Of a stretch of 64,000 nucleotides of DNA, positions 1-64,000 are shown piece by piece. The notes beneath the pieces were generated by a model, which ran no database searches, had not been told where the DNA came from, and saw only the letters and a program-made list of their open reading frames with translations. Location: assembly GCF_026210795.1 (NCBI RefSeq), contig NC_089453.1:2172501-2236500 (forward strand), written 5' to 3'. Position 1 is the stretch's first letter. Each line of letters starts with the position of its first letter. This DNA is from Rhizophagus irregularis (Eukaryota; Glomeromycota; Glomeromycetes; Glomerales; Glomeraceae). The position numbers were made by a program, and so were the translations under genes.

Positions 1-108
1 TTCGAGGAAAATGGAATATAAAATAAAAAAAAAGGTGAATTGTTAAAATGTAAAAAATTCCAAGCCGAATATGGGAAATTTAAGAGGAGTGTATAATGAG
101 AATTTTAA

Positions 109-270
109 TGGATACCTAGATGTGATGAAATCACAAGAATAGAACATGAAGAGGGCATACAAAAGATAGATTTACGGAAAAAAAGGATCAGAATGGATGA
201 TGATTTAGCATCAGATACAGAAAATGAAAAATTAATTAATAAAAATACAAAAAAACAAAAGAAAAATTAG
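109..270 (+). pseudogene. C-terminal remnant of an unidentified ORF
   Basis: An open frame of 53 codons runs into TAG at 268-270. It is rich in Lys/Arg/Asp/Glu (for example RKKRIRMDDD) and reads like a basic, charged protein tail. A stop precedes it at 106-108, and the frame just upstream (about 46-105) also looks like protein in another phase, so this is probably the decayed 3' end of a transposon-type gene cut by the window edge. No family is recognised. Confidence is low because the stretch is short and AT-rich. Confidence 0.3.
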
Positions 271-770
271 ATAAAATAGAAAAAAGAAATTTAATCAAAA
301 TATTAAAATAGTGACGCTAAATATATTAATAGGAACGGCAACGGAAGGATCTAGTATTAGTAATAGATGGGATCTAACGGTCAAAAGATATAATTATTAG
401 ATTTTATTACATAATTAGTTCTTTTTTTTGATTATTAGTATAGTTATTCAATTTTATTCAATTTTATTAGATATTATTTAGTATAGTTATTTCTTTATGT
501 GTTTTGAATACTTAATAAAACGCGTTACTATTTTTTAAAAAAAAAAAATGTTAAAAATTCCCACGTGACAATCGTGACATGTGACATTGCCGGCCGCAGG
601 CCGCAGCAACAGATCACAAATTTTTGATTACTAATTGGATCACAAAATTTCTGCAATTGTAACTCCTGTAACTCCGAAGTGTTACTTAAATTCATACAAA
701 AAGGATCGTCATAATATAAATTATCATTTTGCATTTGTAATATTTGTAATTCATAAAACATTTTTAAAAT
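271..770. other. Intergenic, upstream of kinase gene
   Basis: AT-rich spacer. The only distinctive part is a GC-rich patch around 588-606 (CCGGCCGCAGGCCGCAG), with CACGTGA and GTGACA motifs at about 560-585, all within 210 bp of the kinase start. It may be promoter sequence; I see no TATA box I would trust. Confidence 0.3.
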
Positions 771-2565
771 ATGGATAAAGAAAATGATAAGGATATAGTT
801 GTTAACGAAATTAATATTTTAAATTCCGAGGTTTCTGATAATTTAATTAATGAAGATTTTGACTTAGAAATTTACAAACAACATGTACTTAGTCAAGAAT
901 ATGGTTTATGTATTGAATGTAATCAACAAAATACATTTGAAGATTGGTGTAAAGATTGTTGTTCAAAAAAATTTCAACAAAATTTTGGTAATTGGACTAG
1001 CGAAAATGCTTATATAGATAAATTTATTCAAGAATCACAATTAAATGCAAGTGATAGTTTTGAATTACTTGAATGGATTCCTTATAATAAATTAAGAAAT
1101 ATTCAATTTTTAGCTCAAGGTGGTTTCAGTACAATTTTTAAAGCAATTCGTTTGGATGGATGGATAAATAAATGGGATTATGAAAAACATGACTGGGATC
1201 GTATTATTGAGGAACTTGGTGAACAAGATTATGAAGATTCAATTAATCCAAAAACTAAAAATCCTCTTAAAATTAATGAAAAATACGGTCTTCCTGTAGT
1301 ACTTAAAAGTTTAAATGATTCTTCAAATATAAATGATAATTTCTTAAACGAAGTAAGCGAGCAGTTAATAAATAATAAATGAATATTATTTTAATATATA
1401 ATACAGTAACTAATTTTTATTTTCTTTAAAATATAGTGGAAATTACATTTACAATGCCAATATAGAGCAGCATTATACGGTTCTGTTCTTGCACCATTAA
1501 TGGGAATAACACAGGATCCGGATACATTTAATTATATGATTGTAATGATGAAAATGGAATCTAGTTTAAGAAGTAATCTATTAATATCTAAATATAATCC
1601 AAATGATAAATTTAATAATTTACTTTTAATTTCAGCACAACTTGAAGCCATCCATAAATTAAATCTAGTTCACGGAGATCTTCATAATGGTAATATACTT
1701 TGTAATGGTTTTAATTCAGTAAACATTAGTGATCTTGGTTTATGTAGGCCAGTTAATCAACCTCATATAAATAATAATATATACGGAGTTCTTCCCTATA
1801 TGGCACCAGAAGTTTTACGTGGGAAACCGTATACAAAAGCTGCTGATATATATAGTTTTGGAATGATCATGTGGGAGATGACATCAGGAATTCCAGTATT
1901 TCATAATGTTCCTCATGATTTAAACCTTTCTTTAAATATTTGTAGAGGTATTAGACCTGAAATTATAGAAGGTATGATGCCCGAATATGTTGAATTAATG
2001 AAAAGATGTTGGGATAATGATCCTGAAAAAAGGCCAACTGCTGAAGAATTAGAACAGTTTTTTTTTGAATGGGACAGAAAATATCCAACAGAGGAAAATA
2101 AAGAAAAGAGAATATCTATACCTGGTAAATTAAATAAAATTTTAAAATTTAATTTGTTTACTATCTTACTAATAATTTTATAGAGAATGAACCGGAAATT
2201 ACATACCATCCGAAAACTTATTATAAAAGTAGAAAAATTGATTATTCAGCCAAAATTAATGAAATATTACAAAGTGAAACCTTGGGTATGTTTCAACTTT
2301 GTTTTTCTAATTTAATACAAATATATTATTACTGTATGATGAATTTTATTCTATTTTACACTAGACATAACTTTTCACAATTTAAAAATTTAATAACTAA
2401 CATTAAATTTTATAACAGCAGATTGTATAATTACTGAAGAGGAAGCAGGTGTGATTATTATTATTTTTAAAAATTTATATTTTGAGTTAATAATAAATTT
2501 AATTTTAAATTTTTATTACTTTTTAATTAGCTGCACAAGAATTTAGTGATTATGAAGAAAACTAA
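771..2565 (+). CDS. Protein kinase (TKL-like), five exons
   Basis: Predicted 478-aa Ser/Thr-Tyr protein kinase, soluble. Exons 771-1352, 1437-2124, 2184-2285, 2419-2448 and 2531-2565 join in frame at GT-AG introns of 84, 59, 133 and 82 nt. The N-terminal leader holds four Cys (47-64) and the NWTSEN motif shared with the next gene. The kinase domain has the Gly loop GGFSTIFKA (117-125), ATP Lys in VVLK (Lys179), the catalytic loop HGDLHNGN (273-280, Gly replacing Arg of HRD), DLG in place of DFG (293-295) and APE (317-319), followed by DIYSFG. All catalytic residues (Lys, Asp, Asn, Asp) are present, so activity is plausible. The tail ends DYEEN. The ATG was chosen because the leader reads openly from it and AT-rich promoter sequence precedes it. 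Many paralogues are known in Glomeromycotina; the substrate is unknown. Confidence 0.85.
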
Positions 2566-4409
2566 TAAAATAAGTTAATATAAATTGGTGTAATTTACAT
2601 ATTAAAAATTGATAAAATAATTATTTAAGTGTATTTATATTAATCATATACAAAATAAGTTTCAATATATATTATATATCTGTATTTACTTTGAACTTGA
2701 GATGCAAAATTTTTGTTATATTAGCTATATATGTTGTTTGACAAATGACGCGTGTCAGGTGTTAATTGATATCTGACGCACGTTACCTGCATCGTACAAT
2801 AAAGCACTTTTATTGATGAAATTACTTTTATGACTTTACTTGAAAAACTTGCTGTAATTTATAAATAATTTTAAATAAAATGTTTTTCATCATACTGTAC
2901 TGTACTGGCTCCATAATATATATAGTATATATAGGACAAGCACGGTACGGTACGGAATTTTTGGGATTTTCGAAATTTGATCAACCCGATACAATAACTT
3001 CTATTTTTTTTTTGTGTAAAATATGGATTAATTAAAAAATAGTAAAAATTTTTTATTGGATCTAAAAATATTTTTATAAATATTCGTAGCTATTGTACTA
3101 TATAAATAAATTTTTAGCATACTTAATACAAATTAGCAAAATGAGTTTTTTACATCTATTTTACAATGAACAATTTTAAAGTTTCGCAAATGTTCAAGTT
3201 GATAGTCTATCAGGTGATCTCTTAAAACCGCCGATGTGAATTTTATACTAAGCTTTCTAAATACCATATTAAGTTATGATAGTATTAGTTAATTTGTATT
3301 CAATGTAAGAATTTCTTGAGCTTTTTTTCGATAAAATCGTCTGGCTTTGCTCAGCTCCAAGCCACCTTAAGGCTTAAGGCTTGGCTTAGCCATTCTAATC
3401 AAGCTAAGCTGGCTTAAATTTTGGTTCAACACAGCTGGCTCGCGTGGAGTTTTATTTTCGAGTCCAATAATCTAATCTGCTAAACCCTTAAGAGAAATTT
3501 ACTAGGACAATAATAGCTTCTTTTTCTTCTACCAATCCATTTCCTCAGTAACACTTCGAAATAAAAAGCTGTAACTTTAAATTTATTATGGTTTATACGT
3601 ATAGCTTGATGTCTTGATATTAAACTAAATCATATAAAGATAAAAAATTTAAAAACTTTATTTTGCCTTTTTTATTTATGCATATGATAAAATAATTAGA
3701 AACTTAAATTAGAATAGATACTGTAAATCATAAATATATTGAATTGCTACTTACTTTACTTAAGTTAAATTTATTTATATCAACAATTTTTAAATCTTCT
3801 CGTATTTTTTTAGGATAGAAATAATACATAAAGAATTTTATTATATTAAAAATATAAAATAAACGAGTATACAAGTTCATAATATTGTCATTAAAATTTA
3901 AAATCCTGTTTAGCGTGATTCTCACTAATTTAATCACGTAAAAAAAAATGCCATTCCATTAATTCGGAAAAGCAAAAAAAAAATATAAAATAAAATAAGA
4001 ACAAATCAAATATAATATTTCAAAAAAGTTAACGCTAGACAGAATTTTAAACTGTAATAGTATAAAGAAATGAAAAATATGTTTATATCAAAAGTGTTAT
4101 ACTGCAAATACTGCAACATTGTTAATATCAGTAACACTAACTCAAATTATAATTTTTATATAAGACTATTGCTGCACTTTTACATTCTCTACTTGAATCT
4201 AAAAAAAAAAATCAATAAATAAAACAATATATTAGTTTAGATATGGATAAAAACTATTAATAATTCTTAACAAATTGAACAAATTTACACCTTAATTAAT
4301 ATTCAATTAAGGAATATCAATTCGACAACATTCTAAAGATTCTATTTAATAAATATTAGTATCTTTAACAAATGATTTATATTTTTAAATTAACAAAATA
4401 ACAAAATTA
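2566..4409. other. Intergenic spacer
   Basis: No gene supported. A patch at about 3340-3450 is rich in AAGCC/GGCTTA words and may be a decayed repeat. A partly palindromic stretch with GACGCGTGTCAGG and CTGACGCACG lies at 2747-2785. The remainder is featureless AT-rich DNA, which includes the 3' flanks of the two convergent kinase genes. Confidence 0.5.
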
Positions 4410-7400
4410 TTAATTCATACCTGAAAATTTCTTGCTTATTATATTATCATTTTCTTCATAATAATCATCAGAATTTTTTGGTTCAGGAAGATTATTAAAA
4501 TTCAGTAATCTACTTTCGTATGATAATCCTAAATTAGTTGTAGGTATGGTGCTAATTGGTGAATTGTTGTTAATATCATCTGCTTCTTTAATTTGTGCTT
4601 GTAATACTGCTGTTTGTTTATCACTTAGTTTATATAGCCATGTGTATAGAATATTTTCAATTTCTTTTGCGTTTGGCCGTTTTAATGGATCAGAATCTAA
4701 GCATCTTTTAATTAGATGTATAATTAATTGAGGTACTTTAATATTAAACCTTGGTCTAAGTCCTTGACAAATTCCTATTGCTAAATATTCATTATGACTA
4801 AAATTATGATATGGGCGTAATCCAGAAATTACTTCATACATAATTATACCAAAACTATAAATGTCAGCAGCCTTGGTATAATTTTTTCCTCTCAAGATTT
4901 CAGGAGCTATATAAGGTAAATTACCATAAATTAAATTTTCTGATGCATCATAATTTGCAGGTTTGCATAATCCCATATCAGTTATGACTGTATTATGTTT
5001 AAGCTTTAATATATTACCAATATGCAAATCACGATGAAATAATTCCTTTTCATGGATGCATCTAAGTCCAAGTATAGCATTTTGTAAATAACCAATCCTT
5101 TTGTCCCAATTTAATATACTATAATTTTTATCCAAATAATCTCGTAAACTTCCATCTTCTGCATAATCTAAAACCATCATATAATCTTTTGTCTTTGGAT
5201 CCTGAGTTATTCCATAAAATCCAATAATAAAATAATTGTCTATTTTTCCTTTATTATGTAACATAATCTATATAAAAGTAAAGTTACAAAATATATTAGT
5301 AATATTGACAATTTCAAATTTAGCTATTTAAATAAAATTAAATTAATAAAAATAAATGTACCTCATTCATAAATTTTAATGTAACATTTTTTGAATTATC
5401 TAAACTTTTTAGAGCTATAAACATATTTTTATTATTTCTTTCCCAATTTTTATTATCTTCGTCCCATTTATCTATATATCCATCAATCCAATTTGCTTTA
5501 TATATTTTGCCAAATCCTCCTTTTGTGATATATTTAATATCATATAATTTATTATAAGGTACCCATTCTAATACTTTTTTAAATATTTCATAGTTATCAT
5601 GAACTGATAATTGAGTATCCTGGATAAATATATCAATATCATCATTACCACTAGTCCAATTTACAAAATTATATTGGAAATGTATTGCATTACATGATGC
5701 TTTATTACATTTTTTACATTTATCATTTAAAACCATCATATAATTATTTGTTTTTGGGTTTTGAGTTATTCCATAAAATTCATAATCTGTTTTAATCTAA
5801 TAAATATAATGTATAAGTAAAATTAAAATTTCAAATATTCATTAAATAATAAATTAATTATACCTCATTTATAAATTTTAATGTAATATTTTTTGGATCA
5901 TTTAATATTTTAAGCATCACAATCATATTTTTATTTCTTCTCCAATTTTGTTTTTTATCATCCAATTTATAAATATATCCATCAATCCAATTTGCTCTAT
6001 ATGATATGCCATATCTGTTTTTTATAGTGTTATTAAATCTATTATAAGGTATCCATTCTAATGCTTCTTTTATATTTTCATGAGCTAATAGCTGAGTATC
6101 TTGAATAAATCTATCAATATCATCATTACCACTAGTCCAATTTACAAAATTTCGTTGAAAATGTATTGTATTACATATGTTATTGCATTTTTCACATTTT
6201 AAACCATTTAAAACCATCATATAATTATTTGTTTCTGGATTTTGAGTTATTCCATAATAATAATTGATCTACAAACATAATTCTATATATATTAGTAAAT
6301 TAAATTTTTATTCAAATAATAAATTAAAATACCTTATTCATTAGTTCCAATTTAATATTTTTTGGATCATTTAATATTTTAAGTATTACAATCATATTAT
6401 TTTTATTTCTTTTCCAATTTTGTTTATCATCATCCCATTTATAAATACATCCATCAATCCAATTTGCTCTATATGTTTCATCAAATCTGTTTTTTGTAAT
6501 GTTGTAAAATCTATAATAAGGTATCCATTCTAATACTTTTCTATCTTCTTTATTATACTTACAATGTACAGATAACTGAGTATCTTTGATAAATCTATCA
6601 ATATCATCATTACCACTAGCCCAAGTTTCAAATTTTTGTTTAAAATGGATTGCATTACATATGCCATTACATTTTTTACATTTATCATTCAAAACCATCA
6701 TATAATTATTTGTTTCTGGATTTTGAGTTATTCCATAAAATTCATAATCTGTTTTAATCTAATAAAATATAATATATCAGTAAAATAAGAATTTTAAATA
6801 TTCATTAAATAATAAATTAATTATACCTCATTTATAAATTCTAATGTAATATTTTTTGGATCATTTAATATTTTAAACATCACAATCATATTCTTTTTAT
6901 TTCTTGTCCAATTTTGATTTTTATCATTCCAATTATAAATACATCCATCAATCCAATTTGCTCTATATACTTCACCAAACCTGCTTTTTATAGTGTTATT
7001 AAATCTATAATAAGGTATCCATTCTAATGCCTCTTTATATGCTTCATCTTTATAGAGTATAATGTCATGAACTGATAGCTGAGTATCTTGAATAACTTTA
7101 TCAATATAATCATTACCACTAGTCCAGTCGTCAAAATTTTGTTTAAAATGAATCGCATTACATGTACTATAATAATCAGTACATTTTTTACATTTATCAT
7201 TCAAAACCAACATATAATTATTTGTTTCTGGATTTTGAGTTATTCCATAAAATTTATAGTCTGTTTCAATCTAATAAATATACTATATCAGTAAAATTAA
7301 GAATTTCAAATTTTTATTAAATAATAAATTAATTATACCTCATTCATAAATTCTGATAAAATATTTTTTGGATCATTTAATATTTTAAGTATCACAATCA

Positions 7401-7893
7401 TATTCTTTTGATTTCTTCTCCAATCTTGTTTTATAATATCCCAAAAATCAATACATCCATCAATCCAATTTGCTCTATATGTTTCACCAAATCTGCTTTT
7501 TATAGTATTTTTAAATCTATCATAAGGTATCCATTCTAATGCCTTTTCATGTACTTCATATGTATAGTAATGAACTGATAGCTGAGTATCCTGAATAAAT
7601 TTATCAATATTATCATTACCACTAGTCCAATTTTCAAAATTTTGCTGAAAATTTATTGAATTGCACGTAAAATTACATTTTTCACATATATGTGATGGCT
7701 TAATTAGCTTCTTGACACTTTTTATAAAAGAATGCATTAAGACTTTGTTAAAATCATAAATGAAATTTGGGTTAACAAAATAAAAAAGAAAAAAAAATAA
7801 GGTTATGTATAATGGTCGTTTATATATCCCGATATCGCTTAGTTCCATATGACAAACGTTACATCTATAATTAGTTGTACAATGGTAGTTCAT
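4410..7893 (-). CDS. Kinase with five tandem N-lobe modules
   Basis: Six exons (7893-7339, 7270-6827, 6758-6333, 6268-5864, 5796-5362, 5267-4410) joined by five phase-0 GT-AG introns of 64-94 nt predict about 1040 aa. Exon 6 encodes a full kinase C-lobe: HRDLHIGN, DMG (DFG position), APE and DIYSFG. Exon 5 encodes an intact N-lobe with Gly loop GGFGKIYKA and IALK. Exons 1-4 encode further N-lobe copies with the same order (Cys pairs, NWTSGND, IQDTQLS, EWIPY, ANWIDG, K in LKILND), but their Gly loops are degenerate (for example NRYGISYRA). Exons 2-5 each begin with the start of a C-lobe exon (YGITQNP..NNYM) fused directly to the next N-terminal leader. The predicted protein is four pseudo-N-lobes followed by one complete kinase. 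The first ~70 residues are unlike the family, so the true start may be a later Met (about 7737). Splicing is predicted, not observed. Confidence 0.72.
5362..7893 (-). repeat. Tandem exon duplication, five units of 470-510 bp
   Basis: Exon 3' ends lie at 7339, 6827, 6333, 5864 and 5362, so the unit length is 512, 494, 469 and 502 bp. Each unit includes the exon and its downstream intron. The intron borders (GAG or AAG before GTA; TAG before ATT or ATC) are conserved and every unit keeps phase 0 at both ends, so unit number can change without shifting the frame. The units have diverged in sequence, so this is not an assembly stutter. Confidence 0.85.
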
Positions 7894-7907
7894 CGTAACT
7901 GATTAGT

Positions 7908-7938
<31 letters not shown>

Positions 7939-8253
7939 ATGTAAAGTCGGAAGGACTATTCTAAGAGAGCATTAATTACAAGAATTGCGCCCAACATTTA
8001 GTCCATCATCTACTCCGAGGGGCAGACCCTAACTAATTATTATATACCATAGACTACTCCAACAACACGACCGATGAAGGAGCAGGTAGACAATTAAAAA
8101 GCAAACTAATTAACCCGTATTTTTCTTTCAACCATCAAGGTCGCCACCTGTAAATACTGTCATAGGTGGAATGATTCACACTGTTTGTAATTGTTAATAT
8201 CTATCTTAATACGAACCAAAAAAAAAAATGAATTACAAAATATAGAAACTAAA
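7894..8253. other. Intergenic spacer with ATTT microsatellite
   Basis: A (TTTA)n tract at about 7910-7938 lies just upstream of the tandem-kinase start. The rest (about 7950-8200) is less AT-rich than its surroundings but has no open frame I can support. Confidence 0.5.
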
Positions 8254-9374
8254 CTATTTCAAAATACGAAATTTAAAAATTAGGTCTATATTAGCGGGTA
8301 AGAAATCTTCTTCTTTAGTATCCCTACAATCGAAAGTACAAATTTTTTTTGTTAGAGGTGTAAGATCTCCATAATAATTATAATGGTTATGTCTGGCGTG
8401 ACACTTTTTTGGGCGACGTTCTATTATTTTCGTGTCATCGGAGGTGTCACTGAGATCATCTTTTACGTATTGAATATCATTTGGGCGAATAATAGCGCGG
8501 TACGGTCTAAAGGGTAGTGTTCATCCCAGAATTGTTGTCCAAAATCTGTTATCAAATTGTTGAGACATTTTGAAGCGACTGTTCGTTTGTCGACGCTTTT
8601 CTTTGTAGATGTTCCATACGCAAATTTGCGAATACTGGCCATGCGGTCATCAAAATTATCATTCATACGAGTAAAAAACTCCATAGCATTAGTACGTCTA
8701 AGGTAATGTTTCGCGGAGGTATTATGATCCTTAATGTCTTTAATGACATTTAACCTTTCATTAAGACGATCACGAGCTCTGATCTCACTGATGCGATCTT
8801 CATCTAAACCTAGCATATATGCGTTTCTCAAGGATAGCTGAATTGTAGAGTCTTGTAATAAAAGTACGGCATCTATATATTCTGATGCAACTTTACCATA
8901 ATGTTTGTCAATAAGATTTGCGATATACCAATCCCTATAAGAGTTTTCTGATGTATCATCCCTGTCATTGTTGGCTGAAGAGTCTTCCTCTTCATCTGAG
9001 TTCTGATTGATGATACTGCGTAATGCAGGAGTAATGTGAGGAGGAAAAATCCTATCTTCAGAAAGATGTAAAAGAGCGCAGTTCTGATCGTATGGAAAAC
9101 GGAATAAAGGAACGGTTGGGAAACGTCTAAATAATTTCATGTTAAATTTCAGATGAGGGATCTGTGTATAAATCTTTTGATACAGATAAAAAAGGAACTT
9201 CCTTTGATTCGCAAGTTTAATCTTGTGGCGAAGTTTAAGGGCCATCCTAGATTTAGGTTTATTACCATTGAAAATACGTTGACAAGATCGGTCAAAATGA
9301 GCTTTTTGCCGTGCAGCAGTACATGGATTAGAACTTAAAATACGAGAAAAGTTCTCGTAAATCTTGGTGTACAT
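8254..9374 (-). pseudogene. Unrecognised protein gene with one frameshift
   Basis: An ORF from ATG 9374 to 8463 (303 codons) has clear protein character: basic N-terminus (RQKAHFDRSC, LRHKIKLANQRKF), an acidic Ser/Asp segment near residue 127-145, and a helical middle (RISEIRARDRLNERLNVIKD). Near 8505-8517 the sense moves to another frame, which stays open through IRPNDIQYVKDDLSDTSDD to a TAG at 8254-8256. A single-base indel therefore separates about 290 N-terminal from about 80 C-terminal residues. No domain is recognised. Upstream of the ATG the frame is open for about 20 more codons (YEAHNLDSILPPNKATGP), so the start may be further back. It could be a lineage-specific transposon-borne gene. 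Confidence 0.55.
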
Positions 9375-9929
9375 AGGACCAGTAGCCTTGTTAGGGGGTA
9401 AAATTGAGTCAAGGTTGTGTGCTTCATAACGCGTTGTTACCCCTAGTCACGTGTAGAGTTACAATTTACTACGCCAGAAAATCATGTGGAAAATTAGGAT
9501 CTACTGTGCCCAACTGTGCCAAGCCGACCTAGCCGCAACCTATTTAGCCTATTATTTTTATTATATTTATTATATTAATTATATTTAATATAATCGATAT
9601 AATTATTTTATTTATCATATTTAATTTATTTATTACATCAGGAAGTTACGAAAAAAATGTACATTACATATACATTTATGCAAATCATATACATTGCAAT
9701 ATTCATTCTTTTTAATGTACAAGTAATATTTAACATTAATGAACATCATCAATGAAATTTTTATCATGATGTGCAGCATTTAATAATAAATATTCAATGT
9801 ACATATCTTTGCTATAATAAAAATATAATTACTAACTAGTAAATTTCAGTTAGTATTGATCGGTATCATGTGATCAGTTTGCCGATCGATCTTTTTTTTG
9901 ATAAAAAAAAAGTCTAATAAAAAACTTTA

Positions 9930-10145
9930 AACTTTTTTTTTCTCTTTCTTTCACTTCCCTTCATCCCCTTGTCCTTTCGTCCTTCTCCTATATCCTTCCC
10001 TTTCCTTTCGTCCTTCACTTCCCTTTCGTTCTTTTCTTTTTCTCACACCTGTAAGTTTTGTTACTTTTTTTTAATTTATTTTTTTTTTATTTTTTTTTTA
10101 ATTTTATCTTTTTTTTCATTTCTTTTCATTATTTTATTTTTGTAG
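9930..10145 (+). promoter_or_regulatory. Pyrimidine-rich leader of hairpin array 1
   Basis: A run of CCCTTTC/CCTTTCGTCC words (about 9940-10030) ends in CACACCT followed by GTAAGTTTTG, a consensus 5' splice site, and then a long T tract ending in GTAG at 10145. It has the layout of a first exon plus first intron. A similar CCCTTTC leader precedes array 2. Confidence 0.45.
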
Positions 10146-11752
10146 GACGTTTACTAGGGGGACGCTGGCTTGAATACTATGAAACCGGACTTTAAGGTAG
10201 TAAGAAACTGAAAAGGGGAAGATTTTTTGTTATTTTTAATTTAAGAAACGAACTAACGTTTCTCTTTATTATTTTATTTTTTGTAGGACGTTTACTAGGG
10301 GGACGCTGGCTTGAATACTATGAAACCGGACTTTAAGGTAGTAAGAAACTGGAAAGTGGAAGATTTTTTGTTATTTTTAATTTAAGAAACGATCTAACGT
10401 TTCTTTTTCATTGTTTTTTTTTTGTAGGACGCCAGCTTGTTCACGAAACCAGACTTTAAGGTAAAAAACTGGGAAAGGGGGATGGTGGAAGGGGATTTTG
10501 CAAAGAGGAACCAAGATTCATAAGAATCTTGGTTTTTTTTTGTTTTTTTTATTATTATGAAACGGTTTACTAACTGTTCCTTTCTTTTTTTTATAGGTTC
10601 GGTGTCTCGGAAGGGCTTCTGAAGAATGGAAAATGGAGAACTAAGGTTCGTAAGTATTATATTCAGTTACGAACCTTAGATTTATTTTTTTAATACTATG
10701 GACGGTTCTAACCGTTCTTTTTATTTTATTTTTTATAGGTTCTGTTGGGTGATCTTCCGAAGAACGGAAAACGGAGAACTAAGGTTCGTAAGTATTATAT
10801 TACGAACCTTAGATTTATTTTTTTAATACTATGAACGGTTCTAACCGTTCTTTTTATTTTATTTTTTATAGGTTCCGTCGGGTGGTCTTCCGAAGAATGG
10901 AAAACAAAAAACTAAAGTTCGTAAGTATTATATTACGAACCTTAGATTTATTTTTTTTAATACTATGAACGGTTCTAACTGTTCTTTTTATTTTATTTTT
11001 TATAGGTTCCGTTGGGTGGTCTTCCGAAGAACGGAAAATGGAGAACTAAGGTTCGTAAGTATTATATTACGAACCTTAGATTTATTTTTTTTTAATACTA
11101 TGAATGGTTCTAACCGTTCTTTTTATTTTATTTTTAGGTTTTGGGTTTCTCGGGTGTCTTCTGAAAAATGGAAAAAACCAAAATTCGTAAGTACGAATCT
11201 TTGGTTTATTTTTATTTATTTTATTATTATGAACGGTTTCTAACCGTTCTTTTCTTTGATTTTTAGGTTTCGGGTGGGCTTCTGAAGAACAGAAAACCCA
11301 AAGATTCGTAAGGACAATACGAATCTTTAATTTTTTTAATTTTTTTTGTTATTTCTAATTCTTTTTCTTCTTTTAGATCTTGGGTGGGTTTCTGAAGAAC
11401 GGAAAAAGAAGACGAATCTTAACGGATTGGTAAGTTTCGAAGATTTCAATTCACTTCGAAACTTGGATTTTTTTATTTTTCTTTTAGAAACGTAAACTAA
11501 CGTTTCTTGTTTGCTTTTTTTTTGTAGGATCTGGGATCACTCAGTTATATGGAATTTCGAAGGTATATACAGTACCTTCAAATTTTTATTTTTTCTAACG
11601 AAACGTTTTTACTAACGGTTTCATTTTTTTTTCTTTTGTAGGTCCAAGACGCGACTGGATCCTATTTCGAAGGTATATATATCCCTTCGAATTTTACTTT
11701 TTTTTATTTTTAACGAAAAGTTTTATTAATATTTTCATTTTTTTCTTTATAG
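10146..11752 (+). repeat. Array 1 of intron-like hairpin modules
   Basis: About 13 modules, the central ones 132-134 bp apart (exonlets start at 10739, 10872, 11006 and 11138). Each module is a 30-60 nt exonlet, a GTAAGT-type donor inside an inverted repeat, a second inverted repeat containing the branch-like CTAAC, a T-rich tract, and TAG. Example: the arms CTAAGGTTCGTAA (10779-10791) and TTACGAACCTTAG (10800-10812) enclose the donor region; GAACGGTT-CT-AACCGTTC follows. Polarity is + throughout. The exonlets are not consistently multiples of three, so a coding role is not supported. It lies inside the 9636-12078 element. Confidence 0.75.
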
Positions 11753-12078
11753 GTTTATTTTGGAAATCAATTTTTATCTAGTATTTAACATATTATATAG
11801 ATTTAAAATAGCCATAGATATTATATTAATTAGTTAATAATACATTTGTATAGTATAATGATAGTATAATAATAAATAACGCATGTATTTTAATATCATT
11901 AATAAATGTGTTAATTAATCGTAATGTACAGGTGATAAACATCTTTAATTTTGCGATGAACATCAAATGTTGTGACATCGGTAGTACATTGCAGGGTCCG
12001 ATGTTCAGCGTTTCTTTATGATGTACATCAAGTGACCGATGTACATTTGATGAATATTTTTCCCGTGACTTCCTGATG

Positions 12079-12404
12079 TATATTTATTATATTAGTTATA
12101 TTTATTATATTAGTTATATTTCTTATATTTATTATATCTATTATATTTATTATATTATTATATGTAGTAACTTTTATATAAATAACGTTGGTATTTTCCT
12201 TCGTTATAAGTTAAGTTCCTTCAGTTCGAATTAGTTTACCTTTGGTTCCTTAATTCTTATTCCTGTAATTATAAAGTTCTATAATAAAGTAAAACCTTTT
12301 ACACTATAAACGAACTCCCTATTTTAAGCGTGTCTTGTTTGATTGGATTTCAGTCATAGTTAAACGTACTTAATCTCCCTGACTGCAAATCATAGTTAAT
12401 CTAT
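12079..12404. other. AT-rich minisatellite and spacer
   Basis: TATATTTATTATATTAGT-type repeats occupy about 12079-12165. A similar TTATATTTATTA tract lies left of the element at about 9545-9635, so the element sits in one AT minisatellite. No gene seen in the rest. Confidence 0.5.
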
Positions 12405-13671
12405 TCAACGTACCAAATTGGTTAACAGCGTTGTATAAGAGATGCCCAATCTATTCGAAAAAATCTTTTGCCTTGAGTTATTGTTATATTTCTTGTAAAT
12501 AATGTTGGCGTGAAAACTTTTGTGATGAATAATATTAATCTCAGGTGCTGATGTTGCCTTATCCTCTGAGAGTATGTTTTTTTCTTGAGTGATAGCTGAA
12601 TGGTGTTGGATGCAAGCGTGTCGATTAAAATTTTTAACAAAAGGGCACGGTATACGGCATGGTGTTGTTTTTTGATGAGGAAACTTTTTTGTAAGTAGGT
12701 AATTACAAGCTACGTAGATACCAAAGTGAAATCTGTATCGTTTATAAGAGAAGTTGAAAAAAGTTTTGGTAATATTGTTGCTGCACGTGATTTTTCCTTC
12801 ACGTGATGTGATCAAATTGATTCTATCCAACAACTTGAGTCGTATCATGTTAAAAAATTTGTTCTGAATACGCCGAGGAATAACTCGTTGATGTAAAAAA
12901 GTGCGTGAGGCATTTCGATATTTGAAATCGATGATTAGGTAATTTGCTTGTGGAATAATACTGAATTGGGGTTGATAACATATGATGATCGTTTGTGTAT
13001 ATTTTAAGGTGAATTTCATTGGTGTCTGGTATTCGATCAACAACCTCAAAAAAGAAACTTTTTGAACGCCTACATTCATAGATCTTATTATAACCTGCTT
13101 TGGACGCAGCGGTCACGTGAAATATTTCGAAAGAGACCAAAAAAGAGAAGGTCGACCTAGATTTGTGGATTTCATAAATCTTGTTATAACCTGTTCGTTT
13201 TGGCGTAGTCACGTGAGATTTTTTCAAAGAGACCGGGAGGGTAGTTTTTTTCTCGTCTTTGAGTGAATTTTCTGAGATAGGTGCAGTATTTGTAGGCGGT
13301 AAAGGATCGATGGTCTGTATAGGAATTAAAGGAGTGCTGGAAATTGGAGGTAGATCATTTCCTCCGTAGTTGACTTCTTGTATTTCAGCATTTAGTGAAG
13401 TATTCAATAGTTGTTTAAAATAATCTTCTTCGTTATCATCATAGGTTTCTTCCAAATCATCGTCTTCAAGGTGAAGAGTTGAGTACGTATAAGGATAAAT
13501 ATCATCAATATCAAGGGCAAGAATATCCTTAGCAGAAAGTACTGTTGGTCACTCAGTATCATGTAATATTATGTCTGAGTCATTTTCAGGTAGTGTAGAG
13601 TCACCGAGTTGAGGGTAAGAATGTTGTGAAGCGGAAGACCAGTCTATTTCAATATAAGGTGTAGAAGACAT
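12405..13671 (-). pseudogene. Decayed unknown gene with zinc-finger-like segment
   Basis: ATG at 13671 opens a Ser/Thr/Asp-rich N-terminus (IEIDWSSASQHSYPQLG). A TGA interrupts it at about codon 42; the frame continues through the 13455-12850 ORF, then the sense appears to shift into the 13079-12405 frame, which carries a Cys/His cluster (CRIPCPFVKNFNRHACIQHH) resembling a C2H2-type finger. A short segment, GYNKIYE plus basic residues, occurs twice about 35 residues apart, so an internal duplication may have caused the frame change. I do not recognise the family. It may be the upstream part of the 8254-9374 gene separated by the 9636-12078 insertion, but the pieces cannot be joined by eye. 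Confidence 0.45.
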
Positions 13672-13923
13672 ATTCCTTTATAATATAGGATATTAAAGAA
13701 CTAAAAACCTCGTATGCAACCAGAGGTGCCCGTCTGGGCCTCTCCCCCTTCAGTGTTTCAAATAGAAACTAAAAAAAAACTTGCGCTAAATTACTGCGGA
13801 TAATTAACAAACCGTAAAAAAAGGGGAAAGAGTTTTTTTTTTTTTAACTGATTAGTTGATCAGGCAGGTCATGTATGATCATCTTCATGCATATATTGCA
13901 CGTGATCTTTTATGTGTCAGGCA

Positions 13924-15253
13924 TATACTTGCCGCCCATATAAATGGGATTGGGAGAATCCCATATCCCATCCCACCCATATCCCATCCCATATCCCATT
14001 TATCCCATCCCATTTGTCATAATCCCATTTCAATCCCATATCCCATATCCCATCCCATATCCCATTAATCTTATACATGTATATTGTGTAACCTTGCTCC
14101 CATTGGTCTATATATCACGTGATGTTACACAAAATTCCAAAAAAGGAAATTTTTCTTCCCACAAAAAATGGGAGATTTGGTTTCACAAGCATTCCGAAAA
14201 AGGATATTTTTATGCCGATCATATAATTCCGGCCAGAATTACAGCTCTAGTATTACAGTCCTTTTTCAAATTAGTTTTTTGCGATTTTCTCAATATCCAG
14301 TGATCCAATTTTGATAAACTTTTTTTTAATTTGTAGCTAATATTAAGCTCTATAAAATAAAAATATTTCTTGCAAGAAATAATAAAAAAAAAAGAGCAGA
14401 TTAGGTTAATTTTTGCAAAAAGCCATTATGAATTCTATAATAGATGTCTGAGGTCCTGTAATATCAATTAAATAAGAAATATTTGGAATTAATTTTTTAT
14501 TGTTGCATTTGCCTTTTTATTATAAAAAAACATTACAAAATTATAAATTTTTTATAACAAAAATGTAATATTTTAACTTTATTTTAACCTATCTATTAAA
14601 ATAATAAAAAATTTATCTATAAAATAATAAATAATAATTAATTAACATCAAATGCTTAGTATTTAATTAAAATGGCTTGTTATTCAATAAAAATGGATTT
14701 AGTTTTCTAATTTTTTTAATTTAAATTTAAATTATTAGCATATACAGTATAAGATATAATATCTTTAAAGAAATTTATTTATAATTTTTTGTATATTTAA
14801 TTATTTGTAAAGTATTAACCTATTAAGCATTCATATTATTATCATATAATCTGTAATTAATCAATTCTTAGATTAAAGAGTATTATATTTGAAAAAATTT
14901 TATGTTAAAAAAAAAGGAGTTTGCTATTTATCGCCGAAGTCACGTAATTTTTAATTTTGGCTGGAATTAAGTGATCGACATAAAATTTCCTTTTTTGGAG
15001 TATTGTGTAACTCATTTCCCGTTTTTGATGAGAATCAAAATTGCCTTTTTTGGATTGTGTAACGTTACTCAAGTGCCCAAAAAGGAAAATTTGGCCGGAA
15101 TTATAAAATTTGGCTGAAATTATAGGAAATGGGATTTGGGATGGGATTGGAATTGGGATTTGGGATTGGAATGGGAATGGGATTTGGGATTTGGGATGGA
15201 ATGGGATGGGATGGGATGGGACTCCCATCCCATTTAAATGGGCGGCAAGTATA
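13924..15253. mobile_element. hAT-type MITE with TCCCA arrays
   Basis: Terminal repeats TATACTTGCCGCCCAT (left) and its inverse (right, ending 15253) are flanked by a perfect 8-bp duplication GTCAGGCA (13916-13923 and 15254-15261), the size typical of hAT elements. Inside each end is a degenerate TCCCA/TGGGA array (13945-14068; 15119-15233), and further in the ends share imperfect inverted blocks (CCGGCCAGAATTA / GGCCGGAATTA; AAAAAAGGAAAT / ATTTCCTTTTTT). No transposase. The small ORFs here are by-products of the pentamer repeat. Confidence 0.85.
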
Positions 15254-15261
15254 GTCAGGCA

Positions 15262-16192
15262 GTTAGGGAAATAGGGTTGAAATCTAAAGCAAATAAAATA
15301 CGCACATTCAAATTTTCCAAATTCATTATCTTATCATTGTTTATAACATATATTAATTAACTGCTTCTTTATCATTATACATTTTTGCACATGAACTGAA
15401 TGATATTTTGTTAGTGTATTACGTTAACTATTACAAAACTTATTCATGCACTTTTTTCAGAGATATTTCAAAGCAACATCAAATCATTAACATTATTGGA
15501 GAACTTACAAAAGTTGAATATTTAATTGTGAAAATAAAAAATTCGATATATTTATTACATTTAATCTCTATAACGTAAGTTTAGTTCAGGAATATCTATT
15601 TTTGACATTTCTTTTCATATTTGTAGGATGTTATATTTATCAGTTTTTACTTATATGATTTCTGTAGTAATTTGATAAATACCCGAGTTTCATTCCTTAA
15701 ATAACGCTCTTATGTGAACCCATTCAACACTAAAATGTTTCTCATTTCAACGAATCCATTGTAATTGACTTATGGATCACGAATTAAAAAAATCTAAAGT
15801 GTATCATTTAAGATAAAGTAGGATTAGTGTAAACTTATTCGTAATTATTAAATTAAAAAAAAATAGCGTACTAATTAACAAAGATGACGTATTTACCCAA
15901 TTAATAAAAAGTAATATATTTATTTAATAATAAAAAATTAACGTATATAATAAATTTATAAATAGCAAAAAAATTTCAACACTTAAAATATATCATATGA
16001 TATATTTACTGTTAAAGTTTTATGTTGAAATAAACTTTGAATATATCATATCCCACAAATTTAAATCTTAAAAAGAAAAAAATTTCAATAAAATAAAAAG
16101 AAGAATAGATAATAAAAAATATGAGAAGCCCACCTGTATGTAATTTCCTAAAAAAGAAAGAATCTTAATAAAATAACATCTAAATTTAAAGC
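15262..16192. other. Intergenic spacer
   Basis: AT-rich DNA between two hAT-type insertions. An inverted repeat around ATATATCATATGATATATT at 15989-16008 is the only structure noted. No gene supported. Confidence 0.5.
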
Positions 16193-16200
16193 CTAAGAGA

Positions 16201-19200
16201 CAGTGTTGTGAAGTGATATTAAATGACACAAATGACATTAGTGACATGTCACGTATCATTATGTCATTTCAGTGAGTAAATGACAATATTATGTCATTTG
16301 AAATTATGTCATGTGAGCTGTAATGCCGGCCAAAATTATTTAATATAATAAATCTTTATTATAGCGTATTATTTAATAAAAGTAAAAATTACTTAATCAC
16401 AAATTCACAATTTATTATTAAAACATATTAACTGGAGCTTCTAAAGTCTCATTAAACAAATCAAGTAACTTCCATTTAGCCAATGGATTATCTGCTGGAT
16501 GAATACTTTGTCCACCTATTTCAAATTCATATGTTTCTTCGCCTATAACTTCTGTATTATTTATATTAATTTCTGCATTAACCATTTTAATCCAATCTTC
16601 AATTATTTTAGTCCATTGTTCAGAATTAATATTATCACTATTATTAGTTTTTTCAAAGGTATCATTAACATTACATTCATCAATAACAGAAGTTTCTTCT
16701 AGTTCTTCAGTATCACTATCGTTAAAAGCATTAAATGTGAACTCATTATCATTTGTGTCTTCTTCATCTGATTGGTATTCTTGGATTGGTTCAGCAATAT
16801 GTAATCGTTTATATTGTCGTTCAGAAATTTCTATATCATCACGTTTTCTTTTACATAATATATCACTTCGCAATTGAGCCATAGCCAAAACTTTCTTATG
16901 CTACAAAATTAAAAATGTATAATCTTTTGTTAATGTGATTTTGCATAATATAAATTTTGGTAAAATACACTTACATGTAATTTATTTCGGCGGGTTGAAT
17001 GTAAAAAACCCATATTTGACCAAAGACGTTCCACTGAAGCTGCATTAACGCAGATCCCAAAAAGATGTAAAGCTAATTTTGAGAGTTCAGGTGCCAATCC
17101 TTTGGCAGATTCCCAGAAATCAATAATATTTTCTTCAAACTGATTATAAGTTTCAGAATTAAAAGGAAAAAGCTCACGTTGATATGATAAATAATCACGA
17201 AGGATTCTTTTTGGTGTTTCATTAAACCATGCTTGATAGTAATATATAAGCCATTGTCCAAAATGTGTATAAGAAATATTTTTAGCAGAAGAATTAAATT
17301 TTGAAACTCGATATTTTGGATGAAGAACAATTGAAAGTAATAGTAATGGCTGTTCCCACTGTGCCCAGCGTGATTCTAATCTTGCTATCATGCAATTACC
17401 AAATTCTACGTTTTTGTGAGAAGAAAATATTTTAATTATCCAACCAAAGCAGTGTGCAATTTCATATAGGCGCGCAATATCCTTTTGTAATTTATTTAAT
17501 GCGCTGCATATTGGTAATAATAAATTTTGAAGTTCAAATAGTTGGATCCAAAATTCTGGATCATTAATAATTTCAATTATGTCTGAAGGGAGACATTTGT
17601 TTTCATTATTTGAATTAGTTCTATAACGTTGACGAGATACTCCAGCTCGAGAAGTACTTGGAGTTCCAATACGTTCAGGAGAGCATTTTGTTATTAAAGT
17701 CTAAAAAAATTAATAAAACAGGTATAAAAATTTTATTTATTGATTTATTGAGCAACTTGCCAAAATTATAATTCTCACCTTTAATGCTGCTTCTGTTTTT
17801 AAAATACTGTGAAAACAAAAGTAGTAACTATTCCAGCGTGTTTCCCCTGGAGTTATCAATGCTATTGTTTGACCATAGCATGAAGTTTGTTCATTTCTTA
17901 ACAATCCAGTGAAATAAGGAGAGGAGTGAAAATAACTAACAATACGAACTGCATTTTTTGATACTTGCTTGTATTGAAGTGATTCTTTAAAAATATCTCC
18001 TACAACCAAATTCATCTGATGGGCCATACAAGGTAAAAATACCTTACTTGGATATTCTACTCTTAATTGACGTCTAAAAAAGCAAAAAATTAAGATTTTA
18101 TTAATAATATTCTATACCATAAAATATATAATATAAAATTGTACTCACCTTGCTGCAGCATATTCTCCAGCTGAATCAGAAACAAAACAATTGATTTTTA
18201 TTTGTTTCAATTCGGCATTATTCATCAAATTTTTAATTAACATTTTAACATCTTCAGTTTTAGATCGTTGATCACTAATATCCTTAGCTCCCAAATTAGT
18301 GTTTTACCAGATGAAGTAATAAGTACAACCCCAAAAAGATGTTCTTGTTTAACATTTGTCCAGCCGTCAAAAGCTGCAGTAACACCAATTGCATCACCTT
18401 TTGCCTGCTCTACAATTGATATAGATAGTTGGTTTGCAGATTTAGAAAGAATACGATTACTGATGGCATGACGTCCTGGAAGTTTCAATGCTGGAGCAAT
18501 AAATCTAAAAACTTCTTGTGTTTCTTTATTTTCCAGAAATGTAAATGATAAACCATTTGATACCATCATTAGTAATACCAGATTTTCAAAATGAGGAATG
18601 TCTTTCTTAGAAAATGGCCGGGATACATATCCTGATAAGGTTGATTGTTTAATAATTGAATTAGATGGTGCAGCAGTTGTAGATTTATCAGTTTCCATCT
18701 CACTTTCATTTATTATTGCTTGTGTTTTATTTTTTTTCTCATCTTCAGGTACTTTACGTGATAAAATTTCTTCTCTTTCACTCTCATGATATTCATGAGC
18801 AAAATTTTCACATTTTTTCAGATGATTACGGCATAATAATGCTTTATTAGATACGAAACATTCAGGTTTAGAAATAGCAATAGGTAAAGTATGTTTTCTT
18901 ATACAAGAAAAACACACTGCTTTTTTATTTGCTTTAGGATTATCTGGTGTACATAAATAAAAAAATTCACGAAAATTATGCTTTTCTTTCATTTTAATTT
19001 TATACAAACTCGTATATATTGAAATAAGAAATTTGTTATGAAAAATAATGACGAAACGCGAGAATCACAAAAAAGATCGATAAATCTTAGATTTAACAAA
19101 CAAATAATAATAAATTGTTAAATTTCCAGATTAAATAAATATCACACACTTGTCATTCCATTTTTGGATATCATCAATTTTAAGTTATGCTTTTTGGAGT

Positions 19201-19418
19201 TTCGATCAACAAGTTATTATGAAATGTGCCGCTAAATAGATTAATCATCATAATGACAATCATAAATGATATTGTCACTTAGAAATGACATATGTCATTT
19301 TGTCATTTGTCATTTGCAAATGACATTTTTTTTAAATGACATAATTTCTTATATCATTTCAATGTCATTTAAGGTCATTTGAAATTTGGTCAAATGACAA
19401 TGTCATTTAACATCACTG
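16201..19418 (-). mobile_element. hAT transposon (copy 1)
   Basis: Ends CAGTG...CACTG are flanked by the 8-bp duplication CTAAGAGA (16193-16200 and 19419-19426). The subterminal regions hold many copies of AAATGACA/TGTCATTT (16225-16315 and 19250-19410), the usual layout of transposase-binding motifs in hAT elements. The interior is filled by one transposase gene on the minus strand. Confidence 0.92.
16418..19007 (-). pseudogene. hAT transposase, one frameshift
   Basis: Exons 19007-18149, 18073-17779, 17700-16975 and 16900-16418 join at GT-AG introns. The N-terminus has a BED-like Cys/His region (CFSCIRKH ... CRNHLKKC). The catalytic core follows with AAFDGWTN, then CMAHQMNLVV, TRWNS, and the C-terminal hAT dimerisation region (CVNAASVERLWSNMGF). 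The last exon is acidic. Near 18289 the frame slips by one base: LIWE continues in another phase as AKDISDQRSK and stays open to the exon end, so this copy has a one-base deletion or a base error. All later exons are open. Transposition by this copy would need the frame to be intact. Confidence 0.85.
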
Positions 19419-19426
19419 CTAAGAGA

Positions 19427-20499
19427 TCCACTTTGGTAATAAAGAGAAATCCTAAAAAGGAAAAAAAGAACATTAGTACAAAGTTCGAACATTCACTTCA
19501 TCTCATGTCTATCATCTTTTTCTTGAGAAATCTTTTTTATACAATGCTTTATACTAGTATAGAAAAAGTTTAAGTATATATATTTTCTATTGTCTGAGAA
19601 AGAATTTTATCTAAACATATAGAAATAGGACCAAAATTTTTCAACTATTGATAATAGATTTCTGAAAATGTGAGAAAAATTATTTCAGTTTACAAATAAA
19701 TAATCTTTTATCGTATAAAGAAGATTATTTTTTTGATAATGGGACTTTAAAAAGAATAAAATGGGAATTTCAAATTGTTAATATTATTAAATAAAAAATA
19801 TATTATATTATATAAAATCTATTTATTAATATATTCAGAGATTTTTTTTCAGTTTCTCTTTTATGAATAATTTTGTTGTTAAGAAAAATTTTACTTTTTT
19901 TGTTAAAAGTCAGCAGAGTACAAAGTTAAAAAGTAAGGTTTATCTTTAATGATAAAATATTTTCACATGATGTAACTGCTTAATCGTGATTTTAAAATAA
20001 CTCATGACCCTTTTGACCCTTTTAGGGACCAATAATTTACAAATTCCTTAAAAATTTTTGATTGAGAATATGCCAAAAGACTTACTGATGTACAGTACTT
20101 ATATTCAGGACTTTATGATAACATAATATTATAAAGTGTAGATAATTGAAACTACTTATATAAAATGTATACAATTGAAAATATTTTAAAGTATATTTTA
20201 GTGCATAGGTTACTCAAAATAATGTATTTACATAAATTTTTAAAGTGTAAGTTACTGAATATTTGAGAAAGATACACGCGTTTCTAAAAGAGTGACATAT
20301 TCCTGCCCTAATTGCGGCCGATCGAATGAATAAAAATATATACATATATAATAAGTAAATTATTGTTGTTTATAAAAATAAATTTTCTTGTAATGTTAAA
20401 AATAAAAAATTCAAAAATTCATGATTAATTTTGAATGAAAAAAATAATTTTAAAATTTAATTGCCAATCCGCATGTGATCGATAGAATTTATATAATAA
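19427..20499. other. Intergenic spacer
   Basis: AT-rich, no ORF worth reporting, no clear repeat. It lies between the 3' target duplication of the hAT and the proposed 3' end of the Helitron. Confidence 0.5.
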
Positions 20500-20988
20500 C
20501 TAGCCAGTATTTTTTTTGTTCCAGTACCCACCACAGAACACGGGACTGATGGGGACAAATTCGAGCGTATTAATCAACAGCGTCATGGGATCAATGATCG
20601 GGGTTGGAGCATATTATTTTTTTTAATTTTTATTATTAAAATTTTATTATTAAAATTAAATTATAAGTTCGTAAAAAGTGCGATATATTAGGAAGGTTAT
20701 TTTTAATCGCGATTATCATAAATGGTTTAAATCATTATTAGATTAATGAATGAAAATAAATCTTTTCACACAATGTATTGTTTTAAATTTTATTTATTTT
20801 TTTTTAAAAAATACATTAAACTAATAAAATCAATATGATAAATTTTAACAAATGATTAATAATTCAATAGAGTTAATAATTAAAATTAATGAAATAAAAA
20901 AAATACAATTAGAAAAAAAATGCAATAATGTATTAATTAAAAATCAAAAATATACTAAACAGGTGCGTATACGTTAAAATCAGAACAA
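20500..20988 (-). other. Helitron 3' tail
   Basis: Non-coding AT-rich tail between the helicase stop and the proposed 3' terminus. On the minus strand it ends in a GC-containing stretch with the terminal stem-loop (about 20520-20548) and CTAG at 20503-20500, next to a T, as required for A/T insertion. Confidence 0.55.
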
Positions 20989-22679
20989 TCAAGAAAAAAG
21001 GTGAGGATTTGAGGTTGAAATGTTGGTCAACCTCTGATACTCCAAAATGACATTCTGATCAGTCATAAAAGCTGAAGCATCAAGGTGAGATATATCAATA
21101 TTATCCCATGTCATACATCTACTAAGGGCGACATACGCTTGGCCAGGTGAAAATATGTTTCCATCTAAAGCTAGGCAGACCCTTGGCAAGGTCAATCCTT
21201 GTGTTTTGTGTACTGTGAGGGCAAAGCAGTTTTGCAAAGGGAACTGGGTACGATGGCAATTAGACCCATTGAGCTCAAAATAGTGGGTGTGCTTGTATAT
21301 ATCCACATCAACTATAGATCCTTTGACAGAGAAAGCTACTCGGGCGCATTCTTCTTGAGGGTCTACATCTGTGATCACACCAATGGTTTCATTGCATATG
21401 CCATGAGCCATAAGCAAGTTGTTTAGATGCATGACTCGTACACCAGGTTGTAGGCGTAAGGATATGGGAAGATTCGTTTTTGATTTAAACATATGATTAG
21501 AGAGGGAAGGATCCCACTGTTCAGAGTTGACAAAGTCTTTTGCCTGTGAGATCAGAAATTTATTGTCAGGAACTGGAAGGAGATTGCATATCATCCAGTT
21601 GATTTGTTGAGCATTTTCTCTGAAACCTACGATATGGGTTGTGTTGAGTAGAGTATCTGCAGGCACACGTGTTAAAAAATCCAAATGGCATTGTTGTAAC
21701 TTGTTCCATGTGATTACGGAAATGTTATCCAATCTCACCTTTTCCAATATTAAATAGAATTCCATATCATCATTCTGGTGTTGAGGAGTCTTCAAGAATA
21801 ATGGAAAGAATAAAGACCAGACAGTTGCACAAAAAACAGGTTGACCAGTGACAGGGGGAAGCTGGGCGAGATCTCCAACTACTATCACGTTAACTCCACC
21901 AAAGGCAAGAGCATTGCCATGTAAACGTGCGAAGAGGCTTGAGACAAAATCTAATAATTTACCAGAAACCATGGATATCTTATCGATAATAATTGTATCA
22001 ACTTTCTTTAGAGATTTCCTCAAGTCATTATCTACGTAGGCACGCGTGCAAAAACCTCCTTGGTCGGATCTAATACACAATTATGAGTGAATGGTAGTTC
22101 CTCCTATATTCTGGGCAGCGACTCCGGTAGGCGCAAGGAGAAGGTAATGGAGACGCTTTTGATCAAGGATATTTAAGATTATATTAATGATGTAAGATTT
22201 ACCGGTTCCAGCTGAACCAGTTATGAAGAAATACTAGGGCCATTTCACTCCATCATTTTTTTCCATGTACATGTTGATTGTTGATATTGCGTGGTATTGG
22301 TCAGCGGGAAGTTCAAGCATTGCTCTTTGTGGATACAGACAGGGAAGAATTTTCAAGTTGTTCATCTGATTCTCTATGATCCTAGATAAGTTGTTAGGAA
22401 GCTGTACGGTAAGTGAGTGAATCAATCTGTCTAACATTTCAACAAATTGATTGTTCAGACGGGATATACGAATTTCATGTGTTGAAGCAAGTTGGTCTTC
22501 TAAGGTGTTAACGTAATCCCAGTATAATGACAGAAACTTTTCGCGGTATGTTCCATCAGGAGTAATTTTATAATCAGCTTCACTTTTCGCTGGAACATTT
22601 AGAAGCAACTGTTGATAAAAGAAAAGTTCTCCATCTTCAATACGTAGGAAGCGGTGCCTGATTATTATTTCCTTGGATC
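20989..22679 (-). pseudogene. Helitron helicase domain (C-terminal piece)
   Basis: PIF1-like superfamily 1 helicase that would unwind DNA during rolling-circle transposition. Visible motifs: Walker A GSAGTGKS (about 22197-22174), motif Ia APTGVAAQNIGGTTIHS, motif II as IIDKISMV (DKIS where DEIS is usual), motif III VVGDLAQLPPV, and the C-terminal VHKTQGLTL and AYVALSRC. Two in-frame stops interrupt it: TAG at 22234-22236 just before motif I and TAA at 22081-22083 just after motif Ia. The piece begins at the hAT insertion site; its first residues (EIIIRHRFLR) continue directly from VVKRSK encoded on the other side of the hAT. Confidence 0.9.
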
Positions 22680-25541
22680 TAAACATGGGTATCGAAACCG
22701 AAACCTCCCGAAACTCTTTAGGTTTCGATATATACGAAACATAGTTTCGGAAATGCATTTATTTTTCCGAATCCCGAATCCCGATTCCGAAACTTATATA
22801 CCGAAATATATCAAAAATTATTTTATTGTTTTATAAGTTTATTATATTAATTTCATTACATTATTATCAAGTATCAATTATATTAATCAAAATACAAATT
22901 AACTAATTATTAACAAAATTTTGAACTAATGAATCTGGATCAAAATCTTCTTCCTTATCCAATTCTTGAATAAACTTATTAAGCTCATCATCAATTTCCA
23001 ATTGTTTATTCATCGCTAGTTTATTTCCAAACATTAATTCCAAATCAAGTACTTTTGAAATCTCTAATTCTTGAAGCGGAATTTGTTCATCATCATCATC
23101 AGATGAACGTGCCATGATCATTTCTTCCATTTGCTTCTCATCATATTCTTCAATTTCATATTCTTCAATATGACGACGAGCATTGTTTAAAGTGGCACAA
23201 ATTTCATCAGTTGTTCGATCTTTACCATAATTAGTTAATTCAGATTTACTATTGGTAATGTAATACGAGTGGATTTTTGACATAGCCTCTAAATTTTCTA
23301 CTGATAATCGTGTCCTCCTTTTTCCAGTCATCCATCCACAAATTGACCAAACTCGCTCACAGTTAGCTGCATGAGGAGCAATAGAAAATAATTTTTTTGC
23401 AAGTAATTGTATATAAGGGGGGGTAGGTTTACACATTCTCCACCAACTAAGAGGGGTGTTTGTTTGAGAATCATATGGTAATTTGTATGGGTTCGCTTGG
23501 AGATGAAATTCACCAATTTGTGACAAAAGCGTTTCTGCAGATTGTTTTTTGGAATGTTTATATTCTCTAAGGTGAGCAGCGATATCAGGAATTTTTAACA
23601 TTTGTTGCCAAATGTGTGCAGCTGCACTTTGAATTCTTCGATAATGTACATCCTTTACGCCAATACCTATTAATTTTTAAAAAAAATTTGTATTATATAT
23701 TATATCAGATAAATTTAAAATTTTATATGTCAATTGTCAAGTTTCACACCTTTATATCCAGGATGAATATAATATGCTAAAAGGTATTCATCAAAGTCAT
23801 ATAATATAAAGCGTTCGTTAAAAATCTTTATTGCATGTTGACGAAAAATCATGTGATCATCTTCAGGTATTTTATTAATTGATTGACCAAGATATGCCAA
23901 GGAGAAATAACAATCAGCCAGTGTTGCTTTATTACTTTCAAGAGTAAGAATAGCTTCCTTAATAGGTTTCATAATATTGGCCAAATCAGAAACATCATTA
24001 AAAAATCCTCTTTTTCGATTAATAATTGTTTTAACAGCTTCACTTGTAATAACGTTAGGATTTTCATTAATAACTTCTTTAAGACAAATTTCTAATCGAG
24101 AAATTGATTCTAACATTTCATAAACTGTTGTCCATCGTGTATCCAAGTAAGTTTTTAATCCTCCACCTCCTATTTTTTTTTCTAAGATTTTTAAATTTAG
24201 TAATTCTTTGGGTCTATGAGATTTTTTAAAATAGGTAACAATTACTGTACACCATTGAATTATTCGTTTTGCAAATTCATGTTTTATTAAATCTTTCGTG
24301 ATTAAGTTTAATGCATGGGCTATACATCGGACATTAATAATGTGTGGGAATTTTTCAGATATTAAATTTCGTGCAGAATGTACATTTGATCCAGCATCTG
24401 TAACAATACCAGCGAATTTCTGAACACCAATATCATCAAGAACTAATTGTATTTGTTGTACAAGAAATTCAGCTGTATGACTTTCGCCAGAAAAATCTCC
24501 AATCTTCCAAAGAAGATCTCTCCCATTACTAAGATGAATGACGAAATTCCAAAGGGATTTGCCTGATGGACTCGTCCATCCATCTAAAGCTTATTATAAA
24601 GAATATAACAAAGTTTTATTAATACAAACTTTAATTAAAAATATATTTACAATAAATAATTTACCTAATGTTAAATTATCTTCAGCATCAAGTAACTTAT
24701 AACATTTTACACTAACTCGCAAAATTTCCTGTGTTAATAAAGTATCAACAATTGTTTTCCGATCTGGTGGAATATAATTTGGCCGTAGTTGCTTGAGCAG
24801 TTCAATGATAAACGGGTGTTCAATTAGATGCCATGGCAAACCACAGCATACAAAAGCTTTGATAAGAACTGTATCAATAGCTTCCTTCCGTTCTTTACTT
24901 AATTCTGAGTTTTCATAAAAATTATTCAAAGTTGTTTGATCATTCTCAACTTGTGTGATTTTTCGTTTAGGATTTGTAGGATTAAAGGAAGATATTTCAC
25001 GCGTTTCTACCATATACATGACAGCTTCACGAATTGAATGGTCCACCTTTGAACAATTAATTATATGTTTTTCCATTATTGCAGTCTTTCCAGGTCGAAA
25101 AGTTTGGCCACAAGCTGAACACGTTGCAGCATAATGTCCCTTATCTACTTCATCCCCTTGTTCAAAAAATCTCCAAATAGGTTTTTTTGGACGTCCACCA
25201 GAATTGGTGGACTTTATTTTTTTTGAAGTTGAAGGTGCACTATTATCACCATTATCAGACATTCTTAGAGAGTTGTAGACTTGTAGTTATAAAACGAAGA
25301 CAGAGTACGAAGTTAATAAACACGAAGGAAAAAGAGATTATCAGTAATCTGTCTAGTGATCAACTGATCAATTTATATATTATAGAAAATTTGAAAAATT
25401 GGAAAATCGGGATATGTTTCGGATATCGGAAATGGTTTCGGGATTCGGTGAGAGTTTAGGTTTCGGGTCAAGTTTCGATTCGTATATACCGAAACCCGAA
25501 ACTTTCGGAAATGCTTCTGGAGGTTTCGATACCCATGTTTA
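22680..25541 (-). mobile_element. hAT transposon (copy 2), intact-looking
   Basis: Terminal repeats TAAACATGGGTATCGAAACC and the inverse are flanked by a perfect 8-bp duplication CTTGGATC (22672-22679, 25542-25549). It lies inside the Helitron coding region. Subterminal CGAAAC/GTTTCG words are dense at both ends. The transposase gene inside is uninterrupted. Confidence 0.95.
22903..25262 (-). CDS. hAT transposase, complete
   Basis: Three exons (25262-24665, 24589-23750, 23666-22903) joined by introns of 75 and 83 nt give 733 aa without a stop. N-terminal BED-type zinc finger: WRFF...C-SAC...HIINC (about residues 29-70), expected to bind the element ends. The catalytic region has ALDGWTS (exon 2 start), VTDAGSNV with the second acidic residue, and DTRWT; the C-terminal dimerisation domain has SWWRMC, APHAANCERVWSICG and TRLSVENLEAM. 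The tail is acidic (RSSDDDDE). hAT transposases cut and paste with 8-bp duplications, which is what flanks this element. Intact gene, ends and duplication suggest a young, possibly active copy. Confidence 0.92.
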
Positions 25542-25549
25542 CTTGGATC

Positions 25550-26293
25550 GTTTGACTACATAATTATTAAGGGCATCACGGTAAATCTGACGTGGTGTGG
25601 TACCAGGAGAAGATGGCGTGATGGAGTAACTTTCGTAATATTGAGGATACGTTAGCTGATCAAATTTAGAAAGCTGAGTGTGCGACATATATTTCATGAT
25701 GGTGTCATCATAATAGGGATTGTCATCATCCTCGTCTATCATATAAATAGGTAGTATAGCGCAAGATCTTGTAGGAGGAGGTTCGGTGGTAAGGAATTTT
25801 ACAGTAGCAGAAGAACTACATATCTGGTGACCTAATAGTAGGAACATCAGTTCCATGGAGCTAATTCTTTGTGCAATAACGTGCTCCCTTAGTGCATCAT
25901 TTTCAGAGATATTAAATACGTGGGAAGGTTCCCTCTTCGTGATGTATTTCATTATGTAACGGGCAAATCCTTTGTCTGTTATGTACTGAGCATTCATGTG
26001 AGCGTTCCAGAGCAGGAGTGTCAGAGTGTGATAAGGGGCAACCCATAAATCAGCTTCTGTCAGGCACTTGTAAATATATCGACAGTTACCAGCCTCATAA
26101 TGTGTTGTTTCACTGAAAGGGCGAGGAAATCCCTTCTTACAAGTATGTCCAGGAGCTGCTGGACCTTAGCATTTTGATCCACAGGTGTGTATTTGATTTG
26201 CCATTATGGCAGCGTATAGTTCAGGTTCGTAGAGGGAATCCGGCATGGTTGATCGTATGATGTTATCTTGGATCATGTCTTCAATGTTTCTGA
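25550..26293 (-). pseudogene. Helitron Rep domain, tyrosine-motif piece
   Basis: Continues the Helitron Rep endonuclease from the gypsy insertion site. It reads RNIEDMIQDNIIRSTMPD, then QIHTCGSKC, then the KGFPRPF segment typical of Helitron N-terminal regions. The catalytic two-tyrosine motif is visible as ARYIMKYITK (Tyr-x-x-Lys-Tyr; about 25950). One stop, TAA at 26166-26168, follows GSKC. The gypsy target duplication ACGT sits at 26294-26297 and the hAT duplication at 25542-25549. Confidence 0.88.
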
Positions 26294-26297
26294 ACGT

Positions 26298-26973
26298 TGT
26301 CACCTACGTCTGCCACCCGTGGATAAACACATCTTTTACATTACACTTTATTTCTCGTTATTTCGCTTGGTTTAGATTTTATTTTTCTCTTAACTTCTCG
26401 CTTTCTTTCTCATGTATCTGTAGTATCTATTCTTTCAGATACTACCACTCATTCATAATATTCCCAAAATATTATTCTTTATGTAATATTTATTCTTTCA
26501 AATATTACCACTTTATTTCTTATAAACTGCGAGAGTTCTCCTAACTTCTTATTATATTTCATACAACAAAACGAGAATAACTTCTTTTACTTTACTTTTC
26601 TGGACTTAATAATATAATATTAATTAATTCTCAAGCATACAATGAGCATATTCAAGATAACTTTTAATAATTAATATTTATTTTATTAAATTTGAGTCAA
26701 AACTGACTGCGGAATTCCTAACGAATCCCACCTATATTTATACATTTTTAAGAAAATTATTTCTACTATTTCTAACTTTTCTACTAATAAAAATTTAAGA
26801 ACAATAAGAAAATAAAGATGTATTATCATATGACTATCTCGTGACTAAACTAAACTAAACTATAAATATTATTTTATCAGTTAATTATTTATCCTTCGGT
26901 TAATTATTTATCCTTATTCCATTCGGTCTTTTATTCATCCACTCACGTGATTATCCTGATTTCTCGGGTTACA
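26298..26973 (-). repeat. 3' LTR of gypsy element
   Basis: 676 bp from TGTCACCTACGTC to CGGGTTACA. It carries two copies of the TTAATTATTTATCCTTCGG minisatellite, where the other LTR has four. Just outside it on the coding strand lies a purine tract, AGGAGGGATAGC, which is a good polypurine tract for plus-strand priming. Confidence 0.93.
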
Positions 26974-26990
26974 GCTATCCCTCCTAGAAA
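26974..26990 (-). promoter_or_regulatory. Polypurine tract
   Basis: On the coding strand the sequence TAGGAGGGATAGC abuts the 3' LTR. Purine tracts at this place prime second-strand synthesis in LTR retrotransposons. Confidence 0.6.
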
Positions 26991-27003
26991 AATTTGAGTT
27001 CCA

Positions 27004-28191
27004 TCAAATTCTAATTATAACTTCAAAATTCGTCCTGTCAATATATTCCTTCAATAATTCTCCATTTACTGGCGTTTTCTGTATTCTTCCCTCCATAGTT
27101 TTAATTTTATAAGATCCTTTAGAAATTATTTCATGTATATAATACGGTCCTTTCCATTTTTCTTCTAGTTTTCCAGACCATTGTTTTTCTTTTGCTGCAT
27201 CATAATATAGTACTTTATCCCCTATTTGGAAATTCTTTTTCGTCTTATATTTCTTGTCATGATATTTCTTCTGTTTTTCTTGAGATTTCTCTATATTTTC
27301 TTTAGCTTGACTTCTAATGTTTGGTAGATCTTCCATTAAACTATTAACTCTTTGTGTTATCGTGACATTTTCATCTTCTAAATTTAATAATGTCTTCATT
27401 TCCCTTCCATATATTAGATATCCTGGTTTTAACTTTGTCGAATCATTCTTCTTTGTTCTATATGCAAATAAAACTCCTGGTACTTTTAAATCCCAATCTT
27501 TAATGTTATTCAATTTTGCTAATGATTCACATAGTGTCTTATTGAACCTTTCTATTAATCCATTCGTCTTCGGGTGATAAGGTATTGAAAAATTGTGTTT
27601 TATCTGAAATTCCCTCATTAATAGTTCTACTAATTTATTATTAAAATGACTTCCCCTATCACTTAATATCTTCTTTGGACATCCATGTCTACATATTATA
27701 TCTTCATAAATGAATCTTGCAATTTCTCTAGCATCCGCTGTTTCTAAAGCTCTAGCTTCTGGCCATTTCGTAAAATAATCCATTGCCGTAACTATGTATC
27801 TATTATTTCTTTCTGTTATTGGTAACGGTCTCACAACATCTATTCCAATCTGATAAAATGGTTCTTTAACCTCTATTACATTTAATTCGTGTTTTTCAAT
27901 CGGTTTTCCTCTTCTTTGGCAACTGTCGCATGATTTAACATATATTTCTATATCTTGTTTCATTCCTTTCCAATAATATTTCTCTTTAACTCTTTCATGT
28001 GTTGCATCTATTCCAAAATGTCCAGATAATTCATGGTCGTGTGCAATATACATTAATCCTTCGAACTCGTATTTTCTTATTACTCTCAACTCTCTATTAT
28101 CCTTTATTCTATATAACAAACCATCTTTCATTCTATAATGTTGTTCATTATCTATATTTTTAATTATCTCATTATATTTATCTTCTTCCAT
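27004..28191 (-). CDS. Integrase of gypsy element
   Basis: 395 aa. N-terminal zinc domain H53-x4-H58 ... C88-x2-C91. Catalytic core with Asp118 (QIGIDVV), Asp178 (LSDRGSHF) and Glu214 (NGLIERFNK), spacing D-35-E between the last two. The C-terminal region has the GPY/F-type stretch KWKGPYYIHEI followed by GSYKIK. It inserts the cDNA into chromosomes. It is in the same frame as RT and RNase H but is separated by several stops and has its own ATG, 13 nt after the stop of a 41-codon ORF. No chromodomain is seen. Confidence 0.93.
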   Translation of the reverse strand: MEEDKYNEIIKNIDNEQHYRMKDGLLYRIKDNRELRVIRKYEFEGLMYIAHDHELSGHFGIDATHERVKEKYYWKGMKQDIEIYVKSCDSCQRRGKPIEKHELNVIEVKEPFYQIGIDVVRPLPITERNNRYIVTAMDYFTKWPEARALETADAREIARFIYEDIICRHGCPKKILSDRGSHFNNKLVELLMREFQIKHNFSIPYHPKTNGLIERFNKTLCESLAKLNNIKDWDLKVPGVLFAYRTKKNDSTKLKPGYLIYGREMKTLLNLEDENVTITQRVNSLMEDLPNIRSQAKENIEKSQEKQKKYHDKKYKTKKNFQIGDKVLYYDAAKEKQWSGKLEEKWKGPYYIHEIISKGSYKIKTMEGRIQKTPVNGELLKEYIDRTNFEVIIRI

Positions 28192-28204
28192 TAATTAGTA
28201 TACC

Positions 28205-28330
28205 TTATATTTCTTCCTCAAAAGGTAAAATAAACCTAATATTTTTATCTTCAAATAACACGCAGTGATAATTCGTATTCCTATGTATAATGTAAATATA
28301 TATCCCTATTCCAATATTTTCAGTAGTCAT
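28205..28330 (-). CDS. 41-aa ORF between kinase and integrase
   Basis: ATG at 28330 starts two nucleotides after the TAA of the RNase H-kinase ORF. It encodes MTTENIGIGIYIYIIHRN... rich in Ile/Tyr and ends TAA at 28205-28207, 13 nt before the integrase ATG. No family recognised. It may be a real small protein or only a stepping stone for ribosomes moving to the integrase start. Confidence 0.35.
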   Translation of the reverse strand: MTTENIGIGIYIYIIHRNTNYHCVLFEDKNIRFILPFEEEI

Positions 28331-28332
28331 TT

Positions 28333-29607
28333 TTATTTTTCCAATAGCTTTTCGACTCGTTTATATACTTTTTTCCAACTTTTGTCATCGTTTTTAATTC
28401 TAATTCTCTTATATTTCCCTTTATTTTCATAAATATTCTGATGCTCTTTAAACATTTTCACCATATCCATATATTCCTCTTCATTCAACGTTTCATATGA
28501 TGTTTTATGTCCTTCATTACTCTTCTTAGTTTCTCTTCCAATATAATTATTCCAACATTCTTTATTCTCTAAAAAAATTATTACTGCATTATCTATAATG
28601 TCTTTATATTTAAATATCTCCTTCTCCATTTTATGATTCCCATATGGAGTAATATATCCTCTGTCAAAACTTTTGGTCTTTTGATAAAAGTATTCGCAAT
28701 ATGGTGACTTGTCTAATATTATAATATCTTCATCTGTAAATTCAACTATTCTCCTGTTAATTTCTTCCACAACTTGTTTTCTAAATAACCATTCATATTC
28801 TTTTAAAGGTTCTTTGAATCTGCTATCATCATTTCTTCTTCTCTTGAACTTATTAAATATTATCTTTAAATCATCTTTTTCTTCTAGTCGTTTGATCATG
28901 TTTTCTACTACAGTAGACTTTCCTGTACCATCTGGTCCATCTATGATAACAACTTGTGGTTTATTCTTTCTTCCTAGTTTCCTTAATAATTCTTTCTCCG
29001 TTTTCTCCTCTAAATTCAGAAGTATTGCTTCTTTGTTGGTAAAATATTTAACATCGTCCCATTTTCCTTTAAATCTTTTAGCTTCATACCATTTATTTTC
29101 AAATTTAACATATTTCAGCTTTTTCTCTTTATTATGCTTCATTTTCATTATTTCTTGATCTGAGCTTTCAATGTCCCTTTTTATAACCTTTTCCTCAAAT
29201 TTTAATCTTGATAATGCATCTGCATTCTTATTTTCTTTACCACTTCTATGTATTACTTCAAAATCATACTGTTGTAACTCCATTACCCATCTCGCTCTTC
29301 TTCCTGTAGGTACTTTAGCATTCATTAATCCTTTTAGTGCAGAATGATCTGTTATAACTGTAAATTTTCTTTCTGCTAAGAACTTATGGAAATGTTTAAT
29401 TCCCCAGAATATTGCTAAACACTCTAATTCTGTTATTGCATAATTCTTTTCTGCTCCGACTAAACTTCTACTAGCATAAGCTATAACAAATTCTTTATTT
29501 TCCTCATTTTTCTGAGATAATACAGCTCCTAATCCTTCTCCTGATGCATCTGTTATTAATATAAACTCTTTTTCAAAATTTGGGTAATCCAGTACTGGTT
29601 TCTCCAT
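28333..29607 (-). CDS. RNase H fused to thymidylate-kinase-like P-loop domain
   Basis: 424 aa. Residues 1-135 are the gypsy RNase H: ITDASGEGLGAVLSQ, ELECLAIFWGIKHF, VITDHSALKGLMN and GKENKNADALSRL. Residues 136-215 are a charged linker. Residues 216-424 form a nucleotide-kinase-like domain: Walker A GPDGTGKST (224-232) after the strand QVVIID, a basic segment RRRND, ILDKSPYCEYFYQ (297-309), which has the layout of the DR(S/Y) region of thymidylate and deoxynucleoside kinases (Lys here instead of Arg), then VIIFLENK and an Arg/Lys-rich lid-like region. Such enzymes phosphorylate dTMP or deoxynucleosides. Catalysis is not proven. The ATG lies 9 nt after the RT stop. This fusion is not part of the standard Ty3/gypsy layout. 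Confidence 0.85.
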   Translation of the reverse strand: MEKPVLDYPNFEKEFILITDASGEGLGAVLSQKNEENKEFVIAYASRSLVGAEKNYAITELECLAIFWGIKHFHKFLAERKFTVITDHSALKGLMNAKVPTGRRARWVMELQQYDFEVIHRSGKENKNADALSRLKFEEKVIKRDIESSDQEIMKMKHNKEKKLKYVKFENKWYEAKRFKGKWDDVKYFTNKEAILLNLEEKTEKELLRKLGRKNKPQVVIIDGPDGTGKSTVVENMIKRLEEKDDLKIIFNKFKRRRNDDSRFKEPLKEYEWLFRKQVVEEINRRIVEFTDEDIIILDKSPYCEYFYQKTKSFDRGYITPYGNHKMEKEIFKYKDIIDNAVIIFLENKECWNNYIGRETKKSNEGHKTSYETLNEEEYMDMVKMFKEHQNIYENKGKYKRIRIKNDDKSWKKVYKRVEKLLEK

Positions 29608-29616
29608 TAATTTTAT

Positions 29617-30654
29617 TTACAATTCTTCGAATGCTTCTTGTTGTCTCTCTGTCCATTCAAATGGTATATCCTTTTTAACCAAGTGATATAAAGGTTTTGC
29701 TATTCTTGCAAAATTCTTTATAAATCTCCTATAATATGAACACAATCCTAAAAATGATCGTACTTGTATAACAGTTTCTGGTATCTTTATTTCTTTAATC
29801 TTCTCCACTTTCTTTACATCTGGTTTTAAACCATCCCTTCCAACTATATGTCCTAAAAATTCTATATTTCGTTCACCAAACTTACACTTCTTTAACTTTA
29901 CAATCAGATTGTTTTTTCTTAATTTACTCAACACTTTATCAATATGTTTCACATGTTCTTCAAAATTTTTCGAATAAATCATTATATCATCTAAATATAC
30001 TATTAAAAATTCTCCAATATATTCTTTTAATATTTCATCCATTAATCTCTGAAATGTTCCTGGTGCATTCTTTAAACCGAATGGCATGACATTATATTCA
30101 AATAACCCTTGCGAACATATAAATGCCGTCTTTTCTCTGTCTTCCTCTGCCATTTCTACTTGATGATATCCTGCTGCTAAATCTAAACTTGTAAACCATC
30201 TTGCCATTCTATATTTTTCTAATAATTCATCTATTCTCGGTAATGGGTACGCATCTGACTTAGTTACATTATTCAGTTTCCTATAATCAATGCAAAATCT
30301 ATAATTTCCTGTTTTCTTTCCTGCTAGTGTTACTGGAGACGCCCATGGACTCCATGATTTTCTAATTTTTCCCATTTTTAATAACTGTTCAATTTCTTTC
30401 TTTATAAATTTTCCCTTTTCTTCAGTCTCCTTATATCTCTTCTGTGCTATCAGTTCCTGACCTTCCCTAATTTCAATTTTATGTTTAACGGTATTCACTT
30501 TTCCCAACTTTTCTTCATCATATTCAAATATTTCTTCGTAACTTTTAATTATCTTTATTATATCATCTTTTCTTTTACCTGTTACTTCTCCCAAATTTAT
30601 CTTTTTATCAAACTTCTCCCATTTAATTTCATTTTCGCCATTTTCATTTATATT
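29617..30654 (-). CDS. Reverse transcriptase of gypsy element
   Basis: Open frame of 345 codons from just after a stop at 30655-30657. Motifs: SPWASPVTL, RFCIDYRKLN, YPLPRIDELL, FTSLDLAAGYHQV, PFGLKNAPGTFQRLM and the catalytic YLDD (about 30001-29992 on the minus strand), then LGHIVGRDGLKPD and SYYRRFIKNFA. It copies RNA to cDNA in the particle. There is no ATG near the start in this frame (first Met is well inside), and the protease ORF ends 84 nt upstream in another frame, so initiation is unclear. The frame ends TAA, 9 nt before the RNase H ATG. Confidence 0.92.
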   Translation of the reverse strand, partial: NINENGENEIKWEKFDKKINLGEVTGKRKDDIIKIIKSYEEIFEYDEEKLGKVNTVKHKIEIREGQELIAQKRYKETEEKGKFIKKEIEQLLKMGKIRKSWSPWASPVTLAGKKTGNYRFCIDYRKLNNVTKSDAYPLPRIDELLEKYRMARWFTSLDLAAGYHQVEMAEEDREKTAFICSQGLFEYNVMPFGLKNAPGTFQRLMDEILKEYIGEFLIVYLDDIMIYSKNFEEHVKHIDKVLSKLRKNNLIVKLKKCKFGERNIEFLGHIVGRDGLKPDVKKVEKIKEIKIPETVIQVRSFLGLCSYYRRFIKNFARIAKPLYHLVKKDIPFEWTERQQEAFEEL

Positions 30655-30737
30655 TTAAAATTTATTTATTATTTTATTTCTTATTATTATTTCAACAATT
30701 TTACATTTTGGAACAATTTTAACCTTTTTTATATAAT

Positions 30738-31319
30738 TTAATCCTCATTTTCACTAGATATTTCACTATCATCAGATGAACTTTCTTCACTTGAACTCTC
30801 ATTATCCTTCTGAAACTCATTTTCCTTTACTACTTCCTTATTTTCTTTCATCACTTCTTTTATCGTATATAGTCTCTTTCCCTCTTCTTGTTCATAATCG
30901 GATTCTTCTGATTCACTTTCATAGTCGGATTCTTCTGACTCTTCTATTTGTTTAATATACCACACAGGTATATCTATTATTTCTTCATCATTTTCTAATT
31001 CTAATATCCTTTCTTTATAGTTAATATTTGCGTTCCATTTATCCAATAAGTCATTTCCTATAATCATTTTTTTTTGCTTTGAATCTATTACATCTAATGT
31101 TACTGGTAATACTAATTCTCTATAAACTTTTATTTCTGTATTCACTTTTCCTAATGAAGCAATCTTTCCTCCATCTGCTAATGTACACGTAATATTACTT
31201 TTTCCCTTTATTGGTATATCTAACTCTTTTCTTAATTTCTCTGTTATTACACTTATTGCTGCTCCTGAATCTATTACAACTTCGATTTCCTTATCATTTA
31301 TTATAAACTGCGTTTTCAT
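30738..31319 (-). CDS. Retropepsin-like protease of gypsy element
   Basis: 193 aa aspartic protease: VIDSGAAISVI with catalytic DSGA near residue 17, and IIGNDLLDKW as the second conserved strand. It cleaves the polyproteins. The C-terminal third is a long acidic Glu/Ser tail (ESEESDYESESEES). It is in the same frame as Gag, and only one stop (TGA) lies between them, so it may be made as a Gag-protease readthrough product. Confidence 0.88.
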   Translation of the reverse strand: MKTQFIINDKEIEVVIDSGAAISVITEKLRKELDIPIKGKSNITCTLADGGKIASLGKVNTEIKVYRELVLPVTLDVIDSKQKKMIIGNDLLDKWNANINYKERILELENDEEIIDIPVWYIKQIEESEESDYESESEESDYEQEEGKRLYTIKEVMKENKEVVKENEFQKDNESSSEESSSDDSEISSENED

Positions 31320-31376
31320 TGCCGTCGTAACTTCTTTTTCTCCAATTATTTCGGTCTTTTTTACCTCCGAGTGTAG

Positions 31377-34280
31377 TCACTCTGTTTTATCTCCTTTTCT
31401 TATCATTTTCTTTATCATTCTTCCTTGTTGTTCCACAATATTAAGTAGATTTCCATAATCTACTGGATCTTTTGATTTAACTCCTATAATTTTATCTTCT
31501 CTTGGTCTGCGTTTTCCTCCTGCTTCTTTCCATCTATTTATTCCTTCCATTGTGTTATAATATTCTCCTCTCTTTTTACTCCATTTATATCTTTTTGGGA
31601 TATTCATATTATCTGGTCCTATTGGTCTATTATACATTGGTTGTTCATCTCCCATATATTCTTCCATTGGAACTTCTTTTCTATTTCTATATTTATATTC
31701 TTCCTTTCCCCTTTCCACAATTTCTTTATCTAAGTCCGGTTTTCCAAAGACTTTCCATCCTTGCACAGGGTTTAATCTATTGCTTCTTCTTCTTACTGGG
31801 TTGTCTTTTTCATACAAATCACGATTGTAATTATATAATTGTGGATCATCATATTCATTATTTTCATGGTCGTAATCATCATCTGATTCTTCATTTTCGT
31901 GGTCATAGTCTTCTTCATGGTCTTCTATATCCATTAAATTAACTCTTCTCTCATTTCTTCTAATATTATTTCCTAATGGACATCTAGTCGCAAAATGACC
32001 TCTTCTATTACACCTAAAACAAATTATTTCATCGTAGTTGATCGATGCTCTATTATTTCTTCTCTGATTCAATTGGTCTTTATTCCCATTATTATTTAAC
32101 TCCCTTTCCATATTTCGTACTTGTTTTTCTAATTTGGCAATTCTCATTTTCTCTAATTTTTCCACTAACTCGTCTTCATAATTCTCATTTAATGGTTTAT
32201 TATATCTGACATTCGTTTCAACATTCCGTTCTTCAATACGTTCTTTTCCAATCTCCAGATAAACTTTATCTGGTATATTTCCTGCTTTTCTAAATAATTC
32301 ATTTCTTGCTTCTTCTTCCCTTCTTGCTATATTTATTGCATCATTTAAATTTCCTGGGTTCTGTCTTCTAACTTGGTACCCTACTGTTGCTTCTAGTCCT
32401 TCAATATAAAAATCTACTTGATATTCGTCAGCTAATGCATGACCTCTTATCGCTATTCTTAATACTTGTCTAAATCTTCTCGTATAATCTTCAACACTTT
32501 CATTTATTCCTTGTTTAGTTTTTCTCAATTCTAACATTTTTCTTCTTCTAACATCTTCTCTGGTAAATCTTCTTTTAATTCTATGTTTCAAATCATTATC
32601 ATCATCTGCATCTGCCCAATTCCTTAAATTACCTGCATTCGTTTCTTTCATTTCATTATACCATTGTGCTGCTGCTCCTCTTAAATGTGCTGCTGCATAT
32701 GCCGCTTGTCTTTCACCATTTGCTCCTGCTGCTTTCCCAATTGCCGTAAATGCTACTTCGAATTGTCTAACCCAATCACTAACATCTTCTTCTTCTTTTC
32801 CATAAAATAATGGTATATTAATTATTCCTCCAGCTTCATTCCCTGCATTTTCAATCCTATCTATTAAGTGTGCTCCTGCTCCTATTGCTCTATCCAAAGT
32901 ATTAGGTGGATATCCTAAAGCATTCTCAACTATTCTTTTCATTTGATCTGCAGTCGCCATGTTCAACAATATATTCTCCTGAAATAAATCCTGTAAGTTG
33001 TAATCAGATAGTTCACTTTCTGTATCAGAATTTTCAATATCAGAATCCTTAATATTTAACGAATTATTCAAATCTGAATCTTGACTTAAGCCAAAACCTT
33101 CCGTATTTATAATATTTTCATCATTATTTTCAACTTCATTTTCATCGAAGTCTTCAGAATTTCCTTCCCAAATCTCGTATTCTTCTGGATCTAATATTTC
33201 TCCAATCTTTTCTGAATCATTTGTATCCTCTTCTTTCTCGTTGTTTTCCTCTGTCTCTATTTGTTCTTCTAAATATTTATCTAATATTTCTTTTATGACT
33301 CCTTCCACTTCATTCTTATTTTCTTGGAATAACTTTATAAACTTCCAATTTAAGATTTCTCCATCCGTGTAATCCATATTTATCATTCGTAATATTTCTC
33401 CTTCTGTTACTTCAACTTCTGCTCCTTCACATATTTTCTGTATTCTTTTTACTCTTAGTTCTGCTTCACTAACATCATTCTCCTCTTTCTCAGAACAACT
33501 TTTACATATTTCTCCTGTAAATTCTTTATCGTATTTTACTGCTTTTTTCTTCAGTATCATTTTGTTACATAACGGACATTCTGTGGCATTCGTAGTATAC
33601 CATCTTCTAAGTTCTCCAATTATCTCTTCATCATCTAATTCCTTAATTTTCATATAGTTCTCCATAAAATCCTTAGTTTTCATTATTTCATATTCCACTC
33701 CAAAATTTATTATTCGTCTTATTTCTTCGATATCAATTTCATAACCGTTTTCTAACCAATAATTTCTATATGTTCTTTCTATATGTTCATCTCCTTCATT
33801 CGAACTTAATTCTCCCATATCGTCTGAACTTTCTAGTTTTCCTACATCACTATATTCTTCAACAAAACCTTTAGTTTCTACAATTTTCTCTATTATCTTA
33901 TCTGTTAGATCGTCATTTATCCATGGTTTTGGGTATTCATTTATATCCCACCATTGATATGTTATACTTTTCTGAAACTTCTTGACTTCCTTTCTATTTT
34001 CTTCTTCTACTATATTTTCTTCTAAATGCAGTATTTCTTTGAAATATCTCATAGTACCATATCCTTTGTTTTTAATGGTTATTGATTCTATTTCGTCTAA
34101 CCATTCTTCAAATTTTGCAAATCTTATATCTAATTCGTCATCTTCTATAATATATCTGTATGTTAACAATTCCCTATTTCCTAATAAATTCTCTTCTGTT
34201 CGATCGTTTAATATAAACTCATTATCTTCACTCAATATGTAATGTTCACAGATCACTTTTATCACTGATATAATTCCCAT
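31377..34280 (-). CDS. Gag of gypsy element with long N-terminal extension
   Basis: 967 aa. The Gag core begins near Met441 (MATADQMKRIV): capsid-like region with IPLFYGKEEEDVSDWVRQFE, AAAQWYNEM and FYIEGL, then a basic coiled stretch and a CCHC zinc knuckle CFRCNRRGHFATRC (about residue 754). After the knuckle comes an Asp/Glu/His-rich segment. The first ~440 residues are an acidic extension unlike usual Gag, with a zinc-ribbon pattern CPLC (about 234) and CKSC (about 260). Gag forms the particle and binds RNA. The ORF ends TGA followed by CTA, a leaky stop context. Confidence 0.88.
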   Translation of the reverse strand: MGIISVIKVICEHYILSEDNEFILNDRTEENLLGNRELLTYRYIIEDDELDIRFAKFEEWLDEIESITIKNKGYGTMRYFKEILHLEENIVEEENRKEVKKFQKSITYQWWDINEYPKPWINDDLTDKIIEKIVETKGFVEEYSDVGKLESSDDMGELSSNEGDEHIERTYRNYWLENGYEIDIEEIRRIINFGVEYEIMKTKDFMENYMKIKELDDEEIIGELRRWYTTNATECPLCNKMILKKKAVKYDKEFTGEICKSCSEKEENDVSEAELRVKRIQKICEGAEVEVTEGEILRMINMDYTDGEILNWKFIKLFQENKNEVEGVIKEILDKYLEEQIETEENNEKEEDTNDSEKIGEILDPEEYEIWEGNSEDFDENEVENNDENIINTEGFGLSQDSDLNNSLNIKDSDIENSDTESELSDYNLQDLFQENILLNMATADQMKRIVENALGYPPNTLDRAIGAGAHLIDRIENAGNEAGGIINIPLFYGKEEEDVSDWVRQFEVAFTAIGKAAGANGERQAAYAAAHLRGAAAQWYNEMKETNAGNLRNWADADDDNDLKHRIKRRFTREDVRRRKMLELRKTKQGINESVEDYTRRFRQVLRIAIRGHALADEYQVDFYIEGLEATVGYQVRRQNPGNLNDAINIARREEEARNELFRKAGNIPDKVYLEIGKERIEERNVETNVRYNKPLNENYEDELVEKLEKMRIAKLEKQVRNMERELNNNGNKDQLNQRRNNRASINYDEIICFRCNRRGHFATRCPLGNNIRRNERRVNLMDIEDHEEDYDHENEESDDDYDHENNEYDDPQLYNYNRDLYEKDNPVRRRSNRLNPVQGWKVFGKPDLDKEIVERGKEEYKYRNRKEVPMEEYMGDEQPMYNRPIGPDNMNIPKRYKWSKKRGEYYNTMEGINRWKEAGGKRRPREDKIIGVKSKDPVDYGNLLNIVEQQGRMIKKMIRKGDKTE

Positions 34281-34330
34281 TTTTCTGTAATCTGATTTAT
34301 TTCTATACCTAATTGACCTTACGACTATAT

Positions 34331-34660
34331 CTAACAGTTTTCCCCTTCTTTTCTTATTTTCTCAAATTCTCTATTTCTTTTCTTTTTACTAGATGGATAA
34401 TTTTCTTCCCCATCCATTCTTGTTAGTACTATGTATTCCATTAATTTTACATATGTATTTCTGTTATAACTCATCGCTTCTAATATTACTTTTTGAAAAA
34501 TCTTCCAAAATCTTTTAAACCAATCTCCTATCTCTATTCCATCAGTACTATAACATTTTAGGCATGAAGGATCTACCTGATATTCTTTCTTTGACTCATT
34601 ATGTTTTTCTATTTCATGTCTATTTTTAATCTCTTCTAATTCATCATATATATCAGACAT
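34331..34660 (-). CDS. Small accessory ORF upstream of Gag
   Basis: 109 aa, Lys/Glu-rich, beginning MSDIYDELEEIKNRHEIEKH and ending with a basic KKKRNREFEKIRKEG tail. It holds one CLKC pair. It ends 50 nt before the Gag ATG. No family recognised. Being in the internal region of a young element with open neighbours it may be translated, but length alone does not prove it. Confidence 0.4.
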   Translation of the reverse strand: MSDIYDELEEIKNRHEIEKHNESKKEYQVDPSCLKCYSTDGIEIGDWFKRFWKIFQKVILEAMSYNRNTYVKLMEYIVLTRMDGEENYPSSKKKRNREFEKIRKEGENC

Positions 34661-35075
34661 CTTGATTTATTTTATTTACCTATTCACTTGCAAAATGATT
34701 TCATTTCATATTTCCCGTTTATTTATATTTTTATTCATATAGTAATTATTCATTTATTATTTCAATCTCTATTTCTTTTATATTTTCGTGTTTACAACTT
34801 TCTACTACATTTCTTTATTATATCTTTTATCACATAGTATTCTATTACTCATAACTTGATATTCTTCTAACTTCATTAATTCCTAATTAGTTTAACGTCT
34901 TTCCAGACAATTATTTGTCCCTAAATTCTTATTATTTACATATTTCCTGTATTCCATCTTAACCACTTAATTTCATTACACTTATTATTCTTCTCACGAT
35001 ATCCTTTTATTTCATCCGTTATCTTCCAATGTCTTTTCATATATTTATTTCGTCCCTTACTATTCATCTTACTCT

Positions 35076-35420
35076 TCAATTCCTATATTCTGTCTGTTCA
35101 TAGATTTTCTGATTGTTCCTATATGCAGTTATTTTACATTCTCCCATTCGCAATATATTCATATTTTTGTGTTCACATCTTTCTTCATATTCATTAAGAT
35201 ATTCCATTCCTTTTCGAAAGTATTCTTTACATAACATTTCTATTCTGTTCCTTAAACTTTCTTCGCTTTCTTCCCTGACTTCAAAATAATTAATTTCCTG
35301 TAACGTTACATTCTCTATTTTCTCGCAATATTTACATTTTACTTCACCGTCTATTCTAATAAAACCTCTTCCATTTATATTTTCGAATATCGTTGTTTCC
35401 ATTTCTCGTACTTTATTCAA
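35076..35420 (-). CDS. Small accessory ORF with Cys pair
   Basis: 114 aa, Glu/Arg-rich with CKYCEKIENV near residue 28 and further Cys/His (CEHKNMN), suggesting a possible zinc-binding module. No family recognised. It is one of three ORFs in tandem between the leader and Gag. Confidence 0.4.
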   Translation of the reverse strand: MNKVREMETTIFENINGRGFIRIDGEVKCKYCEKIENVTLQEINYFEVREESEESLRNRIEMLCKEYFRKGMEYLNEYEERCEHKNMNILRMGECKITAYRNNQKIYEQTEYRN

Positions 35421-35489
35421 AATTTCTTATTTGTTATTATTTTATTTTGTCATTATTCATTTTCTTTTACTTTTATAATAATCGATTAC

Positions 35490-35750
35490 TCAGCTTCTAT
35501 TATCACTCGAATATCTATCAATTATTCTGAATTTTAAATTCAACCATTTGATCTCATTTTTATCCCAATCTGCTATACACATTCCTTCATTTTCAAACCA
35601 TTGTAGTGCATTTCCTAACAAATGTGTCTTCGCAATCTCAAATATTCTCTTATCGTCTTTAATTCCTATCTTTGACAGATATTTTTCTACTTGATTCGTC
35701 CATTCTTTTGGGTTTTCTCCTATTACACCATAAAATATTGGTATCTCCAT
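35490..35750 (-). CDS. Truncated capsid-like ORF
   Basis: 86 aa beginning MEIPIFYGVIGENPKEWTNQ and containing AKTHLLGNALQWFEN. This order (IPxFYG, W, AxxHLxGxAxQW) matches the capsid start of the downstream Gag (IPLFYG, WVRQFE, AAAHLRGAAAQWY), so it looks like a duplicated N-terminal capsid segment without the rest of Gag. It stops after RYSSDNRS. It could be a decayed second gag or a capsid-domain inhibitor; the sequence does not decide. Confidence 0.55.
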   Translation of the reverse strand: MEIPIFYGVIGENPKEWTNQVEKYLSKIGIKDDKRIFEIAKTHLLGNALQWFENEGMCIADWDKNEIKWLNLKFRIIDRYSSDNRS

Positions 35751-37465
35751 TTTTTAATGCCTTATTTTATTTTCAAAATATAATTACACTCTCATTCTTT
35801 TTACAATATAAATTCGTACTTTTTATAATTTATTTTAAATATTTTATTTCTTTATTTATCGATTTTTTATTTATTACATGTATTTCTCATACTTCTTCTA
35901 ATTTCGTTTTATTTACTGCGCCCTATCATGTGACTTATATTTTCTTCCATTTTCTTTTATCTTCTTTCTTCATTTTCTCAACACGTGATCTGTATCACCC
36001 CAAAAATTATAAATACACCCCCTTTTCCTTTTAAATTTCAATTTTTCGCATTTTATTTTTATTCCACTACATCAAGGTATGTATTATTTTATTGTTTTCA
36101 TCACTTTACTGCGCTTTGTGTAACCTATTTTTTTTATCATTCGTATGATTTGTACTACTCATGTGACTTCTTACATAATTTTTTTATGTAATCTCCTCAG
36201 CTCTGGGGAGGTCTATATTATCATATAACTTTATTTTTCTGAAAATAATCTAAGTCCACAATCTCCTCAAACCGGCGAGGTCTATATATGTATTTTACTG
36301 CGCTCTGAAATTTATTCAAGTGCCAGACACATCTGGTACCTACTGCGCATTCACACAATTTACTTTACAACATTTATTTATTAAATTCTTTTAACAACAT
36401 CATTTTATTTCATATAATTCATTAATATTTTCTTATTATAATTGGATAGCCACGGATTTTTAAGCGATCAACGTACTAAAATTTCTGTTGACATAACGCC
36501 CCTGGTGACACAACTATTTCTTCTATTATTTTCTTATTCATTTATATTTTCATTAATCAGTCGCCCTGCCCAAGGGACAACTATATATTCCTTTCTATTT
36601 TTATATTGCATCATTATTACATCATTTATTTCATATAATTCATTATTATCTTTTACAATCTTTCATCTCATTCTTCTACTTGACCAGCAAGTTTCTTCAA
36701 AAAATAAATTAATATGAGAGTTTAACACCGCTTTACCCACAACGTACAATAATAATAATGGGGTTTCTTACAGTTTAACCCGCAACTTACAATCTAGAGG
36801 GTTTATTACAGCTTAACCCACAACTTTCAATCTTATAGTGTTTTAAAGGTTCCCACATAACCACTAGTGTTTTTCTTATAAGGTTCCCACGCAACCTCTT
36901 GGGTTTATAGTTCACCCGCAACTTTTGCATTGTTTCTTTTATTAGATTTACTTTCTTGCCGTGAAATCTTGATACGGTTTTATTTTCTTCTATAGTCAAT
37001 TACTATGACTAACTTAACTCCAATAACTCTTATAGAATTATCTCCTTTTACTTTCAATAACCTATACTAGACTTGTCTCTACCTTCACATCGAAGTATGA
37101 TAGTTTCTAGGTTTGTCATTAACAACTTTTTATTTCTTATTTATCAGGCTTATACATCGTTTAGTGTATTTTCTTTCATTTCATGTTAGTCCTTTTTCAT
37201 ACTAACATATACTTCTTTCAACTTCTTATAATAAACTTCATAATTTCCTGATAAATCTCCTAATCACAAGCAACACATGCTTTGATTATCCTTCATTACT
37301 TGTACTTCTTTTATTTCTCATTGTACACTTAATAACTTTTTTTTTTCTTTTTATACTCAAGTCCAGATCCTCTAGGAATACCACGCAGATACCTAACTAT
37401 ATGAAGATAGTCAGAATGATGACACATAGTCAATCATTTCCTTTCTCGAGAGCATTGCACCAAAT
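35751..37465 (-). other. Gypsy 5' leader region
   Basis: About 1.7 kb between the 5' LTR and the first ORF. It holds two copies of an ATCTCCTCA...GGGAGG/GGCGAGGTCTATAT motif (36190-36290) and repeats of AACCCGCAACTTACAATC-type words (36765-36930). Just inside the LTR the coding strand reads TTTGGTGCAATGCTCTCG (37464-37447), a possible primer-binding site matching a tRNA 3' end ...GCACCA; I cannot name the tRNA. Confidence 0.45.
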
Positions 37466-38177
37466 TGTCACTCACGTCTGCCACCCGTGGATAAACACAT
37501 CTTTTACATTACACTTTATTTCTCGTTATTTCGCTTGGTTTAGATTTTATTTTTCTCTTAACTTCTCGCTTTCTTTCTCATGTATCTGTAGTATCTATTC
37601 TTTCAGATACTACCACTCATTCATAATATTCCCAAAATATTATTCTTTATGTAATATTTATTCTTTCAAATATTACCACTTTATTTCTTATAAACTGCGA
37701 GAGTTCTCCTAACTTCTTATTATATTTCATACAACAAAACGAGAATAACTTCTTTTACTTTACTTTTCTGGACTTAATAATATAATATTAATTAATTCTC
37801 AAGCGTACAATGAGCATATTCAAGATAACTTTTAATAATTAATATTTATTTTATTAAATTTGAGTCAAAACTGACTGCGGAATTCCTAACGAATCCCACC
37901 TATATTTATACATTTTTAAGAAAATTATTTCTACTATTTCTAACTTTTCTACTAATAAAAATTTAAGAACAATAAGTAAATAAAGATGTATTATCATATG
38001 ACTATCTCGTGACTAAACTAAACTAAACTATAAATATTATTTTATCGGTTAATTATTTATCCTTCGGCTAATTATTTATCCTTCGGTTAATTATTTATCC
38101 TTTGGTTAATTATTTATCCTTATTCCATTCGGTCTTTTATTCATCCACTCACGTAATTATCCTGATTTCTCGGGTTA
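37466..38177 (-). repeat. 5' LTR of gypsy element (main part)
   Basis: 712 bp from TGTCACTCACGTC to CGGGTTA; the final CA lies at 43472-43473 beyond the inserted element. Four copies of TTAATTATTTATCCTT-type minisatellite (38044-38120) against two in the partner LTR account for the 38-bp length difference. Confidence 0.93.
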
Positions 38178-38189
38178 CACAGGTCGAAG

Positions 38190-39350
38190 GGGCGCCATTG
38201 TCCAAAATTCAAAAAATGCAAATTCCCCATTTTCCTGGAAAATGGTGGGAAATTGTGGAAAATGCTGCATTACGCTGAGCAATTTTTTGGAATAGCATTG
38301 TTACAACATTGTCCGATTTAGCAAATCTTATGAAATTTTGGGAAAATGCTACATTATATCTCAAATGTAACATTTTTGTAACATTTCGTAACATTGTTAT
38401 AACATTGTCATTGAAATCAAATTTTGCTTTTTTTTTGTTAAATGTTCCAATTTTCTTGCAAATAGTGCATTTTTATGAAAATTTCACATTTTACTTCAAA
38501 TGTAATAACATTTAATAAAATTGTTATAACATTGTCAATTAAAATCAAATTTTGCTTTTTTTTTGTCAAATGTTCCAATTTTCTTGCAAATGGTGCATTT
38601 TTATGAAAATGCCACATTTTATCTTCAATGTGATATCATTGTAACAACATTTTATAAAATTGTTATAACATTGTCAATTAAATTCAAATTTTGTCAAATA
38701 TTCCGATTTTCTTGCAAATGGTATATTTTTTTATGAAAATTCTATATTTTCTGTCAAATGTTGCATATTTTCAGCAAATTTTACGTTTTTTTGGTCAAAA
38801 TGTTTCATTTTCGTCAGAATGTTAAGATTTTACATTTTTTTTTGAAAATGCTCAGTAATATAGCATTACACTGGAAAATGTAGCATTTCACCAAATTACA
38901 CTAAAAAGCATCACAATTATCTCATTTTTTGGAAAATTCCACATTACATTAAATTATACTAAAAAATGTAGCACTATACTAGATTATACAGCATTGCACT
39001 AAAATTACACTAGACAATGTAGCATTACACTAAAAAGTACCACAATTATCATATTTTTTAGAAAATTTCGTGTTATGCTGGAAAATGTAACATTATGCTA
39101 GAAAATTTGGAATTGCACTAAAAAATACCACAATTGCACTAGACAATGTAGCATTACACTAAAAAGTACTACAATTATCATTTTTTTTTTAAAAAATTTC
39201 GCGTTATACTGGAAAATGTAACATTATGCTAGAAAATGCGGAATTGCACTAAAAAACGCGGAATTGCACTAAAAAACACAAAAAAAATACTACAATTACA
39301 TTGGATAACGTAGCATTACACTTAATTACATTAAAAATTGATGATAATTT
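38190..39350. repeat. Left subterminal repeats
   Basis: About three diverged copies of a ~115-bp unit with AACATTGTTATAACATTG and ATGTTCCAATTTTCTTGCAA (38380-38720), then many copies of TGTAGCATTACACTAAA and GGAATTGCACTAAAAAA words up to 39310. Likely transposase-binding regions of the element. No ORF. Confidence 0.7.
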
Positions 39351-39479
39351 TTATTTATTTAATTACGTACATTATTAAATTTATAATATTTATATTTTAA
39401 ACGCATTATTTAACATTAAACACATTGTTAATATAACACGATGTGTTGTGATGTAATTTAATACTAAACCTTACTACTG

Positions 39480-39830
39480 AAGACTCCCTCTTTTTTGTCA
39501 CTATAAACAGGCGGAGGGAGCAGCAATGGCTCTCCCCCTATAGGTACTTTATGACCTCTACCTGTTTACAGAGGAGGGGCTTTTCGTAAAGTATTAGTTA
39601 ATAGATATATATATATGTATATATAAGCATATATATACATCTATTTAAAATTATTAAAATAAAAAAAAAAAATTCCGGGGCGGGGGAAAGCCCCTATTTA
39701 TATAAAATTATATATCACGTGCGTCACGTGATATTACTTAATAATTACCGCAGCTTCAGCTGCAATATAACGAAAAAAAAAATTAAGCTTTTTTTAGCAA
39801 AAGCTTAATTTTTTTTTCTCACGTCCTCTT
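39480..39830 (+). promoter_or_regulatory. Hairpin-rich region before array 2
   Basis: Contains GGAGGGAGC...GCTCTCCCC (39510-39538), TATATATATGTATATATA tracts, CACGTGCGTCACGTGAT (two CACGTG-type motifs, 39716-39733) and AAGCTTTTTTTAGCAAAAGCTT (39785-39806). The position ahead of the leader suggests a promoter; this is inference. Confidence 0.35.
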
Positions 39831-40080
39831 TCTTTCTTCCCTTTCCCCTTTCCCTTTCGTTCCCTTTCCCTTTCCCTTTCGTTCTCCCCTCCCTTTCGTT
39901 CCATTTCCCCTTTCCCTTTCTCCTCCTCCTTTTTCGTTTCATTTCCCCCTTTTCTCCCCTCCATTTTCCCTTTCCCTTTCGTTTTCTTCCTCCCTTTTCG
40001 TTTCATTTCCCTTCCCTTCGCCCTTTTCCCTCTCTTTCTCTTCCCTTCCCCTTTCCCTTCCCAGAAAATTCCAACGAAAT
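39830..40080 (+). repeat. Pyrimidine tract, leader of array 2
   Basis: CCCTTTCCCTTTCGTTCCC-type repeats ending CCAACGAAATG just before the first GTAAGT donor at 40081. An opposing purine tract (GAAAGGGAAAGG words) lies at 41540-41730 inside the same array, so the two could pair or form triplex-type structures. The long Lys/Arg/Glu ORF on the opposite strand is a product of this repeat. Confidence 0.6.
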
Positions 40081-42293
40081 GGTAAGTTTCAAAGCGTTCG
40101 CTTCGAAACTTTTAATATATTTTTTTTAATTTCTTTTAGGAAACGTTTCTAACGCTTCCTATACTCTCTTTTTTTTTAGATCTCGATATTCAATTTCGGA
40201 AATTTAGGAAATTAAGGGTAAGTTTCGAAGCGAGTTCGCTTCGAAACAGTGTTTTTTTTTTAATTTCTTTAGGAAACGTATTTAACGTTTCTTATTTTTT
40301 TTTTTGTGTAGGTCCTTCGGCATGCTTCTTTGGGATTCGAAATGGTAAGTTTCGAAGCATATGCTTCGAAACTTTTTGAAAATTTTTAATTTCTTTAGGA
40401 AACTTTTCTAACGTTTCCTTTCTTTCTTTTTTTGTGTAGGTCTTTCGGTATTCGACTTCGGGAAGCAAGGAACCGAAAGGGTAAGTTTCGAAGCGTTTTG
40501 CTTTGAAACTTTTTAAAAAAAATTATTTTTTTTTAATTTTTTGTAAGGAAACGTTTCTAACGTTTCCTATTTTTTTTTTGTAGAGATTTTTCGATATTCG
40601 ACTTTGGAAGGCGAATCGGTAAGTTTCGAAGCGTGTTGTTGTACGCTTCGAAACTTTTAAGAAAAAAATTTTTTTCTTTTTTTTGTAAGGAAACGTTTCT
40701 AAGTTTCCTTTTTCTTTTTGTAGGAACGCCGGATGTTTGGATGATGAGTTCGAAACGAACCGGTGAGTTTCGCAACATTGTGTTGCGAAACTTTATTTTT
40801 ATTTATTTCTTTTTAAGAAACGTTAACTAACGTTTCTTTATTTTACTTTTTGTAGGTTCCGGACGTTAGGATGATGGTAAGTTTCGCAATGTTACATTGC
40901 GAAACTTAATTTTTATTTTTTTATTATAAGAAACGTTTATATTAACGTTTCTTTTTTACTTTTGTAGGTTCCGGACGTTAGAATGATGGAAACGAACTGG
41001 TAAGTTTCGCAATGTTACATTGCGATACTTAATTTTTTATTTTTTTATTAAAAGAAACGTTAACTAACGTTTCTTTCCTTCTTTTGTAGGTTCCGGACGT
41101 TTGGATGAAACGACCCGGTGAGTTTGCAACGAATCGTTGCGAAACTTAATTTATTGTTTTTTTTTAAAGAAACGATATTAAACGTTTCTTTCCTTTACTT
41201 TTTGTAGGAACGCCGGAACGAATTCACGAACCGGACTTTGGGTGGAAGGTAATAAAGGGAATTTTGTTTTTGTTTATATTTTTTTCTTTATTTCTTAACG
41301 AAACGTTAACTAACGTTTCAATTTTTTTATAGATCACCTTAACATCCACTTCTGCCAAATTGGAACTAAAATGGTTAAGAAGTTCAAAAAGAAAGTGCTT
41401 GGCAAAGGTGAATGAATTGAAGAACCCATCCAAGTAATTGGAGGAGACAAAGGAAACTCCAGGCATTTGGTGGGGTGTTCTTTTATTATATAACGAAACA
41501 TTATTTAAGTTTCGTTTATTTTTTGTTTTTTTATAGGTTAAAGGAATGAAAGGGAAAGGTGAGAACGAAAGGAAAGAGAAAGATGAGAACGAAAGGGAAA
41601 GGTGAAAAATGAAAGGGGAATGTGAAAAATGAAAGGGGAAGGTGAAAAATGTAAAGGAAAAGAGAAAACGAAAGAGAAGACGAAAGGGAAGGGTGAGAAC
41701 GAAAGGGAAAGGAAAAACGAAAGGGAATATTTCGAAAGTATACTTTGAAATTTTTTTATTTTATTTTTCAACGAAGTGTTTATTAACGCTTCATTTTTTT
41801 TTTTTAGGTTCGGCGGCCATTGGACAGACCGGAATTCAATATTTCGAAGGTATACTTCGAAATATTTTTTATTTTTATTTTTTTCAACGAAACGGTTATT
41901 AATGTTTCATTTTTTTTTCTTTTTTAGGTTCAGCAGCTCATTGGACGTATGGAATTCAACATTTCGAAGGTATGTAACTTCGAAATGTTTCTTTAATTTA
42001 ATTTTTTTCACGAAACATAAATTAATGTTTCGTTTTTTTTCTTTTTTAGGTTCAGCGGCTTATTGGACGTATGGAATTCAACATTTCGAAGGTATATAAC
42101 TTTGAAATGTTTCTTTAATTTAATTTTTTTCATGAAACATAAATTAATATTTCGTTTTTTTTCTTTTTTAGGTTCAGCGGCTTATTGGACGTATGGAATT
42201 CAACATTTTGAAGGTATATAACTTCGAAATATTTCTTTAATTTATTTTTTTTTACGAAACGTATATTAATGTTTCATTTTTTTTCTTTTTTAG
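40081..42293 (+). repeat. Array 2 of intron-like hairpin modules
   Basis: About 15 modules of 115-140 bp: exonlet, GTAAGT/GTGAGT/GTATGT donor, hairpin, second hairpin with CTAAC-like branch sequence, T tract, TAG. Donor hairpins differ in sequence but keep pairing: arms AAGTTTCGAAGCAT/ATGCTTCGAAACTT (40347-40374), AAGTTTCGCAATG/CATTGCGAAACTT (about 40878), AACATTTCGAAG/CTTCGAAATGTT (41958-41989). In the last four modules the 5' arm is exonlet and the donor lies in the loop. The second hairpins follow GGAAACGTT-TCT-AACGTTTCC (40547-40567). Four final exonlets are each 42 nt; others are 21, 28, 32, 33 and 41 nt. The middle (41250-41540) is less regular. Confidence 0.75.
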
Positions 42294-42429
42294 GTTTTCT
42301 ATTTTGGCACTGGTGCGGATTATCCATAGATTATCGGATATCTGATAAATATAGATTATCGTTAAATAATAATAATTGTGCATTTATTAATAAATAAAAT
42401 TATAATAGATTATAAATCAGTGTTTTAAA

Positions 42430-43440
42430 TTGTCATGGCGTTTACACTAAATTGTTTAAAATTATTACTAAATTTCGCTCAATTGTCCGAAAATTTCACT
42501 CAATTATCTGAAATTATTGCAAAATTTCACTAAATTATCTTCGAAAATGTTGCATTTATATCGTTTACACTCAATTGTCCAAAATTGGTAAAACATTTTC
42601 ACTCAATTGTCCGAAATTATCCTAAATTTCACTAAATTATTCAAAAATCTAGCTAACATTTACCAAAAAAATGCAAAATTCACCACAATTTTCCACAATT
42701 TGTATTACGTTTGCACAACATTGCTGAAAAATTCACCTAAATTTTCAACAATTTACATAATATTACTAAAAATACACTACAATTTACCACTATTTGCATT
42801 ACGTTTGCATAACATTACTAAAAATTTAACTAAATTTACCACAATTTGCACTTCGTTTGCATAGCATTACTAAAAATTTAACTAAATTCACCACAATTTA
42901 CATTATGTTTACATATAATTACTAAAAATTTAACTAAATTCACCACAATTTGCACTTCGTTTGCATAGCATTACTAAAAATTTAACTAAATTCACCACAA
43001 TTTACATTACGTTTACATATAATTACTAAAAATTTAACTAAATTCACCACAATTTGCACTTTGTTTACATAACATTACTAAAAATTTAACTAAATTCACC
43101 ACAATTTGCACTTCGTTTGCATAAAATTACTAAAAATTTGCCTAAAATTCACCACAATTTACATTACGTTTGCATAAAATTACTAAAAATTTAACTAAAT
43201 TCACCACAATTTACACTTCGTTTGCATAACATTACTAAAAATTTGCCTAAAATTTCCCACAATTTAATGATAATTTACTGAAAAATTTCTCAACATTTGA
43301 ATTAGGAATTCTGTAGGAATTCCGCCATTTTGACAAAATTTGCCAAATTGTAAGTCCTCCATTATCCCAAAATTGTAACACAATTTACCTCAATTTACCG
43401 GGATAATTCTCAATTTGCCAGAAAAATTCCAGGCAAATTT
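42430..43440. repeat. Right subterminal repeats
   Basis: Roughly nine copies of a ~60-bp unit containing AAAAATTTAACTAAATTCACC and ACAATTTGCACTTCGTTTGC, in direct orientation, from 42720 to 43260, with more diverged copies on both sides. Corresponds in position to the left subterminal block of the same element. No ORF. Confidence 0.75.
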
Positions 43441-43477
43441 TGCGACAATGACATCTGTTCGACCTGTGTTACAACGT

Positions 43478-45033
43478 CCAGTAACAACTGTGGGTGTGAG
43501 CGGCACCCCTATTTTGAAACTCTACCCTGTCGAAAAAATTAGTGATATCACCAAAGCCTGTGACATCTGGCTTTTTATAAAGTTCTTTCTTGAGAGATTG
43601 AAATCTGTGTACGAAATAATTAGTAATGTGGAAAGGGCGGTTTGTGAGTAATGTGTCACCATTATCACTGGCGGCAAGTATATCATGAAGGTGGGACCAT
43701 CTACTTTCAGCCATGCTCAACATTACGAATAAAGTAGGTAAACCGATCTTATGAATTATTGCGTTTAAATGAAGTTATCTCTGGTGAAAATAGGAATCTC
43801 CGGTGCAGATGAAAGTTGGAATAGGGATTGTTATATTTTCATCTATTATATTACGTGATGAATAGGAGCTGGGGCGAATTAATTCTCTGGCAGATGGAAG
43901 GGTGATATTATCAGCATGATTGGAATTCATCATACAAGACTGTTGGAGGAGTCGTTGTGTATTCTGGTGATGTCTTAGCTTCTCTAACTGAAGATATGAC
44001 CACGATGGCCAATAGTGATGGAGTCTCCACCTTGGATCGATATTCATTAGACGTAATTTAATGTATTTGCCATATGTCTCGACTCGAGTATTGTTGATTG
44101 AATCAGATTGATTTTTCAGATCGTGATAATGATTTTTTCCATCGGTGAATAGGTCTGGAAAGAGTAATGGTTCCAAGTTAGGGTCGTAAGTTGAGATAGG
44201 TATCCGCAAGGTTTCACTGTCTTGAACGAAACCTGCCATCAACCTGCTATAGTGGAAATCTTCGTCATGTACCTCACTTGGGAAGTCATAGTTTAGTACA
44301 ACTATATCACGGGAGTTGGCAAAAGGTGCATTTGTGTCGGTCGGAACGTGACTCGTCCTTGGAAAAGGGTCATTTAGTGTATGAAGTGTATTATCAGACG
44401 ATAAGAGGTTCGTAAATGGGCGAATGTAAGGATTATTTTCCGCCAACTAAGCTGCAGCCCTTTGTAAAGTTTTATCATTATCTAAGGTTCTGACGTCGTT
44501 AACACGATTATTATCTTCATTCGATTCCAAGAAAGCTCCCAGTGTTCCAGAATATAGAGCGTGTGCTCTAATATTTCGTGAATAATTCATTGTGCCGGTC
44601 AAACTTCTATATTCCGAATATTGATTACTATTCGGTATTCTTCCTAGAGAGCAGTGAAGGTAGACGGGAGATAAGAATCTCCTCTTGTGCATAGGAACGG
44701 AAGTGATCTCTTCTGGTAAAGGAGAGAGGTAGGGGAACAAAAACCTTGTAAAAGGTTTCTTGCAAGATTCGCAGGTAGGAATTCTTAGGTCTGGAATTCG
44801 ATTAATATTAGGGTTGAAGGACAAGGAGACATTGGGAACACGTTGTTGTAAGGGATAAGTAATTGACGGGTTGTAAAACGACCAACACGCCTTTTGGGGT
44901 ATAGGACTTTTCTGCAATACACACATGGTATTCGAGGCCATTGAGAGAGAATATTATTTTGAAACCTGTCATATAGTCTTTGTAATTTAGACGAAGGTCT
45001 CCAATAAGAGGGATGAGATGGGTGGCTTAGAGG
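43478..45033 (-). pseudogene. Helitron N-terminal and Rep HUH piece
   Basis: Carries the Helitron-like N-terminal region (LQRLYDRFQNN, RIPCVYC, then LRIPTCESCKKPFTRF with a Cys pair, and LEPLLFPDLFTDGKNHYHD) and the Rep HUH motif, seen as RGAAHTHSCYW, at the gypsy border. Interruptions: a frame change between about 44785 and 44941 (VLYPK to ACWSFYNP), TAG at 44447-44449, and TAA at 43775-43777 just before LHLNAIIHKIGLPTLF. The right end abuts the CACTA duplication AGG (45031-45033). Confidence 0.88.
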
Positions 45034-45129
45034 CACTGGTCGAAATCAAAAAAATCGGACATATGGAAAATCAGCTAAAAATCAGACCAAAATCGACTGA
45101 CATTACAAATTGGCACATCTGATTGATGC

Positions 45130-45890
45130 CAATCAGACAATTTAATGAAAATCCAGAAAAAAATCATCATATTTGATTGACGGCTGATTGATGCTAGTTG
45201 AAATCAAAAAAAAATCAGACAAATGGCAAATCAACCTAAAATTTGCCCAATATTCAAATATGTACTTTCAATTTATGGAAAATTGACAATTCAATAAAAA
45301 TTCAATAAAAATTCAATAAAAATTTGGCAAAAAATCATTATATTTGATTGACGGCTGATTGATGCTGGTTGAAATCAAAAAAAAAAATCAGACAAATGGC
45401 AAATCAACCTAAAATTTGCCCAATATTCAAATATGTACTTCCAATTTATGGAAAATTGACAATTCAATAAAAATTCAATAAAAATTCAATAAAAATTTGG
45501 CAAAAAATCATTATATTTGATTGACAACTGATTGATGCTGGTTGAAATCAAAAAAAAATCTGACAAAATGACAAATCAACCTAAAATTTGCCCAATATTC
45601 AAATATGTACTTCCAATTTATGGAAAATTGACAATTCAATAAAAATTCAATAAAAATTCGATAAAAATTTGGCAAAAAATCATTATATTTGATTGACGGC
45701 TGATTGATGCTGGTTGAAATCAAAAAAAAAATCTGACAAAATGACAAATCAACCTAAAATTTACCCAATATTCAAATATGTACTTCCGATTTATAGAAAA
45801 TTGATAATTCAATAAAAATTCAATAAAAATTCAATAAAAATTCGGCAAAAAATCATTATATTTGATTGACGGCTGATTGTACAAAAAAAG
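45130..45890. repeat. Left subterminal repeats of CACTA element
   Basis: Four direct copies of a 170-180 bp unit (GATTGACGGCTGATTGATGCTGG, AATCAACCTAAAATTTGCCC, AATATTCAAATATGTACTTCC, then (AATTCAATAAA)3). Copies begin near 45171, 45349, 45519 and 45691. Expected binding region for element proteins. Confidence 0.85.
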
Positions 45891-46013
45891 TCATCAAAAT
45901 TAACTTTTGAAAAACATGATTTGTCATTAAAATTCAGAAATTCGGAAAAATCAACACCAAATTTATAGTCAATTACTCAATTTATTATAAATTTATGTCT
46001 AAAACTTATAAGT

Positions 46014-49000
46014 TTATAATTGGTATTTTCTACTAATTGGATTTACGGCTAAATACTCTCTTGCATTTTGCCGGTTTGAGATTTGGTAACTTACTGGTAC
46101 AAATCTACCTAAAATATGATGCACAGGTATTATACAATCCCGACTTATTGGATAAAATTCGGTATTCCACAACTCAACATTACAAATTTCATCACTGCTG
46201 AAATAGTATCGAATATTGGTTGAATTTGCGTGTTTATACCAACGAACGTATGCTAGAAAATGTTCGACGGGACCATCCGGAAAGTCTACTACGTGAGTAA
46301 AATAATACTGAATTTGACCTGGGTAGATGTCAACATCTTCATCATCCGTAATAAATTTCGCTAAGACGTACGAACTTTTTACATGTCTTAACGATAATGA
46401 CAATCCAAAGACTTCTGAACCAATCCGACACCTTCCGAATTGGTTAATTTTGACCCTAATTATTATATCGTTATCTAAACCTTCTACAAGAGGCCTCCGA
46501 AATCCAAATGATTCGTAAGTCGCATTGTAATATTCGACTATTAAATTTAACATTTCACTTGAAAGTAGTATATTATGAGATACCGGCTTAAGAAATTCAC
46601 CTGGGAAGCCTTCTTTGCCAGAAATATGTGAATCTTTAATATTTTGTGAATTCAGCCAAAATTGATGCATCTCATCTGACGAAAATTCATCAGTAACTGA
46701 AAGGGACCCGATAGTACGCTGACTGTTTAGCAATTCAAGACCTTTTACTTCGATACCTGAACTTATGATATTTTCGATTTGTTTATCAAACATTAATCGA
46801 CGCATAAGTTCAGACTCAATTTTCCTGTTGCTGTTTGGTAACGAACCTAAAAGTGCGAAATCAATAAATTATAAGCTAATATTGAAATCGTTAAAATCGT
46901 TAAAAAATCGTTAACGGATATTTACCTAAAATACCGTTCATACGTTCGAAAGAGAAACACCAGAACGCATATAATGGTCCATAATCAGATGAGCAATCAC
47001 GCAAATGCAGAGAAAGATGAAGATTCAGTGTGATCTTATCTCTGCCGTGGTGATTCTCAATGAGCTTGACTATTTCGATAAGACTTCTATGGGCTTCATC
47101 CACCAAATTAGATTCTAGAATCCGATTTACCAAAATTGAACAAACCCTGACAAAATGATTCAGGATTCTTCTATTTACGTCTGAAAGGTGTTCCCAAAGT
47201 GATACAGTTGAATAAATTGTAAAGAATATTCGCCACTGATCAGCTGTAAAATTGGTGAATCCCTCTCCACTATGAATTTTTCCTGGAATTCGACCTAAAT
47301 CGGATGGTATCTGAAACTCATCCATCTTTTTCTGAATTTTGTTCAAAGAATTTGGTGTCAAAATACCCCCATCGATCCAAATTCGTTTTACTATCCACTT
47401 CGCAATGCCTAGAAATAAGCAATGCATTGGATCGACTGTAATAAATCTAATAGGGTCAAAATATGATAGACGCAACAATTCGGACCATCTAACGCCAGTT
47501 TCTTTGACGAAGCACTTTCTAGCAGCGTCTGAGTTGCATCTTCGCCAACCTAATGCGTTTTGCCGGTGCTCATTCGAATCTCGAGCAGAATACCCTACAT
47601 CATCCATTCCAGCAAAATTATGCTGCCCATTTTCATAATTTGCTTTTTTCTCACACCTGTGACATGAAACTAAGGCAGAAACATGACCGCAAATTTTTCT
47701 TGCGGCGGGAATGTCACATGATACTAAGATTAAAGCGCCACAAACTCTCTTTCCATTTTCGCATTCATAAGTACGATTTAGTGTTAATCCAGCCCAGAGT
47801 GTTTCCAATTCGTTAACTATTGGTGCTAAATAGTGGTTCACTTTATATAGGCTGACCTCCTTTGGCCCAGGTAAAATGCCGAGAGTCAATAAATTTTCAC
47901 GTCTAAATCGGATATCGCGTGGCAAATTGCATATAGCGGCGTATATGACACCGATACTATAAATGGTACTATCATATGGCTGAAACCAATCAAGATTCAG
48001 CATCAAGCCAAGATGAGAATCGGCCACTTCGCTTCTGAAAAAATTTGGCGAATCTTCATTGTCCGATTCTTTAAAATTCTTCCACACTTGCCCATCATAT
48101 ATATCGGTCAAAATATTATCAAAATTTGACCGATTAGCCCAATGTCAGAGAGAATTTTCAAACCCAGGCCGACAAAACATAGTGGCAAGTTGTTGATTGA
48201 TTCCAGCAAACGGATACATTAAATTAGGTCGTATTATTGTTCGATTTGTCAATGCGCTAATTTTTTCAGACAATGCCGTATTGCAAAGACGTGATCTGTG
48301 AACTGAAGAATTGGGAAATTCTATGTATTGACATTTTATTATAGCAGGATTGTCCTCTTATTTGAAATCTACCACTTCCTCTTTTTTATACAATTTGTGA
48401 CATTTCGGACAAGATACAAAACTATGAAATTGGTCATTTAATCCAAGCTTCTTTCTTGTTAAGTAAAGCGAATCTGGGAAATCATTAAAATCGTCACTAC
48501 TGAACTCGCACAGGGCCAATTTCATAAATTTTATTAGAGTCTCAGTAGCTGTCTCTGCGATATTGAATCTTGTTCGAAAGTTCATTATCCAAAGTAAAAT
48601 CCATAAAAATCGATTATAATTCGATTCTAAATATGGTGGGTTTTGAAATGGTTCATAACTAGGTGGTGAATGGTCTTCAAAAATTTCAGAAATTCCAGAA
48701 ATTGGATCATTATCTGATTCACTGCCTATAGACAATGTATCACTGTAGATATCTTCCTCTGTAGTATATTCGGATGATGATGAATCTTCTGGATCTTCTG
48801 AAATTTCCGGACGATTTGTATACTTTCTTGCACGTTGTCGAGGTAAGAAGTTAAATTCAACATCTTGATGTTCATCATCAACATCATCTTGATTACTGTT
48901 ATCTGATTCTTCCGATTCTTGTCTAATAGATTCATCAATCATTCGTCCAGCTGAAGCGGGTATTGATGTTTCACCTATTTCAAGTTGACGAACTTGAGAC

Positions 49001-49269
49001 GAAATTGTACCTTGCGAATCTTGGTATTCTTGATGTCTAGAATCGTGAATTTCTTTTGTGCGAGAATCCACCAAGTTGCCATCACAATCAGGACAATTAC
49101 AAACTACTAGTTTTCTTTTATTACTTGTTGGTCTAGCAGAAGATACTATTTCTTCGTTTATTATACCAGAAATTGATCTATTTCTACGAGTAGAAGATGG
49201 CTGATTTGAAGGTGATTCTTCATCATCAAGATCTTCAAGTATACTAGAGACTGACCTTTTTCTGCTCAT
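46014..49269 (-). pseudogene. Tnp2-type CACTA transposase, two stops
   Basis: N-terminal part (49269-48358) is acidic/Ser-rich with two zinc-type Cys clusters (CNCPDCDGN...H, CPKCHKLY). The same frame continues past TAA (48358-48360) through NLMYPFAG and FCRPGFENSL, past TGA (48145-48147) to the Tnp2 core: TDIYDGQVWKNF, LMLNLDWFQPYDSTIYSIGV, AICNLPRDIRF, GILPGPKE, CDIPAARKICG and DPMHCLFLGIAKWI. Exon 1 ends at 46926; exon 2 is 46846-46014 after an intron ending TTTTAG, joining NGILG to SLPNSNRKIE. Both stops could arise from one C-to-T change (CAA to TAA, CGA to TGA). Tnp2 proteins cut the element ends. Confidence 0.9.
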
Positions 49270-49795
49270 TTGTTTAGTGTTTGAATAAGTTTAATAAGTT
49301 TGGCAAAATCCAAATTTGTTAAAAGGCCGATTTTTATAAAATTTGGAATAACACAAAATTTGTATAATTTGTATGTATAATTAATGTAATCCTGGCTTCT
49401 ATGATTATTTCAATAATTTTTTAGGATTTAATATTTTTTTTTCGCAAATTTGGCAATTTTATATAATAAATTTGCGAATTTTCTAATTAATATACTTTTA
49501 AAAATTGCAATATAATTTAAGCTTATTTTACAATAAAAAGCTTATTTTTAAAATAAAAAGCTTATTTTATTTTAAAATAACTTTTATTTACAAGATAATC
49601 ACTTTATCATCCCTTTATCATTTTCGGATGCCAAACAAACCTTATCAAAAGAAACTGTAAATTTTAGCGAAAGTTGAAAAGTAACAATTTTGTATTAATC
49701 GAAGTGGTATTGCTATAATAACAATATATTTTCGATTTTACTGCAAATTTCGACAAAGTATAACTTGCCGCATTAAAGTATATCAAATTTTAACG
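49270..49795. other. Divergent upstream region
   Basis: AT-rich segment between the transposase start and the hairpin repeat array. AAGCTTATTTTA-type repeats occur at 49518-49570. Probably holds the transposase promoter; no ORF. Confidence 0.4.
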
Positions 49796-50275
49796 CAGTA
49801 GAACGCTAACAATTTTCGTAATTTTAATTTATTTGTCTTTTTAATTATGATTTATAATTGATTTTTCAATCGAGAAATCAACGCAGGACGCTAACGATTT
49901 TCTTATTAATTAATTTATTTGTCTTTTTTAATTATGATTTATAGTTGATTTTTCAATTGAGAAATCAACGCAGGACGCTAACGATTTTCTTATTAATTAA
50001 TTGATTTGTCTTTTTTAATTATGATTTATAGTTGATTTTTCTCGAGAAATCAACGCAGTAGAACGCTAACGATTTTCTTATTAATTAATTGATTTGTCTT
50101 TTTTAATTATGATTTATAGTTGATTTTTCAATCGAAAAATCAACGCAATAGGACGCTAACGATTTTCTTATTAATTAATTTATTTGTCTTTTTTAATTAT
50201 GATTTATAGTTGATTTTTCAATCGAGAAATCAATGCAGTAGAACGCTAATGATTTTCTTATTAATTAATTGATGA
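49796..50275 (+). repeat. Six-copy 86-91 bp hairpin repeat, shared promoter region
   Basis: Six direct copies with GCTAACGATTTTCTTATTAA, TTAATTATGATTTATAGTT and an inverted repeat GTTGATTTTT-CAATCG-AAAAATCAAC (cleanest at about 50123-50148). CTAAC starts near 49806, 49891, 49978, 50066, 50156 and 50247. It ends 25 bp before TATAAATAG (50286-50294) and the accessory-gene ATG, so it probably acts as an upstream activating or protein-binding array. Confidence 0.75.
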
Positions 50276-50300
50276 TTTTTAAATTTATAAATAGGATGAT

Positions 50301-52758
50301 ATGACGATATTGAACCCGCTTCGATTTTTTAAACGAATATTGAGTGAATATAAAATGTCAAATAATAGCAATAATAAAAAAAACAATAAAAAAAATAACA
50401 AACAAAAGCAACAGAGGTTTCAAGAAGAAACACCTGACGAAGGATCTAATCGTCAATGGGGAAGAATGGAAGAAGAAAGTAATCCGAATGAGACGAGTGA
50501 CAAGACCAATAAGTCGACTAGCAAATCGTCACCCACCAAGTCAAACAAACAAAAGCAGCAAAGGTTTCAAGAAGAAACACCGAGCGAAGGATCTAATCGT
50601 CAACAGGGAAGAGCGGAAGAAGAAAGTGATCCGAATGAGATGAGTGACAAAACCAATAAGTCGACTAGCAAATCGTCACCCACCAAGTCAAACAAACAAA
50701 AGCAGCAAAGGTTTCAAGAAGAAACACTGAGCGAAGGATCTAATCGTCAACGGGGAAGAGCGGAAGAAGAAAGTGATCCGAATGAGACGAGTGACAAAAC
50801 CAATAAGTCGACTAGCAAATCGTCACTCACCAAGTCAAACAAACAAAAGCAGCAAAGGTTTCAACAAGAAACACCTGACAAAGAATCTAATCATCAACGG
50901 GGAAGAACAGAAGAAGAAAGTAATCCGAATGAGACGATTGACAAAACCAATAAGTCGACTAGCAAATCGTCACCCATCAAGTCGATCCTCAAATCTGCAA
51001 AGTCGACTAAGCCGACTCAAGAAGAGTCTGATGATGAGGTTATAGAAATTGAACCGCCAAATATTCCTAAAGGTAATTGAATTTTGGAAAATTGCTGATT
51101 GACATGTACGATAATTAATAATTTTTATAGATCAACAAAAGATGTTATCGGAAATGAAAAAACGATATGGGAATATTCGAATTCCACAAAAATTCGTATT
51201 AGTGGTTAAAGACGATCAAGGTAATGAAAGGATGATCGATGATGACGATACTGATTTAGAAGCAGGTACAATTTTGACTTCATTCGTATAAATTCAGAAT
51301 TATTCGTAAAAAAATATTACTATTAATAAAATTCTTTATTTAGAAAATCTAAAATTAAAGAAACAAATTGAAGAAGTACAAGTAGAGAATGCAAAGCTTC
51401 AACGCGAAAATAACCGATTATTCGATGAAAATCGTTTTTTGACTTGAATAAACGAGGCCTTTGCAGACGAGAATGACGATCTACGCGAAAGCTTAAACAG
51501 GTATTTGAGAATCCGTCTGCCTAAAGCCATTCATAGGCAGATGGATCTCGAACAGCCGGCAAAACGTCAAAAAAGAATTAAGACAAAAAAGTCCGAGCGA
51601 TACGAGGAAGAATCGGAGGAAGAAAGGTCTGGTTCTAACAATAATGATGAGTACGACGAAAAAGAAGCTAGGGTATATTAATTTTATTTGTCTGATTCAG
51701 TTATTTAAAATTGCAGTATTGAGTAATTAAGTACCAGTTATCATTATTTGATTGTTATATTTAGGCTGAAATGAAGTCTATTTTGAAAACCATCGATGAA
51801 ACTCGAGGACTAGATTACAATGAAACATTCAATAGCGCGAAAAATCTCAAGATTCGTCGTAAGCTAGTCCCTAAATTGCGTTCAGCCCTTGCTCTGTGTT
51901 TTCCTGCTTCGAATAAGCAACTTACAAAATGGTTGGGTTGTCTCCACAAGTCTCGTCGTTCTCATCAAAGATTAATGGATAGGGGAAAAGCCGATGAAAA
52001 TAAACACCGGATGCACTCAAACAATCGAGTACACGACGTTAGTAATGATTTATAATTATTATGCTGAATTTTATTCCGATTATGTATTGAATTTTATTCA
52101 AATTATAACGTATTTTAGAAGAAAATCCGCTGAATTAAGGCGGCAAAGAGATTATATAGTTTTGACGATGAACGGATAACAAAATATGATAAGCGTAGAT
52201 TACTAAAGATGTTATCCAATCGCTTATTTCATTCTCCAGAAATAAGCGAGACAGACGAAGAAGACCCAACAAAGTCTATAATCGCTATTTACGACTATTC
52301 GTGGAGATCTGATGAGGTTAGAACTTCTGAATCTTGATTTTTCAGACGAATCGCTGGATTTAATTTTTATATTTTATTGTTTCTTCAGCTTAAAAATTTG
52401 CTACGAAATGTACTCGATGTACACTCGTCAAATAAATCGAAATTAATACGAGAATGTAGATATGACGACGAGGTACAAAAATACGACCGACCACATCCGT
52501 CGAATGCTTCCGAATGGTCTTATATTGTACAACAACAAGATTTAATATTCGATATATACTGATATCGATCAGGGTTTAATCACTGAATATGATGAAGAAG
52601 AAGAAGAAGTTAGTAGAGGGACAACACCAGCAACTGGCAACACCACCGAAAATGATGAAGACCATAACAAGGAAGGAGAAGAAAAACCATCAAAATCAAC
52701 GGTCGGCGACAATCATAATAATTCAGATTCTGATTTACATATGGACGACGCGCAATGA
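50301..52758 (+). pseudogene. CACTA accessory protein gene (TnpA-like role)
   Basis: Exons 50301-51072, 51131-51265, 51344-51672, 51765 to about 52036, 52119-52316 and about 52389-52758. The N-terminal half contains four tandem 50-residue repeats (KQKQQRFQEET ... SNRQRGRAEEES ... KTNKSTSKSS), strongly charged and polar. Next comes a coiled coil (ENLKLKKQIEEVQVENAKLQ) and a basic C-terminal region. Stops: TGA 51445-51447 within the coiled coil and TGA 52131-52133 after KKIR; a one-base frame change near 52556. Both TGAs fit CGA changed to TGA. By position in a CACTA element it corresponds to the second, DNA-binding protein; that role is inferred. Confidence 0.65.
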
Positions 52759-52869
52759 ACGAATCTGAATTAATTTGGTAGAAAACTTTCTTTTTTTCGT
52801 CAAAAATCTATATATATATACAGTATAATTAATATTCCAAATTATTAGTATTAGAATTTTCCATAATTC

Positions 52870-53520
52870 AAAATAAATTTGTCTTAATTCAGAAAAAAAT
52901 TAATTACAATTCGAAATAAATTTACTGCAAATTTACCGCAATTCAGAATAAAATTTACTGCAAATATACCATAATTCAGAATAAAATTTACTGCAATTCA
53001 GACGCAATTCAGAATAAAATTAACCGCAATTCATTAAATTTTTACCGCAATTCAGAATAAATTTACCGCAATTCAGAATAAAATTTACCGCAATTCAGAA
53101 TAGAAAATTTACTGCAATTCAGAATAAAATTAACCACAATTCATTAAATTTTTACCGCAATTCATAATAAATTTACCGCAATTCAGAATAAAATTTACCG
53201 CAATTCAGAATAAATTTACCGCAATTCAGAATAAATTTACCGCAATTCAGAATAGAAAATTTACCGCAATTCAGAATAGAAAATTTACTGCAATTCAGAT
53301 TAAAATTTACTGCAATTCAGAATAAATTTACCGCAATTCAGAATAGAAAATTTACCGCAATTCAGAATAAAATTTACTGCAATTCAGATTAAAATTTACT
53401 GCAATTCAGATTAAAATTTACTGCAATTCAGATTAAAATTTACTGCAATTCAGATTAAAATTTATCGCAATTTATCAAAATTTATCATAATTCAGAATAA
53501 ATTCACTGCAATTCGGTAAA
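52870..53520. repeat. Right subterminal repeats of CACTA element
   Basis: More than 25 copies of a 20-22 bp unit, ACCGCAATTCAGAATAAAAT and variants, in direct orientation. This is a different sequence from the left block but in the equivalent place. No ORF. Confidence 0.88.
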
Positions 53521-53720
53521 TTTATGAATATATTTTTTTAAACAATTTGGATCAAAAATACTAAGCAATTCAGATACAATTTGGATATTCTGATCGGTGT
53601 CGATCAGCCTGCCAATCGGAACTTTGCCTAAATTAATAAATCGGCCATCTTTATCACCAAATTCGGCCTAAAATCGGACATCCGATTTCTAGCCAATTTG
53701 GACTATTTCGACCAGTGAGG

Positions 53721-53858
53721 GCTTAGAAGATAATGATTCGAATAGGGTAAGTTTAATGGAGTAGAATCTAGATCATCGACATGTGACGTCGTCAGATCTA
53801 CTAAGGTTTCGTAATCGTTATCAAAAGTGTATACGTTATGAATTCGATAATAAGTCAT
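53721..53858 (-). pseudogene. Helitron first coding segment
   Basis: ATG at 53858 opens 46 codons (MTYYRIHNVYTFDNDYETLV ... HYLLSP) that run in frame into the sequence at 45033 once the CACTA element and one AGG copy are removed (SP to LSHPSHPSYWRP). It is therefore the true start of the Helitron protein. Acidic, no known motif. Confidence 0.8.
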
Positions 53859-53899
53859 TTATAATTTTAATTGAGAATTTTTTTTAAAAATTTTTCTTT

Positions 53900-54365
53900 T
53901 TTTTCTGAGTAGAAATTTGGGAAATATTTATAATGTAAGAAGAATTGGGAAAATATATATATGGACTACCGTACAAGCAGCCCGATAATTTATTTTGTAT
54001 CATTTTTTTTGTTTATGTATTTACTAAATGTATTGATTTAATTTTTAATTAAGAACAAATTTATTTTTTCCCATTATTTTTTTTTTATGAAGATAAAGTT
54101 GGTTGTATTTATAATTATAATGTAATGTAAGAAGAAGCAGAAAAATATATATGGACTACCGTACAAGCAGCCCGATAATTTATTTTGTATCATTTTTTTT
54201 TTGTTTATGTATTCACTAAATGTATTGATTTAATTTTTAAATTAAGAACAAATTTATTTTTTTCCATTTTTTTTTTTATGAAGATAAAGTTGGTTGTATT
54301 TATAATGTAATGTAAGAAGAAGCGGAAAAATATATATGGATTAGCGTACAAGCAGCCCAAAGATT
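53900..54365. repeat. Tandem repeat, about 2.5 copies of ~185 bp
   Basis: GGACTACCGTACAAGCAGCCC recurs at 53963, 54153 and, diverged, 54338, with shared flanks (TATTTTGTATCATTTTTTTT, GAAGATAAAGTTGGTTGTAT). On the minus strand each copy begins ATCGGGCTGC, a possible Helitron 5' terminus (TC preceded by A). The unit nearest the gene lies about 110 bp upstream of the Helitron ATG. Confidence 0.7.
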
Positions 54366-54558
54366 TTTTTATATCAAAAAAATTTTTTTTTTACGTATTC
54401 AATTAAATGTATTGTTCTTAATCAATATAATTAAAAATTTACGTCATATTTTATTATTATAATAAATTTGTATTAAAAAAATAAAAGAAATCAAATTTTT
54501 TTTATTACATAATTCATAAATTCATCATAATAAATAAAAAATTTATTAAAAACGTAAT

Positions 54559-55496
54559 CTACTCATCTGAAATTTCCTGCTGGGTTTCATTGTTCATAGT
54601 AGGGATCGGATTGGAATCCAAAGCTGACGCGAGTGTTGACGATCTCAATCTCATTTGAGATGAAGTTCCTCGACCTTTTTTTGAGGTTCTTGGCGAAGCA
54701 CCATGAGCGGTCCGTTGGTTTCTGTTATTGGTTCTCGAATTCAACTACGAGGCATTTGATAATTGTTGAGCATCAACAGCGGGGTTACGGTTAGTAGAAA
54801 TCAAGGAAATATCATCTAATGTTAATATGTGCTTTCCTGGAGACGTCTTTTCCCTGCTAGTTTCATCTAACACCGGCATCTCGTAGGTTAGCGTACCCAT
54901 AATCAAAGCAGTAGTCGATCGCATGCTCTGGTTTATAGCATTAGTCTTATTCGCAAGATATCTGAGGTTCAAATTATGATGAACCTCAACCCAAAATTCT
55001 CTCAGTTTCCGATCACCCAAGTTTTCCTCTACATAGAATTCAATAATCGATTGATTATCAACATTTCTTATCGTCTTGGTGGTTAAACCCATAATCATAA
55101 CATTTAACCCGATTGCAGGCATATCATCAAATCCCATATTATCAATCAACTTAACGGACGTTGCATTAACCTTTGATATATAATAAAAAAAAAATTTTTA
55201 ACTAATTTTTATTAACTTCAAAAGTACACGCGCAAACCAATACATACACTATACCAACTGGCGCAAGCAACGAACTTTCCTTTTAAGAAAATCACTTGAC
55301 CTTTATTAAAATCTTTGATCTGACATGGAATATTTTCATCTACCGGAATGAAGGCCTTTACTCTCAAATATACAATCTTTGTCGGATCATCATCATCCAA
55401 TCTTGCAACGGCCGTGATTTCCTTTACTGTAAACTCCTGAGTAAGGCGTTTAGTGAATTCATGAATGTAACACATTGTAGATATTTTTGCGGGCAT
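54559..55496 (-). pseudogene. OB-fold-like (RPA-type) gene with one stop
   Basis: Exon 1 55496-55248 and exon 2 from 55170, joined by a 77-nt intron (GTATGT...AAAG) in phase 0. About 310 residues: MPAKISTMCYIHEF, KEITAVARL, VYLRVKAFIPVDENIPCQI, VIFLKGKFVAC, then GLNVMIMGLTT and SIIEFYVEEN. The alternating short beta strands with KG(K)F and a second similar block suggest two OB folds, as in ssDNA-binding proteins; this is judged by pattern only. A TAG at 54745-54747 cuts off a basic Ser/Thr/Arg tail (RTSKKGRGTSSQMRLRSS). Same strand as and upstream of the Helitron; some Helitrons carry RPA-like genes, so it may be cargo. Confidence 0.5.
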
Positions 55497-56780
55497 ATTC
55501 TTTTTTATTTAAGAGTAATTAAAGAGTAAATTTTTTTTTTTTATCTCACAAACGTACTCATCTCATACATATATATATTTTAAATCTTTCACTATTTTCA
55601 CAGCCAACTTTCCAATTCTTTAATACCCAATACTCAATATTAAACAAAAAACCAGAGCCTAAACAAAAAGCCGGAGGCTCCATAATGTAATTTAAATTTT
55701 CGAAAAAAAAATTTTGTTTCACTTCATGTGAGAAAGAAAATAAATTTTTTTTTTATTTACATATTTATAACATGTATATCATTTTGAAAATAAAAAAAAA
55801 AAATTACCTCATATACATTGCGTCATTTCAATAAAAGTATATTGTAATAACTGCAGTTTAAGGAGGTGATTAAACCTCAATATTTCCTAATAAGGTAGCT
55901 AAAAATTATAATGTCGTTACAAAAGGGGCTTATTGATTAAATAATTAATTAAATAAAATCATTTGTGAAAAAATTTTTTTTTTCATTCATTTTAACATAA
56001 TTATTTATTTATTTATTCTTTTATTATTTTTTATATATTTTATGATTAATTAAGATTTCAATCAAATTATTCCTTAAACGTATATGTAGATTGAAAAAAA
56101 ATTTTTTTTTAATGATCTTAAAATCTATTTTGATTATGCAACTCATTAAGCCTCAATATTTCCTAAGAAGGTAATGAACAATTATACTTTGTTTGCTAAA
56201 TTTAGTCATTGCAGGCTTATCGATTATTAAATATTACTTTTTCGAACACAAGTTATTAGACCACGTAATAAATTCATTTTCGTAAAGAAAAAAAATTTTT
56301 TTTTTCTTAACAATTTTATTTATTAGTATTCTTGACAAAAATTTTTTTTTCATTCAGTATTATTATTTATTTTATATTTTTATATTATATTTATTATTTT
56401 TAATTATTTAATTTAATTTATTTAAATTATTTAAATTATTTATTTTATTTATTTATTAAATTATGATTTTTTCGCCAATTTATTTATTTCGCCAATTTAT
56501 TCCTTAAACGTATATTTATTAAACCTTAATATTTCCTAAATAATAAACGATTATACTGTGGCTAGGATTTTTTTAATTAGTAATAGGGGCTTATTCATTC
56601 CCTTTTTTCGGAATTAATTAAATTTTTTTTTTTTTTACATTACATGTCTTAAATTCATTTGTTAATTTTCATTAAAATTTACATGTCTTAATTTCATTTG
56701 TTAAAAAAATTTTTCATTGAAATTTATTTATTTATTTTTTTTAATTAAATTATTAACTATAAATAAAACCCAAGTTCGCT
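55497..56780. repeat. AT-rich region with three diverged repeats
   Basis: A block containing AAACCTCAATATTTCCTAA, an AATTATA.T word and GGGGCTTATTGATT recurs near 55872, 56149 and 56521, spaced about 275 and 370 bp. Long A and T runs fill the rest. No ORF supported. Confidence 0.5.
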
Positions 56781-58634
56781 AGGTGGGAGGGTGGGGCGCT
56801 ACTCTACTCAATAATGACTAATGAGTAATGACTAATGATTAATGATTAATGATTAATGATTAATTTAAAATTTCACCCAAAGTATTTCCTTAAACGTATG
56901 AGTAGATCGTTACCACAAAAGAGTATTTGTTGCAAGTGTTTTGAAGATCTTTGAATGGGAACTTCACGGAGTACCTATATAAAAATAAAATAATTTATTA
57001 CTTAAATAATCTTTGCGTTACAAGGTACAAATAATAAAATGGGGAAAATGGAGGACTTGTTTTCTATTCTACGATAAAATGCGGTGCAAGTGGTACTGCG
57101 AGGCCGTGAGGCCGAGGTGGGTGGAGCCTGCGACACACACACCCCGCCCGACGACCATGTCAAGGATAACACATAATGTGAATTTTGAGTTACACCAGTG
57201 TTACGCTTATAAACATGTCATTTCATGTTCAATGTCTGCAATCCTGCTTATAAATATTACATAAAAACATATTAAAAAATCGTGAAACTTATCCAACGTA
57301 AAGGAACTACTGTATAATGTGTCGATCTTTGAATTCAACCAGAATTCATCCAAAATTTGGCCAAATTAAAATTATTGAGAAAAAATAAAATATTAGAAAC
57401 GTCACATAATATGTAAAATGTAATTCTCTCACAGGTGTCATATTTACATTAAAATCTATTAAGTTTTTTCTCGAACAAATCGATAGCTTCATTTTAGTGT
57501 TCTTATTTCTAAACCAAATCTATCTTGATAATAACATCGTGCAACGAATGTATATATTCGTAGATCACATGATATATATACCAACTAATGCTCGAACCAA
57601 CGAACCATCTCCTTAGCGGTGAATATAAAAATGAATTAATATTACTGACAGATAAAAGAAATTGACTCTTCAAGATTTTCTTATATGAATTTAGTAGTTG
57701 GAGATGAAATTATTGAATATTTTATAAATTTTATTTAATAAATAAAAACCAAATAATAAAAAATTATTTCGTAACGAATATTCAAACAATAAATACATTT
57801 TGAAACTAATGAACATCTAGAAAAATTTCAATGGGTGCTATTTATTAATATATTTAGATTTTTTTTCAGAGCTTATAAATTAGTTTCCATTAAGATATTA
57901 ATACTTTTTAAGACATTTTTGGATTTATCAATAAACTTTTTTTAAAAAAAAAAACTTATGACTTATTTAATAATTACATAATACTAGATAATCAATTTAA
58001 ATATCGTCTTACATATTTTGAGGTAAAAAATCTTTTATTATTGCTCTTGTTCTTAATTTTAGATCGCCATTCTTTCCTTTTGCATATCACTAATCAAGAT
58101 TCGTCCATATATTGCTTATACTATTTAAAGTTCTGGTAATACTAATAATAATTATTATAGCCAATTACAAATTTTTTTAAATTATCATCTATTTTATGAA
58201 ATAATCAAAAAATTCTTATCAACCGATTTTTTCCGTAATAATCATATCAGTTAGAATGCGTAATTTCTGATAAATTTTCCGAATTCCTTTTTAGGTAATT
58301 CCTTATTTAAGGTAATTCATTATGATGCAGATGAAAAAACAATAACAAAAAAAAAAATTTCATTTTGTTTTATTTATTGAATTTCTTCTTTTTTATTTTT
58401 TTGTTTTTTACATTGTAATGTAAATAAAACGAAAAACAAAATAAAGAGTTCATTTATTTTTTTATTTATTTAACACAAACAAATATAAAAATGGAACTTT
58501 GTATTCGTATTTCGGCATGTAAAAATCCCTTTACCCCTTTTTCTGTTTTTTTTTAAAAAAAAAACTCCACTTTTTTTTTAATGAGCTGAAATTTTACCTA
58601 TATAATATTCTGTTAACAAATTAAAGTATTCAAT
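56781..58634. other. Intergenic spacer
   Basis: A GATTAAT microsatellite lies at about 56812-56862. A GC-rich island (57080-57165: GCGAGGCCGTGAGGCCGAGG, then CACACACACCCCGCCCGACG) stands out but has no tRNA-like fold or A/B box I can find. The rest is AT-rich without a convincing ORF. Confidence 0.45.
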
Positions 58635-59432
58635 ATGTTTTACATTGTATTTAGAAATAAGCTTATATTAATTATAACGCTTATTATAATATTTATTGTT
58701 GTTAATTTTGCCTTTCCAACTTACAAATCAATTAATTCAACTGGTAACACTCTTCAAAAATGACAAGGACCAGAACCAGGTGGCGGAAAAGAACCAGGTG
58801 GCGGAAAAGATCCGGGCGGTACAAAAGAACCAGATGATAATGATGATGCAAAAGGACCGGGTAAAGGAAAAAAAGCGCCAAAAGAACTGCCTAAAGAACC
58901 ACCTAAAGAACCAGAACCAAAAGCACCAGAACCAAAAGAACCAGAACCAAAAGGGCCCGAACCAAAAGTACCAGGTGAAGGTGGTAAAGCACCAGATGGT
59001 GGAAATGGCAAAGCACCAGATGGTGGTAAAACACCAGGTGGAGATGGTGGCAAAGCACCAGATGGTGGAGATGGCAAAGCACCAGCAGGTGGAGATGGTA
59101 AAGCACCAGCACCAACACCACCAAAAGAACCAGCACCAGCTCCAGCTCCAGCTCCACCAAAAGAACCAGCTCCAGCTCCAGCTCCAGCTCCAGCACCTCC
59201 TCCACCAAAAGAAGCGCCAAAAGAAGGACCTCCACCTCCACCTAAAGCACCAGCACCAGCGCCAGCACCACAACCTCCATTACTACCACCACCAGATAAT
59301 GTGCCACATCCACAACCTGATGTAGGAAAATTTGTTGTAAATAAATCAAATTCAACGGATCATTGTAAGGATGGTTATATGCGGAAAAGGGATGAGATTC
59401 CTGATGGTAATTGCGGAGCTTGGTTTTTTTAA
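58635..59432 (+). CDS. Proline-rich secreted protein, in-frame TGA or tiny intron
   Basis: ATG 58635 opens a signal peptide or signal anchor (LILIITLIIIFIVVNFAF, residues about 10-27). Codon 43 is TGA (58761-58763), followed by CAA. After it the same frame runs to TAA at 59430-59432: KEP/GGGKEPGGGK repeats, KEPEPKAPEPKE repeats, KAPDGG repeats, PAPAPAP runs, and a short non-repetitive C-terminus with two Cys (DHCKDGYMRKR ... GNCGAWFF). Either the stop is read through, or the gene is broken, or a 48-nt GT-AG intron (58744-58791) removes it in frame. Repetitive, extracellular-type composition suggests a cell-wall or apoplastic protein. No family assigned. Confidence 0.6.
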
Positions 59433-59959
59433 GTTCTAGACAATGTACAGCAAATATTTATTTATTATTTCCATATTTATTTATTGAATATTATAATATT
59501 TGTAATAAAACTTAACTCATGAAATTATAAAAATTTGGTTTAAACCGTAAAATTATTAGTTTGTATTCTAAAGAGGTGACTTTTATGAGCAAATAATTTA
59601 TCAAATATAATGTAGTAATTTAGTCTTTTCTACATGTGGTAAAAACTTTCAAGAACTACCGAGAATCGAATCAAATAAAAATTATAAACGATTTTATTAA
59701 AATCGAACTAAACAGCCAATCACAAAATCCAAAAAATGTATTACGTAATAAAAATATTTTTTGTGTCGTGTCAGCTGATCATCACGATGTCATGAGCCCC
59801 AAGATTCAACCGATTATTGTAATATTATACAAATATAAAAATAAAAAATATTATACAAATATAAATATCAAAAACCAATATCTACAATAATTTTATAATT
59901 TTAATATAATTTAAGCTTCAATGATTAAATTTCCTTCTTTATCATCATCATCATCACCA
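59433..59959. other. 3' flanks
   Basis: Between the two genes. It includes the former C-terminal codons of the membrane-protein gene: on the minus strand a frame of Asp codons followed by KEGNLIIEA and TAA at 59911-59913. The rest is AT-rich; the small plus-strand ORF at 59636-59890 is not supported. Confidence 0.6.
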
Positions 59960-60205
59960 TTAAGGTTGCTTGTCTAAACCTCTTCAAAATCCTACGATTA
60001 GTTTCGTCAAAATTTTACTATAGATTTATTATAGTTTCGGCAGAGTTTCGGCAGTTTCAGCATTTATAATAAGTTTCGGCAGTTTCGCCTTTCTCCAAAG
60101 TTTTGCCAGTTTTTTAATATAACTTTAATATAGTTTTGGCAGAATTTCGCTTTTCGGCAAAATGCCATCTTGCCTAAACCCCTAGGTTTCGGCAAGCAAC
60201 CTTAA
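59960..60205. mobile_element. 246-bp MITE in GAT microsatellite
   Basis: Ends TTAAGGTTGCTTG and CAAGCAACCTTAA are flanked by TCACCA on both sides (59954-59959, 60206-60211). Inside, AGTTTCGGCAGTTTCGCC-type words recur several times. The duplication lies within an (ATC)n tract, so its exact size is uncertain. The insertion is in the last exon of the membrane-protein gene. Confidence 0.8.
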
Positions 60206-63200
60206 TCACCATCACCATCACCATCATCATCATCATCATCAGTACTTCGTTTTTGGCATTCTATGATTATATTATATAACTTTCCGATAACATTTAAAAC
60301 GACCATTGCGCTACTTGTTACAAGAGTTAAAAATGGAATAACATTATAAGATATAACATGTGTTATATAATAAGCCTATATATATAAAAAATTTAAATTA
60401 ATTATGAAATTTAATAATGATAATAATAATAATAACAGCAAATAATTATAAATTACCTGAATACCAAATTGAGGAATATCTTTAACAATGAAATTAGTTA
60501 CACTAAGCCAAAATATTGTTGAGATTGTATTTTTCTTAAAAGTTGCTGAAAACATTTTGAATCCACCTATTTTTGAGGTCAAGACATTTAAAACTTCAAC
60601 ATTTGTTGCTGAAAAAAGTGTAAATATTGATGCGACAATTGAATTTTTTTTAAGCCATTCCTTAAATTTATCATGCTTAAAATTTTCGTATATTATTAAT
60701 GACAATGCCAATATTAAATTAAAGATTGATGCAAATGCAAAAATCACTAGACTATTATTTTTGAAAATAAATATATTAGATATCAGTAATAATTAATTTA
60801 TTTATATATACAATTATTAATTTACGAACCTTGGAATGAAAAGTATTTTAATATCATAACCATTTTTGTATATGAATAACCCATCCAAGACAAAATCCAT
60901 AAGAGATAATCCGACTTTCAATATAATCATATTTGATCTCTAGCATAAATAATAATAAATATTAGTATCTAATTTAAATAAAACACAAATACAAATTACC
61001 TCTTCATCCTCATTTTTCTCATTTTCCTCGTTATCCTCATTATCCTTATTCCTTTCTCCTTTTCTTTTAGCCCATAAAAATACAAGAATTATGATAAAAA
61101 GAACAACTATAGCGGATAATATTGTTTCTTTATTATCTCGTATAATTTCTTTAATACCGGCTAAAAGTAATAATATTATAATCAACAATAAATTCAAATT
61201 TAATGATAATTATAACGATAAATTTACCATTCAGTTTATATCCATAAGATTGATCTAATAGTGAAGCATACTGATATTTAGAAATTACAGTATATTGTTT
61301 ATTTAGAATCATATGATTTAAATCGTGATATAAATTATTGGTATTTCTCTGAGATAAATTTCTTGTGGGTTCGATTTGTAAAGGAATAATTAATTGTTCA
61401 AATTGAGTCGAACTATCCACTTGTTGATGATCTTTGATCTTTAATCTATCACGATCAACAGGAAGAATTAATGAAATTTCTTGAAGTAGTTGATCAATAA
61501 ATTCTTTTTTATTTTGATAAAAAAGTTTTGTTCCTTCAGGTATTAATCTAATTGATCCAGTAAAAGATTCTAAAATAAATTTAATTAAAATTTATAAATA
61601 AAGTTTTTTTTCTTTCTTGAATAAATTAATTATAATATACCTGCATAAGTATCCTCAAACGCTTCTATTTTTTTTTTATAAGTAAATTTAGAATTTTTTA
61701 AGTGAAGAATTTGAATAATTATATAAAATAATAATTACCAGTAATGACAACCCACGATGAATGTTGAAGTCTATCTATGGGTTCATTAATTTCTTTTTGC
61801 ATTACAAAATTTGGATCAATAGATATATGATATTCAGCACTTGGTACATTAAATGTACTTGGCAATACTTTTAAAGTAATTTTGTTTTGTTCTATTGTGA
61901 AAAACTCTGATGCTTTACCAGAAGTTGTTTGTCGCATAAGAATATTTGTTCCGTTAACTTGATAGATGGTGATATTTCGAATCGATAATGAAATTGGAAC
62001 TTCATAATTAATTTCAAGAGTATTTCTTCCTAAAGTGATTGTTTTACCATATTTTGGATTAACTGAACTAATCTTTGCCGATTTCAAGGCAAGTTCACTA
62101 TCTATATATATGTACGTATAAAAATAAAAAATAAATAATTATATAAAATCTTAACTGGGAGTAAAATTACCAGTAAGGAAGGAATTAACGTTAATTCTGC
62201 CCACCGGTTAATTTCCTTTCCTACTATTAAGTACAGTAAATAAAATTTTTACCCTTCAATGTAAAGAAATGTTGGCACATCCGTTGAAACAATTGTTAAA
62301 TCTGTTGGCGTAATTTTCCAAATCATATCAAAGGTCTTATAAATAAAATTATAAATAAAAATGCATGGAGATTGAATTGTAAAATTGGGAGGTATATCCC
62401 AAGTTGAATTAAACATGTCATTAGTATCAAAAATATCTCCTCCAAGTAAACACCCTTGTACGCCATCTACGTCTAATACGCTATTCCTATACATTAATAA
62501 ATAACCTCCATAAATTAGAGGGACTTTAACAACCGAATCAGCTTTCGCGTAATTTCCCGTTAATTGTACAATCCTAGTGACTGAACCAGACGAAAGAAAT
62601 GAAACAATTAATACCAAATTATGACCATAATAAATATCTTTATTAAGTGGATCAATTTCAGTAGTTTTTCTTAATTGAATGACACATTGATATCCTATAC
62701 CCTTAATATCTACCGAACACATTGCAAAATTCATAGATAAATTTGGAGTGGATGTTTGATAAATAATAAATGGTTCAGTTAATTTTTTGTTTTCATTCTC
62801 AGGTTTGTAAAAATTAACATAAATATATAAACTTGGTTGCAGTTCCGCATTAACTTGTGAGGAATAACGTTTTGAATAAATAAATCCAAGTCCACTATCA
62901 ATCGTTAAAAATGAATATATAGGATTATCATATTGAAGATTTAAATCTTTACGAGATATCACTCCACTTTCTCCTTTTTGGAGTCTTCCAGTAATTGGAC
63001 TAAGAAATTAAAAGTTAATATTTATTTTATTAATTGGTTAATAAGTTTATGGTGAAACTTACGTTATTTTAAATTTTTGCCACTCCAAAGTATCAGGATC
63101 ATGAATATCAGCCAATTTCATATAATAAAATGTATCGGACAAATCAAAAATAAATTTAAATTTTCCTAATCGTCCAACTATACTACCATTATAATAATTA

Positions 63201-63759
63201 TTGTAACCGAGCCAATTTTCGCTGTCGTACAAAAATAAATCATGTTAGATAAACATTTTTGCATAAATTGGTTATAAAAGGATTTTTACCCTAATATATT
63301 TCCATCTGAATCCACTTCAGCAATAAATCTTCCAAATGGTAGACTATAGTCGGTATCAGATATATTATAGTAAAGTATGTAGAATATATTATCCCTGTTA
63401 AGATTGGTTACTATGATATAATCAGGTGATAATACATCCATATCTATTCGACAAAAATTAAACTTCGGAATCGAAAAGTTTTGAACAACAAAAGGTGACA
63501 TGGTCCCATTTACATGTAAAACTCTTAAGTGTAAATCTGGTTCATTACACTTTCTATTGTTAAGTGGACGATAAAATCGAAGCAATTGGCTTCCATCAGT
63601 AAGCGTAAAATATCCCATTGGTGAGATGTAAGCATCTCCTTCAGAATGATTATAGGTATTTATTGTGTAAGCACTAACATAAGTTGTCACAAAAATTGTT
63701 AATACACTAGTGAAAATCACCAATAAGCTCCAAAGAGTTTTGTTTGAATTCGGTTTCAT
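60202..63759 (-). CDS. Membrane protein, ten exons, C-terminus cut by MITE
   Basis: Exons 63759-63290, 63221-63063, 62999-62253, 62097-61739, 61664-61641 (24 nt), 61569-61228, 61160-61000, 60939-60830, 60751-60457 and 60375-60202 join in frame: 946 aa. N-terminal signal anchor (LLVIFTSVLTIFVTTYVSA, about 12-30), then a long extracellular part with Cys and N-glycosylation-type NxS/T sites, rich in beta-strand-like segments (exons 1-4). Exon 7 has a membrane helix (ILSAIVVLFIIILVFLW) followed by an acidic NEDNEENEKNEDEE loop; exons 8-10 add further hydrophobic helices (KVGLSLMDFVLDGLF, FAFASIFNLILALSLII). The tail is poly-Asp/Gly. The intron after exon 8 has a weak donor (GTTCGT). TAA at 60204-60202 lies in the MITE. 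Family not recognised; a surface receptor or channel-like role would be a guess. Confidence 0.72.
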
Positions 63760-64000
63760 TTTCGGTTTTAATAACTGGTAAAAAAAAAAAAAATCTTTGA
63801 TTTTTATTTTTAAATAACAAATTGTTATATAAAGTTGATCTCATAGACAGATAGACGGAGAATACGGAAGACAACATCTTTTGTTTTGATCACTCAAAGT
63901 AAAACAGTAAATCAGGTACCCGACTTTTTTGATCATTTAATAATTTCAATGAATTGCCTAATTAAGAAATTCATTTGAAATCAATTTGGCAAATTTAATT
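63760..64000. other. Upstream region of membrane-protein gene
   Basis: A poly-A run (63780-63793, read as poly-T upstream of the gene) and AT-rich DNA. No distinct promoter element recognised. Confidence 0.4.

Follow-up and report, generated by a model that had tools for sequence, protein, structure and literature searches.

Organization of the locus

The window, i.e. the whole stretch of DNA that was analysed, comprises 64,000 nucleotides of Rhizophagus irregularis. Between 40082 and 42293 we parsed 14 introns (GT, T-rich tract, AG) and delimited two damaged or atypical modules by hand from their hairpins, which gives about 16 intron-like modules in total (Table 1). The modules are 62–105 nt long and are separated by exonlets of mostly 21–42 nt. 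The introns carry U2-type signals: GT donor, branch motif, T-rich tract and AG acceptor.

The first-pass annotation had placed the array at 40081–42293. This span covers the array, but the element itself occupies 38178–43468, since BLAST of ten-kilobase loci around the copies reveals a common element with sharp ends at these positions. Of the 15 copies with both ends, 14 have identical 3-bp flanks on the two sides, and the remaining copy fits 4 bp. In the array alignment, identity to the window copy is 94% or higher in eight of 15 copies and 77–91% in seven. Left and right ends pair at distances of about 4 to 9 kb among the matches listed, with 8–9 kb relatives for example at C20:1734464–1742780 and C8:4581036–4589826. 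CACTA/EnSpm transposons are defined by a terminal inverted repeat (TIR) starting with CAC, a 2–3 bp target-site duplication and subterminal repeats. The array element is similar to them in all three respects, with TIRs that begin with CAC and a 3-bp duplication, and by these criteria we take it to be CACTA/EnSpm-like. However, no transposase was seen between 38178 and 43468, and the core of the element is an intron array. A non-autonomous CACTA/EnSpm element would depend on a Tnp2-type transposase from an autonomous relative with matching ends. Inspection by eye found no PF02992 or PF18759 match between paired element ends genome-wide, among the matches listed. CACTA/EnSpm (CMC) TIR transposons have been reported in R. 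irregularis (PMC8647823, PMC11075540).

The double CACGTG palindrome upstream of the array may be a promoter element. The sequence TCACGTGA is present in 11 of 15 loci scanned, including L021, L024, L027 and L028, four loci in which the ends of the 38178–43468 element were not found. In RNA, the complementary CT-rich leader and GA-rich stretch would enclose the array's first part. There were no Rfam matches at the gathering score in the window, and a known Rfam family was rejected for the array, as 39900–42400 gave only three sub-threshold matches, all to unrelated families.

Elsewhere in the window, the Ty3/Gypsy-like element 27004–34361 has an RNase H ORF (28333–29616, minus strand) ahead of its integrase ORF; the RNase H ORF contains a P-loop kinase-like stretch (thymidylate kinase PF02223, E 1e-4, below the cut-off). 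To the right of the array element lie ORFs at 46014–49290 (minus strand), where 46900–48144 matches the Tnp2-type transposase PF02992. Tandem arrays are located at 45158–45879 (about 173 bp), 49792–50270 (about 90 bp) and 53003–53514 (about 22 bp), and the ORF 50295–51080 (plus strand) has 147-bp repeats coding KQKQQRFQEETPDEGSNRQ-like units.

Table 1. Coordinates of the intron arrays, their hairpins (HP1, HP2) and the carrier elements in the window
Feature	Position	Strand	Remarks
Array 1, second TIR element	9634..12080	+	TIR TACATCAGGAAGT; introns of similar type, HP1 mainly of class c
Target-site duplication TTA, left	38175..38177	.	flank comparison
TIR DNA transposon, 5.29 kb, array as core	38178..43468	+	ends common to dispersed copies
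Left TIR CACAGGTCGAA	38178..38188	+	
Left subterminal tandem repeats	38379..38761	.	128 bp period
Double CACGTG palindrome TCACGTGCGTCACGTGA	39715..39731	.	upstream of array
CT-rich leader	39830..40059	+	complementary to 41539–41738, E 1e-17
Intron 1	40082..40179	+	HP1 40084–40111, decayed in window copy, intact in consensus
Intron 2	40218..40311	+	HP1 40222–40247, HP2 40270–40294
Intron 3	40345..40439	+	HP1 40347–40374, HP2 about 40397–40421; exact junction in annotated protein
Intron 4	40481..40583	+	HP1 40483–40511, HP2 40546–40568
Intron 5	40619..40723	+	HP1 40621–40656, HP2 40687–40710
Intron 6	40763..40855	+	HP1 40765–40793, HP2 40815–40838
Intron 7	40877..40967	+	HP1 40878–40908, HP2 40928–40953
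Intron 8	41000..41089	+	HP1 inner 8 bp 41007–41025, HP2 41051–41076
Intron 9	41118..41207	+	HP1 41123–41143; exact junction in annotated proteins
Intron 10	41249..41332	+	no convincing HP1, HP2 41300–41319; exact junction in annotated proteins
Intron-like module, hand-delimited	41475..41536	+	hairpin 41492–41516; annotated models match 41408–41536 instead
GA-rich stretch	41539..41738	+	complementary to CT-rich leader
Intron-like module, hand-delimited	41738..41807	+	donor-in-loop HP1 41729–41751 (donor damaged in window copy), HP2 41773–41792
Intron 13	41850..41927	+	donor-in-loop HP1 41838–41866; exact junction in annotated proteins
Intron 14	41970..42049	+	donor-in-loop HP1 41958–41989, HP2 42010–42033; exact junction in annotated proteins
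Intron 15	42092..42171	+	donor-in-loop HP1 42080–42111; exact junction in annotated proteins
Intron 16	42214..42293	+	donor-in-loop HP1 42205–42230, HP2 42256–42275; exact junction in one annotated protein
Right subterminal tandem repeats	42752..43265	.	52 bp period
Right TIR TTCGACCTGTG	43458..43468	-	
Target-site duplication TTA, right	43469..43471	.	flank comparison

Splice junctions in annotated gene models

With the spliced 3' exonlets as a query, 10 proteins are matched at E up to 0.1, all from R. irregularis, the best with 99% identity across the whole 90-residue query. Eight of them carry peptides across GT-AG junctions of element copies, and the window introns that occur exactly in such proteins are indicated in Table 1. 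The gene models also include several skipping junctions and some at unpredicted sites (e.g. 41559–41635). The match of annotated gene models to several junctions supports transcription and splicing at the array junctions, with the reservation that the repeated modules leave some assignments ambiguous and that the models may be ab initio. We consider the transposon-borne introns very probably real.

Two hairpins at the splice signals

Most modules contain a hairpin that includes the donor (HP1), and most also have a second hairpin over the branch motif (HP2), which the first-pass annotation lacked. HP1 occurs in three classes. In class a the donor lies within the 5' arm (TAAGTTTCGnnn). In class b the donor is in the loop and the 5' arm is the exonlet end. 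In class c, which is typical of Array 1, the 5' arm is formed by the exonlet end plus GTA. Typical HP2 arms are GAAACGTT..AACGTTTC or GAACGGTT..AACCGTTC, and the loop or the 3' arm includes a CTAAC-like motif. The modules expand in tandem, and neighbouring modules have arm sequences in common.

Array 1 lies in an element that differs from the 38178–43468 element and has further copies. Its site is TATATT-rich, and its class c introns are followed by class a and donor-in-loop modules. One Array 1 copy (L029) has a flank that resembles another array.

Stems that differ between modules with the pairing kept had been proposed earlier, and we found all three types: AAGTTTCGAAGC (40347–40374), AAGTTTCGCAATG (40878–40908) and ATTTCGAAG (within 41838–41866). 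The 12-bp stem AACATTTCGAAG/CTTCGAAATGTT with the loop GTATGTAA at 41958–41989 is exact, and the third pair is T-A at 41838–41866 and C-G at 41958–41989, as described. In the last module (42202–42233) the window copy reads a C·A mismatch at the third pair. The G-U wobble noted at 42080–42111 is present; however, it is private to the window copy and the ten-copy consensus is fully paired there, so it is decay of this transposon copy and not a structural signal.

The hairpins recur throughout the 146.7-Mb, 32-contig genome. The pattern GTAAGTTTCGN{3,18}CGAAACTT has 326 + 341 = 667 matches and AAGATTCGTAAGN{0,12}CGAATCTT has 343 + 294 = 637, both counts spanning the two strands with fully palindromic sites counted twice, and neither reversed control has any. 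For GAAACGTTN{0,10}AACGTTTC there are 947 palindromic sites against 1 in the reversed control. In a first set of 46 nonredundant introns, collected blind to structure, HP1 of at least 7 is present in 35 and HP2 of at least 7 in 25; at most 1 of 100 shuffles matched HP1 in 28 introns and HP2 in 15. In a larger structure-blind set of 149 introns from the array loci, 99 have HP1 of at least 8 bp and 90 have HP2 of at least 7. These fractions describe array introns, with HP2 biased upward, because the loci were chosen by similarity to the window arrays (L009–L032, L039–L050) or by the HP2 pattern (L033–L038, L051–L058). Among 20 host-gene introns of AAA-ATPase genes, which are heuristic predictions and a few of which are of doubtful extent, one has HP1 and one has HP2. 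The pattern counts, the shuffles and the host-intron control speak against chance hairpins.

Covariation of the hairpin arms

In an alignment-free arm-swap test on 145 introns, the own helix scored 8.72 against 6.05 with foreign arms for HP1 and 6.59 against 4.33 for HP2, with 0 of 5000 permutations as high in either case. This test ignores relatedness, and it used 145 of the 149 introns, with one minus-strand match in the window and three introns from L037 omitted.

Relatedness is considered in an R-scape-like null in which the tree is retained together with the number of substitutions on each branch (200 simulations with 42 class a introns, 4,000-odd column pairs). The class a pair 10-22 (A-T, C-G, T-A) has no equal among the null pairs of the 200 simulations. 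The second-best pair, 10-20 (E 0.26), is non-structural, and E is 3 and 4 for the two structural pairs that follow. Four of the 46 nonredundant introns were left out of this set as lying outside the family or being unalignable, and as they have weak or no HP1 (3–7), their omission favours the hairpin. The arms were also registered on constant motifs, a step that removed sequences in which the motif was absent or the arm too short (16 of 69 in class a, 6 of 52 in class c and 29 of 145 for HP2). The expected class a pairs then rank 1, 4, 5, 6, 11 and 13 of 66 (best E 0.12), and those of class c rank 1 (E 0.018) and 2 (E 0.13) of 120, with the other six low. For HP2 the expected pairs all have E of 3.5 or more, and E is 1.2 for the best of the other pairs. 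Expected against other pair scores give p = 1.4e-5 for class a, 0.21 for class c and 3.5e-5 for HP2.

Parsimony over ten resolutions of the class a tree yields 13–16 double changes from one Watson-Crick (WC) pair to another on 12–14 branches, mostly one pair per branch, against 1–3 doubles ending unpaired. When the partners are slid by one or two columns, 1–3 paired and 1–8 unpaired doubles are counted. Single changes led from WC to unpaired in 29 cases and to G-U in 17. In class c there are 9 WC-to-WC doubles against 5 ending unpaired and in HP2 8 against 5, the slid controls giving 2–5 paired doubles in both. A poorly resolved tree can inflate such counts, a flaw that the slid control shares. 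If no tree is used and only the WC pair types present in two or more sequences are counted, the six class a positions require nine switches of type.

Hence, phylogeny leaves the covariation of HP1 class a standing, with a modest strict per-pair signal. Covariation with phylogeny taken into account had been named beforehand as a test of the earlier proposal; HP1 class a survives it, but class c and HP2 are weaker. A donor within a conserved hairpin with compensatory changes, as expected of a regulatory donor hairpin, is thus found for HP1 class a and more weakly for class c.

Conservation and decay

The consensus of ten related copies was compared with a second subfamily of four copies. It replaced the window copy as the reference, since changes private to the window copy inflate the young counts, and L026 was excluded because an insertion made it too long. 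In the consensus the delimited stems are paired, one starting with G-U, and only the window copy has the lesions at 40084, 40483, 41123, 41729, 42080 and 42205. The private rate is 0.0187 in HP1 stems against 0.0126 in intron spacer, and the stems decay after insertion of the copies. Between the subfamilies, HP1 stems differ at 0.087, intron spacer at 0.213 and exonlets at 0.226, rates to which badly aligned modules add noise. The ratio of fixed to private changes is 20:51 in HP1 stems against 110:77 in spacer (p = 1.3e-5). In HP2 stems it is 40:46, not significantly different from spacer (p = 0.067), and in exonlets 81:121 (p = 2.6e-4 against spacer). The ratios of HP1 stems and exonlets do not differ significantly (p = 0.087); the lower subfamily difference makes the HP1 arms less diverged than the exonlets.

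The tree-aware compensatory changes of class a, the arm-swap test and the contrast of private and fixed changes with the intron spacer agree with the earlier claim of selection on donor pairing. We suggest that HP1 pairing is likely under selection at the RNA level.

Possible role of the hairpins in splicing

The array introns fold more stably than the host introns (−0.16 to −0.23 against −0.12 kcal/mol per nt, p = 8e-10), and in a single predicted fold of 40060–41340 five of nine HP1 and seven of ten HP2 form wholly or mostly. The predicted mean unpaired probability at the donor is 0.22 in class a against 0.40 in host introns (p = 0.003). For all array introns together no difference in predicted accessibility from host introns is seen, at either the donor (p = 0.86) or the branch (p = 0.64). 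Modelling of yeast introns indicates that stems within about 10 nt of the 5' splice site or 20 nt of the branch point cannot form in complex A, and probing in yeast is reported to find structure depleted at true splice sites (PMC12350175). If the yeast complex A is a guide, this complex could assemble on the array introns only after the hairpins had opened, which speaks for a kinetic role; insulation between the modules is a reasonable competitor. We propose the following scheme.

Step 1: The array is probably transcribed and forms the core of a young mobile element. It is a unit of many introns, spread by a TIR transposon, in which coding constraint is not visible. In most of its introns, two hairpins are predicted to form locally in the RNA; the 5' splice site lies within one, and the other holds the branch motif in its loop or 3' arm. 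Active element lineages would keep these hairpins because they act in the pre-mRNA.

Step 2: The hairpins may form before the spliceosome binds and would set when, or which of, the many near-identical donors and branch sites get used.

Step 3: The folded introns would slow or condition splicing, favouring intron retention or exon skipping.

A transposon-spread intron array whose hairpins act in pre-mRNA splicing is the best overall explanation that we can offer, and we regard the case for it as evenly balanced. An effect of the hairpins on the rate or choice of splicing may hold or fail with similar probability. A delay of splicing in particular is possible but more tentative, the donors of classes b and c being partly or wholly in the loop. 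The original interpretation, selection on RNA structure to delay or control splicing, is thus partly supported as a whole.

The loop position of the class b and c donors would also suit hairpins that insulate rather than delay, folding each donor and branch site with its own intron, so that pairing and splicing between modules are prevented and loop donors stay readable by U1. Class c donors are indeed predicted to be more open than host donors (means of 0.56 and 0.40), and the arm sequences common to neighbouring modules make cross-module pairing possible. However, adjacent modules often have the same stem, which gives no insulation by sequence, and the annotated gene models include skipping junctions; we consider insulation rather improbable.

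The arms are also DNA palindromes in tandemly expanded modules. Template switching, gene conversion or a DNA-binding protein might have created them and maintained their perfect match, with their position at the splice sites being historical. This would agree with older stems not clearly favouring GU over CA mismatches, a shift with p = 0.052 in HP1 that is absent in HP2 (p = 0.80). Yet the placement on donor and branch motif recurs array after array with different stem sequences, the class a doubles are mostly single pairs on separate branches and not replacements of whole arms, and the intron spacers do not have HP1-like conservation. An origin or upkeep of the arms at the DNA level seems unlikely.

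The ten annotated proteins and the last exonlets, 42 nt long and open in three frames, would fit a gene for a repeat protein encoded by the exonlets, with incidental hairpins. We disfavour this reading and hold it to be very unlikely, as the codon changes show no coding constraint: in the best frame, 3 synonymous and 28 non-synonymous codons are changed with no third-position excess (in an alignment poor in places), only three exonlets before 41249 (33, 39 and 21 nt) are multiples of three, exonlets diverge about as much as intron spacer (0.226 and 0.213), and the matching gene models use different frames. Most improbable are introner-like elements, each intron being its own mobile unit with a stable fold, as near-identical, stably folded introns genome-wide might suggest; introners are single introns at new sites in host genes, but the array loci inspected are tandem modules of introns and exonlets spread in TIR elements with target duplications at the TIR ends, and HP1 occurs in one of the sample of 20 predicted host-gene introns.

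Returning to hairpins that act in pre-mRNA splicing, this arbuscular mycorrhizal fungus might have a separate class of spliceosomal introns that occurs genome-wide, in which selected hairpins hold both the donor and the branch point. Such introns would have multiplied in tandem, and at least two families of TIR transposons, which differ in their ends, would have spread them. By means of the folded introns a transposon could control the timing of splicing or redirect it, for instance steering its transcripts through or away from intron-sensing RNA silencing. We put forward this broader proposal as a somewhat doubtful one. In Cryptococcus, stalled splicing reportedly feeds RNA silencing. Small RNAs have been reported to be produced at transposon loci of R. 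irregularis (PMC8647823). A link between the array introns and silencing is speculation.

Studies of local structure at splice sites usually deal with single sites. The R. irregularis genome contains roughly a thousand natural donor hairpins (two exact stem patterns alone give 667 and 637 matches, some sites twice), and related modules that change in sequence and keep their pairing are a natural experiment on the selection of splice-site folding. They also bear on why a transposon would carry a series of introns in which coding constraint is not visible. Of the R. irregularis transposable elements, two-thirds are reported as unclassified (PMC11075540), and the array elements would give part of these an identity.

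Comparison with known systems

In searches of open-access full texts we found no earlier report of such intron arrays. The closest parallel to HP1 is the splice donor hairpin of HIV-1, which is reported to mask the 5' splice site from U1 (PMC4974535) and is likewise a local hairpin containing the 5' splice site. However, it concerns one retroviral donor with reported masking, whereas the array hairpins are derived from sequence, occur in the majority of introns within a tandem array that a fungal DNA transposon carries, and are accompanied by a hairpin at the branch site.

The zipper and downstream stems of yeast are similar in that they lie in short spliceosomal introns, where they can affect splicing. 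They are located between the splice signals, with structure on the true signals depleted, whereas the array hairpins sit on the signals (PMC12350175).

Strong predicted secondary structure is also described for the introner-like elements and stwintrons of filamentous fungi and for the (AC)m-(GU)n introns of zebrafish, and one stwintron consensus has a small hairpin that pairs a donor with a branch element (PMC9024468). The array resembles them as a family of similar, strongly folded introns. Unlike these introns, which are described as folding largely end to end and as residing in host genes, the array introns form two separate local hairpins and belong to transposon-borne tandem modules (PMC9024468).
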